From the NCBI GenBank assembly GCA_027490985.1, contig JAIXXC010000175.1:1-48839 (forward strand): a stretch of 48,839 nt of DNA, given 5' to 3'. Origin of the DNA: Verrucomicrobiales bacterium (GTDB taxonomy: Bacteria; Verrucomicrobiota; Verrucomicrobiia; Limisphaerales; UBA9464). How positions within the stretch are numbered: the first letter of the stretch is position 1; each line of letters starts with the position of its first letter. Positions 1-48,839 of the stretch are shown piece by piece. A program made the position numbers and the translations under genes. The notes under the pieces were generated by a model. That model worked only from the letters and a program-made list of their open reading frames with translations. It made no database searches and was not told where the DNA came from.

Positions 1-2
1 AG

Positions 3-365
3 ACCGAGACGCCGGGCCTGGTGAAGGTGGACTTCACCGGAGCCTTCGGTGCCGAGAACTGGGCCCAGGACTGGACGGCCCTCGATGCCGACGGCTTCTT
101 CAAGGCCACCAGCATCAAGCCGACCGGCCCGCTGGCCCTGCCTCAACCCAAGGCGCCCGTGTTGGCGGTGTCGTCCTCGGCCAATGGTCTGAAGATCGCC
201 TTCACGACCGAAACGGCCCGCACCTACACGATCCAGAGCCGCTCGGCCTTGGATCAGGCCACTTGGACTCCGATCCAATCGCCGGTCACCGGCACAGGCG
301 CTGACGTCACCGTGGAAGTGCCTTTCGGTGCCGCCGCGGAATTCATCCGCGTGATCGTCGAATAA
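3..365 (+). CDS. C-terminal end of a secreted protein (partial)
   Basis: The reading frame is open to the left edge of the window, so only the last 120 residues are seen and the true start lies outside. The final 60 or so residues form a small beta-rich module: a strand around LKIAF, then YTIQSRSAL, a W-T-P-I stretch, a Gly-Thr-Gly turn, and an end on FIRVIVE. The same module closes several other secreted proteins in this window, including those ending at 5360, 23938 and 26246. The upstream part (VDFTGAFGAENWAQDWTALD) resembles surface proteins of Bacteroidota and Verrucomicrobiota, but I cannot assign a catalytic domain. A strong hairpin terminator follows 36 bases after the stop. Function unknown; an extracellular location is inferred from the module. 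Confidence 0.7.
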   Translation, partial: TETPGLVKVDFTGAFGAENWAQDWTALDADGFFKATSIKPTGPLALPQPKAPVLAVSSSANGLKIAFTTETARTYTIQSRSALDQATWTPIQSPVTGTGADVTVEVPFGAAAEFIRVIVE

Positions 366-401
366 TCACTCCGGGTCGAGTTCCATCGACTCATCAACAA
401 C

Positions 402-434
402 GGGGCGGATCCCTCCATGGGGTCCGCCCCTTTT
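402..434 (+). terminator. Rho-independent terminator
   Basis: GGGGCGGATCCC and GGGGTCCGCCCC pair across a short loop (one G-T wobble), followed by TTTT. It ends the partial gene at the left edge and sits just before the convergent permease gene. Confidence 0.8.
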
Positions 435-479
435 CCGTTTGCCGATCCTGTGGGAGGGTCGCCGATTCGGGTCCGTCGA

Positions 480-1787
480 TCAGCGTGCGCCCATCGAACG
501 CCGTAGAGCCAACGCGGCGGCGACCAAGCAACCGATCCCCAGAATGGCGACCAGGCTGGCTCCATCCAGGAACAGGGGCAGGATGTCGGTCGTTCCCAGG
601 CTGCGCCCTTTCATGGCCATCACCGCGCAGACGCCGATGTATCCGGCGGTGTCGGCCAGGTACATGAGGAATCCCAAATTGGCCCGTTCACGGCTGAGCG
701 CGATGAGTCGCTCGAAGACCGTGGCATGCACCGCGATGTAGGGGAGATACAGACCGATGCCGATGGCCACCATGAACCCGAAAGCTCCGATCCGGTGCCA
801 CTGCCAGGCGAGGCTGGAGGCGACCACCAAGGCCAGACCCAGGCAGGAGATCCCCAGTCCTCCGTAGAAGGCTTTCCGATGGTCCGCGATGCGGACGATC
901 AGTCCGAGAGGTAGGATCATGGCCAGAGTCACCCAGGCCTCCGATCGGGTGAACACCGAGGCGGCACCCGGCGCACCCAGGGCCTGCCAGAGTTCACGCG
1001 AAAAATCCGCGCGGACGCTGCGCAGCAGGGTGACCAGCGTGTAGGCCGCGATGATGGGCACCACGATGCCACCATGACGCCGAAGAAACCCCCAGCGATC
1101 CACCTGGTCCATGGGCAGTCGCTCTGAACGCGCGATCACATCCGATTCGGCCGGAGGGGGGACTCGACCCAGCATCGAGGCGAAGCCCCACAGCGGCAGC
1201 GCGAATACGGCACCCGCCGCGGCGGGCATCCACCGTTCAGGAACCCCGGCCTCGAGCAGGCGGAGACCCACGCTCTTGGAGATTCCGTCGGCCAGAATGA
1301 AACTGCAGCACAATCCCGTGATGAAGGCTTCCGAAAGGCGGCGCCCCTCGAGGAATCCCAGCACCAGACCGAAGACCATCCCCAGGGACAGGCCATTCAG
1401 GAACAGGCAGACCCCGGCGAACGAGGGCGGCAAGGCGCCGAACAGCACCCAGGCCGCCTGCGCCACCGCAATGAGGCCCAGCAGCGTGGCGATGCGCCGG
1501 CGCGGGGGCATCTCGGCGATGACCCGGATACCGATCAGCTTCGAGAGGGTGTAGCCCAACACCTGGGCCCCGATCAGAGACGCCTTGAATCCGGGTGAAA
1601 ACGGATCATCGACATAGACGCCCGCGGTGAACGGTTTTCGGAAGCCATACATGCAGGCGTACGTTCCGAAGGCCGAGACGGTGCACCACACCGCCATGGC
1701 CGCGGGATTTCTGGTCGCGTGCCGCGTCCATCCGACGTTGGGCGATACGGCGCCGGCACTCGGCCTCGGACTGGGTGATGGGTTCAT
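480..1787 (-). CDS. DUF5690 family / MFS-like membrane permease
   Basis: A 435-residue polytopic membrane protein with about 12 hydrophobic segments. Diagnostic blocks are FGTYACMYGFRKPF near residue 40, GYTLSKLIGIRVIAE near 80-95, and LFLNGLSLGMVFGLVLGFLEGR near 130-150, followed by a charged loop (RSERLPMD) between the two halves. These match the DUF5690 family, a relative of the major facilitator transporters. It lies 42 bp downstream of an alcohol dehydrogenase on the same strand, so the two are probably co-transcribed. A paralogue at 17608 shares all these blocks and sits beside a TIGR03364-type oxidoreductase. The substrate is not known; the context hints at an organophosphonate or its breakdown product (inference). 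Confidence 0.8.
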   Translation of the reverse strand: MNPSPSPRPSAGAVSPNVGWTRHATRNPAAMAVWCTVSAFGTYACMYGFRKPFTAGVYVDDPFSPGFKASLIGAQVLGYTLSKLIGIRVIAEMPPRRRIATLLGLIAVAQAAWVLFGALPPSFAGVCLFLNGLSLGMVFGLVLGFLEGRRLSEAFITGLCCSFILADGISKSVGLRLLEAGVPERWMPAAAGAVFALPLWGFASMLGRVPPPAESDVIARSERLPMDQVDRWGFLRRHGGIVVPIIAAYTLVTLLRSVRADFSRELWQALGAPGAASVFTRSEAWVTLAMILPLGLIVRIADHRKAFYGGLGISCLGLALVVASSLAWQWHRIGAFGFMVAIGIGLYLPYIAVHATVFERLIALSRERANLGFLMYLADTAGYIGVCAVMAMKGRSLGTTDILPLFLDGASLVAILGIGCLVAAALALRRSMGAR

Positions 1788-1829
1788 CCCTCCGATGTTT
1801 CAGCTCCGCATCCGCAGTCCAAGTGACGA

Positions 1830-2885
1830 TCAGGCAACGGTGGCCGGTCCCGGATCCGGAACAACGGCAACCCGAGGCCAGCGGCCCGATGCGGCCAGGT
1901 GGAATGCCTCGTCCAGCCGGCTGAGAGGGAACGGAGGTGAAACCAGTGTCTCCCAAGGGCGGTTGCCCCGATGTCTGGACAGGAAGTCGATCGCCCCATC
2001 GAGGTGTCGCGGAGCGTAATTGTGGGTGCCGCGCAGTGTCAGGCACTTGCGGATCAGGGTTTCCCCGGTGAGATGCAGTGCCGAGTCCGGGTGGACCAGT
2101 CCGGCGATGGCATAGTGGCCACCGGGCCTGAGCCAACGGACACCGTCGGCGACCGCCGCCGCGCTGCCCGAGACCTCGATCACGGCATCCACACTCCCGG
2201 CCTCCAAGGGCGTGCCATCGGTGCTCAGCATCGGTGTGCCTCCGAAATGGGGCACCGACAAGAGGCGGATGGGTTGACGGTCCACCACCACCACTTCATT
2301 CCAGCCGCACTCCTTCAGCAGCGCACAGCCATACAGACCCAGCAGTCCGGCACCCTGAACGACGATCCGATCGCCGGCGACCGGCAGGGATTCGACGACC
2401 GCAATCATGGTGGCCAAAGCGCAGTTGGCGGGAGCCACCAGGCTATCGGGCAGGGAATCCGGGATGCCCACCAAGTGTGTGCCCTCCCGCAGCAGCAGGT
2501 GGGAGGCGTAGCAGCCGTTCAAGCCGGATCCATCGGAAAGACCCGCATGCCCGTATTTGAAAAGCCGCTCGCATTTCTGGGGGATTCCCCAGCAGGTGCA
2601 GGCCCGGCAACGACCGCAGGAATCGGTGAGCGTCCAGGATACCCGTCGACCTACCCAAGCCCGATCGCGCCCCTCGCCCACCGCCACCACCCGTCCGACC
2701 GCTTCGTGGCCCAGGATGCCGGGAACAGGAGCAGAACGTCTGCCCTGATGGCTGTGCAGATCCGATCCGCAGAGGGTCGCCATCGATACGGACACGAGGA
2801 CTTCGCCCCGGCCGGGTATCGGAATCGGCCTCGACTCGAGGACGAACGGGGATCCCACCCCTGCGAACACCGCACATCGTGCCAT
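1830..2885 (-). CDS. Zn-dependent alcohol dehydrogenase, phosphonate-associated (TIGR03366-like)
   Basis: A 351-residue medium-chain dehydrogenase/reductase. The catalytic zinc site is seen as TLCGSD (Cys39) and GHE (His60, Glu61). A Cys-rich structural-zinc loop lies at about 90-105 (CGRCRACTCWGIPQKC), and the Rossmann turn is VVQGAGLLGLYG. The combination PQKCERLFKYGH, the later block RGTHNYAPRHL and the end PFPLSRLDEAF resemble TIGR03366, alcohol dehydrogenases repeatedly found with phosphonate catabolism genes. The predicted role is NAD(P)-dependent oxidation of an alcohol intermediate in the cytosol. The start is the ATG at 2885; an ATG at 2891 adds two residues and a GTG further up is possible. 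It is the first gene of a leftward pair with the DUF5690 permease. The substrate is inferred only. Confidence 0.85.
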   Translation of the reverse strand: MARCAVFAGVGSPFVLESRPIPIPGRGEVLVSVSMATLCGSDLHSHQGRRSAPVPGILGHEAVGRVVAVGEGRDRAWVGRRVSWTLTDSCGRCRACTCWGIPQKCERLFKYGHAGLSDGSGLNGCYASHLLLREGTHLVGIPDSLPDSLVAPANCALATMIAVVESLPVAGDRIVVQGAGLLGLYGCALLKECGWNEVVVVDRQPIRLLSVPHFGGTPMLSTDGTPLEAGSVDAVIEVSGSAAAVADGVRWLRPGGHYAIAGLVHPDSALHLTGETLIRKCLTLRGTHNYAPRHLDGAIDFLSRHRGNRPWETLVSPPFPLSRLDEAFHLAASGRWPRVAVVPDPGPATVA

Positions 2886-3116
2886 GGACATGGAGGCACT
2901 GAAACCCACTCGGGGGCGCCGGGTCACGCGACGATTTGGATTCGGCCGAATGGGGTCGCATTCCGTCACGGACAAGTGACCAGCGAGGAACCTTGTTTCC
3001 GGAGCGGTGACAATCCGGCAAACCACTGCTTTATGGGTTGCCCGGATCAGATCATAGCGGGTTAAACAACACGGTCGCTCAGGATCGACTCCTGGCGCGA
3101 CACCATTCGTTTGATC

Positions 3117-5360
3117 ATGAACAAATCCTCCATCAATCCCTCGGGCGGTCGACGGCATCTGCTGTCGGCGATCGCCGCATCCCTGGTCGCCTCGGCGATG
3201 CAGGGTTCCTTGCAGGCCCAGGCGGTCTCGAACCGACTGTTTGCCGAGAATTTCGAAACGCTCCCGCTGGGGCCGAACCGGGAGGAGTCCCGTGCCGGTC
3301 TGGAAGTGTGGAGTGGCACGCCTCCGACCGGATGGCTGCTGGACAACTCCCAGATGCCCGGATTCGGGACGCCGAACGACGGCATGGTGGAGTGGGCCGG
3401 CTGGACCTTCGCCAACAAGGACTGGTGGGTGGGTGCGGCGGGCAACCAGCGCCGTGCGGAGTGGTCGTTCGGCAATGGGACGGTCATGGTGGCCGATCCC
3501 GACGAGTGGGATGACGCCGCTCACGCGAAGGGGTTGTTCAACTCCTACATCTCCCTTCCGGAGATCAACGTGAAGGGTGCGGCGGCCAACTCCTTGGTGT
3601 TGGCGTTCGATTCGACCTGGCGTCCTGAGGCCTTCGATGATGGTGGGGCCAACTGGCCTGTGGATGAGAACGGCCGTCCGATCAATCACCAGAACGGTGT
3701 GGTGGATGTGGCCTTCGACGGCGGCAACACGAACCGCGTGGTGAACTTCGATTCCGATTCGGAGAGCCCGAACTTCAAGAAGGATGTCGACTTCATCAAC
3801 GAGTCGGTGGTGGTGCCGCTGAACAACCCGGCCGGGGCGACGAGCATGAAGGTGCGCTTCGGGATGCTGACCGCGGCCAACGACTGGTGGTGGGCGGTGG
3901 ACAACATCGCGGTGGGTGTGCCGCCGCTGCTCTCGAGCGTGACGGGCAACGGCGTGGCCGTGACGAACCGGATCGTGGAGGCGCTGGGCAAGACGGTGAA
4001 CACGTCGGCCGGTGTGACGGTGACGATCGGCGGCAAGACGGTGACGCCGGTGGAGGTGACCCGGGATCTGGTGAACGACAACTATCCGGAGAGCGAGCGG
4101 GTGTTCGTGAGCCACACGGGCACGCAGGTGTTCGCTCCGCGTTCGCGGGTGCCGGTGGTGGTCCGGTTCACGGACAACACGGGTCGGGTGGTGCAGGAGA
4201 CCGGCGAGTTCATCGCGCCGGGCTACATGAGCGTGAGCTCGACTCCGAAGACGATCACGGCGGTCTTGACCGACGCGGTCTGGATGACGGTCAAGGAGTC
4301 GGCCGGCGTGAAGCTGGAGCTCAACGGCACGGCGATCACCGGAGCGACGGTCAAGCGCGTGGACAACACGGTGGTGGTGACCTATGCGAGTCCGTCGCTG
4401 ATCCCGTCCGGATCGCGTCACACGCTGAAGGCGACCTACACGACGGCGACCGGCCAGGAGCTGGTGGAGACCGTGGGCTTCACGGCCGCGACGTACGCGA
4501 CGCTGTCGGCGGATCTGGCGACGGCGGTGGGCACCGGCACCGAGGCCGGCATGAACTGGCGGACGCACCAGCTGGCGGCGGGTCGGCCGGGCGGCACGGT
4601 GCTGTCGGCTGCCGAGCTGCAGTTGAGCGGTTCGTACGGGGCGTCGGAGCACGACGCCAGCGGCGAAGTGGGCGGGATCTTCAAGATCGACTACGTGAAC
4701 TTCGACCAGGCGTCGGGCGAAGCCGGCAACTTCAAGGCCAGCGGGGCCGGTGAGCTGGCGGTGAACGACGAGGCGGTTCCGGGCATCCCGGGCCTGAACG
4801 GCAGCACGGACAACATCGTGGGCGAGGTGCTGACCTTCGTGGAGGTCCCGGCGGCCGGGGTGTACACGATGGTGGTGAACAGCGACGACGGGTTCCAGGT
4901 GTCCGTGGGCACCACGAACAACGTGAAGTCCCAGGTGTTGGGCGAGTTCAACGGCGGCCGGGGCAGCTCGGACACGGCGTTCTACTTCGAGGCGACCAAG
5001 GCGGGTGTGTACCTGTTCCGCCTGCTGTGGATGGAAGGTGGCGGTGGCGCGAACGTGGAGTGGTTCACGGTGAATGCCGACGGCACCCGCGCGCTGGTCA
5101 ACGGCACGCAGGCCGGTGCTCTCCGCACCTTCCGCCGCCGCACCGTCGCCGAACCGGGTGGTGGTGGCGGCACTCCGACGCTCGCCTTCACGGGCATCGT
5201 CCGCAATGCCAACGGTTCGATCACCCTCACCTGGACCGGTGGCGGCACGCTGCAGACCAGTCCGTCGATCAACGGTCCTTGGACCGATGTCGCCGGGGCG
5301 GTCAGCCCGCTGACCGTGACCCCGGACCAGGCGTCGCAGTTCGCACGCCTGCGCCGCTGA
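3117..5360 (+). CDS. Large secreted surface protein with PA14-like region
   Basis: A secreted protein of 747 residues. The N-terminus has a basic stretch, a hydrophobic core (AIAASLVASAMQG) and an AQA signal-peptidase site. The first third (ENFETLPLG...PPTGWLLDN) is a carbohydrate-binding-like beta domain whose start is also seen in the middle of the LamG protein at 20180. Two bacterial Ig-like repeats follow at about 265-460. At about 510-660 there is a PA14-like region (VYTMVVNSDDGFQVSVG, then YLFRLLWMEGGGGANVEWF). A Gly-rich linker leads to the shared C-terminal module ending FARLRR. I see no catalytic motif. The ATG at 3117 is preferred to the in-frame TTG at 3111. Likely an adhesin or polysaccharide-binding protein (inference). 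Confidence 0.75.
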   Translation: MNKSSINPSGGRRHLLSAIAASLVASAMQGSLQAQAVSNRLFAENFETLPLGPNREESRAGLEVWSGTPPTGWLLDNSQMPGFGTPNDGMVEWAGWTFANKDWWVGAAGNQRRAEWSFGNGTVMVADPDEWDDAAHAKGLFNSYISLPEINVKGAAANSLVLAFDSTWRPEAFDDGGANWPVDENGRPINHQNGVVDVAFDGGNTNRVVNFDSDSESPNFKKDVDFINESVVVPLNNPAGATSMKVRFGMLTAANDWWWAVDNIAVGVPPLLSSVTGNGVAVTNRIVEALGKTVNTSAGVTVTIGGKTVTPVEVTRDLVNDNYPESERVFVSHTGTQVFAPRSRVPVVVRFTDNTGRVVQETGEFIAPGYMSVSSTPKTITAVLTDAVWMTVKESAGVKLELNGTAITGATVKRVDNTVVVTYASPSLIPSGSRHTLKATYTTATGQELVETVGFTAATYATLSADLATAVGTGTEAGMNWRTHQLAAGRPGGTVLSAAELQLSGSYGASEHDASGEVGGIFKIDYVNFDQASGEAGNFKASGAGELAVNDEAVPGIPGLNGSTDNIVGEVLTFVEVPAAGVYTMVVNSDDGFQVSVGTTNNVKSQVLGEFNGGRGSSDTAFYFEATKAGVYLFRLLWMEGGGGANVEWFTVNADGTRALVNGTQAGALRTFRRRTVAEPGGGGGTPTLAFTGIVRNANGSITLTWTGGGTLQTSPSINGPWTDVAGAVSPLTVTPDQASQFARLRR

Positions 5361-5382
5361 TCGGACAGTCGTATCCAACCAC

Positions 5383-5415
5383 GGAGGGGTCGGGGCTTGC
5401 CCCGACCCCTCCTTT
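5383..5415 (+). terminator. Hairpin terminator with perfect 13-bp stem
   Basis: GGAGGGGTCGGGG pairs perfectly with CCCCGACCCCTCC across a CTTG loop, followed by only three Ts. It ends the gene stopping at 5360, but lies just 15 bases before the ATG of the next gene on the same strand. Confidence 0.7.
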
Positions 5416-5427
5416 GAATTCAAGGGG

Positions 5428-7374
5428 ATGAGATCGCGTTCTGGAACGCCACCGGTCCGACCACCGTGTTTGCCCGGTTGGCTCGGTCTGGCACGCCTGA
5501 TCCTGATCGGCCATCTGATGATATCGCCGCTGGCGGCGGGTGATCGTCTGATCGACTGGATCTGGCCGGTGGTCCAGGCACCGACCTCCCTTCTTTCCAC
5601 CAACCTGCCCCAGGCCGACCGCACCCGCGGGTATGTCGGCTCATCCCAGTGCCGTTCGTGCCATTCCGAAGAGCATTCCAGTTGGCACCGATCCTTCCAT
5701 CGGACCATGACCCAGCCCGCCACGGCGGAATCGATCGTGGGTGCCTTCGACGGGCAGACGGTCGAGGTGGGAAACCTGAAGTACCGAGTGTTCAAGGAAG
5801 GGGACGGTTTCTGGGCAGAGATGCCGGATCCGGATCTGATGATGCAGGCGGGCGTGTCGGATCGGCCTGTGGATCTCGGCAAGCTCCCCAGGGTCCGTCG
5901 CCCGGTGGTGATGACCACCGGATCCCACCACTATCAGACCTACTGGGTTCCCAGTGAACGGGTGCCGGGCCTGCTCCAGACCCTGCCCCTGGTCTATCTC
6001 ATCGCGGATCGACGCTGGATTCCGCGCGACGAGGCTTTCCTGCGGGGGCCCGATGACCGGCAGCGGTTGATCATCCAATGGAACCACCAGTGCATCCGAT
6101 GCCACAGCACCGGAGGCAATCCCGGACTGGACGAAGGCACGGGGTTGCTCAAGACCCGGGTGGGCGAATTGGGCATCTCTTGCGAGGCCTGCCATGGCCC
6201 CGGCGAGAAGCATGTCGCCGAACGGTTGGCGATGAAGCAGGACGCTGCAGCGATTCCAGCGCCCCGATGCGATCCGGTGAATCCGGCCAAGCTCGACCAT
6301 CGCCGTTCCAGCGAGGTGTGCGGCCAGTGCCATGGTGCCTACATCCTGCGTCCGGAGCATTCCATGGACTTCGCCCGGTCCGGCTCGGCCTACCGCCCGG
6401 GTGACTCGTTGTTCAAAACACGGTACGAGGTGAAGCATCCCAGGGTGGACCCCCGACCCGAGCGGGTGGCCGACTATCGGCGCAATCCCGGTTTCTTCCG
6501 CGAACAATGGTGGGACGATGGGACGATTCTGGCCGGAGGCCGGGAATTCAACGGGTTGGCGGCCTCCAAATGCTTCACCCGCGGCACCCTGAGCTGCACC
6601 AGTTGCCATACGATGCACGGCGGCGATCCGGACGATCAACTCAAGCCTTCCGGTGGTGGGCCGGCATCATGCATCTCATGCCACTCCCAGCCGCAATATA
6701 CCGATCGCATCACCGATCACACCCATCATGCGCCGGGATCCGAGGGCTCCAACTGCATGAATTGCCACATGCCGCACACCACCTATGCGCTCTTCAAGGC
6801 CATTCGCTCCCATCAGATCGAGTCCCCCAGCAACGAGCGATTGGCCCGCTATGGAACACCCAATGCCTGCAATCTCTGCCACATGGATCGGACCCTTGGA
6901 TGGACTCGTGAGAACCTGTTCGTCTGGTATGGCCAGAAGCGATACCCGCTGACCGCGGATCAGGAGAAATTCTCCGCCGGTGCACTGTGGATGCTCCGAG
7001 GGCACGCCGCGCAGCGGGTGATCGCAGCGTGGCACTCCGGGTGGGGTCCGGCGTTGCGGGTCTCCGGAACGAACTGGATGAGGCCTCTGCAGGCCCGATT
7101 GTTGTCCGACGATTACGCGCCCGTGAGGAGGGTCGCCTCGATGGCGATGGGCGATGACGCCAGGCTCGATGGGGCTGGCTTCGATTTCATGGCATCACCG
7201 GAGAAACTCCGATCGTGGAGCGGGCGGTGGCAGGATCGCCTCGCTCGGAAGACTCCCGTCTGGGACCGGGTCGGTGAGGCGGTGCTGGTCGATTCGGAGG
7301 GCCGTTGGATGGACTCGGAGGCCGCATCCCTCCTCCGCGGACGGGATCAGCGTCCTGTGACCATCCAGGAATGA
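5428..7374 (+). CDS. Multihaem (eight CXXCH) c-type cytochrome
   Basis: A 648-residue protein with eight CXXCH haem-attachment motifs: CRSCH (about residue 75), CIRCH (222), CEACH (252), CGQCH (298), CTSCH (390), CISCH (415), CMNCH (443) and CNLCH (481). The N-terminus has a hydrophobic stretch (GLARLILIGHLMISPLAA) acting as signal or anchor, so the haem domains should be periplasmic. The last 150 residues lack haem motifs; LLSDDYAPVRRVASMAMGD resembles a HEAT-like repeat. The architecture recalls octahaem or paired-CXXCH cytochromes widespread in PVC bacteria, but the electron donor and acceptor cannot be named. Its stop directly abuts the stop of the convergent pseudopilin gene. A near-perfect terminator just upstream leaves little room for its own promoter. 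Confidence 0.85.
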   Translation: MRSRSGTPPVRPPCLPGWLGLARLILIGHLMISPLAAGDRLIDWIWPVVQAPTSLLSTNLPQADRTRGYVGSSQCRSCHSEEHSSWHRSFHRTMTQPATAESIVGAFDGQTVEVGNLKYRVFKEGDGFWAEMPDPDLMMQAGVSDRPVDLGKLPRVRRPVVMTTGSHHYQTYWVPSERVPGLLQTLPLVYLIADRRWIPRDEAFLRGPDDRQRLIIQWNHQCIRCHSTGGNPGLDEGTGLLKTRVGELGISCEACHGPGEKHVAERLAMKQDAAAIPAPRCDPVNPAKLDHRRSSEVCGQCHGAYILRPEHSMDFARSGSAYRPGDSLFKTRYEVKHPRVDPRPERVADYRRNPGFFREQWWDDGTILAGGREFNGLAASKCFTRGTLSCTSCHTMHGGDPDDQLKPSGGGPASCISCHSQPQYTDRITDHTHHAPGSEGSNCMNCHMPHTTYALFKAIRSHQIESPSNERLARYGTPNACNLCHMDRTLGWTRENLFVWYGQKRYPLTADQEKFSAGALWMLRGHAAQRVIAAWHSGWGPALRVSGTNWMRPLQARLLSDDYAPVRRVASMAMGDDARLDGAGFDFMASPEKLRSWSGRWQDRLARKTPVWDRVGEAVLVDSEGRWMDSEAASLLRGRDQRPVTIQE

Positions 7375-8159
<785 letters not shown>

Positions 8160-8163
<4 letters not shown>

Positions 8164-10085
8164 TGCACCTCCACCCGATACAGTCCGGTCGATCCGACTT
8201 CCGATCCGAGCATCACGAAAAAGTCCACCGGTCCGTCCGTGGTGGTGGTTTGAGGGGCACCCGAGGCGACCCAGACGCCCTGGGCCTCATCCCGTCGCTG
8301 CAATCGATAGGTGTGTCCGGCTTCGGCGATGATGCCGATGCGCAGGCCTTCCTGGTTCCGGGTGAGGGTCATCACCGGAGCCTTGGGCGTGGCGATGACC
8401 GTCCCGGTTCGGATCCGGCCGGGTGATCCCCATTCCTTGACGCCCTCCAGCGTCGCCGGCGCCTGAATCACGCCGTCGAGATCGAGGGTGCTCGGTTTGC
8501 CGAATTCCCGAGTCTCGGGATTGAAGTTGAAACTGATGCCCGGATCACCCGCCGGAAAATCGACCCCATCGATGAGGTCGGTGTTGGAGGTCGCGGTCGC
8601 GCTCCAGAGCCGCAGTGCGTCGCCTCCGGAACTGAGTCCGATGCCGCTGCCGGTGTAGGTCACGATCTTGAGTCCTGCGGGGAGGTTGTTCGAACCCCAC
8701 CAAGTGGTGAATTGAGCAGGAGTCAATCGTTCCACAAAGACGATGGACTCGCCGGGCAGGATCGTCAGGTTGGTATCCGTGAGGGTGATCGCGCTGGCCA
8801 GACTGGCGCTGTTGTCGTCGAAACGCCAACCGGTCAGGGAGATCGGCACGGGCGAGAACGAGGTGATCTCCCACCAGTCCTCGGGGGCGAAGCCCACCCG
8901 GTCGATGAAGCCCGGGTCCAGCGTGGTGCGGGCACTGCTCACCTCGGTGATGCGGATGTCCGGACGCCCCAGCACGGTGAGCTGCACCGAATGGGTGACC
9001 GTGCCGCTGGCGTTCGAGGCGGCGACCGTATAGGTGCCGGCCCGATCCGCGGTGATCGGATTCAGAGTGAGGGTGGCTGCGGTGGAGCCGGTGATCGGGA
9101 CGCCATTGAAGGACCACAGGTAGGAGGGTTCGGGAACCCCAGAAGCGGTCGCCTTCAGAGTGGCGGTGCCGCCGACGAGAACCGTCGTATCCGACGGAGT
9201 CTGCACCCAGCGGGGTGCCGTCGGTGCCGCGGCGATCTCGAGGCGGGCATCGATGCTGTTCAGGGCATCGAGCCCGTTCTCCAGTCGAACCGAATAGAGA
9301 CCGCTCGCCTCAGCCTGGGCATTCTTGACGGTCAGGGTGGGGCCGGTCTCGCCCAGGATCGGGGTGCCATTGAAACGCCATTGGTATCGGGGCCTGGGAA
9401 GGCCTGCGGCCTGGAGCGTGAAGGTGGCGCTATCGCCGGGGTTGACCGTTTGGTGTTTGGGTTGCGTGGTGATGGTCAATGGGATCGACGGCCCTGCGGT
9501 GCCCGGCGAGCCCCAGTCGCCCCCGTCGGCAGCCGCGAAGGCACCCGGGTGATCCCGATCAGTCCGGGTCGTCAGGAGCCCCGTCACCGCGTCGCTCGCG
9601 AAGCTGGCCGAGTTCGTTCCCGCGGTCGTGAAATCCACCGAAACCTGTGCGGGGCTCTCGGGTGTGGCCGATGCGTCCCACAGTCGGATACCATCGCCGG
9701 TGGAACTGAGTCCGATGCTCGCCGCCGTGTAGCTGACGATTTGAACCGACGAAGAAAGGGTGGGTCCCCACCAGGAGCGGAACGCGGCGGCATCGAGGTC
9801 TTGCACGAACACCACGGATTCACCCGGCGCGAGGGTCAGCGAATCGAGGGTCACGGCCCCATTGGTGAGGCCGCCATTCGAGTCGTTGAGGCGCCAGCCC
9901 CGCAGATCGATCGGTGTCGTTCCGTAATGGGTGAGTTCGAACCAGTCGGCGTGCAGCGTGGGAGTCCCGTTGGTGGATTGGTTCGAATGGACTTCGGTGA
10001 TGGCCAGTTGGGCGTGGATTCCGACAGTGAGGATCATCGACAGAGCGATGATCAGGAGGTGTCTGAACGAAGGCGGCTTGATCAT
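8160..10085 (-). CDS. Secreted protein with two lamin-tail and two Ig-like domains
   Basis: A 641-residue secreted protein. The ATG at 10085 is chosen because it puts a clean signal peptide at the N-terminus ([17 protein letters not shown]); the frame is open further upstream but encodes Pro-rich non-signal sequence. Two lamin-tail (LTD) domains are visible, about residues 25-165 (ITEVHSN...DWFELTHYG...LRGWRLND) and 375-545 (ITEVSSA...DWWEITSFS...LTGWRFDD). Between them are two Ig-like domains, each with a W core ([10 protein letters not shown] and [10 protein letters not shown]) and a GxYxV end ([24 protein letters not shown]). The end carries a version of the shared C-terminal module (YRLQRRDE...LYRVEVQ). 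It is the first gene of an operon with the overlapping pseudopilin. Role in adhesion or envelope structure is inferred. Confidence 0.8.
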
Positions 10086-10195
10086 GGTCGGAGGGGTTGG
10101 TTTCCGAGTGCCGGGAACGGGGTTCGGCAGCTCGGGGCGGTCGCGATTCCAGTCGATATCGCCTTCCGAGGTTGGTCGAGCCATCTGCCTAAATC

Positions 10196-10211
10196 GTCAC
10201 GACGCTGTGAC
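10196..10211. promoter_or_regulatory. Inverted repeat GTCAC-N6-GTGAC, possible operator
   Basis: Perfect 5-bp arms with a 6-bp spacer lie about 110 bases upstream of the lamin-tail gene start, within the 198-bp intergenic stretch 10086-10283. A similar GTCAC-N6-GTGAG occurs at 10283-10298. No bound factor can be named. Confidence 0.2.
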
Positions 10212-10283
10212 AACCGGGTGACATCGGTTCGGTGGTGTGACTGCGGGAGCCGATGAGGGGTCTCTGGCCAGCTAAAATCGACG

Positions 10284-11237
10284 TCACGGCCCGGTGAGCG
10301 ATCTGTGACACGATGCGGAAAACGGGGGGATTTCCATCAACGACTCTCCCATGCGGATCCGGTGTCCGGACTGGAGATGCGAGCAGACCTTGAAGCCCGC
10401 CGGCGCGAACAGAATGATGGTGGAACCGTGTTCAAACCAACCCAGTTCCTCACCCCGTGCGACCGCGTGATCGCAGGGGATCTCGCGGGGCCCCCGTCGG
10501 CTCTGGTTCAGGAGCAGGTCCAGGAATCGCAGCCGGATCGAGGCCACCAGGATCGCCGCCACCGCCACCATGGCCACGGGTCGCCCATCGGCCAGGCGCA
10601 TCCGCACCACGGCGCGCTCATTCTTGCAGAACAGCGCCTCGATCCGGCGCAGCGCGATGGGGTTCACGTTCCAGGTGTCGCCCGCGATGGAGGTGACCCG
10701 CTCCACCGTGCCGCCTTCGGGGCTGTGGAAGCGATGGTACATGTCCGAAGTGAGTCGCAGGGTGACGAAGCAGCCATCCTTGAAATCGGAAGCGGCCTCG
10801 GTACTGCCGAAAAGATCGCGGATCGAATACGGAAACCCTTTCGCTTGGAAGGCCTGCATGCCCTCGACCGCCCCGAAGGCGCCGATCAGACCGTCGCAGG
10901 GGCTCACCAGGATGCGGGGATCCGGATTCACCGGGCGTACCCCCGGCTTCAGTTCCCGGGTGAAGCATTCTTGGAGGCTCGCAAAGCGCTGGTACTTCGA
11001 TTCGCCGAGGTCGAGGTCGGTGAACAGGCGCCACAGAGCGATGGAGATCCGCGTGAGCAGCGGGTTGCGGATGCGGCTCCAACGTCCCATCGCGTGGGTG
11101 AGCAGGGCTCTGGGTACCCGGTTGGTCAGGAGGAAATTCAGATCCTCCTGCAGCAGCAGGCGGTCCCGGAGGGTTTTCCATCGGTGGGCGGTCGGTCGGG
11201 TGTCGTGCATGGAATCGGTTTTGAGAGGAGTCTTCAT
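10284..11237 (-). CDS. psd: Phosphatidylserine decarboxylase
   Basis: Converts phosphatidylserine to phosphatidylethanolamine at the inner membrane using a pyruvoyl group made by self-cleavage. Family hallmarks are LLTRISIALWRLF near the N-terminus, CFTRELKPGVRPVN, SPCDG, DMYHRFHSPEGG (the conserved HRxHxP-type region) and the cleavage site near the C-terminus, here EHGST where many homologues have LGST. The length of 317 residues is normal for the proteobacterial-type enzyme. The ATG at 11237 overlaps the ATG of the divergent aminotransferase in the sequence CATG; an alternative ATG at 11210 would leave a short gap. The flanking genes also look lipid-related. No separate promoter region is visible between the two divergent genes. 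Confidence 0.9.
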   Translation of the reverse strand: MKTPLKTDSMHDTRPTAHRWKTLRDRLLLQEDLNFLLTNRVPRALLTHAMGRWSRIRNPLLTRISIALWRLFTDLDLGESKYQRFASLQECFTRELKPGVRPVNPDPRILVSPCDGLIGAFGAVEGMQAFQAKGFPYSIRDLFGSTEAASDFKDGCFVTLRLTSDMYHRFHSPEGGTVERVTSIAGDTWNVNPIALRRIEALFCKNERAVVRMRLADGRPVAMVAVAAILVASIRLRFLDLLLNQSRRGPREIPCDHAVARGEELGWFEHGSTIILFAPAGFKVCSHLQSGHRIRMGESLMEIPPFSASCHRSLTGP

Positions 11238-12924
11238 GTCTGATCTACAGTCTACGTGGTGGTTGGCCCTGGTTCCGGCGCTGGGTGCGCTCGGTTGGGG
11301 ACGTCGGCGCATCCAGTTGTCCCTGGCCAAGCATCCTTCGCTGGCCGGACATTCGAGATGGGCCAAGAGAATCGCCGGATGGATTCCGGGCTACGCCTAC
11401 GACGACCAGTTCGTCTTCCGCGCCGACGGCGCACCCGACGCGGTGGAAGCCCGCCGTCGGAACGGGTTCTTCCGGTTGGCGGGACAACTCACCGCCCGTC
11501 ATCCCCGATCCATCGCCCAGTCGATGGAGGCCTCCCGGCACATCTCCGACCTCCAGTTCACCCGGGCTTACCGGGTCCCGTTCCAGTTCAGCCCCTATGT
11601 GAGGTCCCACCTCAAACTGGGTGGCTTCGCGGAGGGTTCCAGCGGGGTGTCGATCACCGATCTCGATGGGCGTGAATTCTACGATCTGACCGGGTCGTAC
11701 GGCGTCAACGTCATGGGCTACGACTTCTACAAGTCGTGCATGGAAGAGGCCTCGCGTCGGGTGCAGGCGCTGGGTCCGGTCTTGGGCAATCTCCATCCCT
11801 GCGTGGCTTGGAACGCCGAACGCCTGTGCCGCATCTCCGGCAAGGACGAGGTGTCCTTCCACATGTCGGGAACCGAGGCGGTCATGCAGGCCGTGCGGTT
11901 GGCCCGCTATCACACCCGTCGCAAATACCTGGTCCGCTTCTGCGGTTCCTACCATGGCTGGTGGGACGATGTTCAACCGGGCCCGGGAAATCCGATGCCG
12001 CCCGGTTGCACCTACACGCTCAAAGAAATGGATGAAGCCACGCTGCGGGTGTTGGCCACCCGGCGGGACATCGCCTGCGTGCTGGTCAATCCGCTGCAGG
12101 CCTTGCATCCGAATCGTCCGGCCCCCGGTGATTCGACGCTGGTGGACAGTTCCCGGACCGCCGGCTTCGAGCGTGAGCGCTACACCGAGTGGCTCCGATC
12201 GCTGCGCGAGGTGTGCACCCGCCGCGGCATCGTGTTGATCTTCGACGAGGTGTTCCTGGGTTTCAGGCTGGCCCCGGGTGGCGCCCAGGAATACTTCGGT
12301 GTCAGTGCCGATCTGGTGACCTATGGCAAGACGCTGGGCGGCGGGTTTCCTGTCGGCGTGATCTGTGGCTCCCGCAGGCTCATGGGTCGCTTCCGCGAGG
12401 ATCGACCCGCCGACCTCTGCTTCGCCCGGGGTACGTTCAATTCGCATCCGTATGTGATGGCCGCGATGCAGGTCTTCCTCGAACGGTTGGAGACCCCCGA
12501 GGTGCGCGCCCTCTACGACACCCTGGACGAGCGTTGGAACCGTCGGTGCGCCGCCCTGAATGCACGCCTCGAAGGGGCGGGCTTGCCGGTCCGCGTGGCG
12601 AATCTCTCCACCGTGTGGACCTTCCTGTATCTGATCCCGAGCCGTTATAATTGGATGCTCCAGTTCTACCTGCGGGCCGAGGGATTGGCCCTGAGCTGGG
12701 TGGGCAGTGGTCGGCTCATCTTCAGCCTCAATTACTCGGAAGGGGATTTTCAGGCGGTGGCCGATCGAGTGGTTCGGGCGGCCTCGGCGATGCAGCAGGA
12801 TGGCTGGTGGGACCAGTTTCCGGGTCTGGACAACCGCTCCATCCGCCGCGGGATTCTTCGCGAGATGTTGGGCCGCGTGCGGTCGAAGCGGTCCTCGGCC
12901 GAAGCCGGGACCGCACCCGCTTAG
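11236..12924 (+). CDS. Membrane-anchored class III PLP aminotransferase (HemL-like)
   Basis: A 562-residue fold-type I PLP enzyme of the class III aminotransferase family, closest in motif pattern to glutamate-1-semialdehyde aminomutase. The PLP-binding lysine is about Lys365 in TYGKTLGGGFPVG, the cofactor-binding Asp is about 337 in IFDEVFLGFR, and MSGTEAVMQAVRLAR is the phosphate-binding region. It is about 130 residues longer than HemL, with an N-terminal hydrophobic segment (WWLALVPALGALGWG) and a basic region that could tether it to the membrane. GAGGAG at 11225-11230 is a plausible ribosome-binding site for the ATG at 11236; the frame is open upstream but runs antisense to psd. It is unlikely to be the haem-pathway enzyme, given its anchor and lipid-gene neighbours. 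The substrate is unknown. Confidence 0.8.
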   Translation: MSDLQSTWWLALVPALGALGWGRRRIQLSLAKHPSLAGHSRWAKRIAGWIPGYAYDDQFVFRADGAPDAVEARRRNGFFRLAGQLTARHPRSIAQSMEASRHISDLQFTRAYRVPFQFSPYVRSHLKLGGFAEGSSGVSITDLDGREFYDLTGSYGVNVMGYDFYKSCMEEASRRVQALGPVLGNLHPCVAWNAERLCRISGKDEVSFHMSGTEAVMQAVRLARYHTRRKYLVRFCGSYHGWWDDVQPGPGNPMPPGCTYTLKEMDEATLRVLATRRDIACVLVNPLQALHPNRPAPGDSTLVDSSRTAGFERERYTEWLRSLREVCTRRGIVLIFDEVFLGFRLAPGGAQEYFGVSADLVTYGKTLGGGFPVGVICGSRRLMGRFREDRPADLCFARGTFNSHPYVMAAMQVFLERLETPEVRALYDTLDERWNRRCAALNARLEGAGLPVRVANLSTVWTFLYLIPSRYNWMLQFYLRAEGLALSWVGSGRLIFSLNYSEGDFQAVADRVVRAASAMQQDGWWDQFPGLDNRSIRRGILREMLGRVRSKRSSAEAGTAPA

Positions 12925-13556
12925 TGGCTGGTCTGGGTGTGCTCCATCGGGTCGATGAGTTCGCCGCGCAGGAGGGCCAGCGGTGAGCGCCAGTAGAGCA
13001 GGATGTCGTGGAACGGGTCGGTGATGATCTTCATCGCCCAGACCAGTCCGGTGGTCACGTCCCGCAGGAAGAACAGGTGGACCGTCCGGAACACCAGACC
13101 GCCGAGGCCCACATAGAGCCACACCATGCCCAGACTCTTGAGATAGCCGCCCTGCACGGTCGCCTCGTTGAGCAGGCCCATGAAATCGGGGCTGAAGCGC
13201 AGGATCACCGGTGCAACGGCCCAGAGGGCCATGAGCACCACCTTGCGGCGCAGGTTGTAGCCGATCTTGATGTCCTCCTTGTGCTCGTGGGTGGCCTGGT
13301 TGACATGGTCGTAACCCCGCGGCTCGAAGAAGAAGTGGCCCGACTGCCGCGAGGTCATGGAGATGCCCCAGGCGATCAGGGCCGACACGGCCGGATCGAT
13401 GAACAGGAACACGTAGGAAACCACGAACGACATGGCGCTGAGGAGGTGCAGCGACTGGTTGATGCGGCTGTGGTGGTAGTAGCGGTGGTCGTCCCATCGC
13501 TGGATGCGCAGGGCTTCGAGGTAGTGGGACAACGGGGCGGTCTTGATGCGATTCAT
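12921..13556 (-). CDS. Mpo1-like (DUF962) membrane protein
   Basis: A 211-residue membrane protein with four or so hydrophobic segments and a His-rich pattern: YYHHSRINQSLHLLSA near the N-terminus, then SGHFFFEPRGYDH, then THEHKED. The order of HxxxxNxxxH followed by GHxxFE resembles the Mpo1/DUF962 family, whose yeast member is an iron-dependent dioxygenase acting on 2-hydroxy fatty acids. I regard the assignment as likely but not certain; a fatty-acid hydroxylase-like protein is the alternative. Its stop codon overlaps the stop of the convergent aminotransferase (TTAG). The ATG at 13556 is chosen; a GTG at 13595 would add 13 residues. The context suggests lipid modification. Confidence 0.55.
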   Translation of the reverse strand: MNRIKTAPLSHYLEALRIQRWDDHRYYHHSRINQSLHLLSAMSFVVSYVFLFIDPAVSALIAWGISMTSRQSGHFFFEPRGYDHVNQATHEHKEDIKIGYNLRRKVVLMALWAVAPVILRFSPDFMGLLNEATVQGGYLKSLGMVWLYVGLGGLVFRTVHLFFLRDVTTGLVWAMKIITDPFHDILLYWRSPLALLRGELIDPMEHTQTSH

Positions 13557-13686
13557 CGGATCGACGGGTTTGTGACGCTTCGGTTTGAGACTCACTCCAT
13601 TTCGCCGTCGATCTGTGAAGCTCTGGTGGCGGTCCTGTTTCGATACCGAAATATCGTCATTCCGCCATCGGTTCGTTGCCGGGCCG

Positions 13687-14937
13687 ATGCGAGATGGTCG
13701 GGTGAGCGAGGAGACGACATCTGACTCTGGAACGCCCGAACCCGTTGCGTTCCGGTCGCTCCGGGTCGCCTTGGTGACCGAGACCTACCCTCCAGAAATC
13801 AACGGGGTGGCCACCACTGTGGCGCACTTGGTCGACGGCATTTCGAGGCGGGGGCACGTCGTCGAACTGACCCGCCCCCGTCAGGAAGGAGTCGATGCCC
13901 CCGGGGTGTCTGAGCTGTCGGGGGCTGGGGATTCCCGGCGACCCTCCCTACGGCTGACCCCCGGCATGCCGATTCCCCGCTACCCGGAACTCAAACTGGG
14001 CTATCCGGTCCGGGGTCGGTTGCAGCGCGACTGGCTTCGCGAGCGGCCCGACATCGTGCATGTGGCCACCGAGGGCCCCCTCGGATGGTCGGCCTTGCGA
14101 GCGGCCCGCCACCTCGGCATCCCGGTGGTCTCGGAATTCCGCACCAATTTCCATGCCTACAGCACCCATTACGGGGTGGGCTTCCTCAAGCGCTGGGTCC
14201 TGGGTTATCTGCGGCATTTCCACAACCAATGCCACTCGACGATGGTTCCCACCCGAGGTCTGGCCGAAGAGTTGGAGGCCTCGGGATTCGAGCGGCTGCG
14301 CGTGGTGGCCCGGGGGGTGGATGCCGATCGGTTCCATCCCGCCCGGCGATCCGCCGCCCTTCGGGCCTCGTGGGGTGCCGGTCCTTCGACCCTGGTCGTG
14401 ATCGCGGTCGGTCGAATCGCCCCGGAGAAGAATCTCGAGTTGCTGGCCTCGGCCTTCCGGAAGATCCGGTCGGTCCAGCCCGAGGCGCGCTTGGTGGTGG
14501 TGGGTGATGGTCCGGCTCGGCCGGCTCTGGAACGCGAGCTTCCCGGCGCGGTGTTCGCCGGCCGCCGTCTGGGCGAGGATCTGGCGATCCATTATGCCTC
14601 CGCCGATCTGCTCCTCTTCCCCAGCCTCACCGAGACCTTCGGGAATGTCACCCTGGAGGCCATGGCCAGCGGTCTGGCCGTGCTGGCCTTCGACTATGGT
14701 GCTGCTGGAAAGATGGTGCGGACCGGCGTGCATGGATGGCCCGTGCCGTATGGAGACCCGGTGGCCTTCGAGCGGGCCGCCGAGGCCGCCGCCGCCGATC
14801 TCGACCGGATTCGTCGTCTCGGATCCCAGGGCCGGCATGCGGCCGAGTCGGTGGCCTGGTCGGGTGTCATCGACGAGGTGCTCGGAATCTACCTCAACGC
14901 TCTGTCCATTTCCGGTGAACGGGTTCCCTCGACTTGA
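13687..14937 (+). CDS. GT4 glycosyltransferase (mannosyltransferase MgtA/SQD2-like)
   Basis: A 416-residue GT-B enzyme of family GT4. The N-terminal domain starts RVALVTETYPPEINGVATT, the usual nucleotide-free lobe with its Gly-rich loop. A linker with FRTNFHAYSTHYG follows. The C-terminal donor domain has VGRIAPEKNLELL and the E-X7-E motif in SLTETFGNVTLEAMASG. The pattern fits GDP-mannose or UDP-sugar dependent transferases that glycosylate diacylglycerol lipids. The donor and acceptor cannot be read from sequence. The ATG at 13687 is used; the frame is open to 13585 but that region does not resemble the family. It is transcribed divergently from the Mpo1-like gene with a gap of about 130 bp. 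Confidence 0.8.
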   Translation: MRDGRVSEETTSDSGTPEPVAFRSLRVALVTETYPPEINGVATTVAHLVDGISRRGHVVELTRPRQEGVDAPGVSELSGAGDSRRPSLRLTPGMPIPRYPELKLGYPVRGRLQRDWLRERPDIVHVATEGPLGWSALRAARHLGIPVVSEFRTNFHAYSTHYGVGFLKRWVLGYLRHFHNQCHSTMVPTRGLAEELEASGFERLRVVARGVDADRFHPARRSAALRASWGAGPSTLVVIAVGRIAPEKNLELLASAFRKIRSVQPEARLVVVGDGPARPALERELPGAVFAGRRLGEDLAIHYASADLLLFPSLTETFGNVTLEAMASGLAVLAFDYGAAGKMVRTGVHGWPVPYGDPVAFERAAEAAAADLDRIRRLGSQGRHAAESVAWSGVIDEVLGIYLNALSISGERVPST

Positions 14938-14971
14938 GGCGGTTCGTGGAGACGGCCCTTTTTCGGGGCTT

Positions 14972-14986
14972 CAAATGTAACATTTG
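14972..14986. promoter_or_regulatory. Inverted repeat CAAATG-TAA-CATTTG
   Basis: Perfect 6-bp arms around TAA lie about 100 bases upstream of the Lys/Ala-rich small gene, in a 151-bp gap that otherwise holds nothing I recognise. Possibly an operator; no factor can be named. Confidence 0.25.
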
Positions 14987-15088
14987 GCGACTTGCTGGAA
15001 TGCCGCCCCAACGGCAGAGGATTGCAGACCGCTGTTTCCGTTTCGTCACAAAAGTGTCGCAACGGGCGAACACCGCGGCCTCTTTGCG

Positions 15089-15364
15089 ATGAAAGCTACC
15101 AAAACTCCGAAAGCACTCTCCCGTCAGGTCTCCCTTCACCACAAGGTTCAGCAGAAGGCGGCTGCCTTGGTGAAGGTGGCCGAAGCCGCCCATGCCGAGC
15201 ATCGCAAGGCCAAGGCGGCGTACAAGGCGGCCAAGAAGGCGGCCCGGTCGGCCAAGCTGGCCTGGCACCGTGCGCGGGTCCTCGCCCGGGAAGGCCAGTC
15301 CACGGTGAACAAGTCGGCCAAGCGTCTGGCCAAGTCGCGGGGTCAGTCGGGATCGAAGGGCTGA
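15089..15364 (+). CDS. Small Lys/Ala-rich basic protein (histone H1-like composition)
   Basis: A 91-residue, strongly basic protein rich in Lys, Ala, Arg and Val, starting MKATKTPKALSRQ. The middle is a long predicted helix with heptad-like Ala/Lys spacing (KAKAAYKAAKKAARSAKLA), and the C-terminus is Gly/Ser/Lys-rich. There is no signal peptide or membrane segment. The composition resembles bacterial histone H1-like nucleoid proteins, but composition alone is weak evidence and a coiled-coil or RNA-binding role is equally possible. The ATG at 15089 is preferred over the upstream open frame, which encodes an unrelated Cys-containing stretch. It stands alone between a glycosyltransferase and a convergent PEP-CTERM gene. 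Confidence 0.6.
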   Translation: MKATKTPKALSRQVSLHHKVQQKAAALVKVAEAAHAEHRKAKAAYKAAKKAARSAKLAWHRARVLAREGQSTVNKSAKRLAKSRGQSGSKG

Positions 15365-15410
15365 CCGTTGGCTCGAGGCGGCGACGGCTCGCACCGGGCC
15401 TTCTTGAAAC

Positions 15411-16151
15411 TCAGAGCGCAGACGCCGAGTCCGCGCGCTTCTTGGCCCATCGCTTGCGCGCCCAGGCGAACCCGATCAGCGCCGTCGCGGCGACGGCGGC
15501 GCTGGTGGACGGTTCCGGGACTGCGGAGAAGCTGACATCGTCGAAACGCCAGGGGCCCGCCCCGCTGTAGGTGCTTCCCAGCTGGGAGGCGGTGTAGGTG
15601 CTCAGGCCCGTGGTGAAATTGGAGACGATGCGCACATAAAGATTGCCCTGATTGTTGGCGCCGGCGGGCAGGCTCACCGAGCGGGTGTACCAGGTGTCAC
15701 CGGTGCCGCTGGCCGCCGGGGCGAATGTGAAGACCTGGGCCGGTTGATAGTTGCTGTTGTCGGTCGACCAGAGCACCGATTGGGTGTTGGCCGATTCGAT
15801 CCCGTGTTTGACCGCATACGACAACGTGATACCCGCCTTGCCGACCGTGGAAACCTGCATTTGGATGCCGGCGGTCAGGTTGGCTTGTCCTTGTGTGGGG
15901 TAGTTGGCGGTGCGCCAGCCGACGTTTTCATCATCAAATCCTCCGGCAAATGTGGCTGTTGTGCCTCCAGTTAACGATATTGTTCCGGTTCCCACCGAGG
16001 GTTGCAAATTGGCCGCATTGAAATCCCACTTGGTGATGAGGATCTGGGCGTATGATGATGACACTACCGATAAAAACCCACAGAGACACAGTGGTTGAAA
16101 CAACGGTAATCCCAAGGATTTGAAATACGGAGACAGAAGAGAGTATGCCAT
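15411..16151 (-). CDS. PEP-CTERM sorted secreted protein
   Basis: A 246-residue exported protein. The N-terminus has a hydrophobic signal (LFQPLCLCGFLSVVSSSYAQ) and the C-terminus a full PEP-CTERM signal: VPEPSTS, a hydrophobic helix (AAVAATALIGFAWA) and a basic tail RKRWAKKR. Proteins with this tail are processed by an exosortase and delivered to the cell surface or matrix. The body is a beta-sandwich-like domain (WDFNAANLQPSVGTGT; then ISLSYAVKHG-like strands; GPWRFDDVSFS). No enzyme motif is visible. The ATG at 16151 is preferred over a TTG at 16184. The gene starts inside an AT-rich tract containing a likely promoter. No exosortase gene is in the window. Confidence 0.8.
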   Translation of the reverse strand: MAYSLLSPYFKSLGLPLFQPLCLCGFLSVVSSSYAQILITKWDFNAANLQPSVGTGTISLTGGTTATFAGGFDDENVGWRTANYPTQGQANLTAGIQMQVSTVGKAGITLSYAVKHGIESANTQSVLWSTDNSNYQPAQVFTFAPAASGTGDTWYTRSVSLPAGANNQGNLYVRIVSNFTTGLSTYTASQLGSTYSGAGPWRFDDVSFSAVPEPSTSAAVAATALIGFAWARKRWAKKRADSASAL

Positions 16152-16227
16152 GGCTGCTGAATGAGAATACCAAACCGACTGCAAACGGGGATCTTTAAGC
16201 GAATTCAGATGGTCAAAAACAATGACT

Positions 16228-16257
16228 TAAAGAGCAATGAATCATTCTTTTTGTCAA
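16228..16257 (-). promoter_or_regulatory. Candidate sigma70-type promoter for the PEP-CTERM gene
   Basis: Reading leftward, TTGACA (16257-16252) is an exact -35 consensus, followed after 18 bases by TCTTTA (16233-16228). It lies about 75 bases upstream of the ATG at 16151 in an AT-rich tract (about 16190-16320) that contrasts with the GC-rich surroundings. Confidence 0.4.
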
Positions 16258-16327
16258 CTGATAATCCATATAAATACCTAAAAAATTCAATGCCCGCTCA
16301 TTCTCCTTTGTCGTAGCTTTTGGCGAT

Positions 16328-17464
16328 ATGCCTCAGCAAGTGCTCAAAGGCGGTGGTTACGATGTCATCGTGATTGGGGGTGGCATCATGGGGATCGCTC
16401 TGGCGACCGTGGAATCGGAGCGGGGGCGACGGGTCCTCCTGCTGGAGCGGGAGGAGCGTCCGGTGGGGGCTTCGGTGCAGAATTTCGGATTGCTGTGGTG
16501 CCTGGGTCAGCCGGCCCACCTGTGGAAGCGGGCGCTCCGCACGCGGGCCCGCTGGTTGGCGTTGGCGGGCAAGGCGGGATTCCAAGCCGCAGCCAATGGG
16601 TCCATCCATCTGGCCCATGGCGATCTGGATGCGGGCGTGCTCAAGGAATTCGTCGAGACCGCGCCCGAGGGCTTCGAGGGGCACTGGCTGGAGGCGGGCG
16701 AAATCCCGGCCCGCTGCACGGCGGTGCGCCGTGATGGCCTGGTCGGCGGATTGTGGAGTCCGCACGAGACGACGGTCGATGGCCGCGAGGCCCTGCCGCG
16801 CCTGCTGGAATGGCTCCAGCGCGAGCGGGGCGTCGACGTCCGTTTCGATGCCGCGGTCTCCCGGGTCGAGGCGCCCGAAGTGGTGTCGGCCGCGGGCATC
16901 TTCCGGGCCGATCGGATCCACGTGTGCACCGGCACCGAATTGCGGATCCTCTTTCCGGAGGTCTACCGGGCCTCCGGCATCACCAAGACCAAATTGCAGA
17001 TGTGGCGCACGCATCGGCAACCCGGGGGCTGGCGTCTGGGCCCATCGCTCTGCGCCGGCCTGACCTACCTGCACTATGCCGCGTTTGCCGGCTGCCCCTC
17101 GCTGCCCGCGTTGCGGGCCCGGTACGAGCAGACCCACGCCGAACACCTGGCCCATGGCATCCACGTGCTGCTGGCTCAAAACGCCCTCGGCGAGGCCATC
17201 GTCGGCGACACGCACCACTATTCGCTGACCCACGATCCGTTCTTGCACGACGACCTCGACCGACTCATCGCCGACTACCTCGGCACCTTCGCCAGTGTGC
17301 CCGATCCCCGGGTGGCTCAGCGCTGGGTGGGGATGTACGCCAAGATCCCGGGCAAGACCGACCTCATCGCCCACCCTCAGCCGGGGGTCACGATCGTCAA
17401 CGCCCTCGGGGGCGCAGGCATGACCCTTTCGTTCGGACTGGCCGAGGAATTGGTGCCGGAGTGA
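16328..17464 (+). CDS. TIGR03364-type FAD-dependent oxidoreductase (phosphonate-associated)
   Basis: A 378-residue flavoprotein of the DAO (glycine oxidase-like) family. The FAD-binding fold begins YDVIVIGGGIMGIALAT with the GxGxxG loop at about 17-22 and the acidic end of strand two at LLEREE. The block GASVQNFGLLWCLGQP is characteristic of TIGR03364, proteins found next to phosphonatase-like hydrolases and phosphonate transporters. The C-terminal FAD contact is NALGGAGMTLSFGLAEE. The proposed family role is oxidative deamination of an aminophosphonate, which is not experimentally settled to my knowledge. It precedes a DUF5690 permease on the same strand by 143 bp. No phosphonatase gene (PhnX or TIGR03351) is visible nearby. 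Confidence 0.85.
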   Translation: MPQQVLKGGGYDVIVIGGGIMGIALATVESERGRRVLLLEREERPVGASVQNFGLLWCLGQPAHLWKRALRTRARWLALAGKAGFQAAANGSIHLAHGDLDAGVLKEFVETAPEGFEGHWLEAGEIPARCTAVRRDGLVGGLWSPHETTVDGREALPRLLEWLQRERGVDVRFDAAVSRVEAPEVVSAAGIFRADRIHVCTGTELRILFPEVYRASGITKTKLQMWRTHRQPGGWRLGPSLCAGLTYLHYAAFAGCPSLPALRARYEQTHAEHLAHGIHVLLAQNALGEAIVGDTHHYSLTHDPFLHDDLDRLIADYLGTFASVPDPRVAQRWVGMYAKIPGKTDLIAHPQPGVTIVNALGGAGMTLSFGLAEELVPE

Positions 17465-17607
17465 GCGCTGCCGGGCGTGTGTGCCCGGGTGACGGCCTCT
17501 GCGAAGTTTGACCTGCCTGAAACAATCCCGGGCGTCTTTGTGTTGCCAATGGGGCCGGGTTCGGGGCTTCTGGCGGTGCTGATGTTGCACTCCACCTCCA
17601 CCCCCGG

Positions 17608-18891
17608 ATGAAACCCACCGGCTCTTCAGGTCTCCAGCGGCGTCTCGCGGCCGATCCCGCGCTCTTCACCTGCGTTGCCTCATTGGCCGCGTTCGGGGCC
17701 TACACGGCGATGTACGCCTTCCGAAAACCGTTCTCCGCGGCCACCTACTCCGGCCAGGAGATCGGGGGCGTGTCGCTCAAGGTGCTTCTCGTGGTGGCCC
17801 AGTTGCTCGGGTACACGCTGTCCAAATTCCTGGGGATCAAGGTGGTCAGCGAAGCCGGGGCCGGGCGGCGGATCGCGCTCATCGCCGGATTGATCGGCCT
17901 GGCCTTCCTGCCGCTGGTGCTGCTGCCCCAGGTGCCCCGCTGGGGACAGGTGGCCTGCCTCTTCGTCAACGGCCTGCCGCTGGGGATGATCTGGGGCCTG
18001 ATCTTCGGATTCCTGGAGGGCCGCAAGGTGACGGAATTCCTCGGTCTGGGGATGAGCGTGAGTTTCATCTTCGCCTCGGGTTGGACCAAATCCGTGGGGG
18101 TCTACCTCATGAAGGCTTGGGGGGTGCCCGAGCTGTGGATGCCCGCCGTGACGGGGTTGGTGTTCTTGCCCTTGCTGGGCGTGTGTCTGGCGCTGTTGGC
18201 CTCATTGCCGGCTCCGAGTGCGGCGGATGTCTCCGAACGCTCGGCCCGCTCGCCCATGGATGCCGCCCAGCGCCGCCGATTCTTGGTCCGCAATGCGGTG
18301 CCCCTGATCTTCCTGATCCTCCCCTACGTGTTCCTCACGGTGTATCGCGATCTCCGCGACACCTTCATGGCCGATGTCCTGAAGGAACTGGGCGTGCGCC
18401 CCGATCCCTCGTTTTTTGCCCGGATTGAATCCTTGGTTGGCCTGGGAGTCCTGGGCGCGCTGGCGGGGTTGTGGTGGATCCGCGACCACTGGAAAGCCTT
18501 GGGGACCTACCATGTCCTCATCAGCGCCGGGGCGATTCTGGTGGGGGCGTCGACGTGGGCCTTCCAGCAGGGATGGCTCGGGCCAGCCGCCTGGATGGTG
18601 CTCACCGGGTTGGGCGGGTATCTGGGCTATGTGCCCTTCAACAGTGTGCTCTTCGATCGCTTGTTGGCCGCGACACGACAGGCCGGAACCGCCGCCTTCC
18701 TCATCCAGGTGGCCGACTCGGTGGGGTATCTGGCCTCGGCCTCGCTCTATCTCCAGCGGACTTTTTCCAAGGCCACGCCGGCCTGGACCCAGTTGACCCA
18801 AACGGGAGGTCTGGGGCTTGCGGTCTTGGTTCCGATACTCCTGTCCGCCTCGTGGCTTTCTCTGACGGCGTCGCGGCGTGTCAATCGCTGA
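17608..18891 (+). CDS. DUF5690 family / MFS-like membrane permease, second copy
   Basis: A 427-residue membrane protein with about 12 hydrophobic segments, paralogous to the gene at 480. Shared blocks are FGAYTAMYAFRKPFSAATY, GYTLSKFLGIKVVSE, LFVNGLPLGMIWGLIFGFLEGR and the central loop RSARSPMD. It lies downstream of the TIGR03364-type oxidoreductase, an arrangement seen for DUF5690 genes elsewhere, which suggests the pair imports and oxidises the same compound. The paralogue is paired with an alcohol dehydrogenase instead. The substrate remains unknown. The start is the ATG at 17608. The 143-bp gap before it holds no obvious terminator, so co-transcription is possible. Confidence 0.8.
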   Translation: MKPTGSSGLQRRLAADPALFTCVASLAAFGAYTAMYAFRKPFSAATYSGQEIGGVSLKVLLVVAQLLGYTLSKFLGIKVVSEAGAGRRIALIAGLIGLAFLPLVLLPQVPRWGQVACLFVNGLPLGMIWGLIFGFLEGRKVTEFLGLGMSVSFIFASGWTKSVGVYLMKAWGVPELWMPAVTGLVFLPLLGVCLALLASLPAPSAADVSERSARSPMDAAQRRRFLVRNAVPLIFLILPYVFLTVYRDLRDTFMADVLKELGVRPDPSFFARIESLVGLGVLGALAGLWWIRDHWKALGTYHVLISAGAILVGASTWAFQQGWLGPAAWMVLTGLGGYLGYVPFNSVLFDRLLAATRQAGTAAFLIQVADSVGYLASASLYLQRTFSKATPAWTQLTQTGGLGLAVLVPILLSASWLSLTASRRVNR

Positions 18892-18976
18892 TGTGGACTC
18901 AATTGTTACAAATGAATGTCGTTCGCCACGGGAAATTTGCTCGCGCTACTGAAGGCTGCGCTAATATGACGGCCTG

Positions 18977-19798
<822 letters not shown>

Positions 19799-19833
19799 AC
19801 CGTGTCTGCAATCGGTTCTGATTCGTCCCCGAT

Positions 19834-20151
19834 ATGAAGATCTCAATTCTTTCCATTCTTGCCCTCCTGCTGGCATTGGGTTGTGAGCCCAAGCCGGAAG
19901 TCTCCGCCCCCAAAGACAGTTCCGCGGAAGCCAAGGCCTTGACCGATGCGGCCTCCAAGGCCGCCGCCGAGAACCCAGCCGATGCCTTGGCCCTCGCCGA
20001 AAGCATCAAGAACCGCGATGACATCTCGGCCGCCGATCGGGCGGCTGCCCTCAAAGCCCAACAGGATGCCCTCAAAAAGCTCTCCGATGCCGCCGCCAGT
20101 GGCGACTCCAAGGCGCAGAGTGCCATCGATAAGTATCGCGCCTCCAAGTGA
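19834..20151 (+). CDS. Small predicted lipoprotein
   Basis: A 105-residue protein with a lipoprotein signal: a short hydrophobic helix (ISILSILALLLALGC) ending in the lipobox LALGC, so Cys17 should be lipidated. The mature part is a charged, Ala-rich helical region (AADRAAALKAQQDALKKL) ending GDSKAQSAIDKYRASK. No known domain is recognised. Its last 26 codons have a diverged copy at 24092-24166, fused in frame to a copy of the start of uvrA. That shows this gene lay at one end of a tandem duplication. It is 28 bp upstream of the first LamG gene and probably shares its transcript. Confidence 0.75.
   Translation: MKISILSILALLLALGCEPKPEVSAPKDSSAEAKALTDAASKAAAENPADALALAESIKNRDDISAADRAAALKAQQDALKKLSDAAASGDSKAQSAIDKYRASK
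20071..20148 (+). repeat. Lipoprotein 3' segment, parent of the copy at 24092-24166
   Basis: These 26 codons (LKKLS...GDSKAQSAIDKYRASK) recur as 25 codons at 24092-24166 (FKKLA...GDAKAQSAIDKYRASQ). In the GD-to-end part six of the differing codons are synonymous and two change the residue. The 5' end, CTCAAAAAGCTCTCC, resembles CTCAAGAATCTCTCG near the start of uvrA (26399-26413), which may have served as the recombination point. Confidence 0.8.
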
Positions 20152-20179
20152 TTCTCTCCCGTAACAACCACAACACTCA

Positions 20180-23100
20180 ATGAACTACATCCGAAGAACC
20201 TCCCTGGCCGCCGCTCTGGCGCTGGCCTCGGGCATGACGTCGACGGCGGTGCATGCCGCCCTCAAAGACGGCCTGGTCGCGCACCTGGCCTTCGACGGCA
20301 ACGCCACCGACGCTTCGACCAAGGCCAACAACGGCACTGCCGTTGGCGAGCCCACCTACGCAGCCGGCCGGCTCGGCCAAGCCGTCTTCTGCAGCAATGC
20401 CAAGGACGGCTCCTTTGCCAACTTCATCACCCTCGGCACCGCGCCCGACGTGCTCTTCGGCGACGCCACCGACTTCTCGGTGGCCATGTGGGTGCAACTC
20501 AATGCTTTCAGCGGCGACGCGGCCCTCTTCGGCAACAAGAGCTGGAACAGCGGCGGCAACCTGGGCTTCGTGCTGGCCACCGACAATGACCGACGCGTGC
20601 AGTGGAACTACAAGGAGGAAGCCACCCCGCGTCAGGACTTCGACAGCCCGGGCGGCCAGTTCCTCGAGGGCAAGTGGGTCCACGTGGCCATGACCGTCAA
20701 GCGCGACGGCAAGATCACCACCTACATCAATGGCCAATTGCTCAATGCCAAGGATGCCCGGCCGGCCGGTGCCGCCCCGAGCACCATCGACACCGACGCC
20801 GCCGGCCTGGCGATGAACATCGGCAATGACGGCACCGGTGCCTACACCGACGGCGGCAGCGTCAGCCATGGCAACACGGGCATCGACGACTTCGGCCTCT
20901 GGCGCCGCGAGCTCTCCGCCTCGGAGGTGTCCCGCATCTACACCTCGGGCCTCGAGGGGGTGAGCCTCACCAAGATCGTCGAGCCGACCATCGCCGCGAT
21001 CGGCACCCAGTCGCCCGCGCCGAACGCGCTGAATGTCGCCCCGCTGGCCCCTGTCGAGGTGGTCATCAACCACCAGGCCACCGCGGTCAACCCGGCCTCG
21101 GTCAAGCTGACCTTCAATGGTGCGGCCGCGACCCCGAAGGTGGTGAGCACCACCACCAACACGGTCGTGACGCTGGCCCGGACCAACCTGTTGGCCCCGA
21201 ACTCGACCAACTCCTACGAGATCACCTTCTCGGACAACGCGACCCCGCCGAACACGACCACCTCCAAGGTGACCTTCGTGGTGGCCAACTACCCGTCGCT
21301 CACGCTCCCGACGCCGATCTGGCTCGAGACCTTCGAGTCCACCGCCGAGGGCAACACCCCGGCCGGATGGACCCTGAGCAACCTGTCGACGGGCGGATCG
21401 GGCACCTTCGACCTCGATGACCCGAACAGCGACGCCTACATGGACTGGGTGCTGATCAGCAAGGACCGTGTCCAGTCGGTCGGGGCCGCCGGCAAATGGG
21501 AGGCCGCTCGCCGTTTGAATGTCTCCGAGGCCTATGTCAATGGGGCCAAGGTCACCGACTTGGCGGTCGGCAAGTTCCTGTACGCCGAGTCCGACGTCCG
21601 CGGTGGCAACCAGATCCAGTATGCCTTCTCGCCCGACGTCGACCTGACCGGCAAGAAGGACATCTTCCTGTCGTTCCACAGCATCTACGAGCAGAACCAG
21701 GACAGCATCGGCTCGGTGGAGTACTCCATCGATCAGGGTGCGACTTGGTTGCCGATCGTGTACATGATCGATGGGCCCGACATCAAAAAGGACGCCAACG
21801 GCAACGTGGATCCCGTGGCCACCCTGACCGATGTCAATGGTGACGCCGCCGGCTACGAGGACCCCATCACCGGCGAGTCCCTCGGAAAGAACTACGGTGC
21901 CTTCATCGGCGTGGCCAAGTCCGAGTGGGCCAACCTCGCGCCCTTCATCCAGGCCCGCATCAACGACGACCCCGTCGAGTCCAAGCGCGTCGAGCTCTTC
22001 CGCCTGCCCAAGGCCGACAACCAGTCCAAGGTCCGCCTGCGCTTCGCCCAGGCCGGAACCGGCAGCTGGTACTTCGGCATCGACAACGTGGGATTCTATT
22101 CCATCACCCAGGTGGCCCCGCCGCAGTTCACGGCCCAGCCGGGCGCAGCGACGATCGTCGTCGGCCAGAACGGCCGCCTCACCGCCGCGGTGACCGGAGC
22201 GGGCGTGAGCCTGCAATGGCGCCTGAACGGCAATCCGATCGTGGGTGCGACCAACGCCACCTTGACCCTGTCGGCGGTCACCGCCGCCCAGGGGGGCACC
22301 TACACGCTGGTGGCCACCAACGCCGGCGGCAGCGTCACGAGCGATGCGGTCGTCGTCACGGTGCCCGAGGCCCTCAAGGACTTGTCGTCGATCCGCTCCG
22401 GGCTCCTGGCCTATCTGCCCTTCGATGGCAATGCCTCCGACCTCTCGGGTCGTGGCAACAACGGCACGCCGGTCGGTGCTCCGACCTTCGCGGCCGGCAA
22501 GGTGGGCTCCGGCGCCCTGGCCTTCAGCAGCGCCAAGGATGGATCGTCCTTCAACTACGTGACCCTCGGCACGAACCTGGTGACCGGCACCAACAGCTTC
22601 TCGGTGGCCTTCTGGGCCAAGCTCGACGCTTGGACGGGTGATCCGTCCTTCATCGGCAACAAGGACTGGAACAGCGGCGGCAACGTCGGCTGGGTGGCCG
22701 CCACGGCTGGTGACGGTCGCATCCAGTGGAACTTCCGCTCCAAGGGTGATCCGCAGCCGGCCCGTCGCGACTACGACAGCCCGGGCGGCTACTTCAACGG
22801 GGCCGTCTGGCGCCACATCGTGGTGACCTTCGACGTCAACGGGAAGGCTTCGACCTACGTCAACGGCGACCTCGTCGACTCCCGCGATGTCGGCCCGGTG
22901 GCCGGCGGTCCCGACTCCGGCCTGCCCATCAATATCGGTCAGGACGGCAAGGGCACCTACACCGACGGCAACAGCGTCTCCGGCCAGGGCCTGATCGACG
23001 AAGTCGCCCTCTGGGGTCGCGTGATCTCGCCGCTGGAGGCCGCCTCGCTCTATCAGGGCGGCAATTCGGGCAACGCGCTGGTCGTCCCGGCGGTCGTCAC

Positions 23101-23938
23101 CGGCCAGTGGGACTTCAACGGCAACCTCGACGCCACCGTCGGTACGGCTCTGCAGTACTTCGGTGACACGGCCTCCATCACGGCCTTCCAGGATGCGACC
23201 ATCGGCGGCAGTCCGGCCAAGGTGATGTCCTTCGGGGCTGCGACCAAGGCCCAGGGTTACCTCATGACCCACGGGGCTGGCGCCAACGGCGGCGGCACCA
23301 AGGTCAACCAGTACACCCTGATCATGGACGTGATGTTCCCGACGGCCAGCGACGCCAAGTGGCGCGGGCTGTTCCAAGTCGACCCGTCCAATGCCAGCGA
23401 CGGCGAGCTGTTCGTCAACAAGGCCAACGGCATCGGCATCAGCGGGCAGTATCAGGGCAAGGTCGTCGCCAACACCTGGCACCGCCTGGCCTTCGCCTTC
23501 AACCTCAACGACAAGTCGGTGTCCAAGTACATCGACGGCGTGCTGGTCAACAAGCAGACCCTCGGTGAGGGCTTCGATGGCCGCTGGGCCCTGGGGTCCA
23601 CCGCGCTGCTCTTCACCGATGAGGACGGCGAGACCGCCGCAGGCCTCGTCAACAGCGTCCAGATCCGCAACGGTACCCTCAGCGACGCCGAGGTCGCTGC
23701 ACTGGGCGGTGCCACGGCCGACGGCATCCCGGGTGCGGTGTCTTCGGGCATCAAGATCAGCGGGATCAGCGCCAGCGGTGCCAACGTGGTCATCACCTGG
23801 GCCGGTGGCGCCGGCATCAAGCTCCAGACCTCGGCCACCCTCGGTGGCGCCTGGAGCGACGTGACGGGTTCCGACGGTGCCAGCACCGCGACCATCCCGG
23901 CCGCCAATGCCGCGGCGTTCTTCCGCCTCGTGAAGTGA
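20180..23938 (+). CDS. Very large secreted LamG-domain protein (LamG-A)
   Basis: A 1252-residue secreted protein with a signal peptide ending TSTAVHA. Domains in order: LamG-like (concanavalin-A-like) at about 27-260 (LVAHLAFDGNATD, then FSVAMWVQLNAFSG, GIDDFGLWRREL); an Ig-like linker at about 265-375; a beta domain beginning WLETFESTAEGNTPAGW at about 380-640; an Ig domain at about 649-730 (LQWRLNGNPIVG); a second LamG at about 735-965 (LLAYLPFDGNASD); a third, more distant LamG-like module at about 971-1180 (TGQWDFNGNLDATVG); and the shared C-terminal module from about 1189 (ISGISASG...FFRLVK). LamG domains usually bind glycans or proteins, so a surface adhesive or polysaccharide-binding role is inferred. 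It is paralogous to the gene at 24291. Confidence 0.85.
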   Translation: MNYIRRTSLAAALALASGMTSTAVHAALKDGLVAHLAFDGNATDASTKANNGTAVGEPTYAAGRLGQAVFCSNAKDGSFANFITLGTAPDVLFGDATDFSVAMWVQLNAFSGDAALFGNKSWNSGGNLGFVLATDNDRRVQWNYKEEATPRQDFDSPGGQFLEGKWVHVAMTVKRDGKITTYINGQLLNAKDARPAGAAPSTIDTDAAGLAMNIGNDGTGAYTDGGSVSHGNTGIDDFGLWRRELSASEVSRIYTSGLEGVSLTKIVEPTIAAIGTQSPAPNALNVAPLAPVEVVINHQATAVNPASVKLTFNGAAATPKVVSTTTNTVVTLARTNLLAPNSTNSYEITFSDNATPPNTTTSKVTFVVANYPSLTLPTPIWLETFESTAEGNTPAGWTLSNLSTGGSGTFDLDDPNSDAYMDWVLISKDRVQSVGAAGKWEAARRLNVSEAYVNGAKVTDLAVGKFLYAESDVRGGNQIQYAFSPDVDLTGKKDIFLSFHSIYEQNQDSIGSVEYSIDQGATWLPIVYMIDGPDIKKDANGNVDPVATLTDVNGDAAGYEDPITGESLGKNYGAFIGVAKSEWANLAPFIQARINDDPVESKRVELFRLPKADNQSKVRLRFAQAGTGSWYFGIDNVGFYSITQVAPPQFTAQPGAATIVVGQNGRLTAAVTGAGVSLQWRLNGNPIVGATNATLTLSAVTAAQGGTYTLVATNAGGSVTSDAVVVTVPEALKDLSSIRSGLLAYLPFDGNASDLSGRGNNGTPVGAPTFAAGKVGSGALAFSSAKDGSSFNYVTLGTNLVTGTNSFSVAFWAKLDAWTGDPSFIGNKDWNSGGNVGWVAATAGDGRIQWNFRSKGDPQPARRDYDSPGGYFNGAVWRHIVVTFDVNGKASTYVNGDLVDSRDVGPVAGGPDSGLPINIGQDGKGTYTDGNSVSGQGLIDEVALWGRVISPLEAASLYQGGNSGNALVVPAVVTGQWDFNGNLDATVGTALQYFGDTASITAFQDATIGGSPAKVMSFGAATKAQGYLMTHGAGANGGGTKVNQYTLIMDVMFPTASDAKWRGLFQVDPSNASDGELFVNKANGIGISGQYQGKVVANTWHRLAFAFNLNDKSVSKYIDGVLVNKQTLGEGFDGRWALGSTALLFTDEDGETAAGLVNSVQIRNGTLSDAEVAALGGATADGIPGAVSSGIKISGISASGANVVITWAGGAGIKLQTSATLGGAWSDVTGSDGASTATIPAANAAAFFRLVK

Positions 23939-24103
23939 TGGGCTGAGGCTTCGGCCTCACTCGAGCAGGGGGCCGGTCGCAAGACCGGCCCCTTTTTTCA
24001 TATCCACGGGTTTCCCCGGCGGCGTTCCGGCGGTAGCTTGAGGCGCATGCCCAAGGAATTTCTCCGTGTCGTCCGGGCGCGGCAGCACGGCTTCAAGAAG
24101 CTC
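23750..24103 (+). repeat. Direct repeat, copy A (LamG 3' end, terminator and uvrA start)
   Basis: Aligns over its full length with 26058-26410 with a single 1-base length difference in the terminator T-run. It covers the C-terminal module of LamG-A, the stop, both hairpins, the spacer and the first 19 codons of a uvrA-like start. Confidence 0.85.
23945..23998 (+). terminator. Double-hairpin terminator after LamG-A
   Basis: Two hairpins in a row. The first has arms GAGGC and GCCTC around a TTCG tetraloop. The second has arms GGGGCCGGTC and GACCGGCCCC around a GCAA tetraloop and is followed by six Ts. A near-identical structure follows LamG-B. Confidence 0.9.
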
Positions 24104-24196
24104 GCCGCCGACGCCACGGGCGATGCCAAGGCACAGAGTGCCATTGATAAATATCGGGCTTCCCAGTGGTGGGTTTTCAAGGGATGGGCTCCCTAG
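24047..24196 (+). pseudogene. In-frame chimeric micro-ORF: uvrA start fused to lipoprotein end
   Basis: A 49-codon open frame. Residues 1-19 read MPKEFLRVVRARQHGFKKL against Uvr[20 protein letters not shown]. The following residues (GDAKAQSAIDKYRAS) match the end of the lipoprotein at 19834. It then runs through about ten unrelated residues (QWWVFKGWAP) to a TAG. It lies directly after the LamG-A terminator and 94 bases before the LamG-B start. The simplest explanation is the junction of an old tandem duplication whose unit ran from the lipoprotein 3' end through LamG to the uvrA 5' end. Whether the peptide is made is unknown; several synonymous changes in the lipoprotein part allow for past coding constraint. 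Confidence 0.75.
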
Positions 24197-24290
24197 TGGT
24201 AGGCGGGGACCTTCTGGCCTTCTTGACCCATTTCGTTCGCTCCGACCAGAAACCCTGTCGGTTAGCAACCGAACACATTCCGTAGCAATC

Positions 24291-26246
24291 ATGAGTGCAC
24301 AGTACCCCAAACGTCTCGCCTTGGCCGCCCTGCTGGGGGGCTTCGGTCTTCAGGCTCAAGTCACCATCCCGGCGGAGTTCGCCGACCCGTTGAGCGCAGC
24401 CTCGGCCGCCAACCGTGGATTCTCTGTCTGGATGCCGCGGGCCGCGACCGCCGCTGGCTATGAGGACCCCATCAGCGGTGAACCTCGCGGCAATACCTGC
24501 GGTGTCTTCATTGGCGTGGCCACCCACGAGCGGAAGAACACCGCTCCCTTCATCAGCGCCCGTGTGAAAGACGATGCGGTGAAGTCCCAGCGTGTGGAAT
24601 TGCTCAACCCGCCCCTGGCCGATCCGTCCGTGCTGAGCAACGGTCTGATGGCCTACCTGCCCTTCGACGGCGACTACACCGACTTGCAGGGCAACGTGTC
24701 CGCCAAGGCGGTCGGTTCCCCGACCTTCGAGGCCGGCAAGCGCGGTCAGGGTATCCACGTGAAGAATCTCAAGGACGGTTCGCTCAACCACTACGTGACC
24801 CTCGGCTATCCCAGTGCCCTCAAGTTCGGTGAGGCCAAGGACTTCACCGTGTCGTTCTGGGTGAAGCAGATCAGTCAGGTCGGCGACCAGGCCTTCATCT
24901 CCAACAAGGACTGGAACAGCGCCAACAACCGCGGTTGGGGCGTCTTTTCCCAGGGTGGTGCGGTGACCCGCGTCCAGTTGACCGGACCGTCCGGTTCGGT
25001 CGACAAGTTCAGCAATAACCCTCTGGCCAACCTGCCCGATGGCGCGTGGCACCTGATCACCGTGTCCGTGGCCCGTGCCGGAAACGTGGACACCTACGTG
25101 GACGGTGCTCTGGCGCTCTCCAGCCCGATGACCGTCAAGGGCAACATCGATACCGATGACCTCGGCTTTGCGTTGAACCTCGGTCAGGACGGCACCGGCA
25201 AGTACACCGACGGTGGCGCTGCCGAACTCGACGCCGTGCTCGACGAAGTTGCCGTCTGGAACCGCGCCCTCAACGCTCAGGAAGCCTCGGCGCTCTTCAC
25301 CCTCGGCAACGCGGGTCAGAGCATCAAGGTGCCGGCGATCACCCAGAACCTGGAGGTCTACCTGCCGTTCGACGGCACCTACGCCGACCAGTCGGGCAAG
25401 GGTGTGGTCGCCTCGGCGGTGGGTTCGCCCAAGTTCGAGGCCGGCCCGATCGGCCAGGCCATCCGCGTGAACAACCTGAAGGACGGCTCGGTCAACAACT
25501 ACGTGACCCTCGGTTACCCGAGCGGCCTGAAGTTCGGTGACACCGGCAGCTTCACCGTGTCCTTCTGGACCAAGCTCAACAGCCAAGCCGACGACCAGGC
25601 CTTCATCTCCAACAAGGACTGGAACAGCTCCAACAACCGCGGCTGGGGTGTCTTCTCCCAGGGTGGCGGCAAGGTGCGCAATCAGTTCACCGGTCCGGGC
25701 GCTGGCGCCGACAAGTACAGCCAGACTCCGGCCCTGGGCCTGAACGACACCCAGTGGCATCAGGTCACCGTCATCGCCGACCGCGCTGCCGGCAAGTCTG
25801 AGACCTACCTGGACGGCAGTCTGGTCCAGTCGGCCGCTCTGGCCACCAAGGGCTCGTTCGACACCGACGACCTCGGGTTCGCCATCAACATCGGTCAGGA
25901 CGGCACCGGCAAGTACACCGACGGTGGCGCTGCCGAGATCGACGCCGTGATCGACGAACTGGCCATCTGGAGCCGTCCTCTGGCCGGCGTCGAAGTCGCC
26001 GGTCTCTATGCCAAGGCCCTCACCGGCGCTGGCATCGTGGGCGCGGCCCCGACGGCCATCAAGATCAGCGGCATCACCGCCGCTGGTGGCCATGTCACCA
26101 TCACCTGGGCCGGCGGCGCCGGCATCAAGCTCCAGAGCGCGGCCACCCTCGGTGGCGCCTGGACCGACGTAGAAGGTTCGGCCGGTGCCAGCACCGCGAC
26201 CATCCCGGCCGCCAATGCTGCGGCGTTCTTCCGCCTCGTGAAGTAA
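24291..26246 (+). CDS. Secreted LamG-domain protein (LamG-B), duplicate of LamG-A
   Basis: A 651-residue secreted protein. The signal peptide is LALAALLGGFGLQAQ. Residues about 54-107 (AAGYEDPISGE...VKSQRVELL) correspond to a piece from the middle of LamG-A (about 556-608), here cut off from its domain, so the N-terminal region looks like a deletion product. Two LamG modules follow at about 115-335 and 350-575. They are very similar to each other: both contain FTVSFW, then DQAFISNKDWNS, NNRGWGVFSQGG, and GQDGTGKYTDGGAAE. The C-terminal module (about 585-651) is nearly identical to that of LamG-A. The ATG at 24291 gives the signal peptide at the N-terminus; the frame is open upstream to 24066. 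Adhesion or glycan binding is inferred. Confidence 0.85.
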   Translation: MSAQYPKRLALAALLGGFGLQAQVTIPAEFADPLSAASAANRGFSVWMPRAATAAGYEDPISGEPRGNTCGVFIGVATHERKNTAPFISARVKDDAVKSQRVELLNPPLADPSVLSNGLMAYLPFDGDYTDLQGNVSAKAVGSPTFEAGKRGQGIHVKNLKDGSLNHYVTLGYPSALKFGEAKDFTVSFWVKQISQVGDQAFISNKDWNSANNRGWGVFSQGGAVTRVQLTGPSGSVDKFSNNPLANLPDGAWHLITVSVARAGNVDTYVDGALALSSPMTVKGNIDTDDLGFALNLGQDGTGKYTDGGAAELDAVLDEVAVWNRALNAQEASALFTLGNAGQSIKVPAITQNLEVYLPFDGTYADQSGKGVVASAVGSPKFEAGPIGQAIRVNNLKDGSVNNYVTLGYPSGLKFGDTGSFTVSFWTKLNSQADDQAFISNKDWNSSNNRGWGVFSQGGGKVRNQFTGPGAGADKYSQTPALGLNDTQWHQVTVIADRAAGKSETYLDGSLVQSAALATKGSFDTDDLGFAINIGQDGTGKYTDGGAAEIDAVIDELAIWSRPLAGVEVAGLYAKALTGAGIVGAAPTAIKISGITAAGGHVTITWAGGAGIKLQSAATLGGAWTDVEGSAGASTATIPAANAAAFFRLVK

Positions 26247-26410
26247 TGGGCTGAGGCTTCGGCCTCGCTCGAGCAGGGGGCCGGTCGCAAGACCGGCCCC
26301 TTTTTCATATCCACGGGTTTCCCCGGCGGCGTTCCGGCGGTAGGATGGTGTCCATGTCGAAGGAGTTCATCCGTGTCGTCGGGGCGCGGCAGCACAACCT
26401 CAAGAATCTC
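26058..26410 (+). repeat. Direct repeat, copy B (LamG 3' end, terminator and uvrA start)
   Basis: Partner of 23750-24103. The terminator and downstream spacer are almost unchanged between copies. The spacer from the end of the terminator hairpin to the ATG differs mainly in the last dozen bases before the start codon. Confidence 0.85.
26254..26305 (+). terminator. Double-hairpin terminator after LamG-B
   Basis: Same tandem arrangement as after LamG-A: a TTCG-capped stem (GAGGC/GCCTC), then a GCAA-capped stem with 10-bp arms, followed by five Ts. It separates LamG-B from uvrA. Confidence 0.9.
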
Positions 26411-29281
26411 TCGCTCGAGATCCCGCGCGATCGATTGGTGGTCATCACCGGGCCCAGCGGTTCGGGGAAATCCTCGCTGGCCTTCGACACCTTGTTTGCG
26501 GAGGGACAACGCAAGTACGTCGAGAGCCTCTCGGCCTACGCGCGGCAGTTCCTCGACCAGATGCAAAAGCCCGAGGTGGACCACATCGAGGGGTTGTCTC
26601 CGGCCATCGCCATCGAGCAGCGCACCAGCGGAGCCAATCCGCGCTCGACCATCGCGACCACCACCGAGATTTACGATTACCTGCGGCTTCTCTACGCGCA
26701 CTTGGGTCAGCCCCATGATCCCGAGACCGGCACGCCCATGGCCTGCCAGTCGGCCACCGAAATCGTCGACCGCATCGCGCTGTTGCCGACGAAAACGCGA
26801 CTCATGGTGCTGGCCCCGGTGGTCGAAGATCAGCGCGGGGAATTCCGTGATGTGCTGGAGCGCCTGCAGCGTGAGGGGTTTGTCCGGGTTCGCGTCGATG
26901 GTCACGTCCAGGAGCTGAATCCGAAGGAACCCATCCGGCTGGATCCGAAGGCCAATCACACCCTCGAAGTGGTGGTGGACCGCATTGTCATCGCCGAGGG
27001 CGTCCGGGTGCGTCTGGCCGATTCGGTGGAGACGGCGCTGCGTTGGGGGGAAGGGCGCCTCAAGGTGCTGCATCAGGCTCCGGACCGACCGAAGGATCCG
27101 TGGATCGAAACCCTGCACTCCACGCGCATGTATTCACCGGCCACGGGGCGTTCGTTCGACACGCCCACCCCGCAGCACTTCTCCTTCAATTCACCCAAAG
27201 GCGCCTGCCCGGTGTGCCATGGGTTGGGGCAGAAGATGGTTTTCGATCCCTCGCTCATCGTGCCCGACGAAACCAAGACGCTGGAAGACGGAGCCGTGCA
27301 GCCGTACCGGCGCATGGGGGGCAAGAAGATGGTGAGCTACTACAAGGGGCTCATCAAAGGCGTCGCCCAGCACTGCGGTGCGCCCTTGGATCGGCCGTGG
27401 AAGGAGTTGTCAGAGGAGGCCCGACGCACGCTGATGCATGGCTCCGGGACCGACGAGGTGGAGTTCTGGTTCATGTCGGGCGGGGCGCCCAAGAAGACGC
27501 GCAAACCCTTCGAGGGGGTTCTACCCAACCTCGAACGCCTCTATGCCGACAGCGAGAGCGAGTTCACCCGCAATCGGCTGAAGGCCTACATGACGCTGCA
27601 TCCGTGCGATGTCTGCCGCGGTCGTCGGCTTCGGCCGGAGATGCTGGCCATCACGCTCGGATCCGAGGTGATCTCCGGCTCGCGGGTCCCGGGTCGGAGC
27701 ATCGCCGATTTCTGTTCGCTCTCCATTGCCGAGGCCCATGTGTTTCTGGGTGGGCTTGCCTTGAGCGATCTCCAACGCCGGATCGCCGGCGAGGTGATCC
27801 TCGAAATTCGCAAGCGCCTCGGATTCATGGTCGAGGTGGGATTGGGTTATCTCACCCTCGACCGGGAGAGCGGCTCGCTGAGTGGTGGCGAGGCCCAGCG
27901 CATCCGCTTGGCCACGCAGATCGGTGCCGGGTTGGTCGGTGTGCTCTACATCCTCGACGAGCCGAGCATCGGGTTGCATCAGCGCGACAATGACCGGTTG
28001 CTCGAGACGGTCCGTCGCCTGCGCGATGCCGGCAATTCGGTCATCGTGGTGGAGCATGACGAAGACACCATTCGCGCGGCCGATCATGTTTTGGACATGG
28101 GGCCCGGGGCCGGAATTCATGGTGGGGAACTGGTGGCCCAGGGCGCACCGGCCGAGATCATGGCCAACACCCGCTCTGTGACTGGACGCTACTTGTCGGG
28201 CGACTTGTGCATCCCGGTGCCGCGTCATCGGGTGGATCCGCGCGACGACAAGGGTTGGATTGAAATCATCGGGGCCACCGAGAACAACCTGCGCAACGTC
28301 GACGCCCGCATCCCGTTGGGAACGCTCACGTGCGTGACCGGTGTCAGTGGCAGCGGCAAGTCCACGCTCATCGATGACATCCTTCGGCGCACCGTCTTCC
28401 GCCAGTGGTACGGATCCAAGGAGCGCCCGGGTGCGCATCGCGAGATCCGCAATTTGGAACTCCTCGAGAAGTGCATCGTCATTGATCAGGCGGCCATCGG
28501 TCGAACCCCGAGGTCCAACCCGGCGACCTACACCGGGATGTTCAATGAGATCCGCGATCTCTTCGCCTCGGTGGCCACCGCTCGGGTGCGGGGCTACGAC
28601 GCGGGGCGATTCAGCTTCAATGTCAAAGGCGGGCGCTGCGAGAAGTGCGAAGGTGATGGCGTGCTCAAGATCGAGATGCACTTCCTGCCGCCGGTGTACG
28701 TCACCTGCGAGGCCTGTGCCGGCAAGCGCTACAATCGCGAGACGTTGGAGATCACCTACAAGGGCCTGAACATCGCCGATGTGCTTCAACTGACGGTCGA
28801 TGAGGCGGTGAATTTTTTCAGGGCAGTCCCCAAGCTGCATGCACCGAGTCTGACACTGGCGGAGGTGGGCCTGGGTTATTTGCGCTTGGGTCAATCCGCC
28901 ACAACGCTCTCCGGGGGCGAGGCTCAGCGACTCAAGCTGGCGGCCGAATTGTCCCGACGTCAGACCGGCCGTGTTCTGTATCTCCTCGATGAACCGACGA
29001 CCGGTTTGCACTTTCAGGACATCGCCAAATTGCTGGAAGTGCTCTTCAAGCTGCGCGACGGCGGCAACACGCTGGTGGTCATCGAACACAATCTCGACGT
29101 GATCAAGACGGCCGACTGGGTCATCGACCTCGGTCCCGAGGGCGGGTCCGGTGGCGGTCGGATCATCGCGCAGGGCACACCCGAAACCGTGGCCGCCACG
29201 CCGGGCAGCCATACGGGCCGGTACCTCACCCGCGTGCTGCGTCAGAAACCCTCGCCACCCTCCCGGTCGAACCGAGGTTGA
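26354..29281 (+). CDS. uvrA: UvrABC system protein A
   Basis: Damage-recognition ATPase of nucleotide excision repair, 975 residues, a normal length. Both ABC ATPase halves are complete: Walker A GPSGSGKS (about 33-40) and GVSGSGKS (about 662), and signature LSGGEAQR twice (about 508 and 851). Two zinc modules are seen, CPVC...CDVC in the first half and CEKC...CEAC in the second. The C-terminal end is ordinary. The ATG at 26354 is preferred to 26345 because the duplicated copy at 24047 begins at the equivalent position and the bases before it are not conserved. It lies 49 bp after the LamG-B terminator. The following DHPS-like and TrmO genes may belong to the same transcript. Confidence 0.97.
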
Positions 29282-29311
29282 CGTCGCTCAGAGTCCGCCC
29301 ACGTTGCCCCC

Positions 29312-30199
29312 ATGCTCCGTCTCGAGGATCTCGCTGAACTGGCCGTCCGCCATGCCGATGCCCTGCCGTCCCGCGTGGCGGCCTTCGACCTCGGCGGCCG
29401 TCGCTTCGATGGCAATGTCCGCAGCGAATTGATGGGGGTCATCAACTTGTCGGCCGACTCCTGGTATCGCGAGAGCGTGGTGCTCACGGCCGAGGCGGCC
29501 ATCCGGCGCGGCCGGGTGCTGGCGGCCCAGGGTGCTGCGATCTTGGATATCGGGGCCGAGTCCACGCTGGCCCATGCGGCCCGAGTCGATGACGCCGCTC
29601 AGACCTCGCAGTTGTTGCCTGTGGTTCGAACGTTGGCCGGTGAAGGCCATGTCGTCTCGGTGGAGACGTATCATCCGTCAGTGACCCGGGCCTGCCTGGA
29701 GGCGGGAGCCAAGGTACTCAACCTCACGGGCAACGATCGCAGCGATGAGTTGTTCCGCATGGTGGCCGATCACGATGCGGCGGTGGTCTTGTGCCATGTG
29801 CAGGGAGCCAATGTCCGCGAGGTGGGCGAGTTCAACCTCGAGGGCGATCCGGCGGAGCATTTGTACGATCATTTCGCCCGGCAGACCGAAGTGGCCCTGA
29901 AGAACGGGGTGACTCGCCTGTGGATCGATCCGGGTCTGGGCTTCTATTACAAGAATCTGGGCGACTCGAAGACGCGCATCCGGCACCAGATGCGGGTGTT
30001 CCTCAACACCTTCCGGTTGCGGGCGCTCGGGTTTCCCACCTGCCACGCCTTGCCCCATGCCTTCGAGTGCTTCGAAGACGAGGTGCGTTCGGCCGAGCCG
30101 TTCTTCGCCGTGATGGCCGCACTGGGAAAGACCGACCTCCTGCGGACCCACGAGATCCCCAAGACGCGCGCCGTGCTCGAGACCCTCGGGGTCTGGTGA
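29312..30199 (+). CDS. Divergent dihydropteroate synthase-like (pterin-binding) protein
   Basis: A 295-residue TIM-barrel protein of the pterin-binding family. Recognisable DHPS features are GVINLSADSW (family GVINxTPDSF), DIGAEST (family DIGGEST), the metal/pterin region IDPGLGF, and RTHEIPKT at the C-terminal end. The loop that in true DHPS contains the Ser-Arg-Lys sequence is replaced by FPTCHALPHAFECF, and the Asn-Asp of the fourth strand reads NLTGN. The missing lysine loop argues against folate synthesis as the main job; a related pterin- or corrinoid-type methyl transfer role, or a different substrate, is possible. It sits 30 bp after uvrA and 4 bp before trmO. Function is therefore open. 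Confidence 0.7.
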   Translation: MLRLEDLAELAVRHADALPSRVAAFDLGGRRFDGNVRSELMGVINLSADSWYRESVVLTAEAAIRRGRVLAAQGAAILDIGAESTLAHAARVDDAAQTSQLLPVVRTLAGEGHVVSVETYHPSVTRACLEAGAKVLNLTGNDRSDELFRMVADHDAAVVLCHVQGANVREVGEFNLEGDPAEHLYDHFARQTEVALKNGVTRLWIDPGLGFYYKNLGDSKTRIRHQMRVFLNTFRLRALGFPTCHALPHAFECFEDEVRSAEPFFAVMAALGKTDLLRTHEIPKTRAVLETLGVW

Positions 30200-30203
30200 G
30201 CGG

Positions 30204-31133
30204 GTGCAGGGAGGCCGTGGGTGGGCCGAGTCCATCGGGACCGTTGCCTCGGCCTCCGGTTCCGGTCCACGCTCGGGCCGCTTGGAATCGTCCCTGACCA
30301 TCCGCCCCATCGGCTTCCTGCGATCCGGGAAGGGGGTGCGTTTCAAGACGCTGCACCAGCCGGATGAAGCCGCCTCGGAGACGAATGTGCTGGAGCTGAC
30401 CCCGGCTCCGGGCCTCCGTGAGGCGCTTCGGGATCTGGAGGGCATGGAGCGCCTTTGGCTGATCTGGTGGTTCCACCGCGCCGAGTCGTGGCGCCCCTTG
30501 GTCTTGCCGCCCCGGGGCCCGGCGCAGCGGCGCGGCGTCTTCGCGACGCGTTCCCCGCATCGGCCCAATCCCATCGGGATGACACCAGCCCGCCTGCTGG
30601 GTGTCGAAGGGCTGAGATTGCTGCTGGGTCCGTGCGATTTGTTGGAGGGCACGCCGATTTTGGACATCAAGCCCTATGTCCCGGCGTATGACGCGTTCCC
30701 GGATTCGGCGGCCGGCTGGATCGACACGGTCGAGGCGCTGCAAGCGCGGCCACCGCAGTATTCGGTGACCTGGGGGCCACTGGCCCGCGAACAGGGCGAG
30801 TGGCTGAGGTCGGCGTGGTCGGTGGATTTTCAGCAACGCTTGGAGGAGATCTTGGGGCGCGATCCCCGGCCGCATCGTACCCGGCGCATCCGACGCCTCC
30901 CTGAAGGTGGGTTCGAGATCGGATGCGGGAGTTGGCGGGCGGAGTTTCGGGTGGAGGGAGCCTCGGTCGAGGTACTCCGCCTCAAGCCGTCGTTTCCCGT
31001 CCGGTTTCTGCTGGAGGCGTGGCGGGAAGCTGTCCCGGATCGCGAGGCGCAGTCGGCCTTTCTCGAACGCTGGCCCTGTCCGGAGTTGGCGCTGCGCGAG
31101 GGATCGCCTCCGACCGACACCCGGCCCCACTGA
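30204..31133 (+). CDS. trmO: tRNA (N6-threonylcarbamoyladenosine37-N6)-methyltransferase TrmO
   Basis: A TsaA/TrmO family protein that methylates t6A at position 37 of certain tRNAs using S-adenosylmethionine. Visible blocks are IRPIGFLRS at the N-terminus, [12 protein letters not shown]-type sequence, the family hallmark [17 protein letters not shown], and [14 protein letters not shown]-terminal domain of about 130 residues follows, as in the longer family members. No ATG is present near the start; GTG at 30204 gives 309 residues, while TTG at 30282 would begin just before the conserved IRPIGF and is equally plausible. The gap to the DHPS-like gene is only 4 bp, so co-translation is likely. 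Confidence 0.88.
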
Positions 31134-31239
31134 CGGTGCCGCGGTCGCCGAAGGGGTTTTCCAGTTCGCCCACTCTCGTGGATTTTTTCTTTGTGTGTCG
31201 GTTGGCTTTTCGCCAGAACAGAAGTTCTTTGATCCGGCC

Positions 31240-32457
31240 ATGGCCTTGATTGTCCAAAAATTCGGCGGAACTTCCGTCGGCAACACCGAGCGCATCCAGA
31301 ATGTCGCCCGACGCGTCGCCCAGTACCGGGCGAAGGGCGACCAGGTGGTCGTCGTGGTCTCCGCGATGAGCGGGGTCACCGACAAGCTCATCGGGTTGGC
31401 CAAGGAAATCACCCCGCTGCCCGACGAACGCGAAATGGACATGCTCCTGGCCACCGGCGAGCAGCAGACCATCGCCCTGGCGGCCATCGCCCTCCAGGCC
31501 CAGGGCCAGAAGGCCGTGTCTTTCACCGGGGCCCAGGCGGGTATCGTGACCGACGGCACCCACACCAAGGCCCGCATCCAGAACATCACGCCCGACGAGG
31601 TCCACAAGGCGCTCGACGAAGGGAATGTGGTGATCGTGGCCGGTTTCCAGGGCCGCACCCGCGACGGTGACATCACCACCCTGGGTCGCGGTGGCTCCGA
31701 CCTCTCGGCCATCGCTCTGGCCGCCGCGCTCAAGGCCGACCTTTGCCAGATTTATACGGATGTCGACGGCGTCTACACCGCCGACCCGCGGCTCGTGCCT
31801 GCGGCGCGCAAGATTCCCGAGATCTCCTACGACGAGATGCTCGAGATGGCCGGCGCCGGCTCCAAGGTCATGCAGCTGCGCTCGGTCGAGTTCGCCAAGA
31901 AGTTCAACGTCGTCTTCGAAGTCCGTTCCAGTCTCAACGACAATCCCGGTACCATCGTGAAAGAAGAAACCTCCAGCATGGAGGACGTCGTCGTCCGCGG
32001 CGTCTCGCTCGACAAGAATCAGGCCAAGGTCACCGTCTGGGGCCTGCCCGACCAGCCCGGCCGCGCGGCCCGCATCTTCAACGCCCTGTCCGAGGCCGCC
32101 ATCAACGTGGACATGATCGTCCAGAACGCGAGCCATGCGGGCGGCAATCCGGCGACCGACCTGACCTTCACGGTCGACAAGCCCGATCTCACCAAGGCCG
32201 GCAAGGTTCTGGAGAGCCTCCGCACCGAGCTGGGCTTCCGCGAGGTGTCCACCGATGAGAGCATCGGCAAGGTGTCCATCGTGGGTGTGGGCATGCGCAG
32301 CCACAGCGGTGTGGCGGCCCGGATGTTCACCGTGCTCGCGGCCGAGGGAGTCAACATCGGCCTGATTTCCACCAGCGAGATCAAGATCAGCGTGGTGATC
32401 GATCTGGCCAGTGGCGAGAAGGCGATGCGGGCCTTGCACAAGGCCTTCCTCGAATAA
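31240..32457 (+). CDS. lysC: Aspartate kinase
   Basis: First step of the aspartate pathway to lysine, threonine, methionine and diaminopimelate. A 405-residue single-function kinase. The N-terminal kinase motif is [11 protein letters not shown]; the catalytic region has [18 protein letters not shown] and [13 protein letters not shown]. Two ACT domains at the C-terminus (from about 265 and 345) carry allosteric binding; [12 protein letters not shown] is the typical end. The length suits the class with an internal start for a regulatory subunit, but I cannot tell whether one is used. The ATG at 31240 is chosen because it precedes the conserved N-terminus; the open frame extends back to 30907 overlapping trmO. 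No leader peptide or riboswitch is evident in the 106-bp gap before it. Confidence 0.95.
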
Positions 32458-32563
32458 CCGGCTGCAGGGCTACGGCGGGCCAGCGGTAGGTACTGTTCCT
32501 GCCCTTGCGGCGATCGGCAAATCCCCGCTTGCCGGCGGAGGCGCGACTGCGTACCGAAGAGCC

Positions 32564-33400
32564 ATGAGTCCGGCATCCCGTCCTCGGTCTTCGGCGTTCA
32601 CCCTCATCGAGTTGCTGGTGGTGATCGCCATCATCGCCATTCTGGCGGGTATGCTGTTGCCCGCGCTGGCCAAGGCGAAGGCCAAGGCCATGGGCACGGG
32701 CTGCATGAACAACCTCAAGCAGCTCCAGTTGGCCCACATCATGTATCCCATCGACAATGAGGATCGCATCACGCAGCCGGGCAATTCGCGGGATGAGAAG
32801 TACCAGTGGGTCGGTGGGTGGTTGGGGTGGCCGGGGCCGTTCCCCGGCGACAACACCAATCAGCAGATGCTGCTGAACTCCTCGAACTCCTGGCTGGCTC
32901 CGTATCTGCAGTCGGCGGCCATCTACAAGTGCCCAGCCGATCTGAGCATGGTGACCCTGTCGGGTAAGAAGTACGCCCGGGTGCGCAGCATGGGCATGAG
33001 TCAGGCGATGGGTGGCCCCGGTGGGTGGTTGCCTCCGGGTTCCGGCTATCAGGACGGCCAGCAGCGCTACAAGATCTTCAAGAAATCCTCCGACATCGCC
33101 GCAGCGGGCTCCTCGCAGATGTATGTGATGCTCGATGAGCATCCCGACAGCATCAATGCCGGCGGTTATGCCAACCAGATGGTGGAGAGCGCCGGGGCAG
33201 CCCGGATCATCGACTACCCCGCCAGCTACCACAATCGGGCCGCGGGGATCAGCTTTGCCGATGGTCACACCGAGATCAAAAAGTGGCTCGATCCGCGGAC
33301 CGTCCAGCCGGTGAAGTTCTACGAAATGCCTCTCAACGTCGCCTCGCCCAACAATGTGGATATGATCTGGTTGGCCGAGCGCACGACGGTGCGCAATTAG
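32564..33400 (+). CDS. Pseudopilin-like protein (prepilin N-terminus, H-X9-DG C-terminus)
   Basis: A 278-residue protein with a short leader ([11 protein letters not shown]) and the prepilin helix [20 protein letters not shown]. Here the residue before Phe is Ala rather than Gly, which is tolerated by some prepilin peptidases. The C-terminal H-X9-DG motif is intact (His, [11 protein letters not shown]). The middle contains conserved Cys ([17 protein letters not shown]), as in the family. The ATG at 32564 is chosen; the frame is open upstream to 32411 and overlaps lysC. It follows lysC on the same strand with a 106-bp gap and ends before a bidirectional terminator shared with the convergent tsf gene. 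Confidence 0.85.
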
Positions 33401-33469
33401 CCGGGCTCCCACCCGGGTGATCGGTCGGGCAACGGGTCGCCCCGTGCGTCGGCCCGAGGCATGGGAAAC

Positions 33470-33497
33470 AAAAAAGGCACCCCGAAGGGTGCCTTTT
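33470..33497. terminator. Bidirectional terminator between pseudopilin and tsf
   Basis: Arms GGCACCC and GGGTGCC around a CGAA loop (TTCG on the other strand). Rightward it is followed by TTTT; leftward by a run of six Ts. It ends the leftward rpsB-tsf operon and probably the rightward pseudopilin transcript. Confidence 0.88.
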
Positions 33498-33515
33498 GAT
33501 TGGAACCGGGTCCGT

Positions 33516-34349
33516 TTATTCGCCGACCTGGAAACGCAGGAAACGGCGGATGGTCAGGGTGTCGCCCAGCTGCTTGCTGACCGCGCCCAGATGGGCCTCG
33601 ACCTTGAGGTCGGGGTTCTTCACGAAGCCCTGCTCCAGAAGGCAGTTGGTCTCGAAGTACTTGTTCAGCTTGCCCTTGAGGATGCCCTCCATGGCGGCGG
33701 CCGGCTTGCCCTTGAGGGCGTCGGATTGGGAGGCGATCTCGCGCTCCTTGTCGACGATGTCCTGGGGCACCTCGTTGCGGCTCACGGCCACCGGGCTGGC
33801 GGCGGCGATCTGCAGGGTCACGTCGCGCAGGAGCTGCTTGAACTCCTCGGTGTTGACCGAGGCGGCGTTGGTGGCGCCGACTTCGACCATCACGCCGACC
33901 TTGCCGCCGGTGTGGATGTAGGCGGCCAGAGCACCGGTGCCCTGCACCTCGAGGCGCGTGGCGCGGCGGATCTGGATGTTCTCACCGATCTTGGCCACGG
34001 CACCGACGCGGTCGGGCTCGAGGTCGGCACCCGGCTGGGCGGCGGCCTTGGCGGCCAGTTCGTTGACGAACGCCTTGAAGGAGTCGTTGCGGGCGACGAA
34101 GTCGGTCTCGCAGTTGACCTCGATGAGGGCGCCCACCTGGCCGCCGCTCAGCACGGCCTGGCCGATGAGGCCTTCGTTGGCGGCGCGGTCGGCCTTCTTG
34201 ACGGCGGCGGCGGCGCCCTGCTTGCGCAGGAGGTCGACGGCGGCGTTCAGGTCGCCCTTGGTCTCGTCCAGGGCCTTCTTGCAGTTCATCAGTCCGGCGC
34301 CGGTCATGGCGCGGAGTTGCCCGACAAGGGCGGGGGTGATCTCAGGCAT
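33516..34349 (-). CDS. tsf: Elongation factor Ts
   Basis: Nucleotide exchange factor for EF-Tu, 277 residues, a normal length. The N-terminal UBA-like domain begins MPEITPALVGQLRAMTGAGL and includes MNCKKALDETKGDL. The core has the conserved NCETDFVARND motif that contacts EF-Tu, followed by two dimerisation subdomains and the end QLGDTLTIRRFLRFQVGE. It follows rpsB in the usual bacterial order, separated by 84 bp that contain a hairpin. Confidence 0.97.
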   Translation of the reverse strand: MPEITPALVGQLRAMTGAGLMNCKKALDETKGDLNAAVDLLRKQGAAAAVKKADRAANEGLIGQAVLSGGQVGALIEVNCETDFVARNDSFKAFVNELAAKAAAQPGADLEPDRVGAVAKIGENIQIRRATRLEVQGTGALAAYIHTGGKVGVMVEVGATNAASVNTEEFKQLLRDVTLQIAAASPVAVSRNEVPQDIVDKEREIASQSDALKGKPAAAMEGILKGKLNKYFETNCLLEQGFVKNPDLKVEAHLGAVSKQLGDTLTIRRFLRFQVGE

Positions 34350-34384
34350 GAAGAATATCGATTGAGGTTGGTGTGTCGTGTGAA

Positions 34385-34417
34385 AACGCGCCGGCGCGTC
34401 ATCCGCACCGGCGCGTT
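34385..34417 (-). terminator. Intercistronic hairpin between rpsB and tsf
   Basis: Perfect 10-bp arms AACGCGCCGG and CCGGCGCGTT with a 13-base loop; reading leftward the second arm runs into TTTTC. A partial terminator or attenuator between rpsB and tsf is known in other bacteria, so this may set the ratio of the two transcripts. It could equally be an RNA-processing site. Confidence 0.5.
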
Positions 34418-34433
34418 CGAGAAGGAGGGTTGA

Positions 34434-35216
34434 TCAGGCGGCGGCCGGCGCGGCGACCTCGGCCGGGGCGGCCTCGGCAGGAGCGGCAGCGGCGGGCTCG
34501 TCGCGGTTGATGCGGCGGCTCTTCTTGGCATCGGCCTCGGCCTTGCCCTGGGCAATGGCTTCGGTGACGGCCTGGAGGAGGATCTTGATGGAGCGGATGG
34601 CGTCGTCGTTGCCGGCGATCGGGTAGTCCACCAGATCAGGATCGGCGTTGGTGTCGACGATGGCGACCAGAGGGATGCGCAGGCGGCGGGCCTCGGCGAC
34701 GGCGTTGTGCTCGCGCTTGAGGTCGATCACGAACATCACGTCGGGAGCGGCGTCGATGGTGCGGAGACCGTCGAGGTTCTTGAAGAGCCGCTGATGCTCG
34801 CGGCGGATCATGGACTGCTCCTGCTTGACGTACTGGTTGATCGAGCCGTCCGACTCCATGCGCTCGATTTCCTTCATGCGCTTCATGGAGCGCTTGACGG
34901 TCTTGAGGTTGGTCAGGGTGCCGCCGAGCCAGCGCTCGGTGACGAAAGGTTGTCCACAGGCCTTGGCCGACTCCTTGACGGCTTCCTGGGCCTGCTTCTT
35001 GGTGCCCACGAAGAGGATGTTGCCGCCCTTGGCCGCGGTGGCGGACAGGAACTTGCAGGCCTCTTCGATCTGGCCGACCGTCTTGGACAGGTCGATGACG
35101 TGGATGCCGTTGCGGGCCTCGAAGATGAAGCGCTTCATCTTGGGGTTCCAGCGACGGGTCTGATGGCCGAAATGAACGCCTGCTTCGAGGAGTTCCTTGA
35201 TTCCGATGGTGCTCAT
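34434..35216 (-). CDS. rpsB: 30S ribosomal protein S2
   Basis: A 260-residue S2 with all family blocks: IKELLEAGVHFGHQTRRWNPKMK, FEARNGIHVIDLSKT (split here only for reading), LFVGTKKQAQE, ERWLGGTLTN, VMFVIDLKREHNAVAEARRL and IPLVAIVDTNADP. An Ala/Pro/Glu-rich tail of about 20 residues extends the C-terminus, which is common in this phylum. The ATG at 35216 starts the conserved sequence directly; the long open frame further upstream is not part of the gene. First gene of the rpsB-tsf operon. The leader of about 300 bases contains two perfect inverted repeats and may carry feedback control. Confidence 0.97.
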   Translation of the reverse strand: MSTIGIKELLEAGVHFGHQTRRWNPKMKRFIFEARNGIHVIDLSKTVGQIEEACKFLSATAAKGGNILFVGTKKQAQEAVKESAKACGQPFVTERWLGGTLTNLKTVKRSMKRMKEIERMESDGSINQYVKQEQSMIRREHQRLFKNLDGLRTIDAAPDVMFVIDLKREHNAVAEARRLRIPLVAIVDTNADPDLVDYPIAGNDDAIRSIKILLQAVTEAIAQGKAEADAKKSRRINRDEPAAAAPAEAAPAEVAAPAAA

Positions 35217-35530
35217 GGTGTTGACACTACTTCCTGGTGTTGGGCGACAACGCTCGCACAGGGTGCGGCTGAAGTTCCCATCCGGCGGAAGGGCCGGATT
35301 ATTCAGTTGGGTACGATTGTGGCCACCCCACGCACTTGCGTCGGGCCGGTTTAAGGCCGTGGCCCACAGGTGAAAATCACCTGCAGGGATGGCGAGCCTA
35401 CCGGTTGGGGATTCTCCAGCAACAGGTTTTTCCGCGGGGCATTTCTCGGGCGTGCCCAGGTCCTGGCCCGGATCCAAGGTGTTCCAAGGCTTGGAGTTGG
35501 GTCCGAGTCGGGGAGGTGGGGCGTAACCCC
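35217..35530 (-). promoter_or_regulatory. rpsB upstream region with two inverted repeats
   Basis: A 314-bp stretch without a gene. Reading towards rpsB it holds a perfect 7-bp inverted repeat with a 3-base spacer (arms CAGGTGA and TCACCTG, 35367-35383) and a hairpin with 7-bp arms ATCCGGC and GCCGGAT (35280-35299), about 65-85 bases before the ATG. The first could be an operator. The second lies where an S2-binding or other leader structure could sit. I see no strong sigma70 consensus. Confidence 0.4.
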
Positions 35531-36964
35531 TCAGCTGAGCAGGGCGCGGACGACGGAGCCGTGGACGTCGGTGAGCCGGTGGTCTCGGCCGCCGTAGCGG
35601 TAGGTCAGACGTTCGTGGTCGAGGCCCAGGCAGTGGAGCAGGGTGGCGTGGAGGTCGTGGATGTGGACGGGGTTCTCGACCGCCTTGGATCCGTGCTCGT
35701 CGGTGGCTCCATAGGCCAACCCGCCGCGGACGCCTCCGCCCGCCATCCACACGGTGAACCCGTGATGATTGTGGTCGCGGCCGTCCTGCTGACGGCTGTC
35801 GGCGGTGCGGCCGAACTCGCCTCCCCAAAGCACCAGGGTGTCGTCGAGCAGCCCGCGGGCGGCGAGGTCTTGCAGGAGGGCGGCGGCGGGGCGGTCGAGG
35901 GCCCGGGCATTCTTGCGCAGCGAGGCTTCGAGGTTCCGGTGCTGGTCCCAGCCACCCAGATTGACCTCGATGAATCGGGCCCCGGCCTCGGCGAAACGCC
36001 GGGCCAGCAGGCATTGTCGAGCGAACCCGTCGACGCCGGCTTCGCCCACGCCATACAAGGCCCGAGTGGCCGCGCTTTCCCGCGAAAGATCGAGCAGATC
36101 CGGGACCTCCGCCTGCATGCGGAAGGCCAATTCACCCGCTTCGATGGCCGCCTCGAGGGTGCCGCCGGGTTCCGGGGCGAGGGAGGTCATCCGGTCCCGG
36201 TTCATGGCCTGGATCAGGTCCAATTGGCGTCGTTGTTGGCCCGTGGTGAGCTGGGGCCGGGTGACATGGCTCATGCCCGAGTCGGCGGATCCCTCGCGTC
36301 CGACTCCGATCCGCGTCCCCTGGTAGACGGCCGGCAGGAACGCGCTGCCATAGTTGGCCGCACCCAACTGGTTCGGAGGGCTGATGCTGATGAACCCGGG
36401 CAGGTTGTCGTTGATGTTCCCCAATCCGTAGAGGACCCATGAACCCATCGAGGGCCGCACGAATCGGGCGCTGCCGGTATGCAGCTGCGTGAAGGCCTGC
36501 GGGTGGTTGGGGATGTCGGTCCGCATGGAGTGGATCATGCAGAGCCGGTCGGCCTGTCCGGCGAGGTGCGGGAACACCTCGCTCATCCACAATCCGGAGT
36601 GTCCGTGCCGCCGGAAGGTGAAGGGCGATCCGATGAGTTGGGTGCCCTTGCCGCGGGCGGGGCCGGGCTTGCCGTGGTCGACCCGCAGTCGCGGCTTGTA
36701 GTCGAAGGTGTCCTGATGGGAGGGGCCGCCCTGCATGCACAGGAAGATCACCCGCCGGGCGCGGGGTCGATGGTGGCCGAGGGGGTGGTGGGCGCCGGAG
36801 TTCGAGCCGTTGTCCGAGCCGGGATTGGACCCGTTCTCAGCCGATCCCGTGGCGGCCAGGCCGCTGAAGGCCATCCATCCGAAGCCGGCGGCCGCGGTCT
36901 TCAGCAGGTGCCGTCGGGTCCAGGGGAGCGCGGTCGGAAGGGGGGTGGCATCGGGCGCGTTCAT
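35531..36964 (-). CDS. DUF1501 domain-containing Tat-exported protein
   Basis: A 477-residue DUF1501 protein. The N-terminus carries a twin-arginine signal, TRRHLLKTAAAGFGWMAF. After a Gly/Ser/Asn-rich linker the domain begins RRVIFLCMQGGPSHQDTFDYK, the alkaline-phosphatase-superfamily-like start of this family. It continues with MIHSMRTDIPNHPQAFTQLHTG, FIEVNLGGWDQHRN, LWGGEFGRTADS and the end GRDHNHHGFTVWMAGGGV. In Planctomycetota and Verrucomicrobiota these genes are almost always paired with a DUF1549/DUF1553 gene, as here (3-bp gap). The pair is thought to act on complex sulfated or other polysaccharides or in surface processes, but no activity is established that I know of. Confidence 0.9.
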   Translation of the reverse strand: MNAPDATPLPTALPWTRRHLLKTAAAGFGWMAFSGLAATGSAENGSNPGSDNGSNSGAHHPLGHHRPRARRVIFLCMQGGPSHQDTFDYKPRLRVDHGKPGPARGKGTQLIGSPFTFRRHGHSGLWMSEVFPHLAGQADRLCMIHSMRTDIPNHPQAFTQLHTGSARFVRPSMGSWVLYGLGNINDNLPGFISISPPNQLGAANYGSAFLPAVYQGTRIGVGREGSADSGMSHVTRPQLTTGQQRRQLDLIQAMNRDRMTSLAPEPGGTLEAAIEAGELAFRMQAEVPDLLDLSRESAATRALYGVGEAGVDGFARQCLLARRFAEAGARFIEVNLGGWDQHRNLEASLRKNARALDRPAAALLQDLAARGLLDDTLVLWGGEFGRTADSRQQDGRDHNHHGFTVWMAGGGVRGGLAYGATDEHGSKAVENPVHIHDLHATLLHCLGLDHERLTYRYGGRDHRLTDVHGSVVRALLS

Positions 36965-36967
36965 GGG

Positions 36968-38956
36968 TCAGGGCAGTTGGCGGAATTCGGCGCAGGCGAA
37001 GAGGGATTGGGTGAACAGTGCCCAGGCGACGTCGCGCCCGGCGGGCCGGCCGGAGCGGGTGTCCCGAGCGAGGGTCTCTTGCCGGATGAATTGCAAGGCG
37101 CGGGCCTGCTCCCGAGGTTCCGGATCGCGCGACAGCGCCCACTGGTAGGCCCTTTCGATGCGCCCCGCGTCGTCGCCGGCCTCCCGGAGCAGCCGCTGGG
37201 CGAAGGCTTGGGACTGCGCTTGGGCGAACGGGCTGTTCATGAGGAACAGCGCCTGGGTGGGTACCAGGGTCTCGTCCCGCTGGGCCACCACCAGGCTGGA
37301 TTCGGCGACATCGAATACTTCGAGCGCGTCGGGCGTGGCGTCGCGAATGACCGGCAGGTAGAGGCTCCGCCGGTTCATGCGTTCGGCCGAGCGGCCGCTG
37401 AAGTACCGGCTGACGAACGGGGCCTCTCCGAGCTGGGCGACCAGTGAACCGTGAAGGGGGGTCGGATCCAGGGTACCCGCCGCGCTGAGCATCGCGTCCC
37501 GGAGGCTCTCGGCGTCGAGCCGGCGGGGGCGGGCGCGCCAGAGCAGGGTGTCGTCGGGGTCGATCTCCAGGCCCCGGGCGTCGGCTTCGGACGACAGGCG
37601 GTAGGTTCGGCTCAGCACCAGTTCCCGAATGAGAGCCTTGGTGGACCCGCCGCTGGCCTGGAATCGCCGCGCCAGGTGGTCGAGCAATTCCGGGTGACTG
37701 GGGCGTTGGCCGCCGAGGCCGAAGTCATCCGGTGAGGTCACCAGACCGCGACCGAAGAGGTGCTGCCAGACGCGGTTGACCGCCACGCGGGCGGTCAACG
37801 GATGGTCGGGGTGGGTCAACCCGTCGGCCAGTTGAAGCCGACCGCTTTCCGTGGCGGGGATCGGGCCGACGGGAACCGGGCCGATCGATGCCGGCAGGGC
37901 CCGGGCGATGCGGCTGCCGCGCTGGGTCACCTCGCCCCGGATCAGGAAGAATGCGTCCTCGGGTCGTCCTTCCCGCACACCCATGGCCCTTGCCTGGGTG
38001 GCCCGATGGTCGGGGATCTCGAGGGGCGCGCCGCGCGGGCCGGAGCGTTTGCGGGCCGGGGCGCCTGGCACGGGTTGCAGGGCCAGTTCGGCACGGGCAG
38101 CCCGATCCAGGGGAATCAGGGTGGAGGGTTGTCGGTTGCGGGCCTGGTCGCCGGTGGTGCCATAGCACGTCTCGGTGCTGCGGAAGATCCCGGCCAGGGC
38201 GTAGTAATCGCGTTGCGAGACGGGGTCGGACTTGTGGTCGTGGCAGCGTGCGCAGGCCACGGTCAGGCCGAGGATCGCCCGGGTGGTGGTGTCGATCTGT
38301 TCGTCCACCAAATCCGCCAAGAACTGTTCGCGCCGCCCTTCGTTGAGTCCCTTGGTGCCGATCGCCAGGAAGCCGGTGGCGACGATCAGGGCATCCCGGT
38401 CGGAAGGCGGGGCCGTCTGGGCCAGCAGGTCGCCGGCGATCTGCTCCCGGATGAAATCCCGGTAGGGTTTGTCGTGGTTGAAGGCATCGACCACCCAGTC
38501 GCGATACCGCCACGCCTCGGGAAACAGGTGGTTGCGCTCCTTGCCGGCGCTTTCACCGAATCGCGCGACATCGAGCCAATGCCGGGCCCAGCGTTGCCCG
38601 AAGGTCGGGCTCGAAAGCCACTCGTCGACCTGCTCGGCGTACCGGGATTCGGGCACGAGGCCGGTTTCATCGGGTTGGAAGTGCGCGATCTGCTCCGGAG
38701 TCGGCGGCAACCCGGTCAGGTCGAAGCTGGCGCGTCGGAGCCACTCCCGCGGAGAAGCCGCACGCACCGGTTTGAGCTGGGCCGACTCCAGTCGAGCCAG
38801 GATGAACCGGTCCACGGAGCGGGTGGGCCAATTGATATCCTTAACGCGGGGAAGTTCCGGATCCGAAACGGGCGCAAAGCTCCAGTGGACGGTTGCAGGC
38901 GCCGCCTTCAGAGACCAGCTGAGAGCCAAGATGAAAAGGGCGATACCCGGGCGCAT
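36968..38956 (-). CDS. DUF1549/DUF1553 (PSD1-type) secreted protein
   Basis: A 662-residue exported protein with signal peptide GIALFILALSWSLKAAPA. The N-terminal DUF1549 region begins VDRFILARLE and contains LRRASFDLTGLPPTPEQI, the family signature, then ARHWLDVARFGESAG. A single CXXCH, CARCHDHKSDP, lies near residue 235. The DUF1553 region begins near LTARVAVNRVWQHLFGRGLV and includes DDFGLGGQRPSHPELLD, with the end FLMNSPFAQAQSQAFAQRLL. It lacks the N-terminal cytochrome (PSCyt1-type) domain that many homologues carry. The interval between the domains is shorter than in large members. It is transcribed first, followed after 3 bp by the DUF1501 gene. Confidence 0.9.
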   Translation of the reverse strand: MRPGIALFILALSWSLKAAPATVHWSFAPVSDPELPRVKDINWPTRSVDRFILARLESAQLKPVRAASPREWLRRASFDLTGLPPTPEQIAHFQPDETGLVPESRYAEQVDEWLSSPTFGQRWARHWLDVARFGESAGKERNHLFPEAWRYRDWVVDAFNHDKPYRDFIREQIAGDLLAQTAPPSDRDALIVATGFLAIGTKGLNEGRREQFLADLVDEQIDTTTRAILGLTVACARCHDHKSDPVSQRDYYALAGIFRSTETCYGTTGDQARNRQPSTLIPLDRAARAELALQPVPGAPARKRSGPRGAPLEIPDHRATQARAMGVREGRPEDAFFLIRGEVTQRGSRIARALPASIGPVPVGPIPATESGRLQLADGLTHPDHPLTARVAVNRVWQHLFGRGLVTSPDDFGLGGQRPSHPELLDHLARRFQASGGSTKALIRELVLSRTYRLSSEADARGLEIDPDDTLLWRARPRRLDAESLRDAMLSAAGTLDPTPLHGSLVAQLGEAPFVSRYFSGRSAERMNRRSLYLPVIRDATPDALEVFDVAESSLVVAQRDETLVPTQALFLMNSPFAQAQSQAFAQRLLREAGDDAGRIERAYQWALSRDPEPREQARALQFIRQETLARDTRSGRPAGRDVAWALFTQSLFACAEFRQLP

Positions 38957-39035
38957 GATCGGATCGTCAGACTGACTGACGGTCGAGGGCCTGAAAAGGT
39001 TTCATCGTGCGGAGCCCTGAGGCAGGCTGCTCGCC

Positions 39036-39653
39036 GTGAAACGGATCGAAGCCTGGTTTCCCACGTTCATCTACAGCGCGCGACTGCGCCCCAATGGAGC
39101 CGCGTTCAATCGCGAACTGCTCAAGGAATGCCACCAGTTCCGCGAGTTCGACGACGCCGGGCGCAAGTGGTCCAAGAAGAACTATCCCGGTGGGTACACG
39201 TCCTACGGGTCCATCGACCGCATGCACACCGTCTCCTCCACCTTCATGGAGTTGGAGCGTCTGATCGACCGGCACGTCCGCGCCTACGCCAAATCCTTGG
39301 AGTGGGATCTGGGTGGCGGCGGGCTGAAGATGTCCGACTGCTGGATCAACATCATGCCCCAGGGCGTGACCCACAGCCTGCACCTGCACCCCAATTCGGT
39401 GGTCAGTGGCACCTATTATGTCGCCACGCCGAAGGGTTGCGCCGGTCTGAAGTTCGAGGATCCCCGGATGAGCAAGCTGATGGCCGCCCCGCCGGTCTCG
39501 GCCGAGGGCGGGGCGCGATCCCGGCGCTCTGTGACCTATCCCGCCACCGCGGGCAGCGTGACGCTTTTCGAGAGCTGGCTGCGCCACGAGGTGCCCGCCA
39601 ATCCCCTCAAGGCCGAGCGCATCAGCATCAGCTTCAATTACGACTGGGCCTGA
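39036..39653 (+). CDS. TIGR02466 family putative 2OG-Fe(II) oxygenase
   Basis: A 205-residue protein resembling the TIGR02466 family of putative 2-oxoglutarate/Fe(II)-dependent oxygenases. Evidence is the N-terminal FPTFIYSARL, the central NIMPQGVTHSLHLHPNSVVSGTYYV (read as two blocks, with metal-ligand candidates HLH), and the C-terminal TLFESWLRHEVPANP followed by ERISISFNYDW, where the distal His and the Arg that holds 2-oxoglutarate are expected. The canonical HxD is less clear here, so activity is not certain. The start is a GTG at 39036, immediately ahead of the conserved sequence. It stands alone between the leftward DUF1549 gene and the leftward inositol monophosphatase. Confidence 0.7.
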   Translation: MKRIEAWFPTFIYSARLRPNGAAFNRELLKECHQFREFDDAGRKWSKKNYPGGYTSYGSIDRMHTVSSTFMELERLIDRHVRAYAKSLEWDLGGGGLKMSDCWINIMPQGVTHSLHLHPNSVVSGTYYVATPKGCAGLKFEDPRMSKLMAAPPVSAEGGARSRRSVTYPATAGSVTLFESWLRHEVPANPLKAERISISFNYDWA

Positions 39654-39675
39654 TCTCGATCGGATTCGGGGTGAA

Positions 39676-40557
39676 TCACGACCGGGAGCGGGACGGCGTC
39701 TTCGATCCGCCCTTGGGGCCGACGGGTTTCGACTTTGCGCCCGACGCGCGCGCATGCGGAATCTGATCGTGGATGAGCCCGTTGCTGGCGATCAGACCAT
39801 AGCGGTGTTCCCCGGGCAGAGCCTGTGTGACAAACGAGCCACCGGCACATTCGACGATCAGCCCACCCGCGGCGATGTCCCAGAGGCGCACCCCGGCCTC
39901 GACATAGGCATCGAAGCGCCCGCAGGCCACGTAGGTGAGGGCCAGCGCGGCCGAACCCATGATGCGGATCTTGCGCACCCGGTGGGTGAGTTCGAGGAAG
40001 TCGGCCTGTGCCGCTTTGAGGCTGTCCTGACTCTTGGCGAAGCCGAGCGAGACGATGGATTCATCCAACCGGGGGCGGGTGCTCACTCGGGTGATGCGAC
40101 CGTTGAGCCGGGCGGGCTTGCCGCGGATGGCCGTCCACAGATCATCCATGAAGGGGTCGTACACCACGCCGACCTCGCTCCGGAATCCGTCGGCCGTGCG
40201 CACCTGCAAGGCGATGCTCACCGCGGCATGCGGGATGCCGTAAGCGAAGTTCACCGTGCCATCGATGGGATCCACCACCCAGCGGGCCACCGCCTGCTCG
40301 CTGGCGGCATCGATGCCCTCTTCGCCCAGAACGGGAATCGCGGGGAAGGCCCGGGCCAGCACCCGGGTGATGAGCTTCTGGCACCGGACGTCCAGCTCGA
40401 GCTTGATGTCGTGCTGGTGCGACTCGTTGACCTGCTTGGCCCGGCGCAGGTGCTGCTTCATCAAAGCGCCGGCCTGATGGGCCGCGTCCACGGCCGCAGC
40501 GAGGGCGCTGGAGTTGGAGGGGAGGCTCGGGGCGGAGGCGGGCGGGGTGCGGCTCAT
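39676..40557 (-). CDS. Inositol monophosphatase family protein
   Basis: A 293-residue Mg-dependent sugar phosphatase of the SuhB/IMPase family. Metal-binding blocks are VLGEEG, WVVDPIDGTVNFAYG and LWDIAAGGLIVECAGG. The usual first motif (VTxxD) is seen as KLELDVRCQKLI. The substrate could be inositol-1-phosphate, another sugar phosphate or, as in SuhB, a role linked to rRNA transcription. The C-terminus carries a basic Gly/Ser/Lys tail (GAKSKPVGPKGGSKTPSRSRS, last 20 or so residues) not typical of the family. The N-terminus has a Ser/Pro-rich extension of about 15 residues. It is on its own transcript or with the small gene at 40697. Confidence 0.88.
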   Translation of the reverse strand: MSRTPPASAPSLPSNSSALAAAVDAAHQAGALMKQHLRRAKQVNESHQHDIKLELDVRCQKLITRVLARAFPAIPVLGEEGIDAASEQAVARWVVDPIDGTVNFAYGIPHAAVSIALQVRTADGFRSEVGVVYDPFMDDLWTAIRGKPARLNGRITRVSTRPRLDESIVSLGFAKSQDSLKAAQADFLELTHRVRKIRIMGSAALALTYVACGRFDAYVEAGVRLWDIAAGGLIVECAGGSFVTQALPGEHRYGLIASNGLIHDQIPHARASGAKSKPVGPKGGSKTPSRSRS

Positions 40558-40696
40558 GAGGGTCGGTTGTGGGCTTCAGCGTGAACCGCCTCCGCCCCCG
40601 ACATCAATGGTCGATCACTCCGGGCATCACCGGAGATCGGTGGTGTCCGGTCGGACGAGCCCTCGGGAGAGCACCCCTCCGCATGGAGCCCCGTGC

Positions 40697-40981
40697 TCAG
40701 GCGGGCAACCCGAAGCGGACGTGGGCGTCGTCGGTGGAGATCTTCAGCGAGGTGCACACATGGCGCGAGGCCAGTTGCAGCACGGCCGATCGGATCATCG
40801 CGTCGAACTGGTTGGAGGGCAGGGCCACGCCCTCGTGGGCGATCTCCCGGATGTGCAGTTTGCGGTCCAGCAGATCGGTCAGGAAGGTCTCGCAGGTCAC
40901 CGGGTCGTCGGTGGTGAAATGCGACGCGGGCATCTTGCCGTGCGGGTCGATGTCGTAGGTGACTTTGTATTTGGGGAGCAT
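40697..40981 (-). CDS. Small conserved-looking hypothetical protein
   Basis: A 94-residue soluble protein that I do not recognise. It begins MLPKYKVTYDIDPHGKMPAS, has no signal peptide, membrane segment or Cys pair, and has a mixed alpha/beta character (KVTYDI strand; CETFLTDLLDRKLHIREIAHEG helix, shown as one reading; VLQLASRHVCTSLKIS near the end). The codon pattern, with GC-rich third positions, is that of a real gene, and a complete ATG-to-stop frame occupies the gap. It is transcribed towards the inositol monophosphatase with 139 bp between them that contain nothing I recognise. Function unknown. Confidence 0.55.
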   Translation of the reverse strand: MLPKYKVTYDIDPHGKMPASHFTTDDPVTCETFLTDLLDRKLHIREIAHEGVALPSNQFDAMIRSAVLQLASRHVCTSLKISTDDAHVRFGLPA

Positions 40982-41212
40982 GGATGGGCGACGGGTTGGG
41001 GTGGTGTGAGGCGGGCTCGGTCGCGTGCCCGGCCGGTGACCGGCGAGGCTCGACCCTGCCGGCGGGGAAACTAGAAGGCGCCGAGTCCGGGGCTTCTCCG
41101 GTTTTGCCCGGGTTCAAGCGTCCCTTGCCATCGACGACCCGCGCCCGATACGGACTGTCATTCCCGGCGTTGCCATGGGCCGGGCTTGTCGCATGCTCTG
41201 CGCCCCGAACGC

Positions 41213-44200
41213 ATGACCGACCCGCGCATCGATGAACTCCGGCAACTGCTGCCGCGCTGCATGCTGTCGGACTGGGTCCGGCTGGGCGCGCGTGCGGCCC
41301 GATGGGTGCGCGACGGGCGCCCCGTGGGCGACGGCCCCCATCCGCTGGACCGCCTGATGGAACAGGCGCGGGCCTCGATCGAGCGGCGGGAACTCCGGGC
41401 GCAGACGATGCCTCGCCCGCAATACCCGCCGGGCCTGCCCATCTCGGCCCGCAAGGACGACATCGTGGCCGCGATCCGCGCCCATCCGGTGGTGGTCATC
41501 GCCGGCGAGACCGGCTCGGGCAAGACGACCCAGATCCCCAAGATGTGCCTGGAGGCCGGGCTCGGGGCCCGGGCCATGATCGGTTGCACCCAGCCGCGCC
41601 GCGTGGCCGCGCTGTCCATCTCACGACGCATCGCCGAGGAGCTCGATGTGTCCTGGGGTCGCGAGGTGGGTTGCAAGATCCGCTTCGACGACCGATCGGG
41701 TTCCGACACGGTCATCAAGCTGATGACCGACGGTATGCTGCTGGCCGAGGTGCAGGGCGATCCGACCCTCGCCGAATACGAGGCCATCATCATCGACGAG
41801 GCCCACGAGCGCTCGTTGAACATCGATTTCCTGCTCGGGCACCTCAAGAACCTGCTGGCCCAGCGTCCCGACCTGAAGGTCATCATCACCTCGGCCACCA
41901 TCGACACGGCGGCCTTTTCGAAGGCCTTCAACGACGCCCCGATCATCGAAGTCTCCGGGCGCACGTTTCCCGTCGAGGTCGAGTATCGGCCTCCGGGAGG
42001 AGAGGGTGCGTCGTCGGATCCGGCCGACACCGATTTCGTGGATGCGGCCGCCCGCGAATGCGAGCGGCTGTTCTATGAGACCGGCGGCGGAGACGTGCTC
42101 ATCTTCCTGCCCGGCGAACGGGACATCCGCGAATGCGCCGACCTGGTCGAGGGGCGTTTGGGTTCCGAGGCGCAGGTGGTCCCGCTCTTTGGCCGCCTCA
42201 GCTCCGGCGATCAGCAGCAGGTCTTCAGTCCGTCGTCCCGGCGCAAGGTGGTCATCGCCACCAACATCGCCGAGACCTCGCTGACCATCCCGGGCATCCG
42301 CTTCGTGATCGACTCCGGTCTGGTGCGCATGAGCCGCTACAACGCCCGCACCCGCACCCGTCGGTTGCCGGTCGAGGCGGTGTCCCAAAGCAGCGCCAAT
42401 CAGCGCAAGGGACGGGCCGGCCGTGTCGAGGCGGGCGTGTGCATCCGACTCTATTCCGAGGAGGACTTCGAAGAGCGCTCTCCGTTCACCCAGCCCGAGA
42501 TCCAGCGGGCCAATCTGGCCGAGGTCATCCTGCGCATGAAGGCCTCGCGCCTGGGCGACATCGAGACCTTCCCGTTCCTCAACCCGCCGGCTCCGATGGC
42601 CATCAGCGGGGGCTATTCGCTGTTGCAGGAATTGGGCGCCCTCGACGACCAGCGCGAATTGACGCCCTTGGGCCGTGACTTGGCCCGGTTGCCCATCGAT
42701 CCCACGTTGGGACGAATGCTTCTGCAGGCGCAGACCGAGCACGCGGGCCGAGAGCTCCTCATCATCGCCGCCGGCCTCAGCATCCAGGATCCGCGCGAGC
42801 GCCCGCTCGACCAGCGCGAGGCGGCCGACAAGGCTCACCGGCGCTTCATGCATTCGCAGTCCGACTTCCTGTCGCTGCTCGGGTTGTGGAATGGCGTGCA
42901 TGACCAGTGGGAGTCGCTGCGCACCCAGGGGGCGCGGCGCAAGTTCTGCCGCCAGCACTTCCTCTCCTACCTCCGCATGCGCGAATGGCAGGACTTGCAT
43001 GGGCAATTGCAGGGGGCCTTGGAAGACCTCGACGGCGTGAAGCTCAACGAGCGCCCGGCCGAGGAAGACGCGGTCCATCGCTGCATCTTGGCCGGTCTGC
43101 TGGGTCACGTGGCCGTCCGCCAGGAACGCAATGTGTACAAGGGCGTCGGCAACCGCATGGTGTCGGTGTTTCCGGGGTCGGTGCTGTACGACCGGCCCGA
43201 GCGTTCGCCGAGGCAGGAGCGTCGACCACCCCCCGCGGGGCAGGCCGCGGCCAAGCCCGAGAAGACCCGACAGCCCGCGTGGATGGTGTGCGGCGAGATC
43301 GTCGAGACCTCCCAGCTCTTCGCCCGGACGCTGGCCGCCATCGACCCGCAGTGGATCGTCCGACTGGCCCCGCACCTCTGCAAAGTGACCCACCAGAACC
43401 CCCACTGGAGCGCCAGTGCGGGCCGGGTGTTGGTCGAAGAGAAGACCACCTTCCATGGGTTGGAGGTCTTTGCCCGCAAGGTGGCCTACGGCAACCTCGC
43501 GCCCCGCGAGGCCACGGCGATCTTCATCCGCTCGGCGCTGGTCGAAGACGATCTGCTGCCGCCAGCCCTCTCCGGGCGGAACGACGACTTCGATGGCGAC
43601 GACGAACGGGCGGTGAAGCGGGCCCTGCAGACGGCCGCCCCTTCGGCCGAACCCCGGTTCATGGCCGCCAACCGGGCCTTGCGCGAAAAGGTGGAGAACT
43701 GGCAGACCCGCCTCCGACGCACCTCGGTCGACCTCGACCAGGCCTTCTTCGAGTTCTACAGCCGGCATCTGGACAACGTCTCCTCGCTGCACGAGTTGCA
43801 TCGCCTGCTGCGCGATCACACCGAGACCGGATATCTCTGTGCGATCGAACGGGAGATCACCGGCGGCAAGGATCTGCATCTCGACGAGACCGTCTTCCCC
43901 GACAGCGTCACGGTGGATGGTCAGGTGGTGCCTCTGGTCTATGCCTACGCGCCGGGCGAAGCCCATGACGGGGTCACGGTGCAATTGCCGGCCCCATTGG
44001 CCCAGCGGGCCCCGGCAGCGGTGCTGGAATGGGCCGTGCCCGGTCTGCGCGAGGCCAAGATCGAGGAGTTGTTGCGGGCGCTGCCCAAATCGTTGCGGCG
44101 CGAATTGATGCCCTTTCCGCCCAAGGTTCCGGAGATCGTGGCCGAGTTCCAACCCCAGGGGGGCTCGTTCTTCGCCGACCTCGCCCGCTTCCTCACCCGG

Positions 44201-45385
44201 CGCTACGGCGTGCCGGTGCCCGACGACGCCTGGGATGCCGATGCGGTGCCCGCCCACCTCAAGCTCCGCTTCGAGTTGCTGGGGTCCGATCGCCGGACGC
44301 TCGTGGCCGGCCGCGATCTTCAGGAGGTTCGCGCCCGTCTGCCTCTGGCGGCGCCGAAACCGGTCGGCGATCCGCCGGCTTGGAAGGAGGCGGTGCGGCG
44401 TTGGGAACGCCCGGCCATGACCACCTGGAGCTGCGGTGAATTGCCCGAGCGCCTCACGGTGGTCGATGATCCGGTGTTTCCCGTGATGGCTTGGCCCGGC
44501 CTCGAACGGGAGGGTGCCGCCGTGAATGTCCGCCTCTTCCGCACCCGCGAGGCGCGCCAATCGGCCTCCCTGCCGGGCTTCCAGCGCCTGGTCGAACTGG
44601 CGCTCTCCAAGGATCTGGGTTGGGTGGAGAAGGAGTTGCGCGCGCTGGCCCGGTTCGAGGCCGCCTATGCGCCCCTCGGATCGCTCTCGGAACTGCGGGA
44701 GAGCGCCCTCCGACACCTGCTGCGCCACCTCCTTCCGGCCGACCTGCCCGAGGCGCTGAACCCCGTGTCCTTCGAGGCCGCGGTCACCCGGGGTCGGGAG
44801 CGGATCGAGGGGCTTGTTCCCCGATTCATGGACCAGTTGGCCCTCGTCCTTCAGGGTCTCCAACTGGCCCGTGCCCGCATCGGCTTGCCCGCCCCGGTCA
44901 AGGCCCTGCCTCCCAAGACCCGGACCCTCAACGATTTGAGTCAATTGGGCTCGCTCCTGGTCGCCGCCCCATCGGCCGGCAAGGCGCCGGGTGGTTCCGC
45001 CGCCCCCGGGACGTCCGGCTCGGGTCGTCCCGCCACCCTGGCCGAGGAGTTGGCGGCACTCATGCCCCCGGCGTTTCTGGACGGCGTCGAGTTCGAGACG
45101 CTGCGCCACCTGCCCCGGTACCTCAAGGCGCTGACCCTGCGGGCCGAGCGGGCGGCCAACAATCCGGTCAAGGATGCCGAACGGGCCAAGGCGGTCGCGC
45201 CCTATCAGGCGGCGCTGGCCCGTTTGCGGGCCACCCCGCCGCCGATCCCCGACGCCGCCCGGCGTGTGGAGGGGTTCCGGTGGTTGCTCGAGGAATTCAA
45301 GGTGTCGCTCTTCGCCCAGGAATTGGGCACTGCGGTGCCCGTGTCACCCAAGCGGTTGGACGAGTCTTTGCAGTCCCTCCGCTGA
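41213..45385 (+). CDS. hrpA: ATP-dependent RNA helicase HrpA
   Basis: A 1390-residue DEAH-box helicase. Walker A is AGETGSGKTTQIPK (about residue 97), the DEAH box is IIIDEAHERSLN (about 195), motif III is ITSATID, and motif VI is QRKGRAGRVEAGVCIRLY (about 395). A winged-helix/ratchet region and OB-fold follow (ASRLGDIETFPFLNPP, LGRDLARLPIDPTLGRML). The last 550 residues are the DUF3418 region characteristic of HrpA (IVRLAPHLCKVTHQNPHWS-type sequence, then VTVQLP and WAVPGLREAKIEELLRALPK). Family members act in mRNA processing and rescue of stalled ribosomes. The ATG at 41213 is preferred over an upstream TTG. The 231-bp gap before it holds no other feature I can see. Confidence 0.95.
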   Translation: MTDPRIDELRQLLPRCMLSDWVRLGARAARWVRDGRPVGDGPHPLDRLMEQARASIERRELRAQTMPRPQYPPGLPISARKDDIVAAIRAHPVVVIAGETGSGKTTQIPKMCLEAGLGARAMIGCTQPRRVAALSISRRIAEELDVSWGREVGCKIRFDDRSGSDTVIKLMTDGMLLAEVQGDPTLAEYEAIIIDEAHERSLNIDFLLGHLKNLLAQRPDLKVIITSATIDTAAFSKAFNDAPIIEVSGRTFPVEVEYRPPGGEGASSDPADTDFVDAAARECERLFYETGGGDVLIFLPGERDIRECADLVEGRLGSEAQVVPLFGRLSSGDQQQVFSPSSRRKVVIATNIAETSLTIPGIRFVIDSGLVRMSRYNARTRTRRLPVEAVSQSSANQRKGRAGRVEAGVCIRLYSEEDFEERSPFTQPEIQRANLAEVILRMKASRLGDIETFPFLNPPAPMAISGGYSLLQELGALDDQRELTPLGRDLARLPIDPTLGRMLLQAQTEHAGRELLIIAAGLSIQDPRERPLDQREAADKAHRRFMHSQSDFLSLLGLWNGVHDQWESLRTQGARRKFCRQHFLSYLRMREWQDLHGQLQGALEDLDGVKLNERPAEEDAVHRCILAGLLGHVAVRQERNVYKGVGNRMVSVFPGSVLYDRPERSPRQERRPPPAGQAAAKPEKTRQPAWMVCGEIVETSQLFARTLAAIDPQWIVRLAPHLCKVTHQNPHWSASAGRVLVEEKTTFHGLEVFARKVAYGNLAPREATAIFIRSALVEDDLLPPALSGRNDDFDGDDERAVKRALQTAAPSAEPRFMAANRALREKVENWQTRLRRTSVDLDQAFFEFYSRHLDNVSSLHELHRLLRDHTETGYLCAIEREITGGKDLHLDETVFPDSVTVDGQVVPLVYAYAPGEAHDGVTVQLPAPLAQRAPAAVLEWAVPGLREAKIEELLRALPKSLRRELMPFPPKVPEIVAEFQPQGGSFFADLARFLTRRYGVPVPDDAWDADAVPAHLKLRFELLGSDRRTLVAGRDLQEVRARLPLAAPKPVGDPPAWKEAVRRWERPAMTTWSCGELPERLTVVDDPVFPVMAWPGLEREGAAVNVRLFRTREARQSASLPGFQRLVELALSKDLGWVEKELRALARFEAAYAPLGSLSELRESALRHLLRHLLPADLPEALNPVSFEAAVTRGRERIEGLVPRFMDQLALVLQGLQLARARIGLPAPVKALPPKTRTLNDLSQLGSLLVAAPSAGKAPGGSAAPGTSGSGRPATLAEELAALMPPAFLDGVEFETLRHLPRYLKALTLRAERAANNPVKDAERAKAVAPYQAALARLRATPPPIPDAARRVEGFRWLLEEFKVSLFAQELGTAVPVSPKRLDESLQSLR

Positions 45386-45441
45386 GGGCCGTCGAATCGC
45401 TCCCGGTGCATCGCATACCCGACCCACGGATATTCTGGAGA

Positions 45442-45476
45442 CAGGTGACGATTTGGTGTCAGGTTGACGCCACCTG
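45442..45476 (+). promoter_or_regulatory. Nested inverted repeats before the metalloprotease gene
   Basis: Outer arms CAGGTG and CACCTG enclose an inner near-perfect repeat GGTGTCA / TGACGCC around GGT, 36 bases before the ATG. It may be a leader hairpin; the assignment is tentative. Confidence 0.2.
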
Positions 45477-45511
45477 AATTCGAACTCCCTCCACCAGAAC
45501 TGAATCCGGAT

Positions 45512-48166
45512 ATGCTCCTCCCAGACGTTCGTTCCCGTCTCGCACCGCTGCTCTCGGCGATCCTGCTGAGCGCGGTCGTCGGATCCCCCCAATCCCTCAG
45601 CGCTCAGACCGCCGCCAAGAAGGCGACCCTGGAAATCAGCGTGGGCACCAACAACACGCTGGTCCTGCCGCGCACCGTGTTCGGCAAGGAGCACCTGATG
45701 TCGGCCTCCCGCATCCCGCAGTCGCTGGCCGCGACCTCCACGGGCTTGTCCGGCAAGATCGTGAAGTTCGAGCTCTTCCACGATGGCGTCGATCTGTACG
45801 AAGCGACCGATGGCCTGGTGGTCACCAAGGACCTGCCCGCACGGCGCATCCTGACCACATTCCCCATCGTCGAGCAGGACGCCACCAAGGTGGTCATCGA
45901 CTTCAACCGGGGCATGCGCCGGCTCTACACCGAGATCTGGTACGGCCAGGGCCGTGGCTTCAATCCGATGTCGCGCGATGAGTCTCTCGAAATCCCGCAG
46001 TCGCGCGTGTTCCAGGCCGAGAAGCTCGACAACCAATTGGCGATCCGCCAGAGCGTCCAGGTCCGCGACCGCGAGGCCATGGCCAACGTCGAGCAGCGCT
46101 TCGAGGTGCGCTACTTCTTCACGCCCTATGAGGCCGGCGTCTACAAGGGCAAGGAGGCCCCGGCGTCCGATTTGCGGTACTCTCGCTTCTTCGAGACCCA
46201 GGCCCGGTTGGAGGAGAGCACCGGCCGGCCGTCGCCCCAGATGGCCCGCTTCGACCTCTCCAAGCCGGTGGTCTTTCATTACAGCGCCAACACCCCGGCC
46301 GACTACGTCGAGGCCGTGAAGGATGGTATCCTGTATTGGAACCGCGCCTTCGGCACCAACGTGGTGAAGGCCGAGAAGGCCCCGGCCGGCGTCACCGCCC
46401 CCGATCCGCGCTACAACATCGTGCAGTGGGTGCCCTGGGACAACGCCGGCTTCGCCTACGCCGACATCCTCATCGACCCGCGCACCGGCCAGTCGGAGCA
46501 CGGTCAGGCCTACATGACCAGCGTGTTCGCCCTGAGCGGCAAGGCCCGCGCCCGAGCCCTGTTGCGTTCGATGCGCGACCTCGTCGTCGACAAGAAGAAG
46601 CTCACCGCCGACGCCGTCGGTGGCGAGGCCGCGCAGGGCTTCCCCTGGATGACGGCCAACGGCCTCTGCCACATGCAGTCGGTGGAGTTCGCCCACCAGT
46701 ACGCCCAGGGCCTGGAAGACCTGCTCTCCAATGAAACCCTGACGGATGCCGGTGCGTTGCGGGCCTCGCAAGACTATGTGCGCGAGGTGGTGGCTCACGA
46801 GGTGGGCCACGTGCTCGGCCTGCGCCACAACTTCGCCGGCAGCGTCTCGGCCAACATGAGCCGCCAGCAAATCGACGAGTGGTTCCAGGCCTACGTCACC
46901 GGGCAGAGTCTCGACGCCTACACCAACCACTTCGCCTCGTCGTCCATCATGGAGTACACGGTCTTCAAGTCGGCCGTGCAGGTGGGTTGGTTCATCCGCA
47001 CCCGCAAGGAGCCGCTGCCGCACGACAAGGCCACCATCCAATGGGGGTATTTCGGGGGGCAGGAGCCGCGCGACAAGAAGATGCTCTTCGGATCCGACGA
47101 ACTGGTCGGTACCTATGGCGACCTGCAGCGCTTCGACGAAGGCGTCGAGCCCGTGGTGGGTGCTTATTCGCAATTGGCCGACGACATCCGCCTGCTCCCC
47201 AACAGCCTCATCGAGACCTTCATCGCGGCCAAGGCACCGCGCGATTCGCGGGATGCCACGCCCATCGCCGAGGTGAACCTCTCGCCCACCCGCTACGCCG
47301 CGCAAACGGCCAGCCACTTCGCCTCGATGCTCTCATGGTTCCGCTCCTCGGCCCGGTCGCTGCGGGTGGAGAACCAGTTCGACTTCATCGGCGAGCTCAA
47401 CCAGAAGGATCGGGCCAAGGCCCACTGGAAGGACCTGAACGATCAGATCGAGCGCATCGGCGGCGTGGATCGCGCCCTGTTCAGCTTCCTGCCCCTGGAC
47501 CTGAAGCTCGAACTCAAGGACGCCCCCAAGGGAATCCCGACCGCCGACAAGGTCAGCGAAGCCAACCTCATGGCCCGCCTGCGCAAGCTGCTCGAAGCGC
47601 CGGCCTACACCAACTTCGTCGGCCTCGATGAAAAGAAATACGCCTTCAGCGCCGCCGAGAAGGAGTTGATCCTCAAGCGGGGTGAGAAGTTCTTCCGCGA
47701 GTTCGAGAAGGAGCTGGTCAAGCAGGTGTGCGCCCGTCTGGAGAATGCGCCACGCGATCTGGGCATCGTGGCCCAGGAGAGTCTCGAAGACGGCGACATC
47801 ACCGCCAAGGTGGAGCAGCGCATCATCGATGCCGCCCGCCTGGTGCTCACCGCCAAGGACGAGACCAAGCGGCTCAAGGGCAAGGTGGACAAGAGCCTCG
47901 TGGAGGTCGTCGACTTCCGCTACGAGCCCGAGGTCCGCATGGCCGCGGCCAAGATGCTCAACGACAAGACCGGCACCTACCGCGGCTGGGCCACCGACGC
48001 CAAGGGCGACCTGAACAAGGCCCTGAAGGAGGATATCGATGGCGCCTTGAACATCGCCAATTTCAAGGACTTCAAGGACTCCATGCTCTCGCGGACCTTG
48101 CGGGAGTGGTACCTCAAGCAGCAGGACATCCTCGGCCTGCTGCCGCCGAAGCCTCCGGGCAAGTGA
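45512..48166 (+). CDS. Large zinc-dependent metalloprotease (DUF5117/DUF4953-type metzincin)
   Basis: An 884-residue exported protein with signal peptide LAPLLSAILLSAVVGSPQSLSAQ. The N-terminal half (about 80-260) matches the pattern of DUF5117 (VDFNRGMRRLYTEIWYGQG region, FNPMSRDESLEIPQSRVF). The catalytic part has the metzincin motif HEVGHVLGLRHNF at about residue 429, with three zinc His and the catalytic Glu, and the expected Met-turn near SSIMEYTVF. DUF4953-like sequence surrounds it. The C-terminal third is helical (PIAEVNLSPTRYAAQTASHF; later charged coiled-coil-like runs ELILKRGEKFFREFEKELVK). Related proteins are secreted peptidases of Bacteroidota and Verrucomicrobiota. The substrate is unknown. 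The ATG at 45512 is used because it precedes the signal peptide. Confidence 0.85.
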   Translation: MLLPDVRSRLAPLLSAILLSAVVGSPQSLSAQTAAKKATLEISVGTNNTLVLPRTVFGKEHLMSASRIPQSLAATSTGLSGKIVKFELFHDGVDLYEATDGLVVTKDLPARRILTTFPIVEQDATKVVIDFNRGMRRLYTEIWYGQGRGFNPMSRDESLEIPQSRVFQAEKLDNQLAIRQSVQVRDREAMANVEQRFEVRYFFTPYEAGVYKGKEAPASDLRYSRFFETQARLEESTGRPSPQMARFDLSKPVVFHYSANTPADYVEAVKDGILYWNRAFGTNVVKAEKAPAGVTAPDPRYNIVQWVPWDNAGFAYADILIDPRTGQSEHGQAYMTSVFALSGKARARALLRSMRDLVVDKKKLTADAVGGEAAQGFPWMTANGLCHMQSVEFAHQYAQGLEDLLSNETLTDAGALRASQDYVREVVAHEVGHVLGLRHNFAGSVSANMSRQQIDEWFQAYVTGQSLDAYTNHFASSSIMEYTVFKSAVQVGWFIRTRKEPLPHDKATIQWGYFGGQEPRDKKMLFGSDELVGTYGDLQRFDEGVEPVVGAYSQLADDIRLLPNSLIETFIAAKAPRDSRDATPIAEVNLSPTRYAAQTASHFASMLSWFRSSARSLRVENQFDFIGELNQKDRAKAHWKDLNDQIERIGGVDRALFSFLPLDLKLELKDAPKGIPTADKVSEANLMARLRKLLEAPAYTNFVGLDEKKYAFSAAEKELILKRGEKFFREFEKELVKQVCARLENAPRDLGIVAQESLEDGDITAKVEQRIIDAARLVLTAKDETKRLKGKVDKSLVEVVDFRYEPEVRMAAAKMLNDKTGTYRGWATDAKGDLNKALKEDIDGALNIANFKDFKDSMLSRTLREWYLKQQDILGLLPPKPPGK

Positions 48167-48189
48167 CCGGAGGGTCGGTGACCCGTGCC

Positions 48190-48224
48190 AAGGCCCTGGA
48201 TGCAACGCGTCCAGGGCCTTTGTC
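48190..48224 (+). terminator. Rho-independent terminator after the metalloprotease
   Basis: Perfect 11-bp arms AAGGCCCTGGA and TCCAGGGCCTT with a 9-base loop, followed by TGTCTT. It separates the metalloprotease gene from the CobW-family gene. Confidence 0.8.
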
Positions 48225-48326
48225 TTGTCCCTGAACGCGGAGCCGATCGGGGGTGATCCGTTGGCGAAGGATCCACCGCCGCATTTGCCTTAGGGAGAAC
48301 CTTCCAGCAAGGTAGGTTCACTCTAT

Positions 48327-48839
<513 letters not shown>

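What the first reader, a model, noticed from the sequence alone, without database searches (positions are those of the whole stretch)
24047..24196. Scar of a tandem duplication: an in-frame uvrA-start/lipoprotein-end micro-ORF
Directly visible: 19 codons resembling the start of UvrA (MPKEFLRVVRARQHGFKKL) continue in frame into a copy of the lipoprotein C-terminus (GDAKAQSAIDKYRAS). In the flanks, the real lipoprotein end lies before LamG-A and the real uvrA start lies after LamG-B. The geometry fits one tandem duplication of [lipoprotein 3' end - LamG - uvrA 5' end]. The junction falls where the two parent genes share a similar 15-mer in the same frame (CTCAAAAAGCTCTCC at 20071, CTCAAGAATCTCTCG at 26399), pointing to short-homology recombination. 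In the lipoprotein part synonymous changes outnumber replacements, so the 49-residue peptide may have been under coding constraint.
Basis: partly seen in the sequence, partly recalled or inferred. Interest (0 to 1): 0.8.

Follow-up and report, generated by a model that had tools for sequence, protein, structure and literature searches.

The report
Recombination scar between two LamG genes
A short stretch of bacterial DNA marks where recombination left two unlike versions of a secreted-protein gene side by side, joining the start of a DNA-repair gene to the end of a lipoprotein gene; it is most likely a leftover junction rather than a working mini-gene.

Summary
24047-24196 is 49 codons: a copy of the uvrA start (with the terminator upstream, 90%, E 2.6e-76) running in frame into a copy of the lipoprotein end (80%, E 2e-14). 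The join lies at the best of 10,404 in-frame 15-mer pairs between the parents (12/15). Relatives have one LamG gene beside the lipoprotein gene: type A in G007, G010, G012, G016; type B, with the window's LamG-B spacer, in G011, G017, G005. LamG-A and LamG-B as sisters is rejected (p 5e-7). So the window holds A and B alleles in tandem; LamG-B has internal deletions. Direct A x B joining, self-duplication with later replacement, and an old tandem lost elsewhere all stay possible. Coding constraint is neither shown nor excluded: silent excess on the scar side is borderline (7-8 of 16, p 0.02-0.13), and the lipoprotein stop and one codon are lost. The scar keeps the probable uvrA promoter behind a terminator, so it may drive LamG-B (inferred). 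Scar found in 0 of 18 congeners.

The parts
19834..20151 (+). lipoprotein gene (105 aa), open; parent type of the 3' half of the scar
   Evidence: no Pfam family above its cut-off
20180..23938 (+). LamG-A, 1252 aa protein with Laminin_G_3 and Ig domains; type A allele
   Evidence: Pfam; 93% aa to the genes of G007 and G010 in the same slot
23875..24036 (+). tract nearly identical to 26184-26344 (157 of 161; 142-143 of 162 to G003); holds the LamG-A 3' end, terminator and uvrA promoter copy
   Evidence: left edge set by eye, the scoring gives 23791-24036 (246 columns, 14 mismatches)
23967..23994 (+). intrinsic-terminator-like site after LamG-A (12-pair stem, T run)
24034..24046 (+). copied uvrA -10-like element TAGCTT (24034-24039) plus 7-nt gap to the ATG; a weak -35-like TTTCCC lies at 24011-24016
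   Evidence: TANNNT 7 nt before ATG; the -35 was read by eye, the consensus scan found no promoter
24047..24196 (+). chimeric micro-ORF (49 codons + stop): uvrA-start half to about 24098, lipoprotein-end half to 24166, the former lipoprotein stop now TGG (24167-24169), then 8 codons of former spacer
24092..24103 (+). junction zone, at the short match shared by uvrA (26399) and lipoprotein (20071)
24197..24290 (+). B-type spacer between lipoprotein remnant and LamG-B; 24210-24310 is 79% to G005, G011, G017
24291..26246 (+). LamG-B, 651 aa; type B allele with two internal deletions relative to the 1240-aa gene of G011
24447..24458 (+). site of the first (about 1.4 kb) internal deletion in LamG-B, at a short ACCGCCGCC repeat in the G011 gene
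26275..26302 (+). terminator-like site after LamG-B
26354..29281 (+). intact uvrA; start aligned at 26354 with the relatives (-10-like TAGGAT 26341-26346)

Best explanation
24047-24196 is the decayed junction of an illegitimate recombination that put two divergent alleles of one LamG protein gene in tandem. In this genus a single LamG gene lies beside the lipoprotein gene and before uvrA in the relatives where the slot can be read; some species carry allele A, others allele B. In the window lineage the uvrA start that ended an A unit was joined, at a short match, to the lipoprotein tail that began a B unit, giving lipoprotein - LamG-A - uvrA' | 'lipoprotein - LamG-B - uvrA. Shown: both halves, the short match, single A and single B arrangements in relatives, non-sister LamG genes, and near-identity of the two 3' ends. 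Inferred: that A and B chromosomes recombined directly (one end homologous, one end illegitimate); that the micro-ORF is not a selected peptide; and that the copied, probably leaderless uvrA promoter now helps transcribe LamG-B, which lies behind a terminator.
For: Both halves significant. 12/15 match at the join is the best of 10,404 in-frame pairs. Single type A in G007, G010, G012, G016 and type B in G011, G017, G005, B including the spacer and N-terminus of LamG-B. LamG-A + LamG-B as sisters rejected, lnL 822 lower, p 5e-7. A-B identity 42%, lower than A to the outgroup genes of G004/G013/G014 (54-55%). Scar changes modest: 9 of 51 nt in the uvrA half; 12 of 69 nt plus a lost codon in the lipoprotein half against the window's gene. 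Tract 157/161 identical between copies against 142-143/162 to G003. Promoter element at fixed spacing kept in the scar; terminator upstream.
Against: The scar's lipoprotein half shares QSA and a GAT codon with the window's own lipoprotein gene and not with the clade II (B-type) species or G007, so a B unit did not come from those species as they are now. Placing the scar's 67 uvrA sites on the uvrA tree is unresolved (deep attachments only 1.3-1.5 lnL worse). An older duplication giving rise to B before clades I and II split is not rejected (AU p 0.21; the program warns of long branches, and monophyly of A has support of only 66/81). A borderline excess of silent changes leaves room for a peptide. 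Only one genome shows the tandem, and reads could not be examined.
Confidence: 0.59

Rival explanations
1. Self-duplication as the first reader proposed (one unit lipoprotein 3' end - LamG-A - uvrA 5' end doubled), followed by replacement of the downstream LamG copy by a B allele through ordinary homologous recombination in the flanks.
For: The lipoprotein half of the scar shares QSA and GAT with the window's own lipoprotein gene and has the fewest differences from it (12 against 15-17 of 69 for G007, G011, G010). The 3' ends of the two copies look homogenised, so recombination here does happen.
Against: Needs two events. No genome with A - scar - A was seen (0 of 18 congeners have the scar; in several the slot is broken or unread). 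Outgroup G009 also has QSA with GAT, so it may be an ancestral state.
Confidence: 0.2
2. Old tandem: A and B stood side by side in the ancestor of clades I and II; clade II later lost A and G007 lost B by recombination between the direct repeats.
For: Where they overlap, LamG-B of the window is outside G011+G017 (48 sites join those two against 19 and 12 joining the window to one of them), as expected if B is as old as the clade split. Duplication before that split is not rejected.
Against: Needs at least two precise losses. No relative shows a remnant: 0 of 18 at E<=0.001, several with a broken or unread slot. The scar has not diverged more than neutral sites do between window and clade II (third positions 10 of 40, my count; uvrA 4-fold 0.34-0.37).
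Confidence: 0.14
3. The micro-ORF is a translated 49-aa peptide under coding constraint.
For: Frame is open, uvrA-type promoter element and ATG at fixed spacing are kept, and the one indel inside the ORF is 3 nt. Silent changes are more than the neutral 22-28%: lipoprotein half against own gene 6-7 of 12 (p 0.009-0.09); both halves against own genes 9-10 of 21 (p 0.01-0.10); scar side only 7-8 of 16 (p 0.02-0.13).
Against: uvrA half alone is near neutral: 4 silent, 5 replacement against G007 (p 0.12-0.20), while the real uvrA start has 1 silent and 1 replacement change between window and G007. The lipoprotein stop and one codon are lost. 21% of shuffled copies are stop-free over 48 codons. No Pfam family passes its cut-off. 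Found in one genome only.
Confidence: 0.07

Closest known systems
Homology-facilitated illegitimate recombination (HFIR)
   Same: One end joined by homology, the other by a short match; PMC3240628 (abstract and passages seen) gives 3-10 bp micro-homology at most junctions. Here a 12/15 match.
   Different: HFIR is defined experimentally, and its products generally show a deletion; here it is inferred from one draft genome and the result is a gain of a unit.
Successive displacement of T6SS effector modules giving arrays of immunity genes (Vibrio cholerae, PMC5361080, abstract and passages seen)
   Same: Alleles found in other strains lie in a row in one strain and are not each other's closest relatives; that paper proposes an HFIR-like mechanism and uses the same argument against self-duplication.
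   Different: No effector-immunity pair here; a LamG protein gene, and the joint is between two flanking genes.
Tandem duplication with promoter capture by illegitimate recombination (PMC11111574, abstract and passages seen)
   Same: A tandem join places a promoter from the far end of the unit before a gene of the next unit.
   Different: There selected in the laboratory; here expression is unknown.
[quoted passage not shown]
   Same: A -10 element a few bases before the start codon.
   Different: Other phylum; no transcript data here.

Membership tests
Tandem self-duplication | The two copies are each other's closest relatives | tested here: not met
   AU test p 5e-7 for the LamG genes; only the 3' end (about 160-250 nt) is closest to its partner, read as later homogenisation
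Tandem self-duplication | Junction joins the 3' end of the unit to its 5' end | tested here: met
   uvrA start followed by lipoprotein end
Homology-facilitated illegitimate recombination | Short match at the illegitimate joint | tested here: met
   12 of 15, best of 10,404 in-frame pairs
Homology-facilitated illegitimate recombination | Other end joined by homologous recombination with transferred DNA | tested here: inconclusive
   Homologous flanks exist. Upstream MFS and pilin are far from G003/G007 (4-fold 0.42-0.56) and uvrA, folP, lysC near (0.23-0.29), but downstream tsaA is far too (0.47-0.49); donor and crossover are not identified
Functional small ORF | Purifying selection on the peptide | tested here: inconclusive
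   21 changes against the window's own genes, one genome; silent excess borderline, stop and one codon lost
Leaderless promoter | TANNNT at fixed spacing before the start codon, conserved in orthologues | tested here: met
   12 of 15 genus uvrA starts located (4 further genus genomes not tried), 12 of 20 located of 28 tried in all, plus the scar; 1000 base shuffles of all 21: mean 1.1, maximum 5. The sequences are related, so not independent
Leaderless promoter | Transcript begins at the start codon | not testable with these tools
   needs RNA data

The most novel reading that the evidence does not exclude
The slot between the lipoprotein gene and uvrA is a hot spot where this genus trades divergent LamG alleles, and the scar is not only debris: it is a captured leaderless uvrA promoter with a chimeric leader peptide that puts a second LamG allele under DNA-repair-gene control.
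Probability: 0.12. Interest if true: 0.55.

Novelty: new member of a known kind. Interest (0 to 1): 0.33.

Why it matters
Here both parents of a joint that added a second allele beside a first are still readable, and each allele is still found alone in relatives. That makes the locus a natural test case for how this group of Verrucomicrobia swaps LamG protein genes, and for whether duplicated housekeeping promoters are reused by the neighbour. As a single locus in one draft genome it is of modest general interest.

Tried and rejected
Placing the scar's uvrA half (67 sites) on the uvrA tree: unresolved; many attachments in clades I and II within 1 lnL, deep ones 1.3-1.5 lnL worse. The tree that put LamG-B of the window as sister to G011 (96/92) is not trusted, because rows are partial: on the 482-nt stretch shared by three, 48 sites join G011 and G017 against 19 and 12. 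A table that mixed the two LamG repeats of G017 was not used for that species. Horizontal transfer of LamG-A was considered from its low 4-fold distance to G010 (0.23 against 0.43 in uvrA), but the G007-G010 distance is similarly low (0.26), so it is no evidence of recent transfer. A claim of different histories on the two sides of the slot was weakened on rechecking, because downstream tsaA does not fit.

Assembly artefact considered and put low: the longest exact repeat between the two units is 43 nt, and the joint carries changes not seen in the relatives aligned; reads could not be examined. Closest relative by uvrA, G003 (98%), cannot be judged: its contigs end on both sides of the slot. 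The consensus scan found no sigma-70 promoter in 23900-26420. Rfam gave no match at gathering score in three loci. Literature: leaderless promoters with Verrucomicrobia gave, as far as the listings show, nothing on Verrucomicrobia promoters; LamG with freshwater Verrucomicrobia gave 0 papers; two searches gave general papers seen in the listing only.

Full report
What is there. The window is contig C93 of a 349-contig genome, 90.5% complete, probably metagenome-assembled (inferred). The six named records with a relative of LamG-B are all titled as Verrucomicrobia MAGs, one naming Lac Pavin. The order on the + strand is MFS transporter, pilin-like gene, lipoprotein (19834-20151), LamG-A (20180-23938), terminator, the reported stretch (24047-24196), LamG-B (24291-26246), a second copy of the terminator, uvrA (26354-29281). 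'MFS', 'pilin' and 'lipoprotein' are my labels from reading the sequences; the lipoprotein has no Pfam family above its cut-off.

The observation. 23900-24103 matches 26208-26410 at 90.2% (E 2.6e-76), and 24093-24168 matches 20072-20150 at 79.7% (E 2e-14). So the duplicated part at the 3' side is not only the uvrA start: it includes the end of LamG, the terminator and the region up to uvrA. The join lies where the two parent genes share 12 of 15 bases in frame (20071, 26399), the best of 10,404 in-frame pairs.

The relatives. Eighteen congeners were searched with the scar region; it was found in 0 of 18 at E<=0.001. LamG DNA was searched in 14 of the 18; the rest were judged from fetched loci. 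Of the 18: four have type A (G007, G010, G012, G016); three have type B (G011, G017, G005); three have a more distant LamG gene in the same neighbourhood, some kilobases from uvrA (G004, G013, G014); in three the slot reads N; in five it was not seen or the contig breaks. Lipoprotein - LamG - uvrA on one contig is seen for A in G007, G010 and G012 and for B in G011; in the others the contig ends inside the slot. So the absence of the scar is informative for only part of the 18.

Two alleles, not one gene doubled. From the lipoprotein tail through the spacer and start of LamG-B, the window is colinear with G011, G017 and G005 (about 75% over 367 nt), then with the second half of the G011 gene (89% over 1858 nt); two internal stretches of the 1240-aa G011 protein are missing, the first at a short ACCGCCGCC repeat. 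LamG-A is 87-93% identical in protein to the A genes of G007, G010, G012 and G016, but 42% to the B gene of G011, while A is 54-55% to the outgroup genes. Holding LamG-A and LamG-B together as sisters costs 822 lnL (p 5e-7). A duplication in the common ancestor of clades I and II, with B evolving fast, is not rejected (p 0.21); all A genes as one side of a branch has support of only 66/81, and the program warns that long branches meet. Where the window, G011 and G017 overlap, the window's B is outside the other two (48 against 19 and 12 sites). Clades are from uvrA 4-fold distances: I = window, G003, G018, G007; II = G011, G017, G005, G001, G015.

Where the scar's halves come from. The ten bases before the scar's ATG and its proline codon look like G007 and G011 (CTTGAG..C.CATGCC), not like the window's or G003's own uvrA start (GATGGTGTCCATGTC). 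The lipoprotein half shares QSA and a GAT codon with the window's own gene and with outgroup G009, not with G007 or clade II. The pieces are too short to place on a tree. Thus direct recombination of an A and a B chromosome, self-duplication followed by replacement, and an old tandem with losses all remain; I weigh them about 0.59, 0.2 and 0.14.

Later homogenisation. Between 23875 and 24036 the two copies are 157/161 identical, while the copies are 142-143/162 to G003, 137-140 of 161-162 to G007 and G011, and 140-143 of 161-162 to G005. The best-scoring tract is 23791-24036 (246 columns, 14 mismatches; 0 of 20,000 permutations reach its score); its right edge is sharp (21 mismatches from 24037 to 24110), its left edge is not. 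I read this as gene conversion or a crossover in this tract after the tandem arose.

Does the micro-ORF do anything? uvrA half against G007: 4 silent and 5 replacement changes in 17 codons; the neutral share of silent changes is 22-27% (p 0.12-0.20). Lipoprotein half against the window's gene: 6.5 silent, 5.5 replacement (p 0.009-0.09). Against the four real genes compared (window, G007, G011, G010), codons private to the scar are two replacements (A to D, K to Q) and four silent or mixed, besides the lost stop and one lost codon. On the scar side alone 7-8 of 16 changes are silent (p 0.02-0.13). A shuffled sequence of the same make-up is stop-free in 21% of draws.

Possible effect. In 12 of 15 genus uvrA starts located, a TANNNT hexamer ends 6 or 7 bases before the ATG (7 in 11 of them), also in G008 and G009, whose upstream sequence is otherwise unlike. 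Four further genus genomes were not tried; 20 of 28 starts tried were located, and two of the non-genus ones (G033, G024) look wrongly located. Shuffles give a mean of 1.1 and a maximum of 5 of 21; the sequences are related, so this is not a count of independent cases. The scar keeps TAGCTT at 7 bases. Since LamG-A ends in a terminator-like hairpin, the copied promoter may supply transcription to LamG-B. This is inferred; the consensus scan found no promoter there, and the B-type spacer may hold its own.

Known kinds. The closest are homology-facilitated illegitimate recombination (PMC3240628), allele arrays built by displacement in Vibrio T6SS loci (PMC5361080), and tandem duplication with promoter capture (PMC11111574); of each I saw the abstract or part of it and passages. 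Nothing here needs a new kind of process.

Noticed in passing
L051 (G015) 83-256: A group II intron (Rfam RF02001, E 7e-17) begins just after a copy of the same terminator in relative G015; that some group II introns insert behind terminators is recalled, not looked up.
   Followed up: partly
L052 (G015) 3422-3709: A degraded second copy of the pilin-like gene lies upstream of uvrA in G015, beside a repeat also found at the end of the intron-bearing contig; this suggests another rearrangement at the same slot.
   Followed up: partly
16328-19798 against 26345-32457: Upstream genes (dao-like, MFS, pilin) place the window far from G003 and G007 (4-fold 0.42-0.58); uvrA, folP and lysC downstream are near (0.23-0.29), but tsaA downstream is far again (0.47-0.49), so the pattern is not clean (gene labels mine).
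   Followed up: partly
24066-26246: The LamG-B frame is open back through the scar (726 aa from a GTG), so automatic gene calls may start LamG-B inside the scar in another frame.
   Followed up: no
20180-26246: LamG-A and LamG-B also pass the Pfam cut-off for PF07953 (clostridial neurotoxin, N-terminal receptor binding; E 6e-8 and 1e-11), far weaker than Laminin_G_3 (E 4e-41 and 6e-37); probably a cross-hit between lectin-like folds.
   Followed up: no
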